A stretch of DNA of 64,000 nucleotides from Pardosa pseudoannulata (Eukaryota > Arthropoda > Arachnida > Araneae > Lycosidae). Each line of letters opens with the position of its first letter. Positions within the stretch are counted from its first letter, which is position 1. This document shows positions 1 to 64,000 of the stretch, piece after piece. Below the pieces are notes generated by a model. The model worked only from the letters and a program-made list of their open reading frames with translations, did no database searches and was not told the DNA's origin. A program made the position numbers and the translations under genes. The stretch covers positions 83,808,666 through 83,872,665 of the forward strand of contig CM063499.1 in NCBI GenBank assembly GCA_032207245.1, given 5' to 3'.

Positions 1-159
1 AAATTTTGCGTAGTGTACATTGCTTACAAAATGCTAAAGAGAAACACAATGACCAAATGCACAGATGTCGATAGATTTTGTATGAAAAAGATAATTTTAA
101 AAAGAGAAAAAGGATATACTTGCTGCCCTTCAGGAAGTAGACCACCTGGCCCTCCCTAA
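1..159 (+). pseudogene. 3' end of unidentified cassette ORF, copy A (cut by window start)
   Basis: Starting at base 1 this matches the end of the ORF at 44,624-45,082, including a Cys/Lys-rich tail and a stop at 157-159. The last ~15 codons (from about 115) are not native: they read through the minus-strand start of the LINE RT domain, giving a Pro-rich end. Only the C-terminal third is in the window. The function is unknown. Its presence shows that the window opens inside a third copy of the 36.9-48.6 kb segment. Confidence 0.5.
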
Positions 160-1672
160 GTGGTTCCGGAAAGTGGCCCAGCCTGAAGCATGCGTTGACC
201 CATTTATTGAGTCCGTCAAGAAAGTCTGAGGATCTGAACATCTATATTATCAGGGCCCGGGGCTTTTTTATGGTGCAGAGAGAACACTGCGTCCTTGACT
301 TCGGTCAGATCAACTCTTTTATTGCCAGCTATGTTTGGGCTGCTGCGCGGTAGTTTGACTGTGTGACCTTATTGGCCAAAGAGAGCCTCTGTTAGGAGTT
401 TCTGGGATTCCAAGTTGTTGGTTTGTTTGGTCCACTCGACTTGGACCTCATGAGGCGTGAAAGATTTCCCGTGCGCTAGTTTATAACAACTCCCGTAGGC
501 GTTGGTGCTGGCCTCGCAGAATAGCTTCCAGGCCTTGTTCCTTGTCTGTAGCAGCAACTTCTTATACTTCGCCCTTTCTTTGGCAATTCTGACTTTATAG
601 TCTTGGTTTGGGATGCTACTACGGTTCTTTCTGACTAGGGCCGCGACCTTGTTCCTTTGAGCTGAGAGTTCCGGCGTCCACCAGGTGAACCTTCTGTGAG
701 ATTTGTGAGCCTTTTTTCTGTACACCTTATCACAGGCTGTTTGTATTGCTTTGATTAGGTCGGCCGTGTAGTAATCCAACTGTTTTGAGGTGTGAACGTC
801 TTCTAGTCTCGTTGGCAGTCTTTGCAGATTTACTTTCAGATGCTTTCTGAATTTAGCATGGTTTCCATACTGGGTCCTGTACTGGTGGGCCGAATCCTCG
901 TGGGCATCGTCTCGAGAGTGGTTAGGACATATTTATGGTCACTTAACGATTCCCGATCCAAGACTGTCCAGTCCTTCGCACTCAGCACGTCATTGCTCTT
1001 TAAAAGGGTGACGTCGGCTAGCCGTTCCTTCCTGGTATGCTGAAGGTGGGTGCACTGTGTCGGTCGTTTATGATGAAGAGGTAATGTTCAAAGCAGTGTT
1101 CTATGAGTTTAGAACCTCTTTCATCTTCTCTATCATAACCCCAGAGAGGGGACCAGGCATTTAGGTCGGCTCCTATAAAGAGGCTAGACTTTGAGTCTAT
1201 GTTGACTACAAGGGAACTCCTTTCTGAGAGTGCATCCTCAAAATTGTCCGATGGAGCTGCGTATTGGGAACCGATGATTATTGGTCCATTGCTGGTTTCC
1301 AGGGTTATGAAAACTGATGAGGCCTTTGTCAATGGTGGTGAGTATTTAAGACTAGTGTCTGTAAGAACAACCCAGGCTTTTAGGTTGCCCGACGGGAAAG
1401 CTCTCCAGGTGCTAGGGAACCCATGGAGCCTGCCTTCTAGAACGTAAGGGTCCTGGATAAGAACCACATCGTTCTTTAGATCAAGGGCCGTTTGGGGGAT
1501 AACCGCTGTAATTGTTCCTATTTATCTGAAGGATTCTCAGGGAAATGCCTTGGCTTGATGTCGGAGTTTGTTGAGATGCGGAGGGCATGCTTGCTGTGCT
1601 GGTCGCCGTAACGGAATGCTGATAAGGGGATTGCTGAGGGAAGGACAAACTAAGTAGAGCTAGCCCTTCCAT
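115..1672 (-). pseudogene. LINE ORF2 (endonuclease-linker-start of RT), 3'-truncated, copy A
   Basis: Read 5' to 3' on the minus strand: an ORF2 start with a LRILQIN motif (1,481-1,672), a frameshift, an apurinic-type endonuclease with IQDPY, SQYAAPSD and GADLNAWSPLWG motifs (1,018-1,467), the EN-RT linker (369-779; WWTPEL, KAWKLFCE), and only the first part of RT (about 115-250; LNKWVNACFRLGHFPEPLRE, then GQVVYFLKG). It stops there, before the catalytic RT boxes, and abuts the unrelated cassette ORF. The motifs fit the R1/I/Jockey-type group of arthropod non-LTR elements. The usual endonuclease Glu in the QEP motif is Asp in all three copies here. Several frameshifts and stops separate the pieces, so this copy is dead. 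Confidence 0.85.
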
Positions 1673-3225
1673 GGACTATGTCCTGATATTGTGGGCACTG
1701 TGCTGAGTCGACATGGTGCTCTACATGAAGGTATTCTTTCTTCTTGCTTTGAATGGACCTGTTCCTTCTGGAGAGCCGCGTTCCATGTCCCGCAGTTTAT
1801 GCAACTAGGATTCCCTTCTGTGCATTGGTCCGTTGGGTGGCGGCCCGCACATTTCCCACAGTAAGTTTTACCGGTGCATTCATGCGTATGGTGCCGGTTT
1901 ATCTCCTGGCAGTTCCTGCAGCGGTGAACTCTGAAGTGTCGTTTTACTCTCATTATCGAGAACTCTGCAACAATGAATCCTTGTTGGGTCACCTCCTGGG
2001 CTGCTCTTCTGGGGCACAGGACGATCCAGTGGCTGCAGCCCTCCCTGCGTACTGGGAATTTCTTAATAACTTTTAGAACTTCAGAGCCTTCTGCTCCGAG
2101 GGGAAGTGATTTCAAGATGTTTGTCTCCGATACTATGTATGGGGCATTCAGAATCATGATTCTCTAAGTTGAGGACCTTTTGTCCTCAACTAGAGCTTCA
2201 TTATTTAGATTGTCCGCCAAGAAGGAATGCAGCTGTTCTTTCGAGCTTTCCGAGTGGCAACGGACTTCTATTCGTTCTGGGAGCACTTTTAGCTTAGTTA
2301 TCTTTATGTCCTCAGGGCGGGGGAGTTTTTTTAATTTTTCCAAAACCTTTCTCGAGCTTGAGTTCTTCGTTGAGGGGCGAACTACCAAGGTGCTCTTCGG
2401 CATTTTCGTTACTGCTGCGTATGACGGCTGTTGTTTGGCTTGAATGTCTTGCTGTTCAGTTAGAGCCGGCGATGGGATGGAGTTTAACTTCTTCTCCATG
2501 TCCGCCAATTTGCCAATTATGACATCGAGCTTAGGGTCTGAGAAAGGTGCTGTTACTTCGGCTATCTTGAAGGTGGCGTTTTTAAGCTGAAGAGCCTTTA
2601 GAGCTTTTTGATACGTCTTCTCCATGCTGTACAGCAGGTCACAGAGGACGTCTTTGGCTCGTTGCGAAATATGATGAAGCGACGGATCGGTCACGAGGGC
2701 GTTGTGCACCTCTTGCGTGATGCGTTGAGGTAAGGTAATCTGCAAATCATGCTGGGCTGTGTCGTTCTCTGGAGAGCTTGTTGGCGGAGGATCTGAGCTT
2801 GCTTGTTTTCTTTGACGGACATCCTTAGTTTTTAGAACTTTACGCCTATTCCGCAGGCCACCGCTGCAATCAGGCACCATTACCTCATGCGAGCTACTAG
2901 CAGATTTGTCGACACGCTTGTTGCTAACAGAGTCTTCTTCACTGGCTTCATTGGTTAAGTCCTGCGAGTTGTGTTGGCTGCTGAATGTGACTGTTTTGCG
3001 CACATTAGAAAGTTGTGCTGCGTCAGCAGTCTTGCTGCGGTTAGACATTTCTGCTGTAAGTTTGGTGGCTGGTACTTCCTCGCAGAATCGCTGTGTCCGT
3101 TTCGATTCTCTCGAGGATTTCCGTGTGCTTTGTTGTGACAAAGATGAGGTGTCTGAGTTAAGACTTAGTTCAAAGGCAGGGTTAGCTGCTTCGGGTAGCC
3201 ACAGCTCTGTCTGTGGAATGTGCAC
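1660..3225 (-). pseudogene. LINE ORF1 (Gag-like RNA-binding protein with zinc knuckles), copy A
   Basis: Minus-strand ORF1 in two blocks. 2,164-3,225 (353 codons) holds a Ser-rich, charged N-terminus and the KVLPERIEVRCHS region. 1,660-2,157 holds an RRM-like stretch and Cys/His knuckles (CRNC..., CGKC...H....C, CINC). In the family this protein coats element RNA. The blocks are in one frame and are separated by a single in-frame TAG at 2,164-2,166; copy B has CAG (Gln) there and reads through. Copy C shares the TAG. Start chosen: the ATG at 3,225, conserved in all three copies just inside the repeat-rich flank. Confidence 0.85.
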
Positions 3226-3340
3226 ACTGCTTTCTGCTCTAGCCGTATTTATGTGGCTAACTCCTCACGACGCATCACTCTCAGTAAAGAATCCCTAATT
3301 AAAATCTTTTAAAATTAATCTACAATTTAAATCCTGACAT

Positions 3341-3362
3341 ACATACATACACACACACACAC

Positions 3363-3399
<37 letters not shown>

Positions 3400-3432
3400 C
3401 ACATTTATATACATATATATATATATATATAC
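3341..3432. repeat. AC/AT microsatellite
   Basis: (CATA)n, (AC)n and (AT)n tracts with interruptions just 5' of the LINE. The same tract with different lengths lies at about 48,244-48,343 and 63,810-63,920, so it was copied with the segment and then varied in repeat number. Confidence 0.9.
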
Positions 3433-3929
3433 CTTCAATGTTCATTTTATTTCGGGATTATGTCAAAAAATGTGAATTTTTTATGCTTATTTTTATATCT
3501 ACATAGCTTTTTAAATATAATAGCATCTTTCAGATACAAAATTTTCTAAAAATTAATGTAAAAAAATCAATTTAAATAAATGAGTAATTTACATGTATAG
3601 TTGGCTTTCTGTATGGCAGCAATCATTAGACTTTGGAGTCAATTCACACTGACTATAAATATAAAGCTTAGAATACCCAGCTGTTATATTGAGTTAAATT
3701 TTATTTATATCCTTTGCATTTACATAAATGATTATTAAACTATTAATCAAAATTTGGTCGTGTATGAGAAAATCGAAAACACGGCACTGCACAGAGTCTA
3801 ACATCGCAATCTGGACAGTAGAACCTTGTTTCTCTCTCCTTACCTTCTCCCTCTACTGTCTCTCTTTGAGCAGTAAATAATCTAGTAGCCAGATAAGTAA
3901 GCAAAAGCATTCGAAACCATATAAAACAA
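3433..3929. other. Shared flank of the duplicated segment, then unique AT-rich DNA
   Basis: 3,433-3,732 matches 48,344-48,639, where dup1 enters the assembly gap. From about 3,733 the sequence is unique in the window. No gene is visible. A pyrimidine-rich patch lies at about 3,828-3,868. Confidence 0.6.
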
Positions 3930-4613
3930 TATAAGCATTTTTTTTTCTTTCTAATATATATTTCTAATTCAGCGCGACAGCGGTAATTTTCCAGGCACTT
4001 AACGGGTGGATGCGGGGATAATTCCAGAAAACTTCCGATGACAATGTACCTACACCTACCATAAACACCACCATCCCCTTCTCTTGATATTGGAGATTCT
4101 CCGTTTATAATATATTTTTCTTGTTCGGGGCCAGTGCGACATTCTCCCCGGCATGTATCCAGAGGTATTCCGGGATGTTTTCAGACCATTGCCATTTTAA
4201 GTGGTGACGGTAAAAGAGCACGGCGCATTACGCGTATTATTAAGTCGGCCTTTTTTCATTAAATTTTGACTACGACGCACCCTTCTCGACATATAAGCGT
4301 TTTTATCTTTTTAAGATATTTTTCTGTATAATAATTTTAATCTGTCTAATATATTTTTTATCATTCAGCGCAACAGCGGTAATTTTCCAGGCACTGAACG
4401 GGTGGGTTTGGGGATAATTCCAGAAAAATTCCGATGACAATGTACCTGCACCTACCATAAACACTACCACCCCCCTTCTCTTGATATTTGAATTTCTCTG
4501 TTTACAATATATTTTTCTTGTTCGGACCAGTGCGGCATTCTCCACGGCACGTACTCAGGGGTATTGTGGGATGTTTTCAGACCTCTTCCGATGCCATTTT
4601 AAGTGGTGTCGGT
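3930..4613. repeat. Tandem duplication of a ~0.3-kb unit
   Basis: Two direct copies (about 3,930-4,213 and 4,294-4,613) share long blocks, such as AGCGGTAATTTTCCAGGCAC and GTTTTCAGACC, with roughly 85-90% match by eye and an offset of about 395 bp. Neither has a credible ORF. They are more GC-rich than their surroundings and could be old LTR or promoter sequence. I do not recognise the family. Confidence 0.75.
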
Positions 4614-4705
4614 TACAATTTATTTTAATCTTCATTAACATTGCCTTGGGTTCTTGTATCGCACATGTTTGAAATTTCAAGCAGCTAACCTGAGCGGAAT
4701 CAACT

Positions 4706-5726
4706 TTAATGTTTGGGGAACACGTAGGGCATTTTGCCTTTATAAAAAGCAGGTTTCCCACAGCAATAACAGCTAATAGGTCTTTCGTTAATTTTATTAA
4801 CAGTTCTATTCGTTGAGTATTTATAATTAACACTATTCTTAAAATTTCTTAAATTGTTACTCGGCTTAGAATTTTCCTTTCTATATTGTTTGTTCATGGT
4901 TCGTGTTTCTACCTTTTAAGTTTCTACTTTCTTCATAAGCATCTAGCTTATCACCTAAAGCAACTGGATCGCTCAATTCACTCCAGTGGTCTAAAAAATG
5001 ATCTTTGTAATCCGGAGGACACTTCTTTTTGATTTGATCAGAAATTATTAGATCTTTCAACTGATCAAATGTAGTGATATTCAGCTCACTGAGCCAACCT
5101 TCAAAAAATTTTCTCAAATCATAGAAATAATCTCTCCACGTGGAGTCTGGACTTTTTCTGTGTTGGACGAAAAATTGTCGGAATTTCTCTGCACTCATCT
5201 TGAATCGACGCAATAAATTTTTTTTTATTTCCCCATATTCCGGTGGTTTATCCGGAGAATCCGAATCTATAGCAATTAATTTTGAAATTTCAATAGGTAA
5301 AAGCCCGATCAGATATACCACCCATTTTGATTCTGGTATTTTCAAAAATGACAGTTGTCTCTCGAAAAGGTTTAAAAACGTACTAATGTCATCTAGCTTC
5401 GGGTCAAACTGAGGGATTAACCCTTTAATTTCAAATTTAGATACATCCGTATCACTATCGGCAAGAACGGTTCCTGTTTCCGAAGCATGATTTAAATTTT
5501 TTAACTTTAGTTTCTCTAATTCAAATTCAATTTGGCGTCTCTCGGTTTCTGCTTCCTTTTCTTTTACTTCGAATTCTTTTCTGGTGCTAATGATTGTATC
5601 CAACAATGTTTTTGTGAATTCTTCGTCATATGAAGTACATCCGGTTATAACATCTTTAATTTTTATTACTGTGGCGTCGGGTTCCAACTCGATGCCTAAT
5701 TCTGCGGCCAAACCAAAAGGTCGCAT
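4706..5726 (-). pseudogene. Ty3/Gypsy Gag (SCAN-like capsid) with broken zinc knuckle
   Basis: The minus-strand ORF 4,881-5,726 (281 codons) has a charged coiled-coil-like N-terminal part (residues ~45-75) and a capsid region with FDPKLDDISTFLNLFERQ, LLRRFKMSAEKFRQFF and LRKFFEGWL, the pattern of SCAN-like Gag in Ty3/Gypsy elements. After a frameshift at about 4,885 an overlapping frame (4,706-4,897) holds the nucleocapsid part, with CYCCGKPAFYKG, a CCHC knuckle that has lost its His and last Cys. Gag would package element RNA. No protease, RT or integrase follows; sequence from about 4,700 leftwards is unrelated. It lies 1.4 kb downstream of its own LTR and PBS. Confidence 0.8.
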
Positions 5727-5817
5727 TTTTTACCTCTAGCAAGATATGCCATTTTTATTCTTAACACCCCAATTTACCCAACGACTTAATGAAATCCCAA
5801 TTTTAAAAACGAATATC

Positions 5818-5863
<46 letters not shown>

Positions 5864-7141
5864 CAGGCCAAATTTAAAATTAATGGTAAATTTCAAACTT
5901 GTCTTAAACCCTAAAGAAAACTCAATTACTGCGAGAATGGCTCATTAGAATGACATAATATGCATACATCCGATTAATCAACTAAACTATATTATTCCGA
6001 TTTGAAACAGGAAGTATCAGTAAATTTGAAGGAATCATAAAATAATACTTTTTAATTATACAAATATTTCAGAACCATAAAAATTCTATTAAAAAGAACC
6101 GTCGATGCAAAATTAAATAATAAACAACACAAAAAAAAGAACATTAACCTGAGCAATATCTTTTGTTATTAATACAAAAATCCAAATTAAATTGAACCTT
6201 CACCAATATTCAACACTGAAATTATGAATTCTTAATCAAAACAATTGAAATTAACAATATCCATTAACTGTAAGTCTTAATAATAAAAATATTAAGAAAA
6301 ATAAAATTCTTGAATTATATTCTATTTCATATATTTTACTCATATAACTAATCCTTAGAATAACACAGAATATTTCTAATATTCAATAAAACAAGCTATC
6401 AATAAATAAAGTTCAAAATATGACTATCTGTTATGCACTTCCTTTTCATAAACCAAACACAATCACATAAAAATAATAATAATAAAAGAATGAAACAAAA
6501 TTTTCTGTTCGTTTCCTTTCTACCTAGCCAGACATTCCATTCCGACTCCGAGTGCGAATCGAAATCGAAACAACCTTGTACTGTGTAGGATACACTTATC
6601 GTTAGTTAATATTACTTTCAATTTATAATATATATTTCTATACTAAACAAATAATTCTTAATACTTCCTTCTTCAGTTAAGACACTCTTAAAACATACAT
6701 CAGTCATGTAATACTAATTTCAAATCACTTTTTTTTTTTCAATCAATTATCATTTTAATTTCACATCTAATTTTTCAGGATGAAAAATACCTTATTTTTC
6801 TTTTCAAAATTTGGATTGAAATTACAAATTATTCAAATTTTGATCATCAGGCACTAAAGAAACTGGCATGCGGTAATTAAATTTGATCTGGATGATCAGA
6901 ATAAAACAAAATAGAACAATTTCTTCGATCTGAATGATCAGAATAAAACGAATTCAGGGTGAATTCAAATCAGAATCTTTCTTCTTTCTTCATTTGTCAG
7001 GATGACAAAATTAATAAAGCTCCTTAAGTGCTTGTCAAAGAAAAAAAAATAAAATAAATAAATAAAATAAAAATAAATAAATAAATAAATAAAAATAGAA
7101 ATTACTTATCTGTGGTCGTGTCTTCGGCGTCGTGTTTCGAG
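5727..7141 (-). other. Untranslated leader of the 4.7-7.4 kb Ty3/Gypsy element
   Basis: This is the ~1.4 kb between PBS and gag start. It is very AT-rich, with a 43-nt poly-T run at about 5,821-5,863 (poly-A on the element strand), a direct repeat of ATGATCAGAATAAAAC (about 6,892 and 6,937) and an (AAAT)n tract near 7,045-7,092. No ORF of note. Confidence 0.55.
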
Positions 7142-7160
7142 CCACGGGTTGGGCCGCCAA
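7142..7160 (-). promoter_or_regulatory. Primer binding site (tRNA primer)
   Basis: On the minus strand TGGCGGCCCAACCCGTGG starts 3 nt after the LTR end. It begins with the TGG that pairs with the CCA end of a tRNA, as expected for a Ty3/Gypsy PBS. The tRNA species was not determined. Confidence 0.6.
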
Positions 7161-7162
7161 TC

Positions 7163-7408
7163 TGTAACACTATAAATCCAACACAGGAAACACAAACTGT
7201 CTAAATCTAACAAATTAAGTTTAATTATTAATATATTTACAAACATTTACACGTTTTAATTAATAATTAACATTGTTGAAAATGCAGAGAACAGGAGGCC
7301 CTCGCACGTTATTCTATCACACCACAACTCGGAACTGTTCTAACAGTCTGTCCTTTACGACGAGAACAAAAAGGGTGGGCGCGCAGATGGACGTTGCGCG
7401 CTGTTACA
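7163..7408 (-). mobile_element. 5' LTR (246 bp) of Ty3/Gypsy element
   Basis: On the minus strand it runs from TGTAACAGCGCGC to GTGTTACA, a TG...CA LTR whose ends form an inverted TGTAACA/TGTTACA pair. The PBS follows directly. It is GC-richer than its flanks. The partner 3' LTR is not in the window. Confidence 0.75.
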
Positions 7409-8630
7409 GACTACAGTAGTGTAGCAGGAAAAGATATACTAGAATAAGTTTTAAGCAGAGTAATAAAAACAGAATGTCTTCAAAATTCATTACAATTTCT
7501 AACCTAAATTATAATGCACGAAAAAACCTCTAAAATTGAATGGGCAAAACTATAAGTTTGCCACTTCTCTAAAAATAAATCTTATACAATCTCAAAATTA
7601 ATCTTAATGAAATCTTGTAAATAAAATCCTTTTTTCTTTGTGTGAGGGATTAGTTTCCAAAGGCTTAAGTTGCACTTCAATCAATTCTAGCCATATTTAT
7701 CCTTTTTAGTTTTACAAAATAAATTTGTTCATTTATTCCTTCTGTAAGAAAATGAGAAAAAATTAGACTTTAATTTTAGAATAAATGTTAAAATGATGTA
7801 TTTATCTAAGAAAAAAAATGTCTTCTTCTATAATTTATATTTCGTCAGTTTGTAGATTAATTTCTTATGATTTAAACAGTTGACTTGAAAATATTAAGTT
7901 TAATTCTTTACATTTATATTACATATAAACGAAGAAATAGCTTGAAGATATATAAAAAATAAATAAAAAAGTACATGCTTTTATTTATCATGCTATATAC
8001 AAATGTAATGAAAAAGATTTTACTCATATTTATCCCACTTCCTATCGTTCGATCAAGTTAAAATTTTCTATCGGGAAAACCTACCAGGATATAAAACAGT
8101 CATCTACACCCTCCATGAAACACTATAAAATATCATTTATAAAAAGCAACCAGATTAAAAATTTTAAGATTAAAAGTGACGTGTTGGTATTCATAATATA
8201 ATTGATATCTAAATTATATAATGCTCTATACCCTGCTTGGAAGAGGGGAAACAATTGTCTTTTAAGCATTATTGAAACTTGCTGAATTTTTGTTTAAAGA
8301 TTTTTGTTGCTCATGCAAGATAAAAGTGGGACTCAAATCCGGTCAAACGTAATGGAACAGAAAGAGGATAATAAACTGAAGTATATAATATATTAATATA
8401 TGACATATATAAAGTATTAGACATTATATCAGAAAACAGATCATCTTAAAATATAAGTCTTGAATATCCAAACAAGATTCATTCTTAAGAATGGTAAAAA
8501 AAAAGTAAGAAAATGAAGTTATGCTTTGAAATTAAAAGCATAAAAATGCAAAGATAATAAAAGCAAAATTTGGATTACATATTATATATAAGCTTTGCCT
8601 TTTCTTCCCATTTTTGTAATAGTTTTTAAA
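7409..8630. other. AT-rich intergenic DNA
   Basis: No ORF, RNA gene or repeat that I can support. Confidence 0.5.
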
Positions 8631-8967
8631 TCTAGTGCTTATTGTACCAGAAAACAGATCTATCATGAATAAAATATATCTGATATTCAAGATTCACAAA
8701 ATGTAAAGAAGTTCACTATGATTTTCATTTTAACTGATGTAACCATTTTAGAAAACCGTTTCACTTGCACATTTTATTTAAGAGATAATCTTCTTTTTTA
8801 ATAATTTTTCTTACTTAGATTTAATGATAACCACAAATGACGTTCAGTCGTCCCGGTAAAAACTGTGTGTTTTCAGCGAGGAAGAACTATTGAATTTAGA
8901 TAAACATATCGATCAGAATATTTATAAATTACTCGGAAATTCATGACTCTTCCTCAGATAATGGATT

Positions 8968-9108
8968 GGTCGAACAATGACTTAGTGATTAGGGCGCCGG
9001 CCTTCGGTACCGCTGTCTGTGGGTTAGAATCCCACTGTAGGTAGGGTTAAAAGTAGCAGGCTCCGGTCTCAATAGCCTTCGTGCATTTATACAAAATCAA
9101 CCAAAGAA
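8968..9108 (+). mobile_element. tRNA-derived SINE (degraded)
   Basis: An A-box-like TTAGTGATTAGGGC and a B-box-like GGGTTAGAATCCC at tRNA spacing are followed by the SINE body (CCGGTCTCAATAGCC) and an AACCAAAG-type tail. Confidence 0.7.
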
Positions 9109-10294
9109 AGGGATATGGATCGTTGCTCAAGGAAAGTGAGAAAAAATAAAATTATTAGAATATATAATAAGAAAATTATTAAAAAAAATTTTTTTTTTCA
9201 TTCTACCTAAAAGTGTTGGAAGTACTGTAGATGATATACTATTTAAGATGATTATAAAAATGATTAGAATGATCGAGATTTCATTTATATGATTTATTGA
9301 TTCTATTACAAATTTTTCAACGAAAAATAGTAGTAGTTGCAGGGATTTTAGAAATAGAGGACATCCATCGAGGAAAACTGTGGACAAAAATCGAAATACG
9401 AACAGACAGTATTTTTTCGAACGTTACATATTTCAGAAATCAAAACGGAAATATAGACGAATTGATTTTTGACAGAATTCATAAAGAATCAAGTATATCA
9501 GCCAGAATATAGATAGAATTTTTAGACAGTATGAAAATCCAATGAAAATAAGAGAAATTTAGAAAATTTAAAGAAAAATATTAAAGCTAACCTAAAAAAA
9601 GTTTTGTAGTAGATGACACAAGCGTAAACACAGTTGTTTTAGATGAAACTTGTATTAGATGACATAAGACAAGGATTTCCGCTTCCTAACTTCTAACAAA
9701 TGTGTTAATTTCTTTTTTTCTTTTTTTCTCTTTCTTTTTCATGTTATTTCATGTCTGAGAAGACAGAAAACTTTTTAAAAATAAGAAAAGAAAATTAGAG
9801 GACGAAAATCTAAGGGCACTTGGAAAAAATTATGCTTAAAAGGGGCGTAGAAAATTTTCAAAGTAATGTAGACACTATTGATATACAATTATCTATTAAT
9901 GGATACACCTTTATAATCGATTTTAATAGCAAAATAAACTAATTCTTTTAATTAGTGTAATCTAGTGCAGGCAACAGATTTATCCATGGGTGATTCTAAA
10001 TAAGAAAAATATTTTCTGAATATCCTACAAAACTTTCGGAAAAAGTATACGCTACTAATTTTAAATAAAAACTTTATTAAAATTAATTTCTGGATGTCAA
10101 AACAAGAGCTGGACGATATCTGAATTTTAATATTGTGATTTATCGTTTACCTAATATCAATATATTAATATGTTCTAATATATATCATCTTATTATTTTG
10201 GTCAGGATATTTTGGTCAACACCTAAGAGTACATTTATCCAAAGTAGTTTTTCATTTTGATTGATGTACCCATATTTTTATTTCCTAGCTAATC

Positions 10295-10297
<3 letters not shown>

Positions 10298-10359
<62 letters not shown>
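10298..10359. repeat. (TA)n microsatellite
   Basis: About 30 uninterrupted TA dinucleotides. Confidence 0.95.
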
Positions 10360-10361
<2 letters not shown>

Positions 10362-10414
10362 CCAGAAATATATATGAATTAACCAGAAATTCATGATTCT
10401 TATTCCTGTAAAGG

Positions 10415-10559
10415 GCCGAACAATATACAAATGGTTAGGGCGCTGATCTTCGGTAAAGTTGGAATCCCATTGCGATTTTAAGCAGTAGGTCCTGATTTTA
10501 TTAGCTCTCGTGTTGCAAGCCTTGTGCCTTAAACACTCATATAAAATCAAAAACCAAAG
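10415..10559 (+). mobile_element. tRNA-derived SINE (degraded)
   Basis: GCCGAACAATA..ATGGTTAGGGC head, damaged B-box (GGAATCCCA), AGCAGTAGGTCC body and an AAACCAAAG end. Same family as 13,016-13,202. Confidence 0.7.
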
Positions 10560-11184
10560 ATCATTCCTCAACTGGAATAAAAAAAATAAAATTATTAAAA
10601 TATATAATCTAAAGTGCTGAGAACTGTAGAGGATCTGTTATTTAAGATGATTAGTGAGGTGATTAGAATGACCTGTTTTCATTTTTTCAGTGAAAAATGA
10701 TCTACTTATTCCTCGTCACATTATCTATTTGCACTCTTAAAATATACACACGAAACTACAAAAAAGCATAATACCCATTTAATACCTTAACAACAAATAC
10801 TGAATAATAATTCCATTAATAGCTCCTAATTAATTCCCATGAAAATTCCGATTTTTCCCAATCCTAATTAAATTAATAGTTCCTTATACCCATTTAATAC
10901 TGAATAATAACTCCATTAATAACTCTTCCCATTAACAGCTCCTAATTAATTCCCAATTCCTTTCCAGTGTACCATAATTGTAAATACAGCTCTCGTCAAG
11001 ACGCCAAGTTGCGACCAAACAGGAGTTGACTACCAGAAAATAAATATAGCGCTTATTGTACCAGAAAACAAATTTATCATGAGTAAAATGTATCTGATAT
11101 TCAAGATTTAAAAATTAGATCCTAAGAAGGCTGTTGACATTTAAGAGTGAAATTCACATTCACCAGACGTTTTTCATTTTGATT

Positions 11185-11262
11185 GATCGAATTCCACAGC
11201 GACTTTAAGAAGTAGGTCCCGGTTTCATTACGACCTTAACGCTTCAAACCAAACATCAGATA
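11185..11262 (+). mobile_element. tRNA-derived SINE, 5'-truncated
   Basis: Only the body remains: B-box edge, TTTAAGAAGTAGGTCCCGG, TTTCATTACGACC and CAAACCAAAC. Confidence 0.55.
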
Positions 11263-11539
11263 ATGTAGATGATCTGTTATTAACATGTTTAATAAGGGAA
11301 ATGATGAAATACTAATTCTCTAAATTAAAATTAATTCCTAAATTAAAATCGTCACATTATCCTCTTGCACTTTTATAACTAACACTAAATTTCCTAAATA
11401 CTGAATAAGAAGCCAAGTTGGAAGTCTCCTTATGAAGCCAAGTTATGACCAAACCGGAGTTGCCTACCAGAAAATAAATCTATCACCTGATTTAAATTGG
11501 TTTAGCGAAATATAGGCGAAAATATACTCCTCACTGACA

Positions 11540-11846
11540 AAGTGACGTAACAGATATCTGAACCAATCGTAGACGAGATAAAAAAAGTTGCCAGAATGGT
11601 TACCTTATTTCAATACTTATCACCCAATACACTCCTTAAAAGCGCCAGAACCCAACGAACGACACATAAATGCGCATGCGTCGGAGTTGGAGTTTGCTGG
11701 ACACAGACTCTCCAGTTGTATCCACATGTATCTGGTCTATGCAATTCACCTTTCAGAAAATACTGTTTGTCGAGCTTATGTAACTTTGTTTAGATCGTCT
11801 TGTACTTATCTCTGTTTAAATATCAATTGTCATCACTTGTGAGGTA
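11540..11846 (+). promoter_or_regulatory. Candidate promoter and non-coding first exon with splice donor
   Basis: An island of higher GC in very AT-rich DNA. It holds TGCGCATGCGTC (about 11,669-11,680), which resembles an NRF1 palindrome, and ends in a textbook donor GAG|GTAAGT at about 11,843-11,849. Overlapping short frames show no protein-like content, so the exon would be untranslated. The nearest downstream coding exon on the plus strand is the zinc-finger array 6.1 kb away; linking the two is inference. Confidence 0.35.
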
Positions 11847-11849
11847 AGT

Positions 11850-13007
11850 TAAACAGATTATCATAGAATTATCAATGTTTTCCTTAATTTATGCATTCCA
11901 TTGATGTCTTTGATGTGTCTAATTAAATTCTGGCTTTCGAAATCGTATTTAATTTTTCAAACCAATCATAACTTCAAACTATATTTAAAATTTTAGTATT
12001 CCAGAGGTAATCTATAAGTTTTCAAAATGCCCTTTGTGACAAATCTTTAAAATTAATAAGATTTTATACGAACACATTCGTCAAGTTCACAAACAAGTAA
12101 ATCTTGTAGGTTTATATGTCTGCCCAGTAAATAATAATTGCGCAAAGTTATAAATTTCTGCTGCTTCGAGATTACACATTAAAACATATAATGGTATAAT
12201 TATTGAAAGTAAAGGTCTAACATTTAATTCACTTTCTGGTAAGTTTTTTTTATAAGTAGATATACAACATATACAAATTAAGCATGTTGATAGGAAATAT
12301 TTCTACTTAGTAATCAGTTATAACTTATTTCTTTTCTAAGTGTTTCTATGTTTGTCACTAGTTTTGGGGCAAGTCCAACCCACTTACTGTAATAAATCTG
12401 AACATTTCAAAAAGTCATTTGTGAATTTTTTTTAATAATTAGTAGAGTGAATATAAGTTTATAGTTAAAAAACAAACACACCGATTAAAAAAATGCATTG
12501 AATTATTTAATTCTATTTTTACTTGTCATTTAGCTGAAGTTACTGAGTTTGGTATTTATGTATTATCCTATTGACCCTATTGCCAAGTAAAATTTGTTCA
12601 CCAAGAAAATTCAAAGCAAGAAAGCTTAATGGGTGGGTAAATGTATATTATTCTAGTTTTTCTTAAATTGTAGATTAAAATTTTATTAATATAATAATTA
12701 TTTTTTAATAAAAATTAGTTAAGATTTTTGCACAAAATTTTTGCTTATTTAAGATTTTTGCACAAGTTTATCTCTAGGGATATTGTATATAAACATTATA
12801 GGGTTATATTTGGCTATTATTCATGGTCACCTGGATAATACCAAAGTACCCTGAATTCACATTGGAAAAATTTTGATTGAAAAATTGCTATATGATTAAA
12901 CTTAGGTATGTAGATACAACAATTTATTTTAATGTATGTAAGTTTATTAACACTTGTAAAGCAAGTTTATAGTTTTTTTATGATAAAATTTCTGTAATTT
13001 CTCTAAA
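11850..13007. other. AT-rich DNA, possible intron
   Basis: No supported feature. It would be intronic if the donor at about 11,845 is used. Confidence 0.4.
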
Positions 13008-13015
13008 AGCATATA

Positions 13016-13202
13016 GCCGAACTCTGGTCGATTGGTTAGAGCACTATCGTCGGTACTGGAGTTCGTGGGTTCGAATCCCACTATGGCATGGATGTTTTTA
13101 GCCGTTCGGAATCGGTTTTAAGCAGTAGGTCCCGGTCTCATTAGCCCTCGTGTGCAAAACAGTAGACCGTAGCGCTCCAAACCAAACCAAAACCAAACTA
13201 AT
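13016..13202 (+). mobile_element. tRNA-derived SINE with target-site duplication
   Basis: The tRNA-like head has A box TTGGTTAGAGC and B box GGGTTCGAATCCC. The body runs through GAATCGGTTTTAAGCAGTAG, CCCGGTCTCATTAGCCC and GTAGACCGTAGCGCTCCAAA to an (AACCA)n tail. It is flanked by AGCATATA (13,008-13,015 and 13,203-13,210), as expected for LINE-mediated retroposition. Confidence 0.9.
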
Positions 13203-13347
13203 AGCATATATTTTATTTGTATGTACATCAGAAGTTTTATTCATATATACTTTAACGAAAGCTTTTTAAAGTCATGGAAAATGATCTACTAAATCGGGGA
13301 AAGTCATGGATTTGTAAAATTTTATTTTGGCAGATACCCTGTATGTA

Positions 13348-13616
13348 CAAATATCAGACCACTTCCAATTTTGATTAAATTTGGTGTAGTAAGTGACTTT
13401 ATTTTTATAAAGAAAATCCCTAAATCTTATGTTCGAATAATAACTGGTTTGGGAGTTATAAGGCTTTAAAGTTGCCAGATTTGTCTAAAAAATGTACTAT
13501 CAGCATACCTTTAAATTACACTTGCTACTCACCTAATTCAGCTAGAGATATATGCAAGGTGTTATTTTAAACCTTTTTTAATGGGCTTTCGTGTGATATA
13601 AAACACATGATGACTT
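13348..13616 (+). repeat. Left arm of a ~270-bp inverted repeat
   Basis: Matches the reverse complement of 15,958-16,230 (for example ATTACACTTGCTACTCACCT and AATTCAGCTAGAGATAT). The two arms enclose 2.3 kb that includes the pogo-like element. They could be long terminal inverted repeats of an unidentified DNA transposon; the outer ends are not sharp. Confidence 0.8.
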
Positions 13617-14313
13617 GAAAATATTTTTAAAAATTAAATTTAAAATTTAAATTTTTTAAAAAGCCAAAATTTTGAAAAAAATCTCAATCGCTCATATTAT
13701 TGTTAATTAATCCCCAAAGTTTCATGTTGGGATCACAAGCTACAAAAGTTTTTGTTTGTTATATTTACTATTGCAATAACAAAAATGAGAACTTGCATTC
13801 ATTACTTTTAATCTAACTCAGCTGTATAGTAGGGCATTAATGTTTACACAATACCTTATCGACATATAGCAGAGACCGTAGTAAAATGGACCATCCCCTA
13901 TTTATTTTATTTATTATTTTTAATGTTTAATATTTTGATACATAGATGACAGCATTGCAGTCTTGAAAATGAATGTGTAATTGTGTGTTTTGCTGACAAT
14001 TTAGCCATTTTATTCTAGAAAGTTGATTTGTGGTAGTCAGAAGTAAATATTTTCATCATAATATATCTTCTCTTTATTTAAGAATTGTGATGTGGAGGAT
14101 TTAACTTCGCACAATAAATAGCTAAGATGATATATTATTATATTTAATGTAGCTAAAACAATTTAATATAAGATTAGTTCTTTTTTTTCTGACACTTTTT
14201 GTCAGAATTACACATGGGGTAAAATGGACCATGGTCCATTTTCCAGGTTGTGTTTTTTTTTTTTATTTCTATAATGCTTTCTAAATTGATTTTATGTGTG
14301 ATACTTTAAAAAA

Positions 14314-15430
14314 CATGCAGAATTTAAAGTAACAGATATATGGCAATTCAATGAAAATGTCTTTAGGATATCCAATATCTCTTCATATGTGACTGATCAA
14401 CCGTCACCAGATTTTGAATTAACAAGTACAGCTCATCGTCAATCAAGCACAGGTAATCAGCAACCAAATACATCACAATCAGTAGAAAGTGAAAATCATC
14501 AGTTGAAAACAATATCACCTTTTGTATTACTCCCCTTGGCAAAAGCTAGCATGAGCAAGACAACAAAGAAACAAAAGAAGGGTGCATCAAAAACTGATAC
14601 ATCAGTGAAAACGATGATTGAGAAAATGTCAAAGAGAAGGAAGAGAAAAAATTAAAACAGAAAAATGCTGCTTTAGTTAAAGATAAGAAGAATTTAGAAA
14701 AATGTTAGTCTTAACTAAGCAGAAAAACGATAAAGCTGTGAATTTTAAAGCAAATAAAGAAAATTTATGTGGATCAGAAAGTTTGAGTGATTCGGAAAAT
14801 ATGTCTGTTTATAGTGATACACAACACAGTGATAAACAAAGCAATTCACAGCATGATGCTAATTCTGATAATGAATTAAAAGTTGGCAAGTATGTTTTGG
14901 TTAAATTTTTGACAAAAAAGAAAGTGGTTCATTTGGTTGGTTTAATACTAGATTGCCCAAGGCAGTCATTTTGACTGTTTTTTAATTTCAATTAGAAAAA
15001 CAATTATGAAATATAATGACACAATTTCTTAGAATTTGGTGACTTTTTCTATAACATATAAATGGGTTTATGAATAATTGTAGTTACTTCTGCCCTCCTT
15101 TATTATATAATATTAAAAATTAATTTTAAACAAATTTCTTTACATATTTGTTATTTTTTTCACAATGCAGTCATTTTGACTGTTTTTGGGCAATATAGGT
15201 ATACAAGAAATCTCGGGCAATCTAGTGTTAATAACGGAAAAAAATTATGAAGATTACGCTCTTGCAAAATTTATAAGGCAAAAAGATGATCAAAATGTGT
15301 TCATTTTCCCTGACAATGTTGATGAATAGCTCGGAAATGTTCAAAATATTGTGATGAGTCTCCCAGATCCTACTGCTTTTGAAGAAAATAGCAGACTTTC
15401 AGTAACACACAAATCTTTTGGTGTATCATT
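14314..15430 (+). pseudogene. C-terminal remnant of pogo/Tigger-type (DDE_1) transposase
   Basis: Starts with DIWQFNENVFRISNISSYVT followed by DQPSP, which resembles the segment after the DDE core in Tigger/Jerky-type transposases (typically a G-I-x-P-F-N ... S-Y-V-T-D-R-P pattern). A Lys-rich stretch ends at a stop at 14,653. A second block (14,702-14,950) is acidic and Ser-rich and runs into VGKYVLVKFLTKKKVVHLVG. After the inserted MITE the same frame resumes with YEDYALAKFIRQKDDQNVFI and FPDNVDE, a tag often seen at the end of these proteins. The catalytic domain is missing and there are stops, so it is dead. Confidence 0.65.
14942..15231. mobile_element. TTAA-flanked piggyBac-type MITE (282 bp)
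   Basis: TTAA at 14,942-14,945 and 15,228-15,231 flank ends reading TACTAGATTGCCC and, on the other strand, CACTAGATTGCCC: a 13-bp terminal inverted repeat. The element has an inner palindrome CAGTCATTTTGACTG near both ends (about 14,963 and 15,169). It has no coding capacity. TTAA target duplication is the mark of piggyBac transposition. Taking out the element and one TTAA leaves the host transposase frame open across the site. Confidence 0.85.
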
Positions 15431-15957
15431 CATTAACTTCAATATTCGCTATTATTATGCTTTATGTGTAGAGATTGAAGCTATAGAAAATAAATATAAT
15501 ACATTTTATATTTTGTACTACTAAATAATGTACTACATTTAAGTTATTTGTAGAAATTTCTTGCGGTCCATTTTACCCTGTGCCATGGACCCCTTTACCC
15601 CGGGGTCAGGGTAAAATGGCCCACTTTGTCACTTGCTATTAAAAAAAATTATAATAAGAAAAGTAATTATAATAATTGGTTTTAATTGAGTGTAATATAA
15701 AGCCTAATATATATGCAATGTGCATATATATTTTCAGATTCAAAAAATCATTAGTTTGAGAGCAAATACTCAAAATTTACAAAAGCGAACCATTTTACCC
15801 CAGTTTCCCCTACTCTAGTAAATAGTACATTTAACATTTGTGGAATTTTAGAATAAAGAAAAATCATTAAAGTGCACTAATTTTGATGGATGGTGCTATT
15901 TATTTAATTGGAACTGGTAGAAAGCTTCATGTGTTTTGAAAATTTCTACTTTCAGAA

Positions 15958-16230
15958 GTTATCATGTGTTGTATATCATATGAAAGCCCATTAAAAGAGG
16001 TTTAAAATAACACCTTGCACATATCTCTAGCTGAATTAGGTGAGTAGCAAGTGTAATTTAAAGGTATGCTGATAGTGTATTTTTTAGACAAATCTGGCAA
16101 ATTTAAAGCCTTATAACTCCCAAAATAGTTTTATTCAAACATAAGATTTGGGGATTTTCTTTATAACCATAAAGTCACATGCTATGCCAAATTTAATCAA
16201 AATTGGAGGTGGTCAGGTAGAATTTGTTCT
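15958..16230 (-). repeat. Right arm of the ~270-bp inverted repeat
   Basis: Reverse-complement partner of 13,348-13,616, about 88-90% alike by eye. Includes CAAATCTGGCAAATTTAAAG and TAAGATTTGGGGATTTTC. Confidence 0.8.
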
Positions 16231-17967
16231 AAAATTACATTGATTTCACATGGAAAAACCCTAATGTAAGATAGCCATCATTGTTTTGATCAAAGTAACC
16301 CATGAGGTTAATCTATTTTGAATGTGAATATTATAAAAAGATAGGTGTTTTACATGCCAAAAGGCTAAATATTTAGGAAAGTAATATAAATGTTTTTTTA
16401 CAATGGTGATCTTTGAAACCATAAGTGATGGGGGTTTTAATACATAATCTCAGTGTTTTGTTTCAAGAATGCTTTTTAATATATTTCCAACTACAATATT
16501 AAAATACTTTTCTAATACTTTTTATTTTACCAGATCAAAATAATGTCCCTACAAAACTTACAATTAAAAGAAGTATAAATACCTTTTTTAATTTAAGCAT
16601 TATTTGTGTCTTTCTGTACAAAACATCTTACTGCAACGGTAAATGTGTATATGTGTATAAATGTTTGACATGTTGTCTGTCTTTATAAACAGAATATCTG
16701 TGGTAGTATTAATAAAGCATTTATACATTTAAAGTACAGTAAAATAAATATTACAAAAAATTACATAACTTTTTGTTTCAAATTTTTGTATTTCAGTGTT
16801 CATTTTTGTGTATCACAAAATCAGAAATATTTCCTAAATTGAAAATGTTGATATGCTGTGAATTTCATGAGATTGTTGGACTGTTCTCTGGAAACTAGAT
16901 AAGAGTTATCATAAAGAAATGTAAAAATATATAAGATTATCCTAAAGGTTGGAGTAGATATGATATTGAAGTCTAGAAAAATTTAAAAGAAATTCTGAAA
17001 GTGTCACCAGAAGAGAAAACTTCTTTCCTTTTATCAATATTTTGGGTCTGTGGTATTCAAAATTAGTCAATGTTATGTCCCTTTAAGATTGTAAACTTTT
17101 TACTCTTTTACCCTTTATAGTTTTTAGGGTCAGTGGAATATCATGTTAACAAAAACCCTGGTATTTTAAGATGGTATTTCATTGAACAGTTGTAGTGTTT
17201 GGTTTTTTTCATATTTTTTAATATGTTAAATTATTGAAAATCAAATATTCAGTGAACTTATTAGTTTTTATATCAAATTCAGATTACCTTCTATATTCAG
17301 CAATAAAGCAAGTTTAAACAAATAAAAATATAATTCATAGTAGTTTAAACTTTGTTTTTGAAAAATTTATTAATATTTATAATTTTAGAAATTTAAAAAT
17401 AAATTTATAAATAAACTTATTTAAATTGAAATTAATTAAATGTGTAAAATTAACATGTGTTTATGCTCTGTTTTAAGACAATATTTACTGTGAAAGTTTA
17501 CTACTGTCCAATTTATTCTTTGCCCCCATCTTCACTAAATTAAAAAAAAAAAAAAAGTCACACAAAACTTGGATACTAGTATATGTTTTATTACTTTGCA
17601 GGTTACATTTCTTTTAAAGCATTCGTCTATAAATGGTACTTGACACCAGAATATAACATTGATGTTTTTGTGGACAAGGAGCTTTATACTTAATTAGAAG
17701 ATGTTCATACAACTCTACACTTCTAATTCCTGTTTTTAAAATTGAAGATATCAGAACAGATTGTCTTTATATGGGAGAATTTTTAAGCAAGTGCAAATAA
17801 TTTTAAAAATAGATATATCTACTAGATATAAAAATTAATATTTCGCAAAAATCAGATGTAAACTTATATACAATTTTGAAGATGTTTAAAACAGTATTTC
17901 TACTGAAATAGGCCATTAAGAATTAAATTAAGATATATGTATTAGTCAGACTTCTACTTTTGTTGAT
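16231..17967. repeat. Flank of the zinc-finger exon; member of a dispersed flank-repeat family
   Basis: About 16,330-16,990 recurs at 27,130-27,790, 36,440-36,900, 37,136-38,280 and 52,977-54,135 (shared: GATGGGGGTTTTAATACATA and CAAGAATGCTTTTTAATATA). Here it lies ~1 kb upstream of the finger array, and elsewhere it accompanies finger debris. This suggests that a whole zinc-finger gene neighbourhood was duplicated several times. From ~17,000 to 17,967 there is AT-rich sequence with possible acceptors (TATTAG near 17,945). Confidence 0.65.
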
Positions 17968-19610
<1,643 letters not shown>

Positions 19611-19613
<3 letters not shown>

Positions 19614-19690
19614 AAACCATACGTTTGTACTGTAAGAAATCATTCTCTGAAAAATCCAAATTAATTAGATATTTATTGCATGCTTATTTT
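19611..19690 (+). pseudogene. Decayed terminal zinc finger
   Basis: Directly after the stop the sequence still reads like KPYVCT and, after a small deletion, SFSEKSKL, then loses the His pair. The TAG lies where the linker Glu codon GAG is expected, so a longer array was cut by a nonsense change and then decayed. Confidence 0.7.
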
Positions 19691-20599
19691 TCACGAAATA
19701 AGCTATTCATGAAATAATTATAAATTTATATAATGCTTATTTCTGTGAAGCATTTTTTTTTATGTTTCATTAATATTTCTTCAAATTAATTAATACATAA
19801 ATAAATTTTTAATTTTATTATTTTGTTGATTAAAAATGTTCATATTTTATATTAATTTCTCTTTAGTATTTTGTATTTCATATCAAAGTTCAAAAATGAA
19901 AATTATTATAACTATTTAATACATGTCATTTTATGTTATTATATTAGGGAAAAAAACTACCAGTTAAACAGTATTTAAATTTTCATCTATCTCTGTACCA
20001 GTTATGTAAATAGTAGATGAATTTATAATCCTTACCACCAACTGAAAAGTGTTGAAAACACTACCTTAGACTATGGTATAGTAGGAATACTTAGTTCATA
20101 AAAGTGATGTAAGAGTGTCTCATTTGAATTTGCAGTGAGTACCGTATTAAAATGTATCAGAAGCTGCATTTTCTTTGTGTTATGAGTTTATCTCTAATGT
20201 AACAAATTTATAGAAAATTACACTGATTGTTATGTACAAAATGCAAATGATAAGTTAATTTTTTTGGATAAAATACATTGAAATCTACCAAGCTTTTGAG
20301 TCATGATGTTTACCGCTATGTCTCATTGCTATTATCATAGCTGCCACATGTAGAGGAATTGAAAAAACGTATAAAATTTCACAATAAAGGATGTAAAAAA
20401 TATATGCTTGCTTTAAGCATATGAAGCAAATTGCATATAGCACTGTTTTCTTTATTATTTATTTCAAAATTACTTTATTTTCAAACATCAGTATATACAC
20501 TGGACAATCCCTAACCTGAGTTCCAGGACGATAATTAAAAAAAAAAAGTTTAGTAGGAAAATAAAATTGAGTCCTATAATTCTCAGCTTAGAGCGACAT
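19691..20599. other. AT-rich DNA downstream of the zinc-finger array
   Basis: No ORF or repeat that I can name. AATAAA at about 19,798 could serve as a poly(A) signal for the array. Confidence 0.45.
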
Positions 20600-21393
20600 T
20601 TAACCCTTTTGCGCCTACTGTCACATATACGTGCCAGCAAGAAACGCGATTACTTCCCGGCCGTCACACTGGCGTGCCAGAGCTTTTTCTCGTTCACCCC
20701 CGACTGTCACATATGTGTGCCAGCATTGTGGAACGTTTTAAAACTATAAGTTTTGACACAAGATGGCATTGTATGTCCATATGGATTTAGATACATGCAG
20801 ATTTGACCTTGTACTCAGTAGGAGAGTAGTATGATACACATACAAGTAGTTTTTGATTATATAAACACGAGGGAAAGGAATGTTTCCGATTGACATGATG
20901 ACTTTATGACTTTAAATGCTCTTTAAATTTGCACGTGGTGTTTGTTTATGTAAGCAGGGGAGTTTTATTTTTGCTAAAGCGTTGTGTATTTCGGTTTACA
21001 ATCCAGTTTTTAGTACAGAATTAGATCTGACAGACTTGATTTGTTCTTTCTTTTTTTTATTGTTAGATTTTCAAAGTGTTGAAAGTGTTTGACTGATCTT
21101 GAAATAGATAAAATGCCGCAAAATATTTCAGATTTTGATTCTGAAACAGATTAGGATATTAGTAATAGTGATACTAAAATATATTCTGATTGTTCTTTAC
21201 GTTCATAATGGATCTAGTGATTCTAATGATGAAGAGGACATTTCTGACAAAGAAATTGACGATGTTTCATTTTTTCACATTCCGGAAAAATCCTCCAAAA
21301 CGGCAAATGAGTTACTACGAGTGCAAGGACTGTCACGTAGGTTTGTTTGTAGATCTCAGTTTTTAAAATTTTGCGTACAAAAAAAGTCTAAAT
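20600..21393 (+). mobile_element. piggyBac-like left end with decayed transposase N-terminus
   Basis: Begins TTAACCCTTTTGCGCC, followed by three subterminal direct repeats of the type CTGTCACATATRYGTGCCAGC (20,620-20,725). TTAACCC plus subterminal repeats is typical of piggyBac superfamily ends. From an ATG at 21,114 an acidic start (NISDFDSETD) meets a stop. Another frame (21,135-21,395) continues with acidic DSNDEEDISDKEIDD, like piggyBac transposase N-termini. No DDD catalytic core and no right end seen. Confidence 0.55.
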
Positions 21394-22279
21394 AACATAG
21401 TATTCAGTTTTGCAATATTAAAAGTCATTAAATACTCAGTACAAAATAAAAAAAAAGTAAAGTGTAAAATATATATTTAAGTAAGAAATAGCTTAAGTAA
21501 ATAAAGTATCTACAAACGTATAATATAAATCATATTCCGTTTAAATACTTTAAGCAGCATTGTTAAATAACGCGTTTCTATTTCGTTAATTTCATGAATG
21601 AGGAATTTGCACATGTGGGGGATTCGAACAACTTAGTGTTTTTCTGATAATTTCAGACTCGTAGATTACAAAAATGTAAAAAACTGGGTCCATCATTTAA
21701 AAAATTTATTTTAAAGTTAAGCGAAAATCACGTGACATCAAAACGCTCCGTGATTGGTTGTGATGTCATCGTTCATGCAGACCAATATTTTTGTATTGCT
21801 TTTAAGCGTGCACTATTTTCCGATTTTGTTTTTGCAGGTTCCTAAAATTTTCTAGCTATCAAAATTTATTTTTATTTAAACCTGAAGGTTTATTTTATCG
21901 ATCTAGATAGCTTACTTATCTCAATTTGTCATAAATGTCTCTTCTACCTGGATTTACCAAAGGACAATCAGACAACCTCCTAAAAATTGACAGCATGTCA
22001 ATGTTTTCTTTCTTGGCAAAAAACTCGGATTTTATGGGAGCAGAAATATGAGGAATTAAAACCCAAAGGTATGTAAAATCATTTATATTTTTTTCCAATT
22101 TTACTTAACATGTATTAATACTTTATTCATGCTAAACACAGCTCTTTTCTTTGTAAACACAAACAAGTCAAATAAATATACATATATATCATATACACAC
22201 ACATTTGTAGTAGCATCGTTTTTTATAAATAGAGATGGATGTAATATTAAAATAAAAATTAGAGGAGTTATTTATTGTG
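21394..22279. other. AT-rich DNA with an inverted diverged repeat
   Basis: About 21,590-21,785 matches the reverse complement of ~38,630-38,830 and ~54,470-54,665 (shared: GAGGAATTTGCACATGTGGG). No gene seen. 21,916-22,098 has a short minus frame without recognisable content. Confidence 0.5.
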
Positions 22280-22341
22280 AGACCGGTCTCATTAGCCTTC
22301 GTGTTGCAAAAAGTAGACCGTAGCACTCCAAAACCAAACCA
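22280..22341 (+). mobile_element. tRNA-derived SINE, 5'-truncated
   Basis: Only the last third: ACCGGTCTCATTAGCC, GTAGACCGTAGCACTCCAAA and the AACCAAACC tail. Confidence 0.75.
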
Positions 22342-22539
22342 ATTCTTAGATATTTTAAATATGATGAAAAGAAATTTAAAATCTTTAAACGGCTTTACTT
22401 AATTATTTATACATTTTTAAATAGCAATACAATTTTATTGCCTTTAATATTAATGTCAAATTAAAAAATGTATAAAATTTCTCAAATTAAATTTAATTTT
22501 TAAAGTAATATCATTATTAAGTATTTTAAAAATATTATA

Positions 22540-23085
22540 CTTTTTTTTCAAATTAGTCACCAATTTAATCGAAAAGTATCACTGTGATTTGATACACAAG
22601 AAAGTATGCATCTCTGAAGAAAATATTTATAATACCTTGAAAATACATAACCTTCCCCTCCCCCGAGTTATTTATTAGATATTTATATGTTTTTCGATAT
22701 TTATATGCTTTATAAAATATTTATTGTACTTGAACTCTGTGATAATACTCGAAAATTAGCAGTTTTAAAAGTTAAATAGCAGTGGTTAATCAACAATCCT
22801 TTTGAAGGTATAGATGTATTTTTATATACTTTAATTGTTCTAAATTAGTAATATTTAAACAAAAGCAAGATTTACGTACCGAAAAATTGTCTTTACAAAC
22901 CCATAAAGATGATTTATATGATAATTTGGGGTTTAATTTCTCATCCCTTTTCATCGCAGTTGTCCAGATTTTACGAGTATATGGGTCTTTGGGACTCTGA
23001 AAAATATCTTTTTATTGCAATTAGTTGTTGTATTTTTACAGAGTGGCACAATACAATATTTAGAGTATGATTTTTTAATGCCAGA
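22540..23085 (-). repeat. Inverted copy of 35,330-35,860
   Basis: Read as reverse complement it follows 35,330-35,860 in order (GATAATTTGGGGTTTAATTTC and TACAGAGTGGCACAATA are landmarks). The same stretch is missing from the direct flank copy at about 26,845, which fits an inversion or transposition out of that copy. Confidence 0.65.
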
Positions 23086-24200
23086 CATAACAAAAAAATT
23101 TCTATTATATGCGATACTTTACACAAAAACAAATTTAAAAGTCGCCTTTTAATATGTAAACAGCATAGGCGCAAGCAAAAAAAACTCCGGCCCAGGATAC
23201 TCACTCGCAAAAGTGACTGCCGGCCTCAGAGATAAGCACTTGCTCGAGGTTCCGAGTTCTGTCCCCGCTGCGGACAAATTTTTCAAAATCCTCATTTTAT
23301 TTATTTTTTATTAATACTTAATTTTTTCATGCTTACCTCATTTTTTGTGTAACGCGTATTTAGCTATCTTGTCTCACAATTTTGTTTTTTGATTAATTGT
23401 GTTCTGTCTTGTGTTGTCTTTTAAAAAAAATCATAAAATAAAAAAAATCGTTTTTATTCTTAAAAACGGCAAAAAAATGTTAAAATATTTGTAAAACCAA
23501 ATACAAAATATCTTGTTGTCTTTATCTTTTGTATTTCATGTACCTGGAGTCCTTTTTTGTTTATTTTTCATTTATTTTTCTAGTGTTACCTTTATGTGTA
23601 TTTTTAAATGCTGATGCGACCAATAGATACCACCACCCTATTGTGTTTCCCATTTTTGCTTTTATGTGCTCTGGCGAGTGCATTTTGGTTAACTTGCTAT
23701 GTTTTTGATGTTTTGTCATTGTTCAAGGTACAGAATGATTATTTTTAATCATTCAATGTGTTGTTTTTCACATATGCATTGTATGTGAAAGATTTTGGAA
23801 CAGATACATTATAGTCGGCGGTCCCATCCGCCATGTTTTTTTTTTTTGGCGACCAACAGAAAAACGCATGATTTGAAAAGTCGCCGAGTAGAAAAACATG
23901 GCGGCGGTGCGTGTTTTCTAAAAGATCACACACACACAAAAAAAAAAAAAAATATGGTGGCGGTCACGTGGCATATTTGAAACACAACACTAAACTTTAA
24001 AATTAAACAACAATTAACAATTTAAAGTGTTATTAAAATAAAATTAGCATAAAAATCATCATTTTTACGTTTTTTAAAAAATAAATAACAGATTAGTAAT
24101 ATTTATGATATGTGTCAACAGAGTAAACACAATATATATCATTTTAATAAGCATTAATATTAGGAAGAATCTAACATGTGAGGGGGGTTTACCCCCCCTT
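23086..24200. other. Intergenic DNA with a tRNA-like fragment and a GC hairpin
   Basis: 23,213-23,274 has a weak tRNA-like head (AGATAAGCAC, then GAGGTTCCGAGTTCTGTCCC resembling a B box) and may be another SINE family. 24,181-24,198 contains GGGGGGTTTACCCCCC, a perfect 6-bp GC stem. No ORF supported. Confidence 0.4.
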
Positions 24201-24204
24201 GTGC

Positions 24205-24615
24205 AAAGAACAAAATTAAAATGTTCTAAACCAATTAACTTAGAATATCCTGATACATTTTAACTATTTCAAAACCGAAATAACTGCACCCATTTTAACT
24301 AAATCCCAGAAAATGATAAGAACAAAAACAAAATGTTCCAAACCAAAACTTCTTGTTTGATTTAGACTATTTTGATATTTTTTAACAATTTCAAAACCGA
24401 AATATTTTCACTTGTCATAACTAAATTAACTAAATCCAACTAACCAAATACATAAAAAAACTCAAATTCAGAATTCCATCATCCCCACAAACATGCCATT
24501 TTGAATGAAATGCAAATCCAACTTCAGGTCTGAGAATTTCCTGATATTTCTTCACAATGCTACAAATAGTTAAAACAGAAATAAGAACATCTGCCATAAC
24601 TAAATACCAAAAATA
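24205..24615. repeat. Degenerate ~110-120-bp tandem repeat
   Basis: Three units share AAATGTTCYAAACCAA, a GATAT/GATAC-TTTTAAC block, TTTCAAAACCGAAATA and ATAACTAAATYCMA in order. They are strongly diverged. Confidence 0.5.
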
Positions 24616-25089
24616 ACTTACGTACCTACGAGACAACCTACTACTCACACATCTGGAACGAAAAGAACATTTAGAACAGAAAATTTGCATAGATAGCAGG
24701 GTAATGACCTCAAAAATCACGTGCACCAATAGCTTCCATATTCCCCTATCAAAGTTAGGGCATATACAGCAACCTAGTCATCGCCCAAGTTTGCCACACA
24801 AAATCACCAAGTTTGGCAAGAAAAAACCCGGCGAAAGAAAAAGAATCATGAATTAATTTTGTTGTTAAACAGTAATCGCCATACACATGTTGAAAGAAAG
24901 CCTTGCAACATAGATAAGAAACTTTCTTTGCTCTAAATGTCGTTTCAGCAATCCTGTGCATAATAAGAATTATTGCTTTCCTGGTAGACATCAAGGACCT
25001 TTGAATCTTTTTCACTTGTATTTTTTTTTTAATCTGTAGTCATAAGTTCTTATTGATCGTCAATATTAAGCATTTATCAATATTAAAGT

Positions 25090-25255
25090 GTCAAACGATG
25101 GCTGATTGGTTAGAGAAATGGCCTTTGGTTACAGAGTTCATGGTTTCGAATCGCACAGTGGTATGGATGTTCGTAGCTGTTCAGAATCGGCTTTAAGTTG
25201 TAGGTTCGAGTCTCATTAGCCTTAGTGTTGCTAAAAGTAGACCGTAGCACTCCAA
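25090..25255 (+). mobile_element. tRNA-derived SINE with target-site duplication
   Basis: Head with GATTGGTTAGAG and GGTTTCGAATCGC, body, and GTAGACCGTAGCACTCC. Flanked by ATCAATATTAAAGT at 25,076-25,089 and 25,256-25,269. The same insertion is present at 33,631-33,795. Confidence 0.85.
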
Positions 25256-26034
25256 ATCAATATTAAAGTTTATTTATGATTTATTCATAGTTTTGTTTGT
25301 TAACTGTTTATTCATTCACAAAATGTTATACTGTCTTTATTTTGTGTTTTAAGCTGTTCAAGAATTTTTAAAATAAACGTTTTAGCTATTAGTGCAGAGG
25401 TGCATTTTTTTTACTCTTTTTAACAATTGAATCATAACAAGAAATAATTACAGTTTACCATTTACATAAAGATAACTGTTCAGGGAAACCAATTTTAATG
25501 CATCACATCCTCATTGTTTGTTGAAAAATGATCATACCTGTTGTTTTGAGTGGTGTCACTACTTGCAAGTTAAAGAGCATTTTCTTAGGAGTACATTTCT
25601 AATACTGAACATCGTATTAATAATTGTGAAATTTTTACTTGTATTGCTTTTTTTTTTTTTTAATGTTAAATACTTATTTTCTTAAATCTGCAATAATGTG
25701 ATGTGTATTTAATCTTGGAAAATAAACTTTTATTCAGGAAATTTGTTCTAATTCCTGTATGTTTAAGCATTTTGAACCAAAACATTTTTATTCTCTTACA
25801 ATTTCATAATTATTTTTGAAATCATATTTTCTGTGAGAGTTTTAGTGCTAAGTAAAACTTCCCTATTGTTACATCTCTGGCACAGAATTTTGTCTGATAG
25901 TTACCCTTTACGCTACGAAATGGATTGAAGTTGCTGCGTGAAGCAGGGGTGACTCTAAACTGAAATTTCTAAAATATATGTGGATCTATATTAAAATATG
26001 TAAAATATAGAGTCTTTTTCATAGATGTTTAAAA

Positions 26035-26210
26035 GCCGAACAATGGCCAAATGGTAGAGTGCTGCTCTTCGGAACTGGAGTTTGCGGGTTCGAATCCCAT
26101 AATGGGCATGGATGTTTGTAGCCTTTCGAAATCAGCTTTAAGCTGTAGGTCCCATTCTCATTAGCCCTTGTGTCCAAAACAGTAGACCGTAGTGCTCAAA
26201 ACCAAACCAC
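26035..26210 (+). mobile_element. tRNA-derived SINE with target-site duplication
   Basis: Head GCCGAACAATGGCCAAATGG, B box GGGTTCGAATCCC, full body and an AACCAAACC tail. Flanked by AGATGTTTAAAA (26,023-26,034 and 26,211-26,222). Shared with 34,600-34,775; empty at about 42,270. Confidence 0.9.
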
Positions 26211-27790
26211 AGATGTTTAAAAATAATTTTCTGAAAAATCGTTTTTAAAATAAAAATATTTTTTACATTATCTTGCTCTTGAAATATATATAAAAAAAAT
26301 TTTTGTGGACAATAAAAAACATTTTTTTGTCTGATTTTTTTTTTTTTTTCCTGTTGCAGTAAGAAATTTTTATTCTGCCAAGAATAAGAATAAAATGTTT
26401 CTGTCAGTTGATAAGTGCAATATGTGTTTAAATCAAATAGCTGTGTGATGCAACAAAGCTAACACATCTACAATTGGTGTGATTCTATTAATAATAGTAT
26501 ACTGAAGCCATAAAGAGTTTTCACGTTTTCTAATTTTATTTTTAAACAATACAAGACAAAAATGTATGCAGGACAGTACCTTTTCTCATTTCATTATTGG
26601 CCCTAGTAAGGGATTTCAACTGGGATTTATATCAAACTCTTTAATGTCTCTCGAAAACACTACTTTTTCTCAGCCTAGTGTGTGTTGTCGCAGTTCATGA
26701 AAACTCCGACAACGTATGTTGTTTACAGTGGGGGTATGCGACATTTTAATTTGTTTTTGTTTATAGATTAGCATAAATAGAAATTTTTTTTATTTTTCTG
26801 ACATTAAAGTGTCAAATACTAAATACTCTATTGTGCCACTCTGTAGAAAATGGTAATGTATATTTACTCTTTTTCCTATTACGTTTTATGTTTGTGTAAA
26901 TTTTTGGGCGTAAGTTATTTGTGAAGCTTATGCTATTCTTAAAATTCACATTCAATCAAAAGTGCACAAGCCATACTGTTTGTGTATTATTTTATGCTAA
27001 TATAATTTTATAAAATTTCTTTATTCATTTCTATAAATTATTTCATAAAGGAACTTAAAGCAATATATCCATTATTGTGTTAATTAAAAATAATTCAGTA
27101 ACAAATCTCTGAATGTAAACATGAAATAATTGGTATTTTGCATAAAAAAGTTGAGTAATCCTTTAGGAAAGATAATAAATGGAGATTTGTACAATGGTGA
27201 TCTTTATAATCATACATGATGGGGGTTTTACTGCATAATCTAAGTGTTTTGATCCAAGAATGCTCTTTAATATAGTATTTTCAACAACATTATTGTAATA
27301 CTTTTCAGATATTTTTTATTTTACCAGATTAAAATAACATTCATACATAACTTCCAATTAAATGAAATATAGGTACTTTCTCTAATTTTTCTTTTAAACA
27401 TTACTTCTATTTCTATATATAAAATGTAATACTGCAACAACAAATGTGTATGTGTGCATAAATATAAGTATGTTTAATGTGTTGTCAGAGTCTAAAAACA
27501 AAACAATTGTGGTTCGAATTTATAGAGCACTTATATATTTCTAGTGAAAGAAGATAATCTGAAAAATATGAAAAATTATTTTACATATCTTTAGGTTTTG
27601 ATTCCTCGTATTTCTGCTCCCAATAAATCAGAAATATTTCATAAACGAAAGCATTCATATGCTGTAAATTTTTTTAAAATGGGGATCTTTTGAACCATAC
27701 ATGATGGTGGTTTTAATACATAATCTAAGTGTTTCCTTTCAAGAATGATTTTTCATATATTTCCAGCTAGTATATTAAAATATTTTTTAC

Positions 27791-28169
27791 AGTACACCCC
27801 CTCTTAAGATTTGCGTTTATATTCACACAAAAATATAATTAATAAACGCAGAACTGAATTACAATTACTGTTTATATTTAAAACAAACAAAAACCATTTT
27901 TTTTTTTTTTACATATAACAAATTTTCAAAACACTGAAGAAATCCTGAAAAAACTTAAGACCTAGAACTAAACAAAGTATAAGCAAGCATACAAATAAAA
28001 CAACAATTATATCAGTAAGAAATGCAATGGTAAATACTAAACACTTATTATAAATGTAAACATTTTAACTTCTAGACGTTTATAAGAATACTTAATATAT
28101 AACTGGATTAAAAATAGATCGCAACACAACATAAAGTAAATTGAAGTAAAAAAAACAGTTAACAGTCAC
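27791..28169 (-). mobile_element. 3' untranslated tail and polypurine tract of Ty3/Gypsy copy 1
   Basis: Minus strand after the RNase H stop: non-coding sequence ending in the polypurine tract AAGAGGGGG and TGTACT, the first six bases of the LTR seen intact at 32,064-32,293. After those six bases flank DNA begins, so the 3' LTR is absent. 27,797-28,775 is nearly identical to 32,294-33,275. Confidence 0.75.
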
Positions 28170-28898
28170 TCATCCTGGGAACAGTCTTGACAAGGCATCC
28201 GCGTGCGGCATTTTTGATCCAGGACATTGTTTTATAGTAATATTAAATCGTTGTAGAGCAAACACCCATCTCTGCAATCATGATGATTGAGGAGCAAATT
28301 TTGTCAAAAATGGGAGAGGGTTGTGATCAGTAAAAATTTGAATTTCCGATCCAAACACTAAGGATTTGAACTTTTATTAACTCCATATTATGGCAAATGC
28401 TTCACGTTCAACTGTAGACCAGGATTATTGAGTTTTACTTAGTTTTTGACTCGCAAAAGCAATGGGGCATAATTTTCTATCTGTCGTCTGTGATAATCAA
28501 GCTCCAATCCCAATTGAAGATGCATCACAATAAATCACAAAAGGCTTGCACATGTCTGGAGTGTGAAGAGTAGGAGCACGTAACAAGTGTGATTTCAATT
28601 TTTCGAACGCAATATCATGAGTATCCCACCACGGTAGCACCTCGGGGATCTATTTCTTCGTTAATTCTGTTAACGGAAAGGCAACTTCAGCAAAGTTTGG
28701 AATGTAGTCTCTGTAACAATAACACAGTCCAATAACACTACGTAGCTCTTTCTTTGTTTTAGGCCTTGACAAACGAGAAATTGATTCCAATTTATTCGGG
28801 TCAGCTCGGTATTTACCTGAACCGATTATGTGTCCCAGATAAGCACTTTCCGATTTAGCAAATGCACACTTTTAAAGATTGACAGGGAATCGAAGCTC
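28170..28898 (-). pseudogene. Ty3/Gypsy RNase H domain, broken (copy 1)
   Basis: Continues the RT frame after a stop at 28,899. Shows the thumb/connection motif AYLGHIIGSGKYRADPNK, the RNase H motifs FVIYCDASSIGIGA, PIAFASQKLSKTQ, STVEREAFAI and FTDHNPLPFL, and the closing motif ADALSRLFPG before the final stop at 28,170. At least six in-frame stops. In an active element it degrades the RNA strand of the RNA-DNA hybrid. Because it ends pol and is followed by the PPT, RNase H and not integrase is the last domain. Confidence 0.85.
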
Positions 28899-29660
28899 TT
28901 AAAGTTTATCTAACACAAGATTAAGGTGTTTCAAATGAGTAGAAATGTCACTGGAAAATATGGCAATGTCGTCGATATATGCCCGACAAAAGTCTTTAAA
29001 TGGTGATAGAGCCTTGTTCATCTCTCTCTGAAAAGTAGCAGCAGCGTTTTTTAATCCAAACGGCATAACTTTAAAACGATATTGGGCTCTGTGCGCCTTA
29101 AAAGATGTAAGATATCTCGAATCTTCATGCATAGGGATGGACCAATATCCTTTCAGGAGATCCCGAGTCGTTATTACGTTTGCGCGTCCTATTGAATATA
29201 TCAATTCTGTAGCATCCTGCATGGGAAAATCATCAGTTTTCGAAACTTGATTCAATGCTTGATAGTCGACACACATTCGCATTGTTCCGTCCTTTTTATT
29301 TACACACACTACTGGGTGAGCAATATCTGCTGAACTTTCTTCAATAAGACCGAGTTCTAAGAGCTCTTCTATTTGCGTGTCTACCTGTGATTTTAAAGAT
29401 TCAGGTATTCTGTACACATATGGCTTTTTCCTTTCTTTGCTATCTTCTAATTTTATTCTATGTGGACCAACTTTGGCTATTTTCACTTTCCCGGTGAATA
29501 TCATCTGATGACGAAGTAGCAAGTCCACAATTTGTTTCTGTACTTCCTCAGATTGATGTTGCAAATCTAATTTATGCATAATTTCACTAAGCTTGTTTTC
29601 GATTTTACCTCTAGGAGAAGCACATATTTCTCCAAAGTCTTCATCGTCTTCAAATATCAT
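28899..29660 (-). CDS. Ty3/Gypsy reverse transcriptase domain (copy 1)
   Basis: 253 codons open. Order: acidic start (MIFEDDEDFGEI), approach region with LLELGLIEESSADIAHPVV, RT box 2 (VNKKDGTMRMCVDYQALN), box 3-4 with LLKGYWSIPM, FKVMPFGLKNAAATFQREM, and the catalytic YIDDIAIF. All three catalytic Asp positions look present except that box 3 reads TTRDLLKGYW; the Asp is kept. The ATG overlaps the upstream integrase stop as ATGA. The domain copies element RNA into DNA. It is intact as a domain, but the element around it has frameshifts and stops and has lost Gag N-terminus and 5' LTR. Confidence 0.85.
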   Translation of the reverse strand: MIFEDDEDFGEICASPRGKIENKLSEIMHKLDLQHQSEEVQKQIVDLLLRHQMIFTGKVKIAKVGPHRIKLEDSKERKKPYVYRIPESLKSQVDTQIEELLELGLIEESSADIAHPVVCVNKKDGTMRMCVDYQALNQVSKTDDFPMQDATELIYSIGRANVITTRDLLKGYWSIPMHEDSRYLTSFKAHRAQYRFKVMPFGLKNAAATFQREMNKALSPFKDFCRAYIDDIAIFSSDISTHLKHLNLVLDKL

Positions 29661-31108
29661 GCCAACCGCATTAATTCTTGGATAATATTTTCACTTGGAT
29701 TCACATGACAATGTGGGATCTTTCCGTCACAGAGCTTCACTTTATAAGAATGGGCTGAACAGTGTTCTATAATTTCACCAGGTCCAGTCCATCTTGCATA
29801 TAACTTGTTCAACGAATCTGGAATCAACAAATAAACTTGTTCGCCAATTTTAAATTCCTTCGGCACAGCTCTACGGTTAAAGTAGTTAGTGTAGGCTTGC
29901 TGTTTCTCGGAAGCAATAAGAGATGCTTGTGCGGCGGCTCTTTCAAAATTTATTTTTTGTTCTTGAAGGTAATCAACTACTGAGTTTTCCATATTCAATG
30001 GGATGGCAATTTCTCCACACCAACTTGACTTCAGTACGCTCAAGGGTCCACACGCTTCACGTCCATACATTAATTTAAATGGCGAGACACCTGTCGTACA
30101 GTTAGGCACTTCTCTGTAAGCAAAGAGCATATAAGGAATATATTTATCCTAGTTGCTCGGATCTGTCCGAATTATGTGATGTAGTGAATTTTTCAGAACT
30201 TGGCTGTACAGCTCAACAAGTCCATTACTTGCAGCATATCCAGATGTAGAAAATCTTGGAGAACATCCCAACCTGTTGATGAATTCTTGGGTCAATTTTG
30301 AGGTAAAATTGGAACCATTATCACTCGCGATAATATTGGGAATACCAGTCCGCATAAAAATATTCAGTAATGAGTCACAAGTTGCTCTAGCAGTTAAAGA
30401 ACGTAGCGGAATAGCTTCCGGCCATCGCGAATGTTGGTCTTCGAGACATAACACATATTTGTGTTTTCTAGCTGACGGTGGATCTATGGGACCAATAATA
30501 TCCACATTCATAACTTCAAATGCAATTCTGGACGAAGAACAGGAAATCGGAATTTTATCTATCATCTTCTCCGGACTTCTCAGCTGACATTCTTTACACG
30601 ATTTGCAAAATTCCTTAATATCACTTTTCATGTTCGGCCAAAAGAAACTATATCTTATTATTTCACGAGTCTTTTTTAATCCCCTGTGACTTCCAAAAAC
30701 AGATTCGTGAGCCAATTTAAGAACTTGTTGCCTTTTACTTTCAGGTAAAACTAGCTGATTTACCCTTTCATTTAATATTTTATCTTTGTGAAATATGAGT
30801 CCATCCATCATAAAATAATTTCCTTTACCAAGGGCTAACTCCTTTCTCACCGAATCCAAAGTTTCGCACTTTGATTGATCCTCTTTTAACAAAATAGTTT
30901 TGCTTTTCTTATCTAATAGCTCGCTCTTCTTGTGCAACGATTCCTCCTCTTCATCCCCGGCGCAAAACAGTGAGTCATCAAACATAAATTCTTCCAACGG
31001 CACCCCTTCGATCCCCGTTTCTTTAGGCGGAGGCGGGTGGGGGTCATCTATGTGGTATTCGTTATCAGTGCATTTCCCAAGAAGCTCGAAAACAGCTGGG
31101 GGGGGGGG
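29657..31108 (-). pseudogene. Ty3/Gypsy integrase located upstream of RT (copy 1)
   Basis: 30,149-31,108 holds an acidic linker, the HHCC zinc domain (HESVFGSHRG ... CKSCKEC) and the rve core with DIIGPIDPP, ASDNGSNF and SNGLVE, i.e. the D,D,E set. A single TAG at 30,149-30,151 (where Trp would fit, before DKYIPYMLFAYREVPN) splits it from the C-terminal part 29,657-30,130 (LMYGREACGPL, GEQVYLLIP, YARWTGPGEI). At its 5' end it joins the protease frame through a run of 11 G/C (31,097-31,107), a likely 1-base frameshift. It precedes RT-RNaseH, whereas most Ty3/Gypsy elements carry integrase last. Confidence 0.85.
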
Positions 31109-32015
31109 AGTATGCATTGTCCCTGAACCCTATCTGTAATGCCGGCCACCACCTCGATTGGCCTGGAAAATCCCTCGTTCCCGCTTTTCACTGACATCCG
31201 AAAATTAAAAAGAGAGGCTTCTACCTTTTCTCCAAAGACACTTTTCAAAATGATTTTTCCTTTTCCAGTCTTCGCGTTCGACACAACATTCGAATTCAAG
31301 ACTGGAATTTGTGCACCTGAGTCTATTAATGCTTTTATTTCTTCATTGTCCACCATAATGTTTATGTATTTTAAAGAACTGATATTTATTTGCGATTCAT
31401 TACCTCTAAGTATGTCTGACTGGATTTCGGCCGTTAACACGTCGTCCTTTTTGGTTTTTTCAGTTCGTTGTTTGCTGTATCTCTCCGGGCAATCTCTTGC
31501 AAAATGTGGTAACCCACATATATAACATTTGGTTATTTTTCTATTTGAAATTTCTTCTTTATAGAGGGTTTTATTCTTGCCTTCCCGTGGAACATACGTT
31601 CGTTCTAGAACGTTTGTCGATTCTTCCTTTTTATCATTGCCGTTCCGTTTAAATGCAAAGCTATCTCGGCAAAGTTCTTTTGTTTTCTTGTGAATGCTAG
31701 GTCGCACATTCTCATAATCATCTAATTTTCCTGCTATTTCACTGGGAGTTTTCAATTTGGACCAAACGTCAATAAAATGCTCTTTAATATCCAGTGGGAC
31801 TCTTCGCCTTATCTGGTCGGTTATAATTAAGTCAGTTAAACCTTCGAAAGTTGGTACTTCTTGTCCTTGAACCCATTGTTCGAAATAATTTTTTAGTTCA
31901 TAAGCGAAATCGCACCAAGTGATTTCTAGTCTTTTTTGATGTTTCATGGATTTTTGTCTAAATTTTTCTGGGCTCAGTTTAAATCTTTTCACAAGCAGAT
32001 TTTTTATGTAGTCAA
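31098..32015 (-). pseudogene. Ty3/Gypsy Gag (C-terminal part) and protease (copy 1)
   Basis: Minus strand: half of the SCAN-like capsid (IKNLLVKRFKLSPEKFRQK, ELKNYFEQWVQG, DLIITDQIRRRVP), a zinc knuckle CYICGLPHFARDCP (one residue shorter than the usual CX2CX4HX4C) and an aspartic protease active site ALIDSGAQIPVL. The open frame extends to 32,109, but from about 32,012 upstream it is not Gag: 52 bp match 41,102-41,153, and then LTR begins. The N-terminal half of Gag, the leader and a 5' LTR are therefore missing. The frame ends in the poly-G/C run shared with the integrase start. Confidence 0.85.
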
Positions 32016-32063
32016 ATTTATGAATTTGTAGGTAGTTTACAGAAAATAATTTTAAAGTATTAG

Positions 32064-32293
32064 TGTCGTGGCTGGTTCGTAAGAGTGCAAAATCTTTTAA
32101 ACAAAACAATAACGAAACTTTATTTAACGAATGAGCTGCCCTACGCGGCAGATGCGTTCTTACTCGACGCTCTCTCTACACAGACTCTCCGTCCCTTAAC
32201 TTACATCGCGCTGCTGCAGGCAACGCCATCTATTTACAATATTTACATTACAATATTAGCATTTTAAAATAAAATTAAAATTTGAAGAGTACA
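32064..32293 (-). mobile_element. LTR (230 bp) closing Ty3/Gypsy copy 2
   Basis: Minus strand from TGTACTCTTC to CCACGACA, directly after the polypurine tract, so it is the 3' LTR of copy 2. Contains AATAAA (about 32,119-32,124 on the plus strand as TTTATT). It is followed by 52 bp of genomic-type sequence and then by the truncated Gag of copy 1. Confidence 0.7.
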
Positions 32294-33275
32294 CCCCCTC
32301 TTAAGATTTGCATTTATATTCACACAAAAAAATAATGCAGAACTGAATTACAATTACTGTTTATATTTAAAACAAACAAAAACCATTTTTTTTTTTTTTT
32401 ACATATAACAAATTTTCAAAACACTGAAGAAATCCTAAAAAAACTTAAGACCTAGAACTAAACATAGTATAAGCAAGCATACAAATAAAACAACAATTAT
32501 ATCAGTAAGAAATGCAATGGTAAATACTAAACACTTATTATAAATGTAAACATTTTAACTTCTAGACGTTTATAAGAATACTTAATATATAACTGGATTA
32601 AAAATAGATCGCAACACAACATAAAGTAAATTGAAGTAAAAAAAAACAGTTAACAGTCACTCATCCTGGGAACAGTCTTGACAAGGCATCCGCGTGCGGC
32701 ATTTTTGATCCAGGACATTGTTTTATAGTAATATTAAATCGTTGTAGAGCAAACACCCATCTCTGCAACCATGATGATTGAGGAGCACATTTTGTCAAAA
32801 ATGGGAGAGGGTTGTGATCAGTAAAAATTTGAATTTCCGATCCAAACACTAAGGATTTGAACTTTTATTAACTCCATATTATAGTAAATGCTTCACGTTC
32901 AACTGTAGACCAGGATTATTGAGTTTTACTTAGTTTTTGACTCGCAAAAGCAATGGGGCATAATTTTCTATCTGTCGTCTGTGATAATCAAGCTCCAATC
33001 CCAATTGACGATGCATCACAATAAATCACAAAAGGCTTGCACATGTCTGGAGTGTGAAGAGTAGGAGCACGTAACAAGTGTGATTTCAATTTTTCGAACG
33101 CAATATCATGAGTATCCCACCACGGTAGCACCTCGGGGATCTATTTCTTCGTTAATTCTGTTAACGGAAAGGCAACTTCAGCAAAGTTTGGAATGTAGTC
33201 TCTGTAACAATAACACAGTCCAATAACACTACGTAGCTCTTTCTTTGTTTTAGGCCTTGACAAACGAGAAATTGT
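32294..33275 (-). pseudogene. 3' end of a second Ty3/Gypsy copy (RNase H, tail, PPT)
   Basis: Almost base-for-base the same as 27,797-28,775, with a handful of substitutions. 32,661-32,849 is open and encodes FTDHNPLPFL to the ADALSRLFPG end. Upstream parts of the domain hold stops. It starts abruptly at ~33,275 inside RNase H/connection, next to zinc-finger debris. Confidence 0.8.
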
Positions 33276-33414
33276 GTAAATAAATGTTCATCGTTGTTCC
33301 CAGACTGAGGAGAAAGCATATGCTTGTATTGTATGTATGAAATCTTTTTACAAAAATTGAACTTTAATGTTCATCTTTGTTCCCATACTCTGGAGAAATC
33401 ATGTATTTTCTATA
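33276..33414 (+). pseudogene. Zinc-finger array remnant
   Basis: The plus strand still reads EEKAYACIVCMKSF followed by a stop, and another linker-like TCTGGAGAAATCATG. At DNA level it matches the finger consensus (GTTCATCTTCGTTCCCA, GGGGAGAAACCATATGCTTG) with many changes. It is the debris of a second array, followed by the same flank unit that occurs at 24.8 kb. Confidence 0.75.
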
Positions 33415-33630
33415 GAGAAAGAATCATGAATTACTTTTGTGTTTAAAGAGTAATCGCCATACACATGTTGAAAGAAAGCCTTGCAACATAGATAAGCATA
33501 CATAGCAGTACTGTGCATAATCAGAAATATTGCATTCCTGGTAGATATTAAGGACCTTTGAATAATTTTGACTCGTGTATTTTTTTTCATCTGTAGTCAT
33601 AAATTCTTAATGATGGTCAATATTAAAGTG

Positions 33631-33795
33631 TCGAACGATGGCTGTTTGTTTAGGGTGCAGGCCTTCGGTAATGGAGTTCGTGGGTTCGAATTCCACAGAA
33701 GCATGGATGTTCGTAGCCATTTGGAATCGGCTTTTAGCTGTAGGTCCCGGTCTCATTAGCCCTCTTGTTGCAAAAAGTAGACCGTAGCACTCCAA
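33631..33795 (+). mobile_element. tRNA-derived SINE (same insertion as 25,090-25,255)
   Basis: Same flanks (ATTAAAGT). Head GTCGAACGATGGCTG, B box GGGTTCGAATTCC, full body. Confidence 0.85.
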
Positions 33796-34599
33796 ATCAA
33801 AATTAAAGTTTATCTATGATTTATTCATAGTTTTGTTTGTTAACTGTTTATTCATTCACAAATTGTTGTGCTGCTTTGTGTAATTATACTGCCTGTTTTT
33901 TGTGTTTTAAGCTGTTCAAGAATTTTTAAAATAAACGTTTTAGCTATTAGTGCAGAGGTGCATTTTTTTTTTTACTCTTTTTAACAATTGAATCATAACA
34001 AGAAATAATTACAGTTTACCAATTACATAAAGACAACTGTTCAGGGAGACCAATTTTAATGCATCACATCCTCATTGTTTCTTAAAAAATCATTGTACCT
34101 GTTGTTTTGAGTGGTCTCACTACTTGCAAGTTAAAGAGCATTTTCTCATTAGTACATTTCTAATGCTGAACGTCGTATTGATAATTGTGAAATCATTTGC
34201 TTGTAATGTATTTTTTTTTTTAGGTTAAATATTTATTTTCTTAATTCTGCAATAATGTCATGTTTATTTAAACTTGGAAAATAAACTTTTATTCAGGAAA
34301 ATTGCTCCCAATTTCTGTATGTTTAAGCATTTTGAACCAAAACTTTTTTATTCTCACACAATTTCATAATTATTTTAGAAATCTTATTTTCTATGAGAGT
34401 TTTCCTGCGAAGTTAAACTGCCCTATTGTTACATCTCTGGCAAAGAATTTTGTCTGACGGGTAGTTACCCTTTATGCTACTAAATGGATTGAAGTTGCTC
34501 CATGAAGCAGGGGTGATTCTAAACTGAAATTTATAAAAGTTTATGTGGGTCTATATTAAAAATTGTAAAATATAGAGTCTTTTTCACAGATGTTTAAAA

Positions 34600-34775
34600 G
34601 CTGAACGATGTACGAAAGGTAGGGCGCTACTCTTCGGAACCGGAGTTTCCAGGTTCAAATCCCGCTACGGGCATGGATGTTTCTAGCCTTTTGGAATCGG
34701 CTTTAAGCTGTAGGTCCCGGTCTCATTAGCCCTTGTGTTCAAAACAGTAGACCGTAGTGCCCTAAACCACACCAT
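34600..34775 (+). mobile_element. tRNA-derived SINE (same insertion as 26,035-26,210)
   Basis: Target duplication AGATGTTTAAAA at 34,588-34,599 and 34,776-34,787. Head with GGTTCAAATCCCG and full body. Confidence 0.9.
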
Positions 34776-36919
34776 AGATGTTTAAAAATAATTTTTTGAA
34801 AAATCTTTTTTAAAATAATTTTTTTTTTTACATTATTTTGCATTTATTACATTTTTTTACATTATTATTAAATAAAGTATATATAAAAAAATGTTGTAGG
34901 CAATAAAAAACAGTTTGTGTCTGACCTTTTTTTTTCCAGTCAGAAATTTTCATTCTGCCAAGAATAAGAATAAAATGTTTCTGTCAGTTGATAAGTGCGA
35001 TATGTGTTTAAAGCAAATAGCTGTGTGATGCAGCAAAGCTAAGACATCTAGAATTTGTGTGATTCTAGTAATAATAGTATAGTGAAGCCATAAAGAGGAA
35101 TTTTCACGTTTTCTAATTTTATTTTTAAACAATAGAAGACAAAAAAGTATGCAGAACAGTACCTTTTTTCATTTCATTAGGAGCCCTAGTTAGGGATTTC
35201 TACTGTTATTTATATTGAACCCTTTAATGTCTCTCGAAAACACTACTTTTCCTCAGCCTAGTATGTTGTTTACATGGGAGTATGCGACTTTTTAATTTGT
35301 TTCTGTTCAAAGATTCGCATAAATAGAAAGTTTTTTTTTATTTGTCTGACATTAAAGTGTCATATACTGAATATTCTATTGCGCCACACTGTACAAATAC
35401 AACAAGGTATTGTAATAAAAAGATAATTTTGAGCACTCTAAAGATCCCAATATACGTAAAACATGGACTAATGTTGTCTAACTTATAAGAAATTAAACCC
35501 CAAATTATCATAAAAATTATCTTTTTGGATTTGTGATGACCATTTTTCTATAATTAAACCTTTGCTTTTTTTTAATACTACGTTTTAAAGTGCTGTTTTT
35601 AGCTTAAAAATGTTCCTCATTTTAGAGTATTTTCAGAAAGTTTAGTTACTGTGTAATGAGTTTATGAAGAAGGATATAAAAAAATACGTGTTCTCAAGGT
35701 ATTTTAATATTTTCTTGTGATATACCTACTTTCTTGAATATAGAGGTTCACACTGGGATATCTTTCAATTGGATGCTAATTAGAAAAAATGTATAAATGC
35801 ATTTTTTTAAATAATCTACTGATATTACTTTAAAATTGTATATTTTAATCCATAAACTATAGAAATTTTTTATTTAACATTCATATTAAGCAATAAAATT
35901 GTATTAGTATTTTATATATAAATCAAAAGTAGTATAATTAAGTATAAAAAGTACAAAGAAAAATCTGAACAATACATACATTTGAAAAAGTAAGCGATTT
36001 TTTTTACTAAATAGTACACTGAATTTTATATTTATGATGAAATTACAAACACACAATATCAATTTCATATTTCAGTGCAACAAATAAAATCTCGGTATTT
36101 ATTTTTCTGAAATATATACATCATTATTTTCATATACCATCAAAAACGGGTTCTATTTCCATAAAAAATGCCAATGTATATTTAAACTTTTTCCTATTAC
36201 ATTTCATGTTTATTTAAATTTTTGGGCTCAAGTTATTCGTGAAGCTTATGCTATTCTTAAAATTAACATTCAATCAAAAGTGCACAAACCATACTGTTTA
36301 TGTACTTATCATTTTATGCTAATATATTTTTATAAAATTCCTTTAATCATCTCTATAAATTATTTAATAAAGAACTTTAATGCAATATAGCCATTATTGT
36401 GTTAATTAAAAATAATTGAGATATGAATCTCTGAATGTAAGCATGAAATAATTGGTATTTTGCATAAAAAAGGGGAGTAATCCTTTAGGAAATATAATAA
36501 ATGGGGATTTTTAGAGTGGTGTTCTTTGTAATCATACATTATGGGGGTTTTAATATATAATTTAAGTGTTTTGATCCAAGAATGCTTTTTAATATAATAT
36601 TTCCAACAACATTATCTCAATACTTTTCAGATATTTTTTATTTTACCAGAACAAAATAACATCCATACATAACTTCCAATTAAAAGAAATATAAGTACCT
36701 TCTCTAATTTTTCTTTTAAACATAACTTCTATTTCTATATATAAAACGTAATACTGCAACAACAAATGTGTATGTGTGCATAAATATAAGTATGTTTAAT
36801 GTGTTGTCAGAGTCTAAAAAGAGAACAGCTGTGGTTAGAATTAATAGAACACTTATATATTTGTAGTGATGGAAGATAAACTTAAAAATATGAAAAATTA
36901 TTTTACATATCTTTAGGTT

Positions 36920-37135
36920 TTAACTGTTTATCTACTGCATTATGAAATAATGAAAACGTCTTTATATTGTTTTTTAGCTGTCACATTGATACTTATATAC
37001 AAGTAAAAAATCTTCCCGGTGTGAAATTTAGTTTGTTAGAACTAATTAATGAAAGTGGGACTTAAAAGTACCGTCAGTACATAAATGGTTAAGGTGATTG
37101 GTACTTATAAGTACCGTCAGTAGATAAAGGGTTAA
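36920..37135. mobile_element. TTAA-flanked piggyBac-type MITE (208 bp)
   Basis: TTAA at 36,920-36,923 and 37,132-37,135. Ends CTGTTTATCTACTG and, reversed, CCCTTTATCTACTG. Two internal copies of GTACCGTCAGTA near the right end. The copy-1 flank unit has the unfilled site at about 27,598 (TTGA). In dup2 only the right part survives (52,797-52,976). Confidence 0.8.
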
Positions 37136-37493
37136 TTCCTCGTATTTCCGCTCTCAATAAATCAGAATTATTTCCAAAAACAAAAGCATTCATATGCCGT
37201 GATTTTTTTTAAAATGGGGTTTTTTGAACCATACATGATGGTGGTTTTAATACATAATCTAAGTGTTTCAACTTTCAAGAATGCTTTTTAATATATTTCC
37301 AGCTACAATATTAAAATATTTTTCAAATACTTTTTATTTTACCAGATCAAAATAATGTCCATACAAAACTTAAATTAAAAGAAGTATAAATACTTTTTCT
37401 AATTTTTTATTTAAAAATTACTGCCATCTCTATATAAAATGTGTTACTGCAACAGTAAATGTGTATATCTGTATAAATAGATAGGTTTGACGT

Positions 37494-37863
37494 TGTGGCA
37501 GATTGTCACAAGAGAGGTTCGGTCATTCTGAGGAACCAGGGAATGTTTTTCCCATAAAAAAAGCAAGAGTTCCAGACCCAGAGGGGTTTCTTATATTTAT
37601 GTCTCTGCATACATGTGTGTGGCATGCCGGCTATCATTCAGGAGTCCAGTCTGCTGACCACTCACTTGCTCTCAGCCATTTCTCTCCCCCCCCCTTGTTT
37701 TTGAGATTGATCTTTCAAGAACCAGGCAGTAAGTTGTCGGGGGCTTGAGGGTAGAGAAGGTTCTTTCTCCCAAATGAGGTTGTTTTATATCATGTGTATA
37801 TTGTAGATAGTCGAGATAATAAAGTCTAGGACATTAAGTGATTGTTTTTACTAAGCCCCCACA
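37494..37863 (+). mobile_element. LTR-like insertion (solo LTR?), dup1
   Basis: Begins TGTGGCAG and ends CCCCCACA (inverted TGTGG/CCACA), with AATAAA near its 3' end. It interrupts the flank repeat, whose uninterrupted form is seen at 16,670 and 27,475. ACGT precedes it at 37,490 and recurs at 37,889 and 37,901, so the right edge may lie ~25-35 bp further. A short frame inside has no recognisable content. Confidence 0.6.
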
Positions 37864-38283
37864 AACACAGAGGTGTATGTATGTTGCAACGTTACTACGT
37901 GTTGTCTGTCTTTACAAACTGAATAGCTATATAGTATTAAAAAATCATTTATATATTTGTACATTTATATTTTTGTGATGTACATTAAAATAAATTGAAA
38001 AATATGAAAAAAAAATTTATATATCTTTTCGTTTTGATATTTTGTATTTTTCCTCCCAAAAATTGGAATTATTTCCCAAAATGAAAACAATTGCTATGCT
38101 GTGAATTTTCACGACACTATCGGACTGTTCTTTAGAATCCAGATAAGAGTTATCATAAACAAATGTACACATATATATATTATCGAGATTGATAAAATTA
38201 TCTGAAAGGTCTAAGTAGATATAAATTTTGAAATTGAGAAAAATTTACAATACGAGCAAAATGCAATTGTGAGATAGAAAGTG

Positions 38284-38604
38284 CCAGGGCCGTAGCCAGA
38301 AATAATGTTTGGAGGGGGGACCAAGGAGAAAGACATCTTTGTTTGTGAATGATACTTCAATTGATGAAAGGGAAAGCACTGTATTTCCGGAGCACAGTGC
38401 TGTATTTCCGGCCAGCAGCTTAGGAAAACTTTTATGGTCTGAGCAGTTTTTATTTAAGAGAATAAGTGTATGCTCATGAACAGCTAGGCAGATAGCACAC
38501 ACACACAAACGTGGGACATTGTCTATCTACATAATGGTCTTTTAACATTTTTTTTTGGGGGGGGACCAGTCTCCCAAATCCCTCCCCTTGCCTATGGCCT
38601 TGGT
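38284..38604. mobile_element. Non-autonomous DNA transposon with GGCC inverted ends, dup1
   Basis: Left end CCAGGGCCGTAGCCAG, right end CCTATGGCCTTGG, with G-rich and C-rich arms that pair. Flanking AAGTG on both sides (38,279-38,283; 38,605-38,609). The uninterrupted flank is at about 17,003 (GAAAGTGTCACC). No transposase. Confidence 0.65.
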
Positions 38605-38609
38605 AAGTG

Positions 38610-41212
38610 CTTGCTAATAAAATGTGAAAAGTGAAACTTCATGAACTATGACGTCACAATCAGTAACAGAGCTTTTGGAAGTCACATAGTTTTCTCTTAA
38701 CTTAAAAATTAATTTTAAAAGTGACAAACCCATTTTTTTCTTACATTTTTGAAAACATTTTTTGAATTATCAAAAAATAATAAGTTGTTTCTGTCACCCA
38801 CATGTGCAAATTCCTCATTTTTGAGTATATATATTTGTAAGTATGAATCACAAACATGCTTAGGGTCTTAATGCCCATTTTTGTTTTTGCATAGTTTTCA
38901 GATTACCAAATTTTTAAAATGGCATTAGCTGGAGCTGAACTATTCTTTATTGGAAGAGAAATAAAACTTTGAAACATTTTTTAAAAATCAAAATTAATAT
39001 AATTAAATTTACACGTGTATTAATTGTTGAAATAAACAAGTATTATTAACTCCCAAAACTTTTTATATCAATGTTACTTATTGGGATATTTTATTTTAAT
39101 TTCTCAAGCTATGATAAATACCAAACTGTAAAATAATCTTTTTGGACTAATACATAAAACATGTACTGTCCTAAAATTTGTGGTGCCAGGTGCATACTGA
39201 ACCCTTACCCCCTACCCGTAAATATGCCACTGTTCTTATTTATTGCAGAGAGAATAGTTATTGACAAACAATAAGGATAGAGCCGGTTTTTATTACACCA
39301 TATTATCCAGTGCAATACAAAGGGGATAAAAAATTAATCAGATTTCTCTCCTAGTCAGTTTTGGCTAGTGACAATTGAAATAAAAGTGTATGGAAATTCT
39401 GATTTAATGTAAACTTCTGCAAAATATCTATTACAGGCAAATTTTGTGAAGTTTATTATTTGAAAAAAAAAGATGTATTTACAAATACATCAAACAAAAG
39501 AAAATAAAAACAAAGTGTTTTCTTACAAATTGATTGATAAAAAACTAAATTTTCTATTAGAGTCACAATTCTATGAGTAGGTTAATACTCATAGAATCTA
39601 CTTTAATAAAACACAATTTAATTAGAAGATAAGTGGTAAAATATATTTTAAAGTTGAATCTCATAAGCATATCATCAGCAAGGATTTAAAAATAATAAAC
39701 TGAGAAATTGTTTGAATGTCTTTTTGGAGAGAGAATAATTTTGATTGTAATTCAATGATAATTTAATTTTGTAAGATACATCACACAAAGAAAGTAAAAT
39801 GTGTATATTTTAATAGTATAACAAGAACATGCATTTATTGATGCTTGAAAGTAATGAAAGAAAAGCAAAACTTGGTTCTATAAATTGATGGATTAAAAAT
39901 ATTTGTAAAGAGGGTTAATATTTTTTAAATTATTAAAATATCTAGGAATTCACATAAAAAAATAGTTGTAATTACTGTGTAAACGTAAGTAATGATATAT
40001 TCCAAAGTTGAATTATATTTGTAGTATTAAATATTATACCCTATTTTATTGATAAATGTGTAAAATTTTATGTTCAAATCAATGTTATGCATGTTTAGTT
40101 TTGATATCTTGAATAGTGATGTAGCTGAACACTTTTGAAAGTAATTATGCTATTTAAAACAATTTTCTTATTTTAAATTAAAAATTAAATGTAAACCAAA
40201 TTGCATTGCTATTTTTTATTTTGGTGTATTTAAAAATATTTTTACAATTCGACATCTTTTTTTTTTTTTTTTTTCTTATAAACATGTGTTATATAATTCT
40301 ATTACTAAACATTCATGTATATAATCGTAATTTTAGCAACTAAAAGTCACAGACGTATTTCATATGGATAATCTTAAAATTTTATAAGTCTTCAATGAAA
40401 AGAAAAATAAAATATGGTTATCTATAACTACTGTTTCCAGAGTGATCAAAATCTGAAAATGCAGGTGTTAAAATCTCTTTTCCCCTGTTAATTCAGTGTG
40501 AGCTGTCTTCATTACCCCTCTCCCCTCTGTCTCTCTATATGAGTGCATGTTTGTATGTGTATATATATATATCAGGCCTGTTCAGACAATTAATTTAAAC
40601 GTGTATGGAAGTCGTAAACTTTCCACACCCAATCCATCTTTCTTCCTATCCGTTTTACATTTACTTTGCTTACAGGAGTTATAGTATTTTGGTTCTTTTT
40701 TTTTTTTAAATATATTTTTTACTGTTATTTTTTATTATATATACATATATATAGTGTGTTTGGGAATAAAAATTTTCAGTTTATTTAGACATTCATCTTT
40801 TATTAGAGATCTCTTGGCAAGATTTTTTACATTTACTTATATAATGCTGTGAGAGTGCATGTAACCTATAATATAATATTTCTATAAAAGATTTTTTTAT
40901 GGTACTTTGACTTTATACTCTTATGACACACTCTACTCAACAATTTAACTAATCAGAGTGTGAAGATTAATGACATAATGATGCAAAGATGTGAAACCTT
41001 TTAATGCAAAAAAGTAATAAGATTAAGTTAAGAGAATGTTAATTTGATGTTCTTAAAATTCTCTAATGGTACTATAATTAAAAAAAAAAGAAACACATTT
41101 TGTCAAATTTTATAAATTTGTGGGTAGTTTACAGAAAATAATTTTAAAGTATTGGTAAAATTAAGTATAGTAATTATTATAGTAGTACAGTATTACATAT
41201 ATCAGGCTTGCA
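38610..41212. other. AT-rich DNA of the duplicated segment
   Basis: No gene supported. Contains the 38,630-38,830 block (inverted match at 21.6-21.8 kb), poly-T runs and small AT microsatellites near 40,560 and 40,740. 41,102-41,153 reappears at 32,011-32,062 beside the broken Gag. Confidence 0.55.
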
Positions 41213-42201
41213 ATTGCGTCACTTTTCTCACCTTTAGTCACTTTTTATACAGTTGATCACTTTTTTCATGGTGTATTACAGGGTCCAACAATGTACTGAA
41301 CCGTATTTCGTTCTTAGTGCAAGTGCTACAATTACTCAACACAGCCGAATAGAAACCTTCTGTATTATTCTGCATGTGTGGCTCTCTTAGGTTGGCAGAT
41401 GACCTAGAGGTAAATACATTATTGAATCGTTGGTTGGACAGCTACTGGTTGGAGGGAAAAACTTGGCGAACACAAGAACGTCTTACAAGTATATCACCCC
41501 TTGGCTGTTCAGACGTACCCCTCTTTCCAAGAACCATCACCCTGTAAGGCTATATTGGACCCTGCCTGGATTTCCGGTTGATCTAGTTTCCAGTTCTTTC
41601 TGTTGTTGAAAAAAGAAAATCTGAATTAAAAAAAAAAAATATTTTAATAAAAGACCAAAAACGTGATGCTTTAACCTTATTTTTCTTATTAAAATGTAAT
41701 TAGTTATATGGTTTTCAGAATTTAGTGATTTTAAACAGTCGTAAAGAAGTTCCTGAAATGTATATTTGTACTAAAATGTACATTTATTACATTAAAGTAA
41801 TTTACGTCAAACTACACATTTCTCTTTCTCTTCACAATTTTTGTTTAGATACTCTAATCTAGCTATGTACATATTCCAAAACAACATTAATATATGCAGA
41901 AACTTGTGATTATAAAATTAGTGTATTGTTTGTGTTTAATTCTAATTTATAGATTTTCTAGAATAAAAAGCAATGTTTAGTTGTGTTAAACAAAATTTTT
42001 AACCTTTTGTATTTGACACTAAAATTATGTCTTGCATGAATCATTTGATTTAGAGTTAAAATAAATAGAAAAATCTTAATAATAGCATCTGTAATCAAGA
42101 GGAGAAAAAAAAACTTTTTTTTCTCAATGTATAGTCACTTTTTTTGTATTATTTGTCACTTTTCTCACCTTTTTGAAAGTACCTCAGCAGTTGCAAGCCT
42201 A
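41213..42201. mobile_element. DNA transposon with ~15-bp inverted ends (hAT-like), dup1
   Basis: Left end CAGGCTTGCAATTGC, right end GCAGTTGCAAGCCT(A/G): inverted, 13-14 of 15 matching, with GTCACTTTTCTCACC repeated just inside both ends. CAG-starting short inverted ends suggest hAT, but no clear 8-bp target duplication is visible. Inside, 41,374-41,586 resembles the open frame at 56,734-56,946 but has a stop. Confidence 0.55.
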
Positions 42202-42857
42202 TTCTAAACTGAAATTTCCAAAATATATGTGGGTCTGTTTTAAAAATTGTAAAATATAGTCTTTTTCATAGATATTTAAAAATAATTTTCTGAAAAAACT
42301 TTTTTTTAATAATAAAAGAAAATATTTTTTACATTGTCTTGCTCCTGAAATAAAATATATCGGCCATTCCATGTCAACAGTTACTCAATGACCAAATTTG
42401 AAAACTAGTTCCAGTCACATGTGTTGATCAATTTGATGTCACACCAGTAACATAAAAGATATATAATTTTATTTTAAGAAAAAGCTATTGGGCCTATCAA
42501 CTTGATCTTTTGGATTCACTTTATAAAACATGTTCTCAAGCATATCTAGTAGATGTATTTCATAGTAGATATATTTTTTTTGGATTTCCTCGTTACAAAA
42601 TTGTTCTCAGATGTATAGTTCGACGGTTAAAATTAATAATTAAATATTCTAGGTTGTGTTAATTAATGTAAAAATTGTGACACTGCGTACATGAACCTAT
42701 TTTATAGTTCTCAGAATATTTAATAATTAATTTTATTTTCAAGTACTATTGAAAATATGCCTTTGTTATGCAAGTTTAAATTTGTGAAAGATTTAAATTA
42801 TTTATTTTGATTTCTTTTATATAAAGTCTTACTAAATCCATTAATTTTCTTCTTCAG

Positions 42858-42948
42858 GTCATCGAAGGACCTAAAACTAGAGTAGCGAAACATATGAAAA
42901 GCCAAAGAAGTGGTTCTATCAAAGTGCATGAATATCGTTAAAAATAAA
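42858..42948 (+). other. Candidate terminal coding exon, dup1
   Basis: A pyrimidine-rich acceptor (TTTTCTTCTTCAG) is followed by an open frame starting VIEGPKTRVAKH and ending at TAA (42,939), with AATAAA at 42,943. Relative to dup2 a 2-bp insertion (CATATG for CATG) changes the last residues. The protein is not identified and no upstream exon was found. It sits ~170 bp upstream of the cassette start. Confidence 0.35.
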
Positions 42949-43080
42949 GATGTGATAGAAAAAGAAGATAAAAAATAGAGAATGCATAAACTAGTAATAA
43001 AAGGAAGTTATTATCAGACCTTGATACCGAAAAAAAAAAATCAAACTCGGCTCTCATTGGCTAAAAATTTTCCCTTTGGC

Positions 43081-43088
43081 TATAAATA
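43081..43088 (+). promoter_or_regulatory. TATA box of the cassette, dup1
   Basis: TATAAATA 38 bp upstream of the first cassette ATG (43,119), preceded by CTCATTGGCT (CCAAT-like, ATTGG). Conserved in dup2. Confidence 0.5.
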
Positions 43089-43118
43089 CGCTCTTCCAGA
43101 CATACATTCTACCTCATT

Positions 43119-43628
43119 ATGTTTCCCAAGCAAGTGGTAGACTTTCTTCCAAAAGTGTATCATCCTGGAAATAAGGCGGGATTCAGGAATTTGTTTGCTA
43201 GCTATCCCGTTAAGCTTATTATTCGTATTTGGGAAACCATAGAATTTTTTGCAAACCACAAGAATGGAACTCTAAAATGGAGTTCCTTTCCATAGAATAG
43301 GAAAGGAATCCTTCCAGTCGTGCCGGTGTCTCGAGTCCATACAATGGAGCAACATAGAGAGAAGATTGTTGCTGATAAAGGATTATAATAGGAATTCTCC
43401 TCTGACCCGGCGTGTAGCCATACAGATACTGATATCCAGATCGCCACGACGGTAACCACCACACCACAGGGTACTGCTGACCTACAAGAATTCCGTCATG
43501 GTTCGAGAATAATGTTGACGACCCCAGTAAGGAACAATACTACAACAGTAAGTTCGGGACTACCAGGGAAGTTTGAAGAGAAGGATCACTCAGGAAACCC
43601 CGGGTTCGTGACACCTGAGTATATCTAA
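43119..43628 (+). pseudogene. Unidentified cassette ORF 1, one frame with in-frame stops, dup1
   Basis: From the ATG at 43,119 one frame runs 170 codons to TAA at 43,628 with no frameshift but with three internal stops: TAG at 43,293 and TAA TAG at ~43,389. Segments: 58 residues (MFPKQVVDFLPKVYHPG ...), 29 residues (ILPVVPVSRVHTMEQH ...) and ~77 residues rich in Thr (IATTVTTTPQGTAD ...). All read like protein, and the same stops are in dup2. In the same frame, after more stops, comes LPGGATRRLIAVLGEVPKYN (43,689 on). I do not recognise the family. Possibilities: a decayed gene of an integrated DNA virus or large transposon, or exons with small introns. TATA box 38 bp upstream. Confidence 0.4.
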
Positions 43629-43841
43629 AGGATGTATACCCCTTGAGGTTGCAGACGGCTATCATTAACCTAGGAGGGACACTCCTAGTTACCAGGGGGC
43701 GCCACGAGGAGGCTGATAGCTGTCCTAGGTGAAGTACCGAAGTACAACACCCTGTGGCTCATCCCCAGAGCTGCGCCGTAGTACTGCTGAGGAGAATCAC
43801 TGCCACACCCCCCGATAAAGGATTGTAAATGAAACACGGAC

Positions 43842-44039
43842 GTGAGGACCTTTTTCGTCATAGAAAATAATTTGTTCCTCACAAGTCCCATGTTTACGTT
43901 TGGACTTCTTGGTGTGGCACCCAAGACAGTGCACGTCTTTAAAACAACCACTGTACCCATAGCCCTTTACGTTGCCTCCATGCCCAGGATTAGCGGCATC
44001 TTGGGCTCATTTCGTGCCAAAGAACAAAATTTTTTTTAA
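43842..44039 (+). other. Short frame upstream of cassette ORF 2, dup1
   Basis: Open for 65 codons (MRTFFVIENNLFLTSP ...). In dup2 a 2-bp difference at the A/T run near 59,580 joins this frame to ORF 2, giving 131 codons; in dup1 the frames are separate. Whether it is the true N-terminus of ORF 2 cannot be decided here. An open minus-strand frame in dup2 (59,350-59,625) overlaps it. Confidence 0.3.
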
Positions 44040-44088
44040 ATATTTACTCAAATCTCATAGTACTTACCATATCCCGGAGTCGATAAAA

Positions 44089-44565
44089 TACGTCATGATA
44101 ACGTTAGACAAGACGTTTTTTGGCGTATATGTTTCGACTAAAATACCGAATGGTAGTGTATTATACAGTGAATCGGCAGATAAAAAAATTATCCCTATAA
44201 AATCTTTGGAACCTGTGTTGCCTATAAAATCTGAACCTGTGGAATCTGAACATTTAGAACCCGTGTTGCCTATAAAATCTGAACCTGTGGTGCCTGACAA
44301 TTTATTAATGCCGACAATTGAAGAATTAAAATCAGGGGAATCAATGAACAATTTTGAAATAGTTGACAATTTTGAAGAAAATATCTCTTATAAAGTCATT
44401 AACAATTTTTTGGAACATATGAATTACACAATGTTGATAGACATGAATTTTAATTATCCAAAATGGGGGCGAAGTCTCCTTACAAAAATATACGAAGATC
44501 CACATGTTATAATAGAGAAGAGTAATGACGTTGTATACCCAATAGATTTAAGAATTAAAAAATAA
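44089..44565 (+). CDS. Unidentified cassette ORF 2, dup1
   Basis: From the internal ATG at 44,089 this is 158 codons (the open frame extends upstream to 43,972, giving 197). N-terminal TLDKTFFGVYVSTKIPNG, then a tandem motif EPVLPIKSEPV repeated twice (residues ~43-66), then EELKSGESMNNFEIVDNFEE and a C-terminus ending DLRIKK. No signal peptide or membrane segment is evident. Stop TAA lies in AAAAAATAAAAAT, so a poly(A) signal overlaps the end, and the next ORF begins 58 bp later: compact spacing typical of viral or transposon genomes. Family not recognised. dup2 carries a 1-base insertion and a stop, so dup1 is the better copy. Confidence 0.45.
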   Translation, partial: YVMITLDKTFFGVYVSTKIPNGSVLYSESADKKIIPIKSLEPVLPIKSEPVESEHLEPVLPIKSEPVVPDNLLMPTIEELKSGESMNNFEIVDNFEENISYKVINNFLEHMNYTMLIDMNFNYPKWGRSLLTKIYEDPHVIIEKSNDVVYPIDLRIKK

Positions 44566-44623
44566 AAATATTGGTTTTTTTATTGGTGTTTATTTCATTG
44601 AGTAAACAAGTATACCTTTACAC

Positions 44624-45082
44624 ATGTCGATTGACGTTTGTAAATACCCACGAATCGTAGGAGTACTCGTTGTGCAGGATGATTCCTTTTTTATAACCAC
44701 GGCCGAAAAATATACACCCGTCAGTAAAGTCGAAGAAAATTTTGTAGAAGTACTCAGAGATTTAATAATTAAAATGCACATCACATGGCTTTATACTGTC
44801 AGTTCCAAAAAATTTCGGGACGAGTTAAAGATATTTGAATTTTTAGACTTGAATAGACAACCTATCATACACAAATGCTTCACGGATACTTATTACGTTA
44901 AGGAGTGTCGAAATTGCAATAGAAAATTTTGCATAGTGTACATTGCTTACAAAACGCTAAAGAGAAACACAATGACCAAATGCACAGATGTCGATAGATT
45001 TTGTATGAAAAAGATAATTTTAAAAAGAGAAAAAGGATATACTTGCTGCCCTTCAGGAAGTAGACCACCTGGCCCTCCCTAA
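44624..45082 (+). CDS. Unidentified cassette ORF 3, fused to antisense LINE, dup1
   Basis: 152 codons. The native part (~137) starts MSIDVCKYPRIVGVLVVQDD, has a helical middle (FVEVLRDLIIKMHITWLY) and a Cys cluster ECRNCNRKFC with further Cys downstream, suggesting a metal-binding knot. From about 45,035 the frame crosses into the LINE and reads its minus-strand RT start backwards, adding about 15 residues rich in Pro and Gly to the stop at 45,082. The natural end of the gene is lost. dup2 has a 1-base insertion at about 60,423 that breaks the frame; copy A keeps only the end. Family unknown. Confidence 0.45.
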   Translation: MSIDVCKYPRIVGVLVVQDDSFFITTAEKYTPVSKVEENFVEVLRDLIIKMHITWLYTVSSKKFRDELKIFEFLDLNRQPIIHKCFTDTYYVKECRNCNRKFCIVYIAYKTLKRNTMTKCTDVDRFCMKKIILKREKGYTCCPSGSRPPGPP

Positions 45083-46595
45083 GTGGTTCCGGAAAGTGGC
45101 CCAGCCTGAAGCATGCGTTGACCCATTTATTGAGTCCGTCAAGAAAGTCTGAGGATCTGAACATCTATATTATCAGGGACCGGGGCTTTTTTATAGTGCA
45201 GAGAGAACACTGCGTCCTTGACTTCGGTCAGATCAACTCTTTTATTGCCAGCTATGTTTGGGCTGCTGCGCGGTAGTTTGACTGTGTGACCTTATTGGCC
45301 AAAGAGAGCCTCTGTTAGGAGTTTCTGGGATTCCAAGTTGTTGGTTTGTTTGGTCCACTCGACTTGGACCTCATGAGGCGTGAAAGATTTCCCGTGCGCT
45401 AGTTTATAACAACTCCCGTAGGCGTTGGTGCTGGCCTCGCAGAATAGCTTCCAGGCCTTGTTCCTTGTCTGTAGCAGATACTTCTTATACTTCGCCCTTT
45501 CTTTGGCAATTCTGACTTTATAGTCTTGGTTTGGGATGCTACTACGGTTCTTTCTGACTAGGGCCGCGACCTTGTTCCTTTGAGCTGAGAGTTCCGGCTT
45601 CTACCAGGTGAACCTTCTGTGAGATTTGTGAGCCTTTTTTCTGTACACCTTATCACAGGCTGTTTGTATTGCTTTGATTAGGTCGGCCGTGTAGTAATCC
45701 AACTGTTTTGAGGTGTGAACGTCTTCTAGTCTCGTTGGCAGTCTTTGCAGATTTACTTTCAGATGCTTTCTGAATTTAGCATGGTTTCCTTACTGGGTCC
45801 TGTACTGGTGGGCCGAATCCTCGTGGGCATCGTCTCGAGAGTGGTTAGGACATATTTATGGTCACTTAACGATTCCCGATCCAAGACTGTCCAGTCCTTC
45901 GCACTCAGCACGTCATTGCTCTTTAAAAGGGTGACGTCGGCCAGCCGTTCCTTCCTGGTATGCTGAAGGTGGGTGCACTGTGTCGGTTGTTTATGATGAA
46001 GAGGTAATGTTCAAAGCAGTGTTCTATGAGTTTAGAACCTCTTTCATCTTCTCGATCATAACCCCAGAGAGGGGACGAGGCATTTAGGTCGGCTCCCATA
46101 AAGAGGCTGGACTTTGAGTCTAAGTTGATTACAAGGGAACTCCATTCTGAGAGTGCATCCTCAAAATTGTCCGATGGAGCTGCGTATTGGGAACCGATGA
46201 TTATTGGTCCATTGCTGGTTTCCAGGGTTATGAAAACTGATGAGGCCTTTGTCAATGGTGGTGAGTATTTAAGACTAGTGTCTGTAAGAACAACCCAGGC
46301 TTTTAGGTTGCCCGACGGGAAAGCTCTCCAGGTGTTAGGGAACCCATGGAGCCTGCCTTCTAGAACGTAAGGGTCCTGGATAAGAACCACATCGTTCTTT
46401 AGATTAAGGGCCGTTTGGGGGATAACCGCTGTCGTGGTTCCTATTTATCTGAAGGATTCTCAGGGAAATGCCTTAGCTTGATGTCGGAGTTTGTTGAGAT
46501 GCGGAGGGCATGCTTGCTGTGCTGGTCGCCGTAACGGAATGCTGATAAGGGGATTGCTGAGGGAAGGACAAACTAAGTAGAGCTAGCCCTTCTAT
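45038..46595 (-). pseudogene. LINE ORF2 fragment, 3'-truncated, copy B
   Basis: Same layout as copy A: RT start (LNKWVNACFRLGHFPEPLRE) ending at the cassette junction, linker (about 45,292-45,702, interrupted by a TAG at 45,602-45,604 where copies A and C have a Trp codon in WWTPEL), endonuclease 45,923-46,390 with IQDPY and GADLNASSPLWG (Trp to Ser compared with copies A and C). Frameshifts between blocks. No catalytic RT motifs. Confidence 0.85.
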
Positions 46596-47926
46596 GGACT
46601 ATGTCCTGATATAGTGGGCACTGTGCTGAGTCGACATGGTGCTCTACATGAAGGTATTCTTTCTTCTTGCTTTGAATGGACCTGTTCCTTCTGGAGAGCC
46701 GCGTTCCATGTCCCGCAGTTTATGCAACTAGGATTCCCTTCTGTGCATTGGTCCGTTGGGTGGCGGCCCGCACATTTCCCACAGTAAGTTTTACCGGTGC
46801 ATTCATGCGTATGGTGCCGGTTTATCTCCTGGCAGTTCCTGCAGCGGTGAACTCTGAAGTGTCGTTTTACTCTCATTATCGAGAACTCTGCAACAATGAA
46901 TCCTTGTTGGGTCACCTCCTGGGCTGCTCTTCTGGGGCACAGGACGATCCAGTGGCTGCAGCCCTCCCTGCGTACTGGGAATTTCTTAATAACTTTTAGA
47001 ACTTCAGAGCCTTCTGCTCCGAGGGGAAGTAATTTCAAGATGTTTGCCTCCGATACTATGTATGGGGCATTCAGAATCATGATTCTCTGAGTTGAGGGCC
47101 TTTTGTCCTCAACTAGAGCTTCATTATTTAGATTGTACGCCAAGAAGGAATGCAGCTGTTCTTTCGAGCTTTCCGAGTGGCAACGGACTTCTATTCGTTC
47201 TGGGAGCACTTTTAGCTTAGTTATCTTTATGTCCTCAGGGCGGGGGAGTTTTTTTAATTTTTCCAAAACCTTTCTCGAGCTTGAGTCCTTCGTTGAGGGG
47301 CGAACTACCAAGGTGCTCTTCGGCATTTTCGTTACTGCTGCGTATGACGGCTGTTGTTTGGCTTGAATGTCTTGCTGTTCAGTTAGAGCCGGCGATGGGA
47401 TGGAGTTTAACTTCTTCTCCATGTCCGCCAATTTGCCAATTATGACATCGAGCTTAGGGTCTGAGAAAGGTGCTGTTACTTCGGCTATCTTGAAGGTGGC
47501 GTTTTTAAGCTGAAGAGCCTTTAGAGCTTTTTGATACGTCTTCTCCATGCTGTACAGCAGGTCACAGAGGACGTCTTTGGCTCGCTGCGAAATATGATGA
47601 AACGACGGATCGGTCACGAGGGCGTTGTGCACCTCTTGCGTGATGCGTTGAGGTAAGGTAATCTGCAAATCATGCTGGGCTGTGTCGTTCTCTGGAGAGC
47701 TTGTTGGCGGAGGATCTGAGCTTGCTTGTTTTCTTTGACGGACATCCTTAGTTTTTAGAACTTTGCGCCTATTCCGCAGGCCACCGCTGCCATCAGGCAC
47801 CATTTCCTCATGCGAGCTACTAGCAGATTCGTCGACACGCTTGTTGCTAACAGAGTCGTCTTCACTGGCTTCATTGGCTAAGTCCTGCGAGTTGTGTTGG
47901 CTGCTGAATGTGACTGTTTTGCGCAC
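46592..47926 (-). CDS. LINE ORF1 (zinc-knuckle Gag-like), best preserved copy B
   Basis: 444 codons open from 47,926 to 46,592, reading through the site that is TAG in copies A and C (here CAG, Gln). Domains: charged Ser-rich N-terminal region, central YAAVTKMPKSTLVVRPS and KVLPERIEVRCHS, RRM-like middle (RIMILNAPYIVSEANILK), three Cys/His knuckles near residues 355-400 and a basic tail. The natural N-terminus lies further up (47,928-48,131, MHIPQTELWLPE) in another frame because 17 bp present in copies A and C are missing at ~47,944. It would bind element RNA as an RNP. Confidence 0.8.
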   Translation of the reverse strand: MRKTVTFSSQHNSQDLANEASEDDSVSNKRVDESASSSHEEMVPDGSGGLRNRRKVLKTKDVRQRKQASSDPPPTSSPENDTAQHDLQITLPQRITQEVHNALVTDPSFHHISQRAKDVLCDLLYSMEKTYQKALKALQLKNATFKIAEVTAPFSDPKLDVIIGKLADMEKKLNSIPSPALTEQQDIQAKQQPSYAAVTKMPKSTLVVRPSTKDSSSRKVLEKLKKLPRPEDIKITKLKVLPERIEVRCHSESSKEQLHSFLAYNLNNEALVEDKRPSTQRIMILNAPYIVSEANILKLLPLGAEGSEVLKVIKKFPVRREGCSHWIVLCPRRAAQEVTQQGFIVAEFSIMRVKRHFRVHRCRNCQEINRHHTHECTGKTYCGKCAGRHPTDQCTEGNPSCINCGTWNAALQKEQVHSKQEERIPSCRAPCRLSTVPTISGHSP

Positions 47927-47927
47927 A

Positions 47928-48131
47928 TTAGAAAGTTGTGCTGCGGTTAGACATTTCTGCTGTAAGTTTGGTGGCTGGTACTTCCTCGCAAAGTCGCTGT
48001 GTCCGTTTCGATTCTCTCGAGGATTTCCGTGTGCTTTGTTGTGACAAAGATGAGGTGTCTGAGTTAAGACTTAGTTCAAAGGCAGAGTTAGCTGCTTCGG
48101 GTAGCCACAACTCTGTCTGTGGAATGTGCAC
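47928..48131 (-). pseudogene. N-terminal piece of LINE ORF1, copy B
   Basis: Open from the conserved ATG at 48,131; it goes out of frame at the 17-bp deletion near 47,944. Confidence 0.75.
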
Positions 48132-48243
48132 ACTGCTTTCTGCTCTAGCCGTATTTATGTGGCTAAATCCTCACGACGCATCACTCTCAGTAAAGAATCC
48201 CTAATTAAAATCTTTTAAAATTAATCTACAATTTAAATCCTGA

Positions 48244-48261
48244 CATACATACACACACACG

Positions 48262-48319
<58 letters not shown>

Positions 48320-48343
48320 CATTTATATACATATATATATACC
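48244..48343. repeat. AC/AT microsatellite
   Basis: (CA)n then (TA)n; counterpart of 3,341-3,432. Confidence 0.9.
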
Positions 48344-48639
48344 TTCAATATTCATTTTATTTCGGGATTATGGGTCAAAAAATGTGAATTTTTTATGCTT
48401 ATTTTTATATCTACATAGCTTTTTAAATATAATAGCATCTTTGAGATACAAAATTTTCTAAAAATTAATGTAAAAAAATCAATTTAAATAAATGAGTAAT
48501 TTACATGTATAGTTGGCTTTCTGTATGGCAGCAATCATTAGACTTTGGAGTCAATTCACACTGACTATAAATATAAAGCTTAGAATACCCAGCTGTTATA
48601 TTGAGTTAAATTTTATTTATATCCTTTGCATTTACATAA

Positions 48640-48739
48640 NNNNNNNNNNNNNNNNNNNNNNNNNNNNNNNNNNNNNNNNNNNNNNNNNNNNNNNNNNNNN
48701 NNNNNNNNNNNNNNNNNNNNNNNNNNNNNNNNNNNNNNN
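48640..48739. other. Assembly gap (100 N)
   Basis: Exactly 100 N, the conventional size for a gap of unknown length. dup1 ends at its left edge and an unrelated Ty3/Gypsy fragment starts to the right, so the join is not confirmed by sequence. Confidence 1.
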
Positions 48740-48927
48740 TACACAATACATAATTAATTATCAAGTCTAAGTAATACTTTTCATGCAAACACAATTTAAT
48801 TAATACCTTTCCATATATAAGCAAATAAAAATAATTGTAAAAATATCTTTTAAACATCAGAAGTCCTATACTTTTCATCAGACACATTAATATATCTGCA
48901 TTTTGACAAGGGATATAAGCTTGCAAT
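48740..48927. other. AT-rich DNA between gap and Gag-PR ORF
   Basis: No feature recognised. It follows the ORF stop on the minus strand. Confidence 0.4.
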
Positions 48928-50532
48928 TTAAGTTACAGCACCTGACAAATGTCTAGTCATTTTGTCACCTATTCTGAGGAGAGTAGTCATCATTAAGATT
49001 TCACTATGTTCTAGCGGTTTTACATTAAACATGCTATTTACAATTACACTTGTTTCTACTGCTAAAATTTCAGGAGATAACTCCTTCATTGAATCAGCCA
49101 TTTTAGGAATGATCAACCTTTGCAGCCCAATAGAATGATGTGTCACAGCATATGATATAAGAGCAAAAATTCTACTTCTTACATCAAGAAATTTTCCAAC
49201 TTCTAGACATTGGCTTAGAGATACTTGGGTCTCTGTTTTAGCCCTTTTACTTGGCATGTATGCCAAAACAGTATTTTGATAATTATCTCTAGTGCCTAAA
49301 ACTTCATTGGTGAGTTGATCTCTTTGATATTCTGAAGTATTAACTATAACATTAACAGCTAAATGTTTTAAAGAATGAACTTCAGATATTAAAGGATGGA
49401 ATAATTCTCGTGGAATGGACAGTTGTTCTGAGGAATGTTCCTTTAAACACTCTCTAATAATATGTGGTTGAGGGGAAATTTCTAGGGTGTCAATTTTTTT
49501 CCTCACAAATTCTTCCACTTGACTTCTACCACCATTCTCATTACCTTCAACTGTTATTTCTAAAACACCCACACCAAAAGTATGCAAATAAACTACGGGT
49601 GTACCCATCAAAATTTTGCTTTCAACTGTACTTAAGTTATTTTCAGCTACTTTTAAACCTTTCTGAAGATCTAACTTTCCATATTTATCATTAATAAAAC
49701 CAGGGGAACCAAACTTATTATCTAAGTGAAATGATATATTATTTTGAGTGACCTCTGGGTTTTTCAAATTTTCCTTTAAGACTAACTCAGAAGGCGAAAT
49801 TCCTATAGTTTTACTCGATACATTACCGATTTCCTTCTCGTTAGTAATGTCACATATATTTTGCTGGGGTGCCAAATCCTGGCAACTCTTTTTCGATTCT
49901 TGACATTGCTCTGCGACGGACTGTTCAAACTTTTCGGAACCTCTGAGTTCTGTATCCCGTGTTGAAACCGAACCGAGTTCCTCTGCTGACCTCATTGTGA
50001 AACTTCCCCCTTTTGGTTCTTCCCCTTCTTCTCTACACAATTTCTTCCTCGACTGCAAATGTGTTATCGCACTGATACTCTGATTATTTTCTCCTTTCGT
50101 TTCAGCGAGAAGTGTCGCTGAACGATTTCCTAGAAGATAAATACCTGAATCTAACTCATTATCAATAACTGCTGCCTTCGTGCGAATGCAGGACCCCTTT
50201 GTAGTACCTATCCAGACCTGAGCTATGGGTAAACATTTTGGACGGGCGTCTAAAGGTTGTTTTACCCAGACAGTTTCCCCTGTGAAATCCCCGGGGGAAA
50301 TATACTTTCGAGGAACCAAATCTATAGATGCGCCAGTGTCACGCAAAATCTGCATTTTCGTATTGTTTACGAAACCATCACTAATAAAGGGAGTCATACA
50401 TTCCTCTACCCCTTTAATGACTTTGAGCCTATTTGACAACTCGGGATTATTTTCTTTTCGGAAAGGACAGTTTGATTTGAGGTGATCCAGACTCTGACAA
50501 ACAAAACACCTGAAAATTTTCCGTTTTTTCAA
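48928..50532 (-). CDS. Ty3/Gypsy nucleocapsid-protease ORF with unidentified C-terminal domain
   Basis: 534 codons, fully open. Residues 9-22 form a canonical knuckle CFVCQSLDHLKSNC (CX2CX4HX4C). An aspartic protease follows with the active-site motif LRDTGAS at 63-69 and GIYLLGN at 130-136. In most Ty3/Gypsy elements RT would come next; here a polar linker (to ~residue 270) leads into ~260 residues without RT, RNase H or integrase motifs (for example VVYLHTFGVGVLEITVEG, TVLAYMPSKRAKTETQ, MTRHLSGAVT). That region has a basic KRAK patch and no membrane segment. Gag lies upstream in two shifted frames. Either an element with an extra domain or a fusion into foreign sequence. Confidence 0.65.
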   Translation of the reverse strand: MKKRKIFRCFVCQSLDHLKSNCPFRKENNPELSNRLKVIKGVEECMTPFISDGFVNNTKMQILRDTGASIDLVPRKYISPGDFTGETVWVKQPLDARPKCLPIAQVWIGTTKGSCIRTKAAVIDNELDSGIYLLGNRSATLLAETKGENNQSISAITHLQSRKKLCREEGEEPKGGSFTMRSAEELGSVSTRDTELRGSEKFEQSVAEQCQESKKSCQDLAPQQNICDITNEKEIGNVSSKTIGISPSELVLKENLKNPEVTQNNISFHLDNKFGSPGFINDKYGKLDLQKGLKVAENNLSTVESKILMGTPVVYLHTFGVGVLEITVEGNENGGRSQVEEFVRKKIDTLEISPQPHIIRECLKEHSSEQLSIPRELFHPLISEVHSLKHLAVNVIVNTSEYQRDQLTNEVLGTRDNYQNTVLAYMPSKRAKTETQVSLSQCLEVGKFLDVRSRIFALISYAVTHHSIGLQRLIIPKMADSMKELSPEILAVETSVIVNSMFNVKPLEHSEILMMTTLLRIGDKMTRHLSGAVT

Positions 50533-51497
50533 ATTCTATTGTCTTTTCCGAGTCTTTAATCGGAGACCTTTTAACTTGATCCTCCCGTTTCACTTGCTCT
50601 CCGTTATTAACTTTATCTTTTGGTTCTTTTTTATGCCACTGAATTCTAGTTTCTCCCGCATTACTTGATTTCTTAACTATTTTAATCACGGACTCTAAAT
50701 GATCAACTTTGTCAGCTAATGTAAATGGTGACTTTATTGATCCCCAGCTCTCTATTAATCTGTCTTTAATTTCAATTGGAACTTTTTTTTTTCATCTGAT
50801 CAGTTATAACTAATGCCTTTAGTTCTTCAAAACTCGTTATTTCAAGTCCTTCTAACCACCCTTCGAAATAATTTTGAAGTTCGTAAGCATAATATTTCCA
50901 CCGGCTACTGGGCCTACGAATATGCTGTACAAATTTTTGACGGAAAGATTCCGGACTGAGTTTAAACCTATCTAAGAGAATTTTTTTTACCTTTCCATAA
51001 TCCTGAGAATCTTGTTCCGATTCTCTTAAAATTAGTTGATGTAAATCAACAGGTAGTAAGGTAAGCAACTGAAACGCCCACTCAGACTGTTCAATTTCTA
51101 CATGTTTTGCCTGTCTTTCAAACAAGGCTAGGTAAAGACTAATATCCGTTTCTTCCGGATCGAATTTCGGAAGTAATTTTTTCATATTGGGAATCTCCCT
51201 ACGAGAAGAATTTCCTACTGATATGGGAGTCGATTTCCTGCTAGCAACTTCGTTAGAAAGGCGCAATTTTTCTAACTCAAATTCCCTTTCTTTTTCTAAT
51301 TTTCTATTTTCCTCTAATTTCACTTCTTCCTCTTTAATTGACTCTAAAGAGTTTAAAACGTCGCTTTCATCATAGTTATCATTGAGGATGATTTTAGATT
51401 TGATTTCAAATTTCGTCATTTCTGGGCTAACTTCTACACCGAAATCGGCAGCTAATTTCAAGAGAATATCTTTTTTTTCTCGCATTAAAAATGCCAT
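50533..51497 (-). pseudogene. Ty3/Gypsy Gag (SCAN-like capsid), frameshifted
   Basis: Starts MAFLMREKKDILLKLAADFG at 51,497. A charged helix (residues ~50-80), then the SCAN-like capsid: PKFDPEETDISLYLALFERQ, LLDRFKLSPESFRQKF, ELQNYFEGWLEGL, ALVITDQMKKK. The frame is lost in a run of ten A at 50,783-50,792 (minus strand). The next frame continues with VPIEIKDRLIESWGSIKSPF and a Lys-rich stretch, and a second shift near 50,528 leads into the knuckle of the next ORF. Both shifts lie in A runs, so base-calling error is possible. Start kept at the ATG matching the other Gag start (MRPFGLAAELG at 5,726). Confidence 0.8.
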
Positions 51498-51833
51498 GAT
51501 TAAATTTTGAAAGTTTAAATAGCTTATAAATATTAGATTACTTAGCTATAACTTTACAATTCTAAACAAATTTTAATTATTTAACTTAATTCAACACAAT
51601 TTAAATTCAATCAAGTTTTAAATATAAAATAAAAACATATTACACAATTAAATTTCTAATTTGAGCACTCTAGCAAGTCTTAAATAGCCAGTAAAATCAA
51701 GGAGGGTACTTACACTTTGCTGTCTTCTGGGCATCCGGTTTTTAACTTTGCACAGTTTATTTTAACAGTTTCAATTCCATTTAGTTCCTTTAAATCACTT
51801 AGATGAACACAAAGTTTATTAAAGTTTCACACA
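51498..51833 (-). other. Leader of the 48.9-52.8 kb Ty3/Gypsy element, gag-proximal part
   Basis: AT-rich, no ORF. Lies between gag and the minisatellite. Confidence 0.45.
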
Positions 51834-52320
51834 CAGCAGGAAGCTGAATTTCTGGCACAGGTTGTTCCTTTCTTTCTTTCTTCTTCGGCAGGATTTCTAC
51901 AGTCCAGCAGGGCGCTGAATTAAAACACAGTACTCTTTTCCGACAGGATTGCCTCCTTCCAGCAGGGCGCTGAATAAACTAAGACGGGATGTCTTCTTTT
52001 AAGGCAGGATTGCCTCCTTACAGCAGGGCACTGAATGAACTGAGACTGGTGTCACTTCTTTTATGGCAGGATTGCCTCTTTCAGCAGGGCGCTGAATTAA
52101 CAGATTCCTTTTCCGACAGGATTCTTTCTCCAACAGGGCGCTGAATAACCTGAGACGGGTGTCCCTTCTTTTACGGCAGGATTGCATTCATCAGCAGGGC
52201 GCTGAATTAACCGCTTTCCTTTCCAACAGGATTGTCTCTCTCCAGCAGGGCGCTGAATAAACCGAGACGTGTATCTCCCTTCACCGGCAGGATTGCCGCC
52301 TTCAGCATGGACGCTGACCC
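51834..52320. repeat. Minisatellite in the retroelement leader (9 units)
   Basis: Nine copies of a core GGCAGGATTGCC ... CAGCAGGGCGCTGAAT at about 51,834, 51,905, 51,960, 52,021, 52,082, 52,131, 52,192, 52,243 and 52,303. After the first interval (71 bp) spacings alternate between about 49-55 and 60-61 bp, with two spacer types (one carrying GAGACGGGTGTC), so the unit is a ~110-bp dimer. It is GC-rich against its surroundings and lies between PBS and gag. Confidence 0.9.
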
Positions 52321-52353
52321 AACGAACTCTTCTTTGGCGGGAAAATCTTCAGT

Positions 52354-52374
52354 GGCATAACTCCGCTGCCACCA
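52354..52374 (-). promoter_or_regulatory. Possible primer binding site
   Basis: Minus strand TGGTGGCAGCGGAGTTATGC begins with TGG, 10 nt downstream of the proposed LTR end. The spacing is wider than usual. Confidence 0.4.
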
Positions 52375-52384
52375 CTTTAATAGC

Positions 52385-52796
52385 TGTGACGTAGTAAGCT
52401 AGCCTAGACAAGCTTCTTGGATTTTCTGTTTTTTATTACAACACACAGCTATATACATATGTAATTATTTACATATTTATCTACAAGGAGCATTATAAGC
52501 ATTTAAACTCCGTTACGCTAGGCGCGAACATACTTCGAGAAAAGCAAGCGTTGTTCTCCCTCGAACGCCGGGTCACGACTTCCCACCGTCCGAGAATAAC
52601 CTCCTCGGACAAATCCCTTTTTAGCCAAACCCAGGCCCCCTAGCCTCTCTCCAGTTAGGCGCTTAACTTCGCCTCCACTCCGAGGGGGGTTAAGAATTTC
52701 CCCGCATGTCAGAGAGGAGAAGTATCTGTTCCAAAAGATGCACCAACATCTCCGGAGAGGGGGGCTAGCTTTTGGCGGGAAAATATAGAATATTTT
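52385..52796 (-). mobile_element. Probable 5' LTR of the Ty3/Gypsy element, abutting dup2
   Basis: GC-rich block with AATAAA on the minus strand (about 52,430) and an end CTACGTCACA before the PBS-like site. The outer edge is set by where dup2 homology starts (52,797); it lacks a clear TG start, so the boundary is provisional. Confidence 0.45.
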
Positions 52797-53332
52797 ACGT
52801 CTTTATATCATTTTTTAGCTGTCACATTGATAATTATATACAAGTAAAAAATCTTCCCGCTGTGAAATTTAGTTTGTTAGAACTAATTAATGAAAGTGGG
52901 ACTTAAAAGTACCGTCAGTACATAAATGGTTAAGGTGATTGGTACTTATAAGTACTGTCAGTAGATAAAGGGTTAATTCCTCGTATTTCCGCTCTCAATA
53001 AATCAGAATTATTTCCAAAAACAAAAGCATTCATATGCCGTAAATTTTTTTAAAATGGGGTTTTTTGAACCATACATGATGGTGGTTTTAATACATAATC
53101 TAAGTGTTTCCTTTCAAGAATGCTTTTTAATATATTTCCAGCTACAATATTAAAATATTTTTCAAATACTTTTTATTTTACTAGATCAAAATAATGTCCA
53201 TAGAAAACTTAAATTAAAAGAAGTATAAATACTTTTTCTAATTTTTTATTTAAAAATTACTGCCATCTCTATATAAAATGTGTTACTGCTACAGTAAATG
53301 TGTATATCTGTATAAATAGATAGGTTTGACGT

Positions 53333-53714
53333 TGTGGCAGATGGTCACAAGAGAACGAGAGAGGTTCGGTCATTCTGAGGAACCAGGGAATGTTTTTCCC
53401 AAAAAAAAGCAAGAGTTCCAGACTCAGAGGGGTTTCGTATTTTTATGTCTCTGCATACATGTGTGTGGCATGCCGGCTATCATTCAGGAGTCCGGTCTGC
53501 TGACCACTCACTTGCTCTCAGCCATTTCTCTCTCCCCCCCCCTGTTTTTGAGATTGATCTTTCAAGAACCAGGCAGTGAGTTGTCGGGGGCTTGAGGGTA
53601 GAGAAGGTTCTTTCTCTCTCCCAAATGAGGTTGTTTTATATCATGTATATATTGTAGATAGTCGAGATAATAATGTCTAGGACATTAAGCGATTGTTTTT
53701 ACTAAGCCCCCACA
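53333..53714 (+). mobile_element. LTR-like insertion, dup2
   Basis: TGTGGCAG to CCCCCACA, counterpart of 37,494-37,863. The same flanking ACGT (53,329 and 53,740). The AATAAA of dup1 is AATAAT here. Confidence 0.6.
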
Positions 53715-54136
53715 AACACAGAGGTGTATGTATGTTGCGACGTTACTACGTGTTGTCTGTGTTTACAAACTGAATAGCTATATAGTATTGAAAAATCATT
53801 TATATATTTGTACATTTATATTTTTGTGCTGTACATTAAAATAAATTGAAAAATATGAAAAAAAAATTTATATATCTTTTCGTTTTGATTTTTTGTATTT
53901 TTGCTCCCAAAAATCGAAATTATTTCCCAAAATGAAAACAATTGGTATGCTATGAATTTTCACGACACTGTCGGACTGTTCTTTAGAATCCAGATAAGAG
54001 TTATCATAAACAAATGTACACATATATATATATTATCGAGATTGATAAAATTATCTGAAAGGTCTAAGTAGATATAAATTTTGAAATCGAGAAAAATTTA
54101 CAATAGGAGCAAAATGCAATTGTGAGATAGAAAGTG

Positions 54137-54434
54137 CCAGGGCCGTAGCCAGAAATTATGTTTGGAGGGGGGACCAAGGAGAAAGACATCTTTGTTTGTG
54201 AATGATACTTCAATTGATGAAAGGGAAAGAACTGTATTTCCGGCCAGCAGCTTAGGAAGACTTTTATGGTCTGAGCGGTTTTTATTTAAGAGAATAAGTG
54301 TATGCTCATGAACAGCTATGCAGATAGCACACACACACAAACGTGGGACATTGTCTATCTACATAATGGTCTTTTAACATTTTTTTTGGGGGGGACCAGT
54401 CCCCCAAATCCCTCCCCCTGCCTACGGCCTTGAT
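54137..54434. mobile_element. Non-autonomous DNA transposon with GGCC inverted ends, dup2
   Basis: Counterpart of 38,284-38,604. It lacks a ~20-bp tandem stretch (TATTTCCGGAGCACAGTGCT) seen in dup1. Confidence 0.65.
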
Positions 54435-54439
54435 AAGTG

Positions 54440-56572
54440 CTTGCTAATAAAATGTGAAAAGTGAAACTTTATGAACTATGATGTCACAACCAGTAACAGA
54501 GCTTTTGGAAGTCACATAGTTTTCTCTTAACTTAAAAATTAATTTTAAAAGTGACAAACCCATTTTTTTTTTTTTTTTTTACATTTTTGAAAACATTTTT
54601 TGAATTATCAAAAAATAATAAGTTGTTTCTGTCACCCACATGTGCAAATTCCTCATTTTTGAGTATATATATTTGTAAGTATGAATCATAAACATGCTCA
54701 GGGCCTTAATGCCCATTTTTTTTTTTTTGCATAGTTTGCAGATTACCTAATTTTAATGAAGAATAGCTCAAGCTGAACTATTCTTTATTGGAAGAGAACT
54801 AAAACTTTGAAACATTTTTTAAAAATTGAAATTAATATAATTAATTTTACACGTGTATTAATTGTTGAAATAAACAAGTATTATTAACTCACAAAACTTT
54901 TTACATCAATGCTATCAATGTTACTTATTGCGATATTTTATTTTAATTTCTCAAGCTATGATAAATACCAAACTGTAAAATAATCTTTTTGGACTAATAC
55001 ATAAAACATGTACTGTCCTAAAATTTGTGGTGCCAGGTGCATACTGAACCCTTACCCCCTACCCGTAAATATGCCACTGTTCTTATTTATTGCAGAGAGA
55101 ATAGTTATTGACAAACAATAAGGATAGATCCGGTTTTTATTACACCATATTTAGTTTATTATTTGAAAAAGATAAGTATAACAAGAACATGCATTTATTG
55201 ATGCTTGAAAGTAATGAAAGAAAAGCAAAACTTGGTTATAAAAATTGATGGATTAAAAATATTTGTAAAGAGGGTTAATATTTTTTAAATTATTAAAATA
55301 TATAGGAATTCACATAAAAAAATAGTTGTAATACTGTGTAAACGTAAGTAATGATATATTCCAAAGTTGAATTATAGTTGTAGTATTAAATATTATACCC
55401 TATTTTATTGATAAATGTGTAAAATTTTATGTTCAAATCAATGTTATGCATGTTTAGTTTTGATATATTGAATAGTGATTTAGCTGAACACTTTTGAAAG
55501 TAATTATGCTATTTAAAACAATTTTCTTATTTTAAATTAAAAATTAAATGTAAACCAAATTGCTATTTTTTATCGTGGTGTATTTAAAAATATTTTTACA
55601 ATTCGACATCTTTTTTTTTTTTCCCAAATTTATAGTCTTATAAACGTGTTATATAATTCTATTACTAAACGTTGATATATATAATCGTAATTTTAGCAAC
55701 TGAAAGTCACAGACGCATTTCATATGGATAATCTTAAAATTTTATAAGTCTTCAGTGAAAAGAAAAATAAAATATGGTTATCTATAACTACTGTTTCCAG
55801 AGTGATAAAAATCTGAAAATGCAGGTGTTAAAATCTCTTTTCCCCTGTTAATTCAGTGTGAGCTGTCTTCATTACCCCTCTCCCCTCTGTCTCTCTATAT
55901 GAGTGCATGTTTGTATGTGTATATATATATCAGGCCTGTTCAAACAATTAATTTAAACGTGTGTGGAAGTCGTAAACCTTCCACATCCAATCCATCTTTC
56001 TTCCTATCTGTTTTACATTTACTTTGCTTACAGGAGTTATAGTATTTTGGTTCTTTTTTTTTTTTTAAATATATTTTTTACTATTATTTTTTAATATATA
56101 TACATATATATAGTGTGTTTGGGAATAAAAATTTTCAGTTTATTTAGACATTCATCTTTTATTAGAGATCTCTTGGCAAGATTTTTTACATTTACTTATA
56201 TAATGCTGTGAGAGTGCAAGTAACCTATAATATAATATTTCTATAAAGAATTTTTTTTATGATACTTTGACTTTATACTCTTATGACACTCTACTCAACA
56301 ATTTAACTAATCAGAGTGTGAAGATTAATGACATAATGATGCAAAGATGTGAAACCTTTTAATGCAAAAAAGTAATAAGATTAAGTTAAGAGAATGTTAA
56401 TATGATGTTCTTAAAATTCTCTAATGTTACTATAATTAAAAAAAAAAAAAAAACACATTTTGTCAAATTTTATAAATTTGTGGGTAGTTTACAGAAAATA
56501 ATTTTAAAGTATTCGTATAATTAAGTATAGTAATTATTATAGTAGTACAGTATTACATATATCAGGCTTGCA
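54440..56572. other. AT-rich DNA of dup2
   Basis: Same as 38,610-41,212 minus about 480 bp. No gene supported. Confidence 0.55.
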
Positions 56573-57564
56573 ATTCCGTCACTTTTCTCACCTTTAGTCA
56601 CTTTTTATACAGTTGATCACTTTTTTCATGGTGTATTACAGGGTCCAACAATGTACTGAACCGTATTTCGTTCTTAGTGCAAGAGCTACAATTACTCAAC
56701 ACAACCGAATAGAAAACTTCTGTATTATTCTGCATGTGTGGCTCTCTTAGGTTGGCAGATGACCTAGGGGTAAATACATTATTGAATCTTTGGTTGGACA
56801 GCTACTGGTTGGAGGGAAAAACTTGGCGAACACAAGGACGTCTTACAAGTACATCACCCCTTGGCTGTTCAGACCTACCCCTCTTTCCAAATACCATCAC
56901 CCTGTGGGGCTATATTGGACCCTGCCTGGATTTCCGGTTGATCTAGTTGCCGGTTCTTTCTGTTGTTGAAAAAAGAAAATCTGAATTTAAAAAAAAAATA
57001 TTTTAATAAAAGACCAAAAATGTGATGCTTTAATCTTATTTTTCTTATTAAAATGTAATTAGTTATATGGTTTTCAGAATTTAGTAATTTTAAACAGTCG
57101 TAAAGAAGTTCCTGAAATGTATATTTGTACTGAAATGTACATTTAATACATTAAAGTAATTTACGTCAAACTACACATTTCTCTTTCTCTTCACAATTTT
57201 TGTTTAGATACTCTAATCTAGCTATGTACATATTCCAAAACAACATTAATATATGCAGAAACTTGTGATTATAAAATTAGTGTATTGTATGTGTTTAATT
57301 ATAATTTATAGATTTTCTAGAATAAAAAGCAATGTTTAGTTGTGTTAAACAAAATTTTTAACCTTTTTGTATTTGACACTAAAATTATGTCTTGCATGAA
57401 TCATTTGATTTAGAGTTAAAATAAATAGAAAAATCTTAATAATAGCATCTGTAATCAAGAGGAGAAAAAAAAAACTCTTTTTTTTCTCAATGTATAGTCA
57501 CTTTTTCTGTATTATTTGTCACTTTTCTCACCTTTTTGAAAGTACCTCAGCAGTTGCAAGCCTG
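56573..57564. mobile_element. DNA transposon with ~15-bp inverted ends (hAT-like), dup2
   Basis: Ends CAGGCTTGCAATTCC and GCAGTTGCAAGCCTG. Includes an open 70-codon frame at 56,734-56,946 (MCGSLRLADDLGVNTLLNLW ...), more GC-rich than its surroundings and broken by a stop in dup1. That fragment is unidentified. Confidence 0.55.
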
Positions 57565-58221
57565 TTCTAAACTGAAATTTCCAAAATATATGTGGGTCTG
57601 TTTTAAAAATTGTAAAATATAGTCTTTTTCATAGATATTGAAAAATAATTTTCTGAAAAAAACTTTCTTTTAATAATAAAAGAAAATATTTTTTACATTG
57701 TCTTGCTCCTGAAATAAAATATATCGGCCATTCCATGTCAACAGTTACACAATGACCAAATTTGAAAACTAGTTCCAGTCACATGTGTTGATCAATTTGA
57801 TGTCACACCAGTAACATAAAAGATATATAATTTTGTTTTAAGAAAAAGCTATTGGGCCTATCAACTTGATCTTTTGGATTCACTTTATAAAACATGTTCT
57901 CAAGCATATCTAGTAGATGTATTTCATAGTAGATATATTTGTTTTGGATTTTCTAGTTACAAACTTGTTCTCAGATGTATGGTTCGACGGTTAAATTTAA
58001 TAATTAAATATTCTAGGTTGCGTTAATTAATGTAAAAATGGTGACACTGCGTACATGAACCTATTTTATAGTTTTCAGAATATTTAATAATTAATTTTAT
58101 TTTCAAGTACTATTGAAAATGTGCCTTTGTTATGCTAGTTTAAATTTGTGAAAGATTTAAATTATTTATTTTGATTTCTTTTATATAAAGTCTTACTAAA
58201 TCGATTAATTTTCTTCTTCAG

Positions 58222-58310
58222 GTCATCGAAGGACCTAAAACTAGAGTAGCGAAACATGAAAAGCCAAAGAAGTGGTTCTATCAAAGTGCATGAATATCGT
58301 TAAAAATAAA
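58222..58310 (+). other. Candidate terminal coding exon, dup2
   Basis: Acceptor TTCTTCTTCAG, then VIEGPKTRVAKHEKPKKWFY and QSA to TGA at 58,291, with AATAAA at 58,305. This copy reads better than dup1, which has 2 extra bases. Identity unknown; no upstream exon found. Confidence 0.4.
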
Positions 58311-58442
58311 GATGTGATAGAAAAAGAAGACAAAAAATAGAGAATGCATAAACTAGTAATAAAAGGAAGTTATTATCAGACCTTGATACCGAAAAAACAA
58401 AATCAAACTCGGCTCTCATTGGCTAAAAATTTTCCCTTTGGC

Positions 58443-58450
58443 TATAAATA
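58443..58450 (+). promoter_or_regulatory. TATA box of the cassette, dup2
   Basis: TATAAATA 38 bp upstream of the ATG at 58,481; identical context to dup1. Confidence 0.5.
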
Positions 58451-58480
58451 CGCTCTTCCAGACATACATTCTACCTCATT

Positions 58481-59181
58481 ATGTTTCCCAAGCAAGTGGT
58501 AGACTTTCTTCCAAAAGTGTATCATCCTGGAGATAAGGCGGGATTCCGGAATTTGTATGCTAGCTATCCCGTTAAGCTTATTATTCGTATTTGGAAAACC
58601 ATAGAATTTTTTGCAAACCACAAGAATGGAACTCTAAAATGGAGTTCCTTTCCATAGAATAGGAAAGGAATCCTTCCAGTCGTGCCGGTGTCTCGAGTCC
58701 ATACAATGGAGCAACGTAGAGAGAAGATTGTTGCTGATAAAGGATTATAATAGGAATTCTCTTCTGACCCGGCGTGTAGCCGAACGATGGCCGAATGGTT
58801 AGGGCACTGACCTTCGGAACCGGAGTTCGTGGGTTCGAGTCCCACTGAGGCATGGATGTTCGTAGCCGTTCGGAATCGGCTTTAAACAGTAGGTCCCGGT
58901 CTCATTGGCCCTCGTGTAGCAAAAAGTAGACCGTAGTGCTCCCAACCAACCAACCTGACCCGGCTTGTAGCCATACAGATACTGATATCCAGATCGCCAC
59001 GACGGTAACCACCACACCACAGGGTACTGCTGACCTACAAGAATTCCGTCATGGTTCGAGAATAATGTTGACGACCCCAGTAAGGAACAATACTACAACA
59101 GTTAGTTCGGGACTACCAGGGAAGTCTGAAGAGAAGGATCACTCAGGTAACCTCGGGTTCGTGACACCCGAGTATACCTAA
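58481..59181 (+). pseudogene. Unidentified cassette ORF 1 interrupted by a SINE, dup2
   Basis: Same frame and the same internal TAG (58,655) and TAA TAG as dup1, so the stops predate the duplication. The SINE at 58,780-58,954 sits between the second and third segments, after which the Thr-rich part resumes and ends at TAA 59,179-59,181. Substitutions relative to dup1 include N to D, F to Y, E to K and H to R. Confidence 0.45.
58780..58954 (+). mobile_element. Young tRNA-derived SINE with 16-bp target duplication
   Basis: The best-preserved copy in the window. Head CCGAACGATGGCCGAATGG, A box with TGGTTAGGGC, T-arm-like GTGGGTTCGAGTCCCAC with a perfect 5-bp stem, body GGCTTTAAACAGTAGGTCCC, GTCTCATTGGCCCTCG, and an (AACC)n tail. 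Flanked by CTGACCCGGCGTGTAG (58,764-58,779) and CTGACCCGGCTTGTAG (58,955-58,970). The empty site in dup1 is 43,402-43,417. Confidence 0.95.
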
Positions 59182-59394
59182 AGGAGGTATACCCCTTGAG
59201 GTTGCAGACGGCTATCATTGGCCTAGGAGGGACACTCCTAGTTACCAGGGGGCGCCACGAGGAGGCTGATAGCTGTCCTAGGTGAGGTACCGAAGTACAA
59301 CACTCTGTGGCTCATCCCCAGAGCTGCCCCGTAGCACTGCTGAGGAGAATCACTGCCACACCCCCCGATAAAGGATTGTAAACGAAACACGGAC

Positions 59395-60120
59395 GTGAGG
59401 ACCTTTTTCGTCATAGAAAATAATTTGTTCCTCACAAGTCCCATGTTTACGTTTGGACTTCTTGGGGTTGCACCCAAGACAGTGCACGTCTTTAAAACAA
59501 CTAATGTACCCATAGCCCTTTACGTTGCCTCCATGCCCAGGATTAGCGGCATCTTGGGCGCATTTTGTGCCAAAGAACAATATATTTTTTTTAAATATTT
59601 GCTCAAATCTCATAGTACTTACCATATCCCGGAGTCGATAAAATACGTCATAATAACGTTAGACAAGACGTTTTTTGGCGTATATGTTTTGACTAAAATA
59701 CCGAATGGTAGTGTATTATACAGTGAATCGGCAGATAAAAAAAATTACCCCTATAAAATCTTTGGAACCTGTGTTGCCTATAAAATCTGAACCTGTGGAA
59801 TCTGAACATTTAGAACCCGTGTTGCCTATAAAATCTGAACCTGTGGTGCCTGACAATTTATTAATGCCGACAATTGAAGAATTAAAATCAGGGGAATCAA
59901 TGAACAATTTTGAAATAGTTGACAATTTTGAAGAAAATATCTCTTATTAAGTCATTAACAATTTTTTGGAACATATGAATTACACAATGTTGATAGACAT
60001 GAATTTTAATTATCCAAAATGGGGGCGAAGTCTCTTTACAAAAGTATACGAAGATCCACATGTTATAATAGAGAAGAGTAATGACGTTGTATACCCAATA
60101 GATTTAAGAATTAAAAAATA
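59395..60120 (+). pseudogene. Cassette ORF 2, frameshifted, dup2
   Basis: 59,395-59,790 is open and joins the MRTFFVIENN start to TLDKTFFGVY. An extra A near 59,745 then shifts the frame. The EPVLPIKSEPV repeat and following residues continue in another frame (59,705-59,950) to a TAA where dup1 has AAA (ISYK). Dead copy of the dup1 gene. Confidence 0.5.
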
Positions 60121-60167
60121 AAAATATTGGTGTTTATTTCATTGAGTAAACAAGTATACCTTTACAC

Positions 60168-60600
60168 ATGTCGATTGACGTTTGTAAATACCCACGAATC
60201 GTAGGAGTACTCGTTGTGCAGGACGATTCCTTTTTTATAACCACGGCCGAAAAATATACACCCGTCAGTAAAGTCGAAGAAAATTTTGTAGAAGTACTCA
60301 GAGATTTAATAATTAAAATGCACATCACATGGCTTTATACTGTCTGTTCCAAAAAATTTCGGGACGAGTTAAAGATATTTGAATTTTTAGACTTGAAAGG
60401 ACAACCTATCATACACAAATGCATTCACGGATACTTATTACGTTAAGGAGTGTCGAAATTGCAATAGAAAATTTTGCATAGTGTACATTGCTTACAAAAC
60501 GCTAAAGAGAAACACAATGACCAAATGCACAGATGTCGATAGATTTTGTATGAAAAAGATAATTTTAAAAAGAAAAAGGATATACTTGCTGCCCTTCAGG
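60168..60600 (+). pseudogene. Cassette ORF 3, frameshifted, dup2
   Basis: Open to 60,446, then broken by one extra base near 60,423 (ATGCATTC against ATGCTTC in dup1). The Cys cluster lies beyond the break. Confidence 0.5.
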
Positions 60601-62138
60601 AAGTAGACCACCTGGCCCTCCCTAAGTGGTTCCGGAAAGTGGCCCAGCCTGAAGCATGCGTTGACCCATTTATTGAGTCCGTCAAGAAAGTCTGAGGATC
60701 TGAACATCTATATTATCAGGGCCCGGGGCTTTTTTATGGTGCAGAGAGAACACTGCGTCCTTGACTTCGGTCAGATCAACTCTTTTATTGCCAGCTATGT
60801 TTGGGCTGCTGCGCGGTAGTTTGACTGTGTGACCTTATTGGCCAAAGAGAGCCTCTGTTAGGAGTTTCTGGGATTCCAAGTTGTTGGTTTGTTTGGTCCA
60901 CTCGACTTGGACCTCATGAGACGTGAAAGATTTCCCGTGCGCTAGTTTATAACAACTCCCGTAGGCGTTGGTGCTGGCCTCGCAGAATAGCTTCCAGGCC
61001 TTGTTCCTTGTCTGTAGCAGCAACTTCTTATACTTCGCCCTTTCTTTGGCAATTCTGACTTTATAGTCTTGGTTTGGGATGCTACTACGGTTCTTTCTGA
61101 CTAGGGCCGCGACCTTGTTCCTTTGAGCTGAGAGTTCCGGCGTCCACCAGGTGAACCTTCTGTGAGATTTGTGAGCCTTTTTTCTGTACACCTTATCACA
61201 GGCTGTTTGTATTGCTTTGATTAGGTCGGCCGTGTAGTAATCCAACTGTTTTGAGGTGTGAACGTCTTCTAGTCTCGTTGGCAGTATTTGCAGATTTACT
61301 TTCAGATGCTTTCTGAATTTAGCATGGTTTCCATACTGGGTCCTGTACTGGTGGGCCGAATCCTCGTGGGCATCGCCTCGAGAGTGGTTAGGACATATTT
61401 ATGGTCACTTAACGATTCCCGATCCAAGACTGTCCAGTCCTTCGCACTCAGCACGTCATTGCTCTTTAAAAGGGTGACGTCGGCCAGCCGTTCCTTCCTG
61501 GTATGCTGAAGGTGGGTGCACTGTGTCGGTTGTTTATGATGAAGAGGTAATGTTCAAAGCAGTGTTCTATGAGTTTAGAACCTCTTTCATCTTCTCTATC
61601 ATAACCCCAGAGAGGGGACCAGGCATTTAGGTCGGCTCCTATAAAGAGGCTGGACTTCGAGTCTATGTTGACTACAAGGGAACTCCATTCTGAGAGTGCA
61701 TCCTCAAAATTGTCCGATGGAGCTGCGTATTGGGAACTGATGATTATTGGCCCATTGCTGGTTTCCAGGGTTATGAAAACTGATGAGGCCTTTGTCAATG
61801 GTGGTGAGTATTTAAGACTAGTGTCTGTAAGAACAACCCAGGCTTTTAGGTTGCCTGACGGGAAAGCTCTCCAGGTGCTAGGGAACCCATGGAGCCTGCC
61901 TTCTAGAACGTAAGGGTCCTGGTTAAGAACCACATCGTTCTTTAGATCAAGGGCCGTTTGGGGGATAACCGCTGTAATTGTTCCTATTTATCTGAAGGAT
62001 TCTCAGGGAAATGCCTTGGCTTGATGTCGGAGTTTGTTGAGATGCGGAGGGCATGCTTGCTGTGCTGGTCGCCGTAACGGAATGCTGATAAGGGGATTGC
62101 TGAGGGAAGGACAAACTAAGTAGAGCTAGCCCTTCCAT
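60596..62138 (-). pseudogene. LINE ORF2 fragment, 3'-truncated, copy C
   Basis: RT start, linker (60,835-61,245), endonuclease (61,466-61,933; Ile to Asn gives NQDPY) and N-terminal piece (61,947-62,138). Very close to copy A. Confidence 0.85.
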
Positions 62139-63697
62139 GGACTATGTCCTGATATTGTGGGCACTGTGCTGAGTCGACATGGTGCTCTACATGAAGGTAT
62201 TCTTTCTTCTTGCTTTGAATGGACCTGTTCCTTCTGGAGAGCCGCGTTCCATGTCCCGCAGTTTATGCAACTAGGATTCCCTTCTGTGCATTGGTCCGTT
62301 GGGTGGCGGCCCGCACATTTCCCACAGTAAGTTTTACCGGTGCATTCATGCGTATGGTGCCGGTTTATCTCCTGGCAGTTCCTGCAGCGGTGAACTCTGA
62401 AGTATCGTTTTACTCTCATTATCGAGAACTCTGCAACAATGAATCCTTGTTGGGTCACCTCCTGGGCTTCTCTTCTGGGGCACAGGACGATCCAAGTGGC
62501 TGCAGCCCTCCCTGCGTACTGGGAATTTCTTAATAACTTTTAGAACTTCAGAGCCTTCTGCTCCGAGGGGAAGTGATTTCAAGATGTTTGTCTCCGATAT
62601 TATGTATGGGGCATTCAGAATCATGATTCTCTAAGTTGAGGACCTTTTGTCCTCAACTAGAGCTTCATTATTTAGATTGTCCGCCAAGAAGGAATGCAGC
62701 TGTTCTTTCGAGCTTTCCGAGTGGCAACGGACTTCTATTCGTTCTGGGAGCACTTTTAGCTTAGTTATCTTTATGTCCTCAGGGCGGGGGAGTTTTTTTT
62801 AATTTTACCAAAACCTTTCTCGAGCTTGAGGTCTTCGTTGAGGGGCGAACTACCAAGGTGCTCTTCGGCATTATCGTTACTGCTGCGTATGACGGCTGTT
62901 GGTTTGGCTTGAATGTCTTGCTGTTCAGTTAGAGCCGGCGATGGGATGGAGTTTAACTTCTTCTCCATGTCCGCCAATTTGCCAATTATGACATCGAGCT
63001 TAGGGTCTGGGAAAGGTGCTGTTACTTCGGCTATCTTGAAGGTGGCGTTTTTAAGCTGAAGAGCCTTTAGAGCTTTTTGATACGTCTTCTCCATGCTGTA
63101 CAGCAGGTCACAGAGGACGTCTTTGGCTCGCTGCGAAATATGATGAAGCGACGGATCGGTCACGAGGGCGTTGTGCACCTCTTGCGTGATGCGTTGAGGT
63201 AAGGTAATCTGCAAATCATGCTGGGCTGTGTCGTTCTCTGGAGAGCTTGTTGGCGGAGGATCTGAGCTTGCTTGTTTTCTTTGACGGACATCCTTAGTTT
63301 TTAGAACTTTACGCCTATTCCGCAGGCCACCGCTGCAATCAGGCACCATTACCTCATGCGAGCTACTAGCAGATTTGTCGACACGCTTGTTGCTAACAGA
63401 GTCTTCTTCACTGGCTTCATTGGTTAAGTCCTGCGAGTTGTGTTGGCTGCTGAATGTGACTGTTTTTTGCGCACATTAGAAAGTTGTGCTGCGTCAGCAG
63501 TCTTGCTGCGGTTAGACATTTCTGCTGTAAGTTTGGTGGCTGGTACTTCCTCGCAGAATCGCTGTGTCCGGTTTCGATTCTCTCGAGGATTTCCGTGTGC
63601 TTTGTTGTGACAAAGATGAGGTGTCTGAGTTAAGACTTAGTTCAAAGGCAGGGTTAGCTGCTTCGGGTAGCCACAGCTCTGTCTGTGGAATGTGCAC
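62126..63697 (-). pseudogene. LINE ORF1, copy C, multiply frameshifted
   Basis: The same protein as copies A and B, in pieces (62,126-62,458, 62,346-62,624, 62,771-63,349, 63,512-63,697). Shares the TAG at the Gln site and the 17 bp missing from copy B with copy A. Has several private single-base insertions (near 62,494, 62,793, 62,901, 63,470 and 63,570). Confidence 0.85.
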
Positions 63698-63808
63698 ACT
63701 GCTTTCTGCTCTAGCCGTATTTATGTGGCTAACTCCTCACGACGCATCACTCTCAGTAAAGAATCCCTAATTAAAATCTTTTAAAATTAATCTACAATTT
63801 AAATCCTG

Positions 63809-63809
<1 letters not shown>

Positions 63810-63845
<36 letters not shown>

Positions 63846-63854
63846 TATATATAC

Positions 63855-63897
<43 letters not shown>

Positions 63898-63920
63898 CAT
63901 ATATATATATATATATATAC
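63810..63920. repeat. AC/AT microsatellite
   Basis: (CATA)n, (CA)n and (TA)n; counterpart of 3,341-3,432. Confidence 0.9.
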
Positions 63921-64000
63921 CTTCAATGTTCATTTTATTTCGGGATTATGGGTCAAAAAATGTGAATTTTTTATGCTTATTTTTATATCTACATAGCTTT

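What the first reader, a model, noticed from the sequence alone, without database searches (positions are those of the whole stretch)
28170..32015. Ty3/Gypsy element with integrase upstream of RT-RNase H
On the minus strand the order is Gag-knuckle, protease (DSGA), integrase (HHCC, D-D-E core, C-terminal domain), RT (YIDD), RNase H (ending ADALSRLFPG), polypurine tract. RNase H directly precedes the PPT, so the order is not a truncation artefact. Ordinary Ty3/Gypsy elements have PR-RT-RH-IN. The IN-before-RT order is known from the Gmr1-like group, first described in deuterostomes. An arachnid member would be a notable extension; internal rearrangement is less likely because all junctions are short and in or near frame.
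Basis: partly seen in the sequence, partly recalled or inferred. Interest (0 to 1): 0.8.

Follow-up and report, generated by a model that had tools for sequence, protein, structure and literature searches.

The report
Integrase-first Gypsy retrotransposon in a spider
A dead copy of a jumping gene whose integrase lies before its reverse transcriptase, the reverse of the usual Gypsy order; the order is real and shared by many relatives in spiders, ticks and a scorpion, so this is an under-described branch of a known kind and not a shuffled relic.

Summary
On the minus strand, 32016 to 28173 reads Gag C-terminus, CCHC knuckle, DSGA protease, integrase, RT (YIDD), RNase H; a polypurine tract follows about 370 bp later. 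The order is ancestral: a 1,463-aa Araneus protein aligns colinearly from residue 178 to 1461. In the same genome 109 of 123 integrase matches have an RT match within 4 kb, and in all 109 the integrase comes first. Two relatives with paired 238-239 bp LTRs and 5-bp target duplications have this order. In-genome controls of usual order read RT first in 8 of 8 and 5 of 5 loci showing both domains. The window copy is dead and incomplete; a 1-kb piece upstream, 97.5% identical, duplicates its 3' end. Trees place it in a clade of spider, tick and scorpion elements, apart from in-genome canonical Gypsy. Gmr1-like is the best name for how it is built; membership of the named Gmr1 clade is unresolved, as no named Gmr1 sequence was available. 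Integrase-first Gypsy was already published from crustaceans and an annelid, so an arachnid member extends a known kind.

The parts
32294..33274 (-). Upstream short piece: end of RT, RNase H (decayed) and polypurine tract of a second copy
   Evidence: blastn to L044 element positions 4045-5272 = 33274-32064, 90.3%; 97.5% repeat of 27774-28783
32064..32294 (-). Complete LTR (TG...CA), contiguous with the upstream piece as its 3' LTR and standing upstream of the main body
   Evidence: 85.5% to the 239-bp LTR of L044
31051..32016 (-). Gag C-terminal capsid part, CCHC knuckle (31489-31527) and aspartic protease (DSGA 31303-31323); Gag N-terminus missing
   Evidence: alignment A1
30152..31129 (-). 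Integrase: H2C2 zinc domain and DDE catalytic core
   Evidence: Pfam H2C2 4.8e-21, rve 6.3e-14
29660..30148 (-). Integrase remainder with C-terminal SH3-like segment, separated from the core by an in-frame stop
   Evidence: weak SH3_Tf2-1, 0.017, below cut-off; colinear with P0259
28902..29690 (-). Reverse transcriptase (YIDD 28956-28979)
   Evidence: RVT_1 1.3e-22; 68% to Araneus P0259
28173..28871 (-). RT tail and RNase H, with several in-frame stops, ending ADALSRLFPG
27797..27805 (-). Polypurine tract AAGAGGGGG after about 370 bp of non-coding sequence
   Evidence: relatives have a G-rich tract at the same place
27789..27796 (-). First bases of the 3' LTR, after which flanking repeat DNA begins
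   Evidence: match to L044 ends at element position 5042 = window 27789; flank paralogy reaches 27787

Best explanation
A decayed copy of a spider LTR retrotransposon of the Ty3/Gypsy superfamily whose polyprotein order is Gag-PR-IN-RT-RH (Gmr1-like architecture). Relatives are about 5.26-5.27 kb with 238-239 bp LTRs and a single open frame of about 1,440 codons for Gag and Pol together (shown). Inferred working by the standard cycle: transcription from the LTR, one polyprotein cut by its protease, reverse transcription primed at the TGG site next to the LTR and at the purine-rich tract, and insertion by the integrase with a 5-bp target duplication (duplication shown, steps inferred). The order is a stable inherited trait of the lineage. 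The window copy lacks primer site, leader, Gag N-terminus and most of the 3' LTR, carries stops and a frame change, and was probably partly duplicated as DNA after it had died (inferred).
For: Colinear Araneus P0259. Of 123 integrase match rows, 109 have an RT row within 4 kb and all 109 are integrase-first on one strand; 14 have none; 39 of 145 RT rows have no integrase row near (both lists are capped and some elements give two rows). 28 of 30 fetched loci show RT downstream of IN, the window's own among them; the other two show no RT in the stretch. LTR pairs differ by 3 of 239 and 2 of 238 bases, with duplications GAAAG and CCTGC, in 2 of 4 copies fetched with flanks. One frame of 1,443-1,445 aa in 3 of 3 copies examined. 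174 of 174 database proteins that match both query domains are integrase-first, against RT-first in both canonical controls; most of these were retrieved with integrase-first queries, so this is no unbiased count; in the search with the integrase alone, 8 of 8 listed proteins with both Pfam domains, all Trichonephila clavipes. All 5 stops of the upstream piece are also in the main body.
Against: The window copy itself lacks a second LTR, a primer site and a target duplication, so its own insertion cannot be shown. The primer tRNA was not identified. L046 has cut LTR ends and gives no duplication; L045 gave no LTR pair in the letters available. The tract in the relatives, ACGT followed by 5-6 G, is G-rich but not a pure purine run. 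Protease and C-terminal IN models score below Pfam cut-offs. Shared stops could also come from a dead copy moved by another's enzymes.
Confidence: 0.95

Rival explanations
1. The order is an artefact of this copy: a canonical element shuffled by recombination, nesting or tandem duplication (the locus does hold a tandem 1-kb piece).
For: Direct repeat 27774-28783 / 32274-33274 and duplicated flanks show that the locus was rearranged.
Against: The repeat lies outside the IN-RT junction; the junction is colinear with Araneus P0259 and with L044 over 4,252 columns at 94.4%; 109 of 109 pairs in the genome agree.
Confidence: 0.01
2. It is a Ty1/Copia element, whose normal order is IN-RT-RH.
For: Same domain order (recalled for Copia; stated in PMC6238403 passage).
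Against: RT matches RVT_1 and best Ty3 among solved structures; the RNase H of the upstream piece matches RT_RNaseH; no Copia-type RT model is listed at E <= 0.1.
Confidence: 0.01
3. Integrase-first order arose separately in the arachnid clade, so it works like Gmr1 but is not of the Gmr1 lineage.
For: The arachnid clade is distinct (RT 99/100 and 97/95, IN 100/99) and separated by long branches from SCAN-bearing integrase-first proteins; in the RT tree the integrase-first rows are not held together against Ty3.
Against: The AU test does not reject one clade (p 0.373); the integrase tree holds all integrase-first rows together, 94/91, not starred; weak SCAN similarity of Gag occurs in both in-genome lineages.
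Confidence: 0.12

Closest known systems
Gmr1 clade / Gmr1-like Ty3/Gypsy elements (cod Gmr1; crustacean GyRex4, Gychoro2, GyMaja1, GyLiva4; annelid LGF3)
   Same: Ty3/Gypsy proteins with integrase upstream of RT (definition as in passages of PMC3587641, PMC8220671, PMC6238403)
   Different: Arachnid host; RT and IN form their own clade, away from SCAN-bearing integrase-first proteins; Gag SCAN similarity only weak. None of the named elements could be put in the trees.
Araneus ventricosus protein P0259 (public name 'Retrovirus-related Pol polyprotein from transposon 17.6')
   Same: Colinear Gag-PR-IN-RT-RH, 68% in RT
   Different: One open frame from Gag to RNase H; the window copy is broken and lacks the Gag N-terminus
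Canonical Gypsy family of the same genome (L005, L006; 1,193 and 1,192 aa)
   Same: Ty3/Gypsy RT, RNase H and H2C2 integrase
   Different: PR-RT-RH-IN order; RT 35-36% identical to the window's
Second integrase-first lineage of the same genome (L069+L054, L070+L056)
   Same: Gag-PR-IN upstream of RT-RH; in L054 the frame ends with RNase H
   Different: Its RT-RH is 36-39% identical to P0259 of the window's clade but 45-47% to SCAN-bearing P0294

Membership tests
Ty3/Gypsy LTR retrotransposon | Ty3-type RT and RNase H | tested here: met
   Best solved relatives are Ty3 RT (4ol8, 1.9e-36; 7q5b, 1.1e-35); RVT_1 on the RT frame, RT_RNaseH on the upstream RNase H piece
Ty3/Gypsy LTR retrotransposon | Two LTRs, TG..CA, with target-site duplication | tested here: met
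   Met in relatives L044 and L047, 2 of 4 fetched with flanks; the window copy keeps one LTR and 8 bp of the other
Ty3/Gypsy LTR retrotransposon | Primer site next to 5' LTR and polypurine tract before 3' LTR | tested here: inconclusive
   TTGGCGCATC after the LTR and ACGTGGGGG(G) before the 3' LTR in L044, L046, L047; tRNA not matched; the window copy lost its primer site but keeps AAGAGGGGG
Gmr1-like (architecture) | Integrase upstream of RT in a Ty3/Gypsy pol | tested here: met
Gmr1 clade (phylogenetic) | RT/IN groups with named Gmr1 elements | tested here: inconclusive
   No named Gmr1 sequence was obtained; RT tree (AU p 0.373 for one integrase-first clade), IN tree (94/91)
Gmr1 clade (phylogenetic) | SCAN-like Gag C-terminal capsid domain (PMC4131045, PMC4592553 passages) | tested here: inconclusive
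Canonical Ty3/Gypsy clades | PR-RT-RH-IN order | tested here: not met
   0 of 109 pairs RT-first; canonical controls RT-first in 8 of 8 and 5 of 5
Ty1/Copia | Copia-type RT with IN-RT order | tested here: not met
   RVT_1 is the only RT model listed at E <= 0.1 for the RT frame

The most novel reading that the evidence does not exclude
Integrase-first Ty3/Gypsy is not a small oddity but a deep, rich branch that expanded in arachnids: this one spider genome holds two distantly related integrase-first lineages beside canonical ones, and the arachnid lineage may have gained the order independently of deuterostome Gmr1.
Probability: 0.12. Interest if true: 0.6.

Novelty: new member of a known kind. 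Interest (0 to 1): 0.33.

Why it matters
Pol domain order is used to tell Gypsy from Copia LTR retrotransposons. Integrase-first Gypsy elements with near-identical LTRs and long open frames, several families of them in this spider and related proteins in ticks and a scorpion, make it testable whether that order arose once before protostomes and deuterostomes split or several times. They are filed in public databases under generic names such as 'transposon 17.6', so order-based annotation of arachnid repeats may misplace them.

Tried and rejected
Shuffled-copy explanation: rejected by colinearity and by relatives. Circular permutation through a tandem array (the locus has RH-PPT-LTR twice, the second LTR cut): rejected, no LTR lies between IN and RT, and single relatives with two LTRs have the same order. 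Copia: rejected. Profile search of Gag against solved structures found no SCAN, only one match at 0.096 to a salivary protein; absence not taken as evidence. The integrase tree had long-branch trouble (P0112, of usual order, fell inside the integrase-first rows) and was replaced, without P0112 and with five more canonical loci; so one row against my reading was dropped there. The RT tree had only three canonical rows and was widened. Search for Gmr1 with arachnid terms: of which I saw listings (one search showed 25 of 1,299); the only paper holding Gmr1 with Ixodes, or with spider and retrotransposon, is PMC3587641. Subscription papers are mostly not held, so this does not prove that none is in print. 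Goodwin and Poulter's description of the group is recalled and was not seen; the cod paper was seen only as a reference-list entry. PMC9415403 matched 'gmr1' only through a DOI. A first script for the repeat failed and was redone; searches failed on stop codons and were redone with corrected coordinates.

Full report
What is there. The window lies in a 2.4-Gb genome that encodes spidroins: 20 matches to the spidroin N-terminal domain, none in the tool's 14 control genomes. On the minus strand the element body runs from 32013 to 27789. Pfam and motif positions confirm Gag knuckle, protease, integrase, RT and RNase H in that order. The best solved relatives of the RT are Ty3.

The order is not an accident of this copy. 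A single 1,463-aa protein of Araneus ventricosus (P0259; Pfam order weak SCAN, CCHC, weak protease, H2C2, rve, RVT_1, RNase H) aligns colinearly: residues 178-492 at 32016-31105, 492-953 at 31102-29699, 957-1461 at 29690-28176. In the spider genome itself the IN query gave 123 rows and the RT query 145, both from capped lists. 109 IN rows have an RT row within 4 kb, all on the same strand and downstream of the integrase, median gap 476 bp; 14 IN rows have none, and 39 RT rows have no IN row near. Some elements give two rows. Of 30 fetched loci, the window's own included, 28 show RT after IN and two show no RT in the stretch. Controls of the ordinary order exist in the same genome: of nine fetched loci of one family (frames up to 1,217 aa), eight show both domains and all eight have RT first; of ten further Gypsy loci, five show RT, RNase H, then IN, and five show no IN downstream (see second lineage).

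Relatives with two LTRs. Fifteen other places carry the integrase at 85% or more over the matched part. Of four fetched with flanks, L044 and L047 have LTRs of 239 and 238 bp, 5,033 and 5,022 bp apart, differing by 3 and 2 bases, with duplications GAAAG and CCTGC read from the flanks, TTGGCGCATC after the 5' LTR and a G-rich tract before the 3' LTR; L046 has cut LTR ends and a 128-bp identical pair; L045 gave no pair in the letters available. Three copies examined have one frame of 1,443-1,445 aa, so Gag and Pol lie in one frame. Low LTR divergence means recent insertion; no rate was available for a date. Six more places with 43-65% IN identity, on at least five separate branches of the RT tree (L063-L068), are integrase-first as well.

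The window locus. It matches positions 804-5042 of the 5,272-bp relative at 94.4%, and separately 4045-5272 at 33274-32064, 90.3%. So a 3'-terminal piece with a complete LTR lies upstream of a body that lacks about 565 bp after the LTR and nearly all of the 3' LTR. The two copies of the overlapping part differ by 14 bases and 20 gap columns in 1,019 columns, and all five stops of the upstream piece are also in the body. Inference: one dead copy was duplicated as DNA, rather than a second retrotransposition; a dead copy moved by another's enzymes is not excluded. The flanks are themselves duplicated (pieces of 24836-27787 with pieces of 33414-37323), so no empty site or target duplication could be read.

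Relatives elsewhere. Searches with the window IN, then with a hit of that search (P0058) and a hit of the next (P0199), gave 114, 341 and 297 proteins, of which the best 114, 120 and 120 were listed. Proteins with both domains came from Trichonephila clavipes, Araneus, Stegodyphus, Parasteatoda, from ticks (Ixodes, Amblyomma, Haemaphysalis, Dermacentor, Rhipicephalus, Ornithodoros) and from the scorpion Centruroides vittatus; Nephila, Larinioides and Argiope gave only pieces with one of the two domains. Of 317 proteins held, 174 matched both query domains and all 174 are IN before RT; 97 matched IN only and 46 RT only. Most were found with integrase-first queries, so the 174 do not measure how common the order is. 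Some unnamed ENA proteins of the same order carry a clear SCAN domain (P0294 3.4e-17, P0299 2.2e-15, P0296 7.7e-9), which published passages link to Gmr1-like Gag; they served as stand-ins for Gmr1.

Trees. RT (47 rows): the spider, tick and scorpion integrase-first rows, with four unnamed rows among them, form one side of a branch (97/95); seven in-genome canonical rows stand apart (88/91, not starred); Ty3 is unresolved; holding all integrase-first rows together costs 2.1 log-likelihood units, AU p 0.373. IN (39 rows): arachnid rows with three unnamed rows 100/99; all integrase-first rows against eight canonical rows 94/91, not starred. The SCAN rows fall in two groups and are not shown as sister to the arachnid rows. 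So one origin of the order is compatible with the data but not shown. A second lineage in the same genome (L053-L057) shows no IN downstream of RNase H in 5 of 5 stretches; in the two cases where the upstream stretch was fetched (L069, L070) integrase lies upstream of RT, and in L054 the frame ends with RNase H. Its RT-RH is 45-47% identical to P0294 against 36-39% to P0259.

How it works. Shown: anatomy, single frame, LTR pairs, target duplication, domain order kept across families. Inferred from established biology of LTR retrotransposons: LTR-driven transcription, proteolytic release of the enzymes, tRNA-primed minus strand, purine-tract-primed plus strand, staggered insertion by the integrase. 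The changed order alters which mature protein sits at the end of the polyprotein; I see no sign that it alters the chemistry of any step.

What is known. [quoted passage not shown] PMC8220671 places annelid LGF3 in Gmr1; PMC8556966 lists Gmr1 among clades present in several phyla; PMC6238403 describes the order. In the listings of my searches I saw no paper on an arachnid Gmr1 element. Verdict: a real member of a known kind that most likely works in the ordinary way, in a host group where I found no description of it although it is common there.

Noticed in passing
window 48931-51545 (-): Gag ORF (50775-51545, 41% to P0259) and a second ORF with CCHC knuckle and DTGA protease motif followed by about 370 aa without a Pfam match; no IN or RT found by tblastn. 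By eye its protease resembles the second integrase-first lineage, as if the rest of Pol had been replaced or lost.
   Followed up: partly
window 4884-5729 (-): Another Gag-only relative, 37% to Araneus P0259, with weak SCAN similarity (0.0011); no IN or RT match next to it.
   Followed up: partly
L053-L057, L069, L070: A second integrase-first Gypsy lineage in the same genome, RT-RH nearer to a SCAN-bearing protein of unnamed origin than to the window's clade.
   Followed up: partly
window 36956-48422 and 52797-64000; also 1-3727: Large tandem duplication (pieces 94.6-97.1% identical); the GC-richer stretch 1-3727 recurs at 44924-48639 and 60469-64000, and by eye its ORFs look like a LINE-type first ORF.
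   Followed up: no
window 24836-27787 and 33414-37323: Diverged duplicated flanks (pieces 83-91% identical) on either side of the element, so the element sits at or near a duplication edge.
   Followed up: no
window 18240-19613 (+): Open array of C2H2-like zinc fingers (457 aa, by eye) with an 84-bp period.
   Followed up: no
P0294, P0296, P0299 (unnamed sources): Integrase-first polyproteins with a clear SCAN domain in Gag; five more carry SCAN by the precomputed Pfam column.
   Followed up: partly
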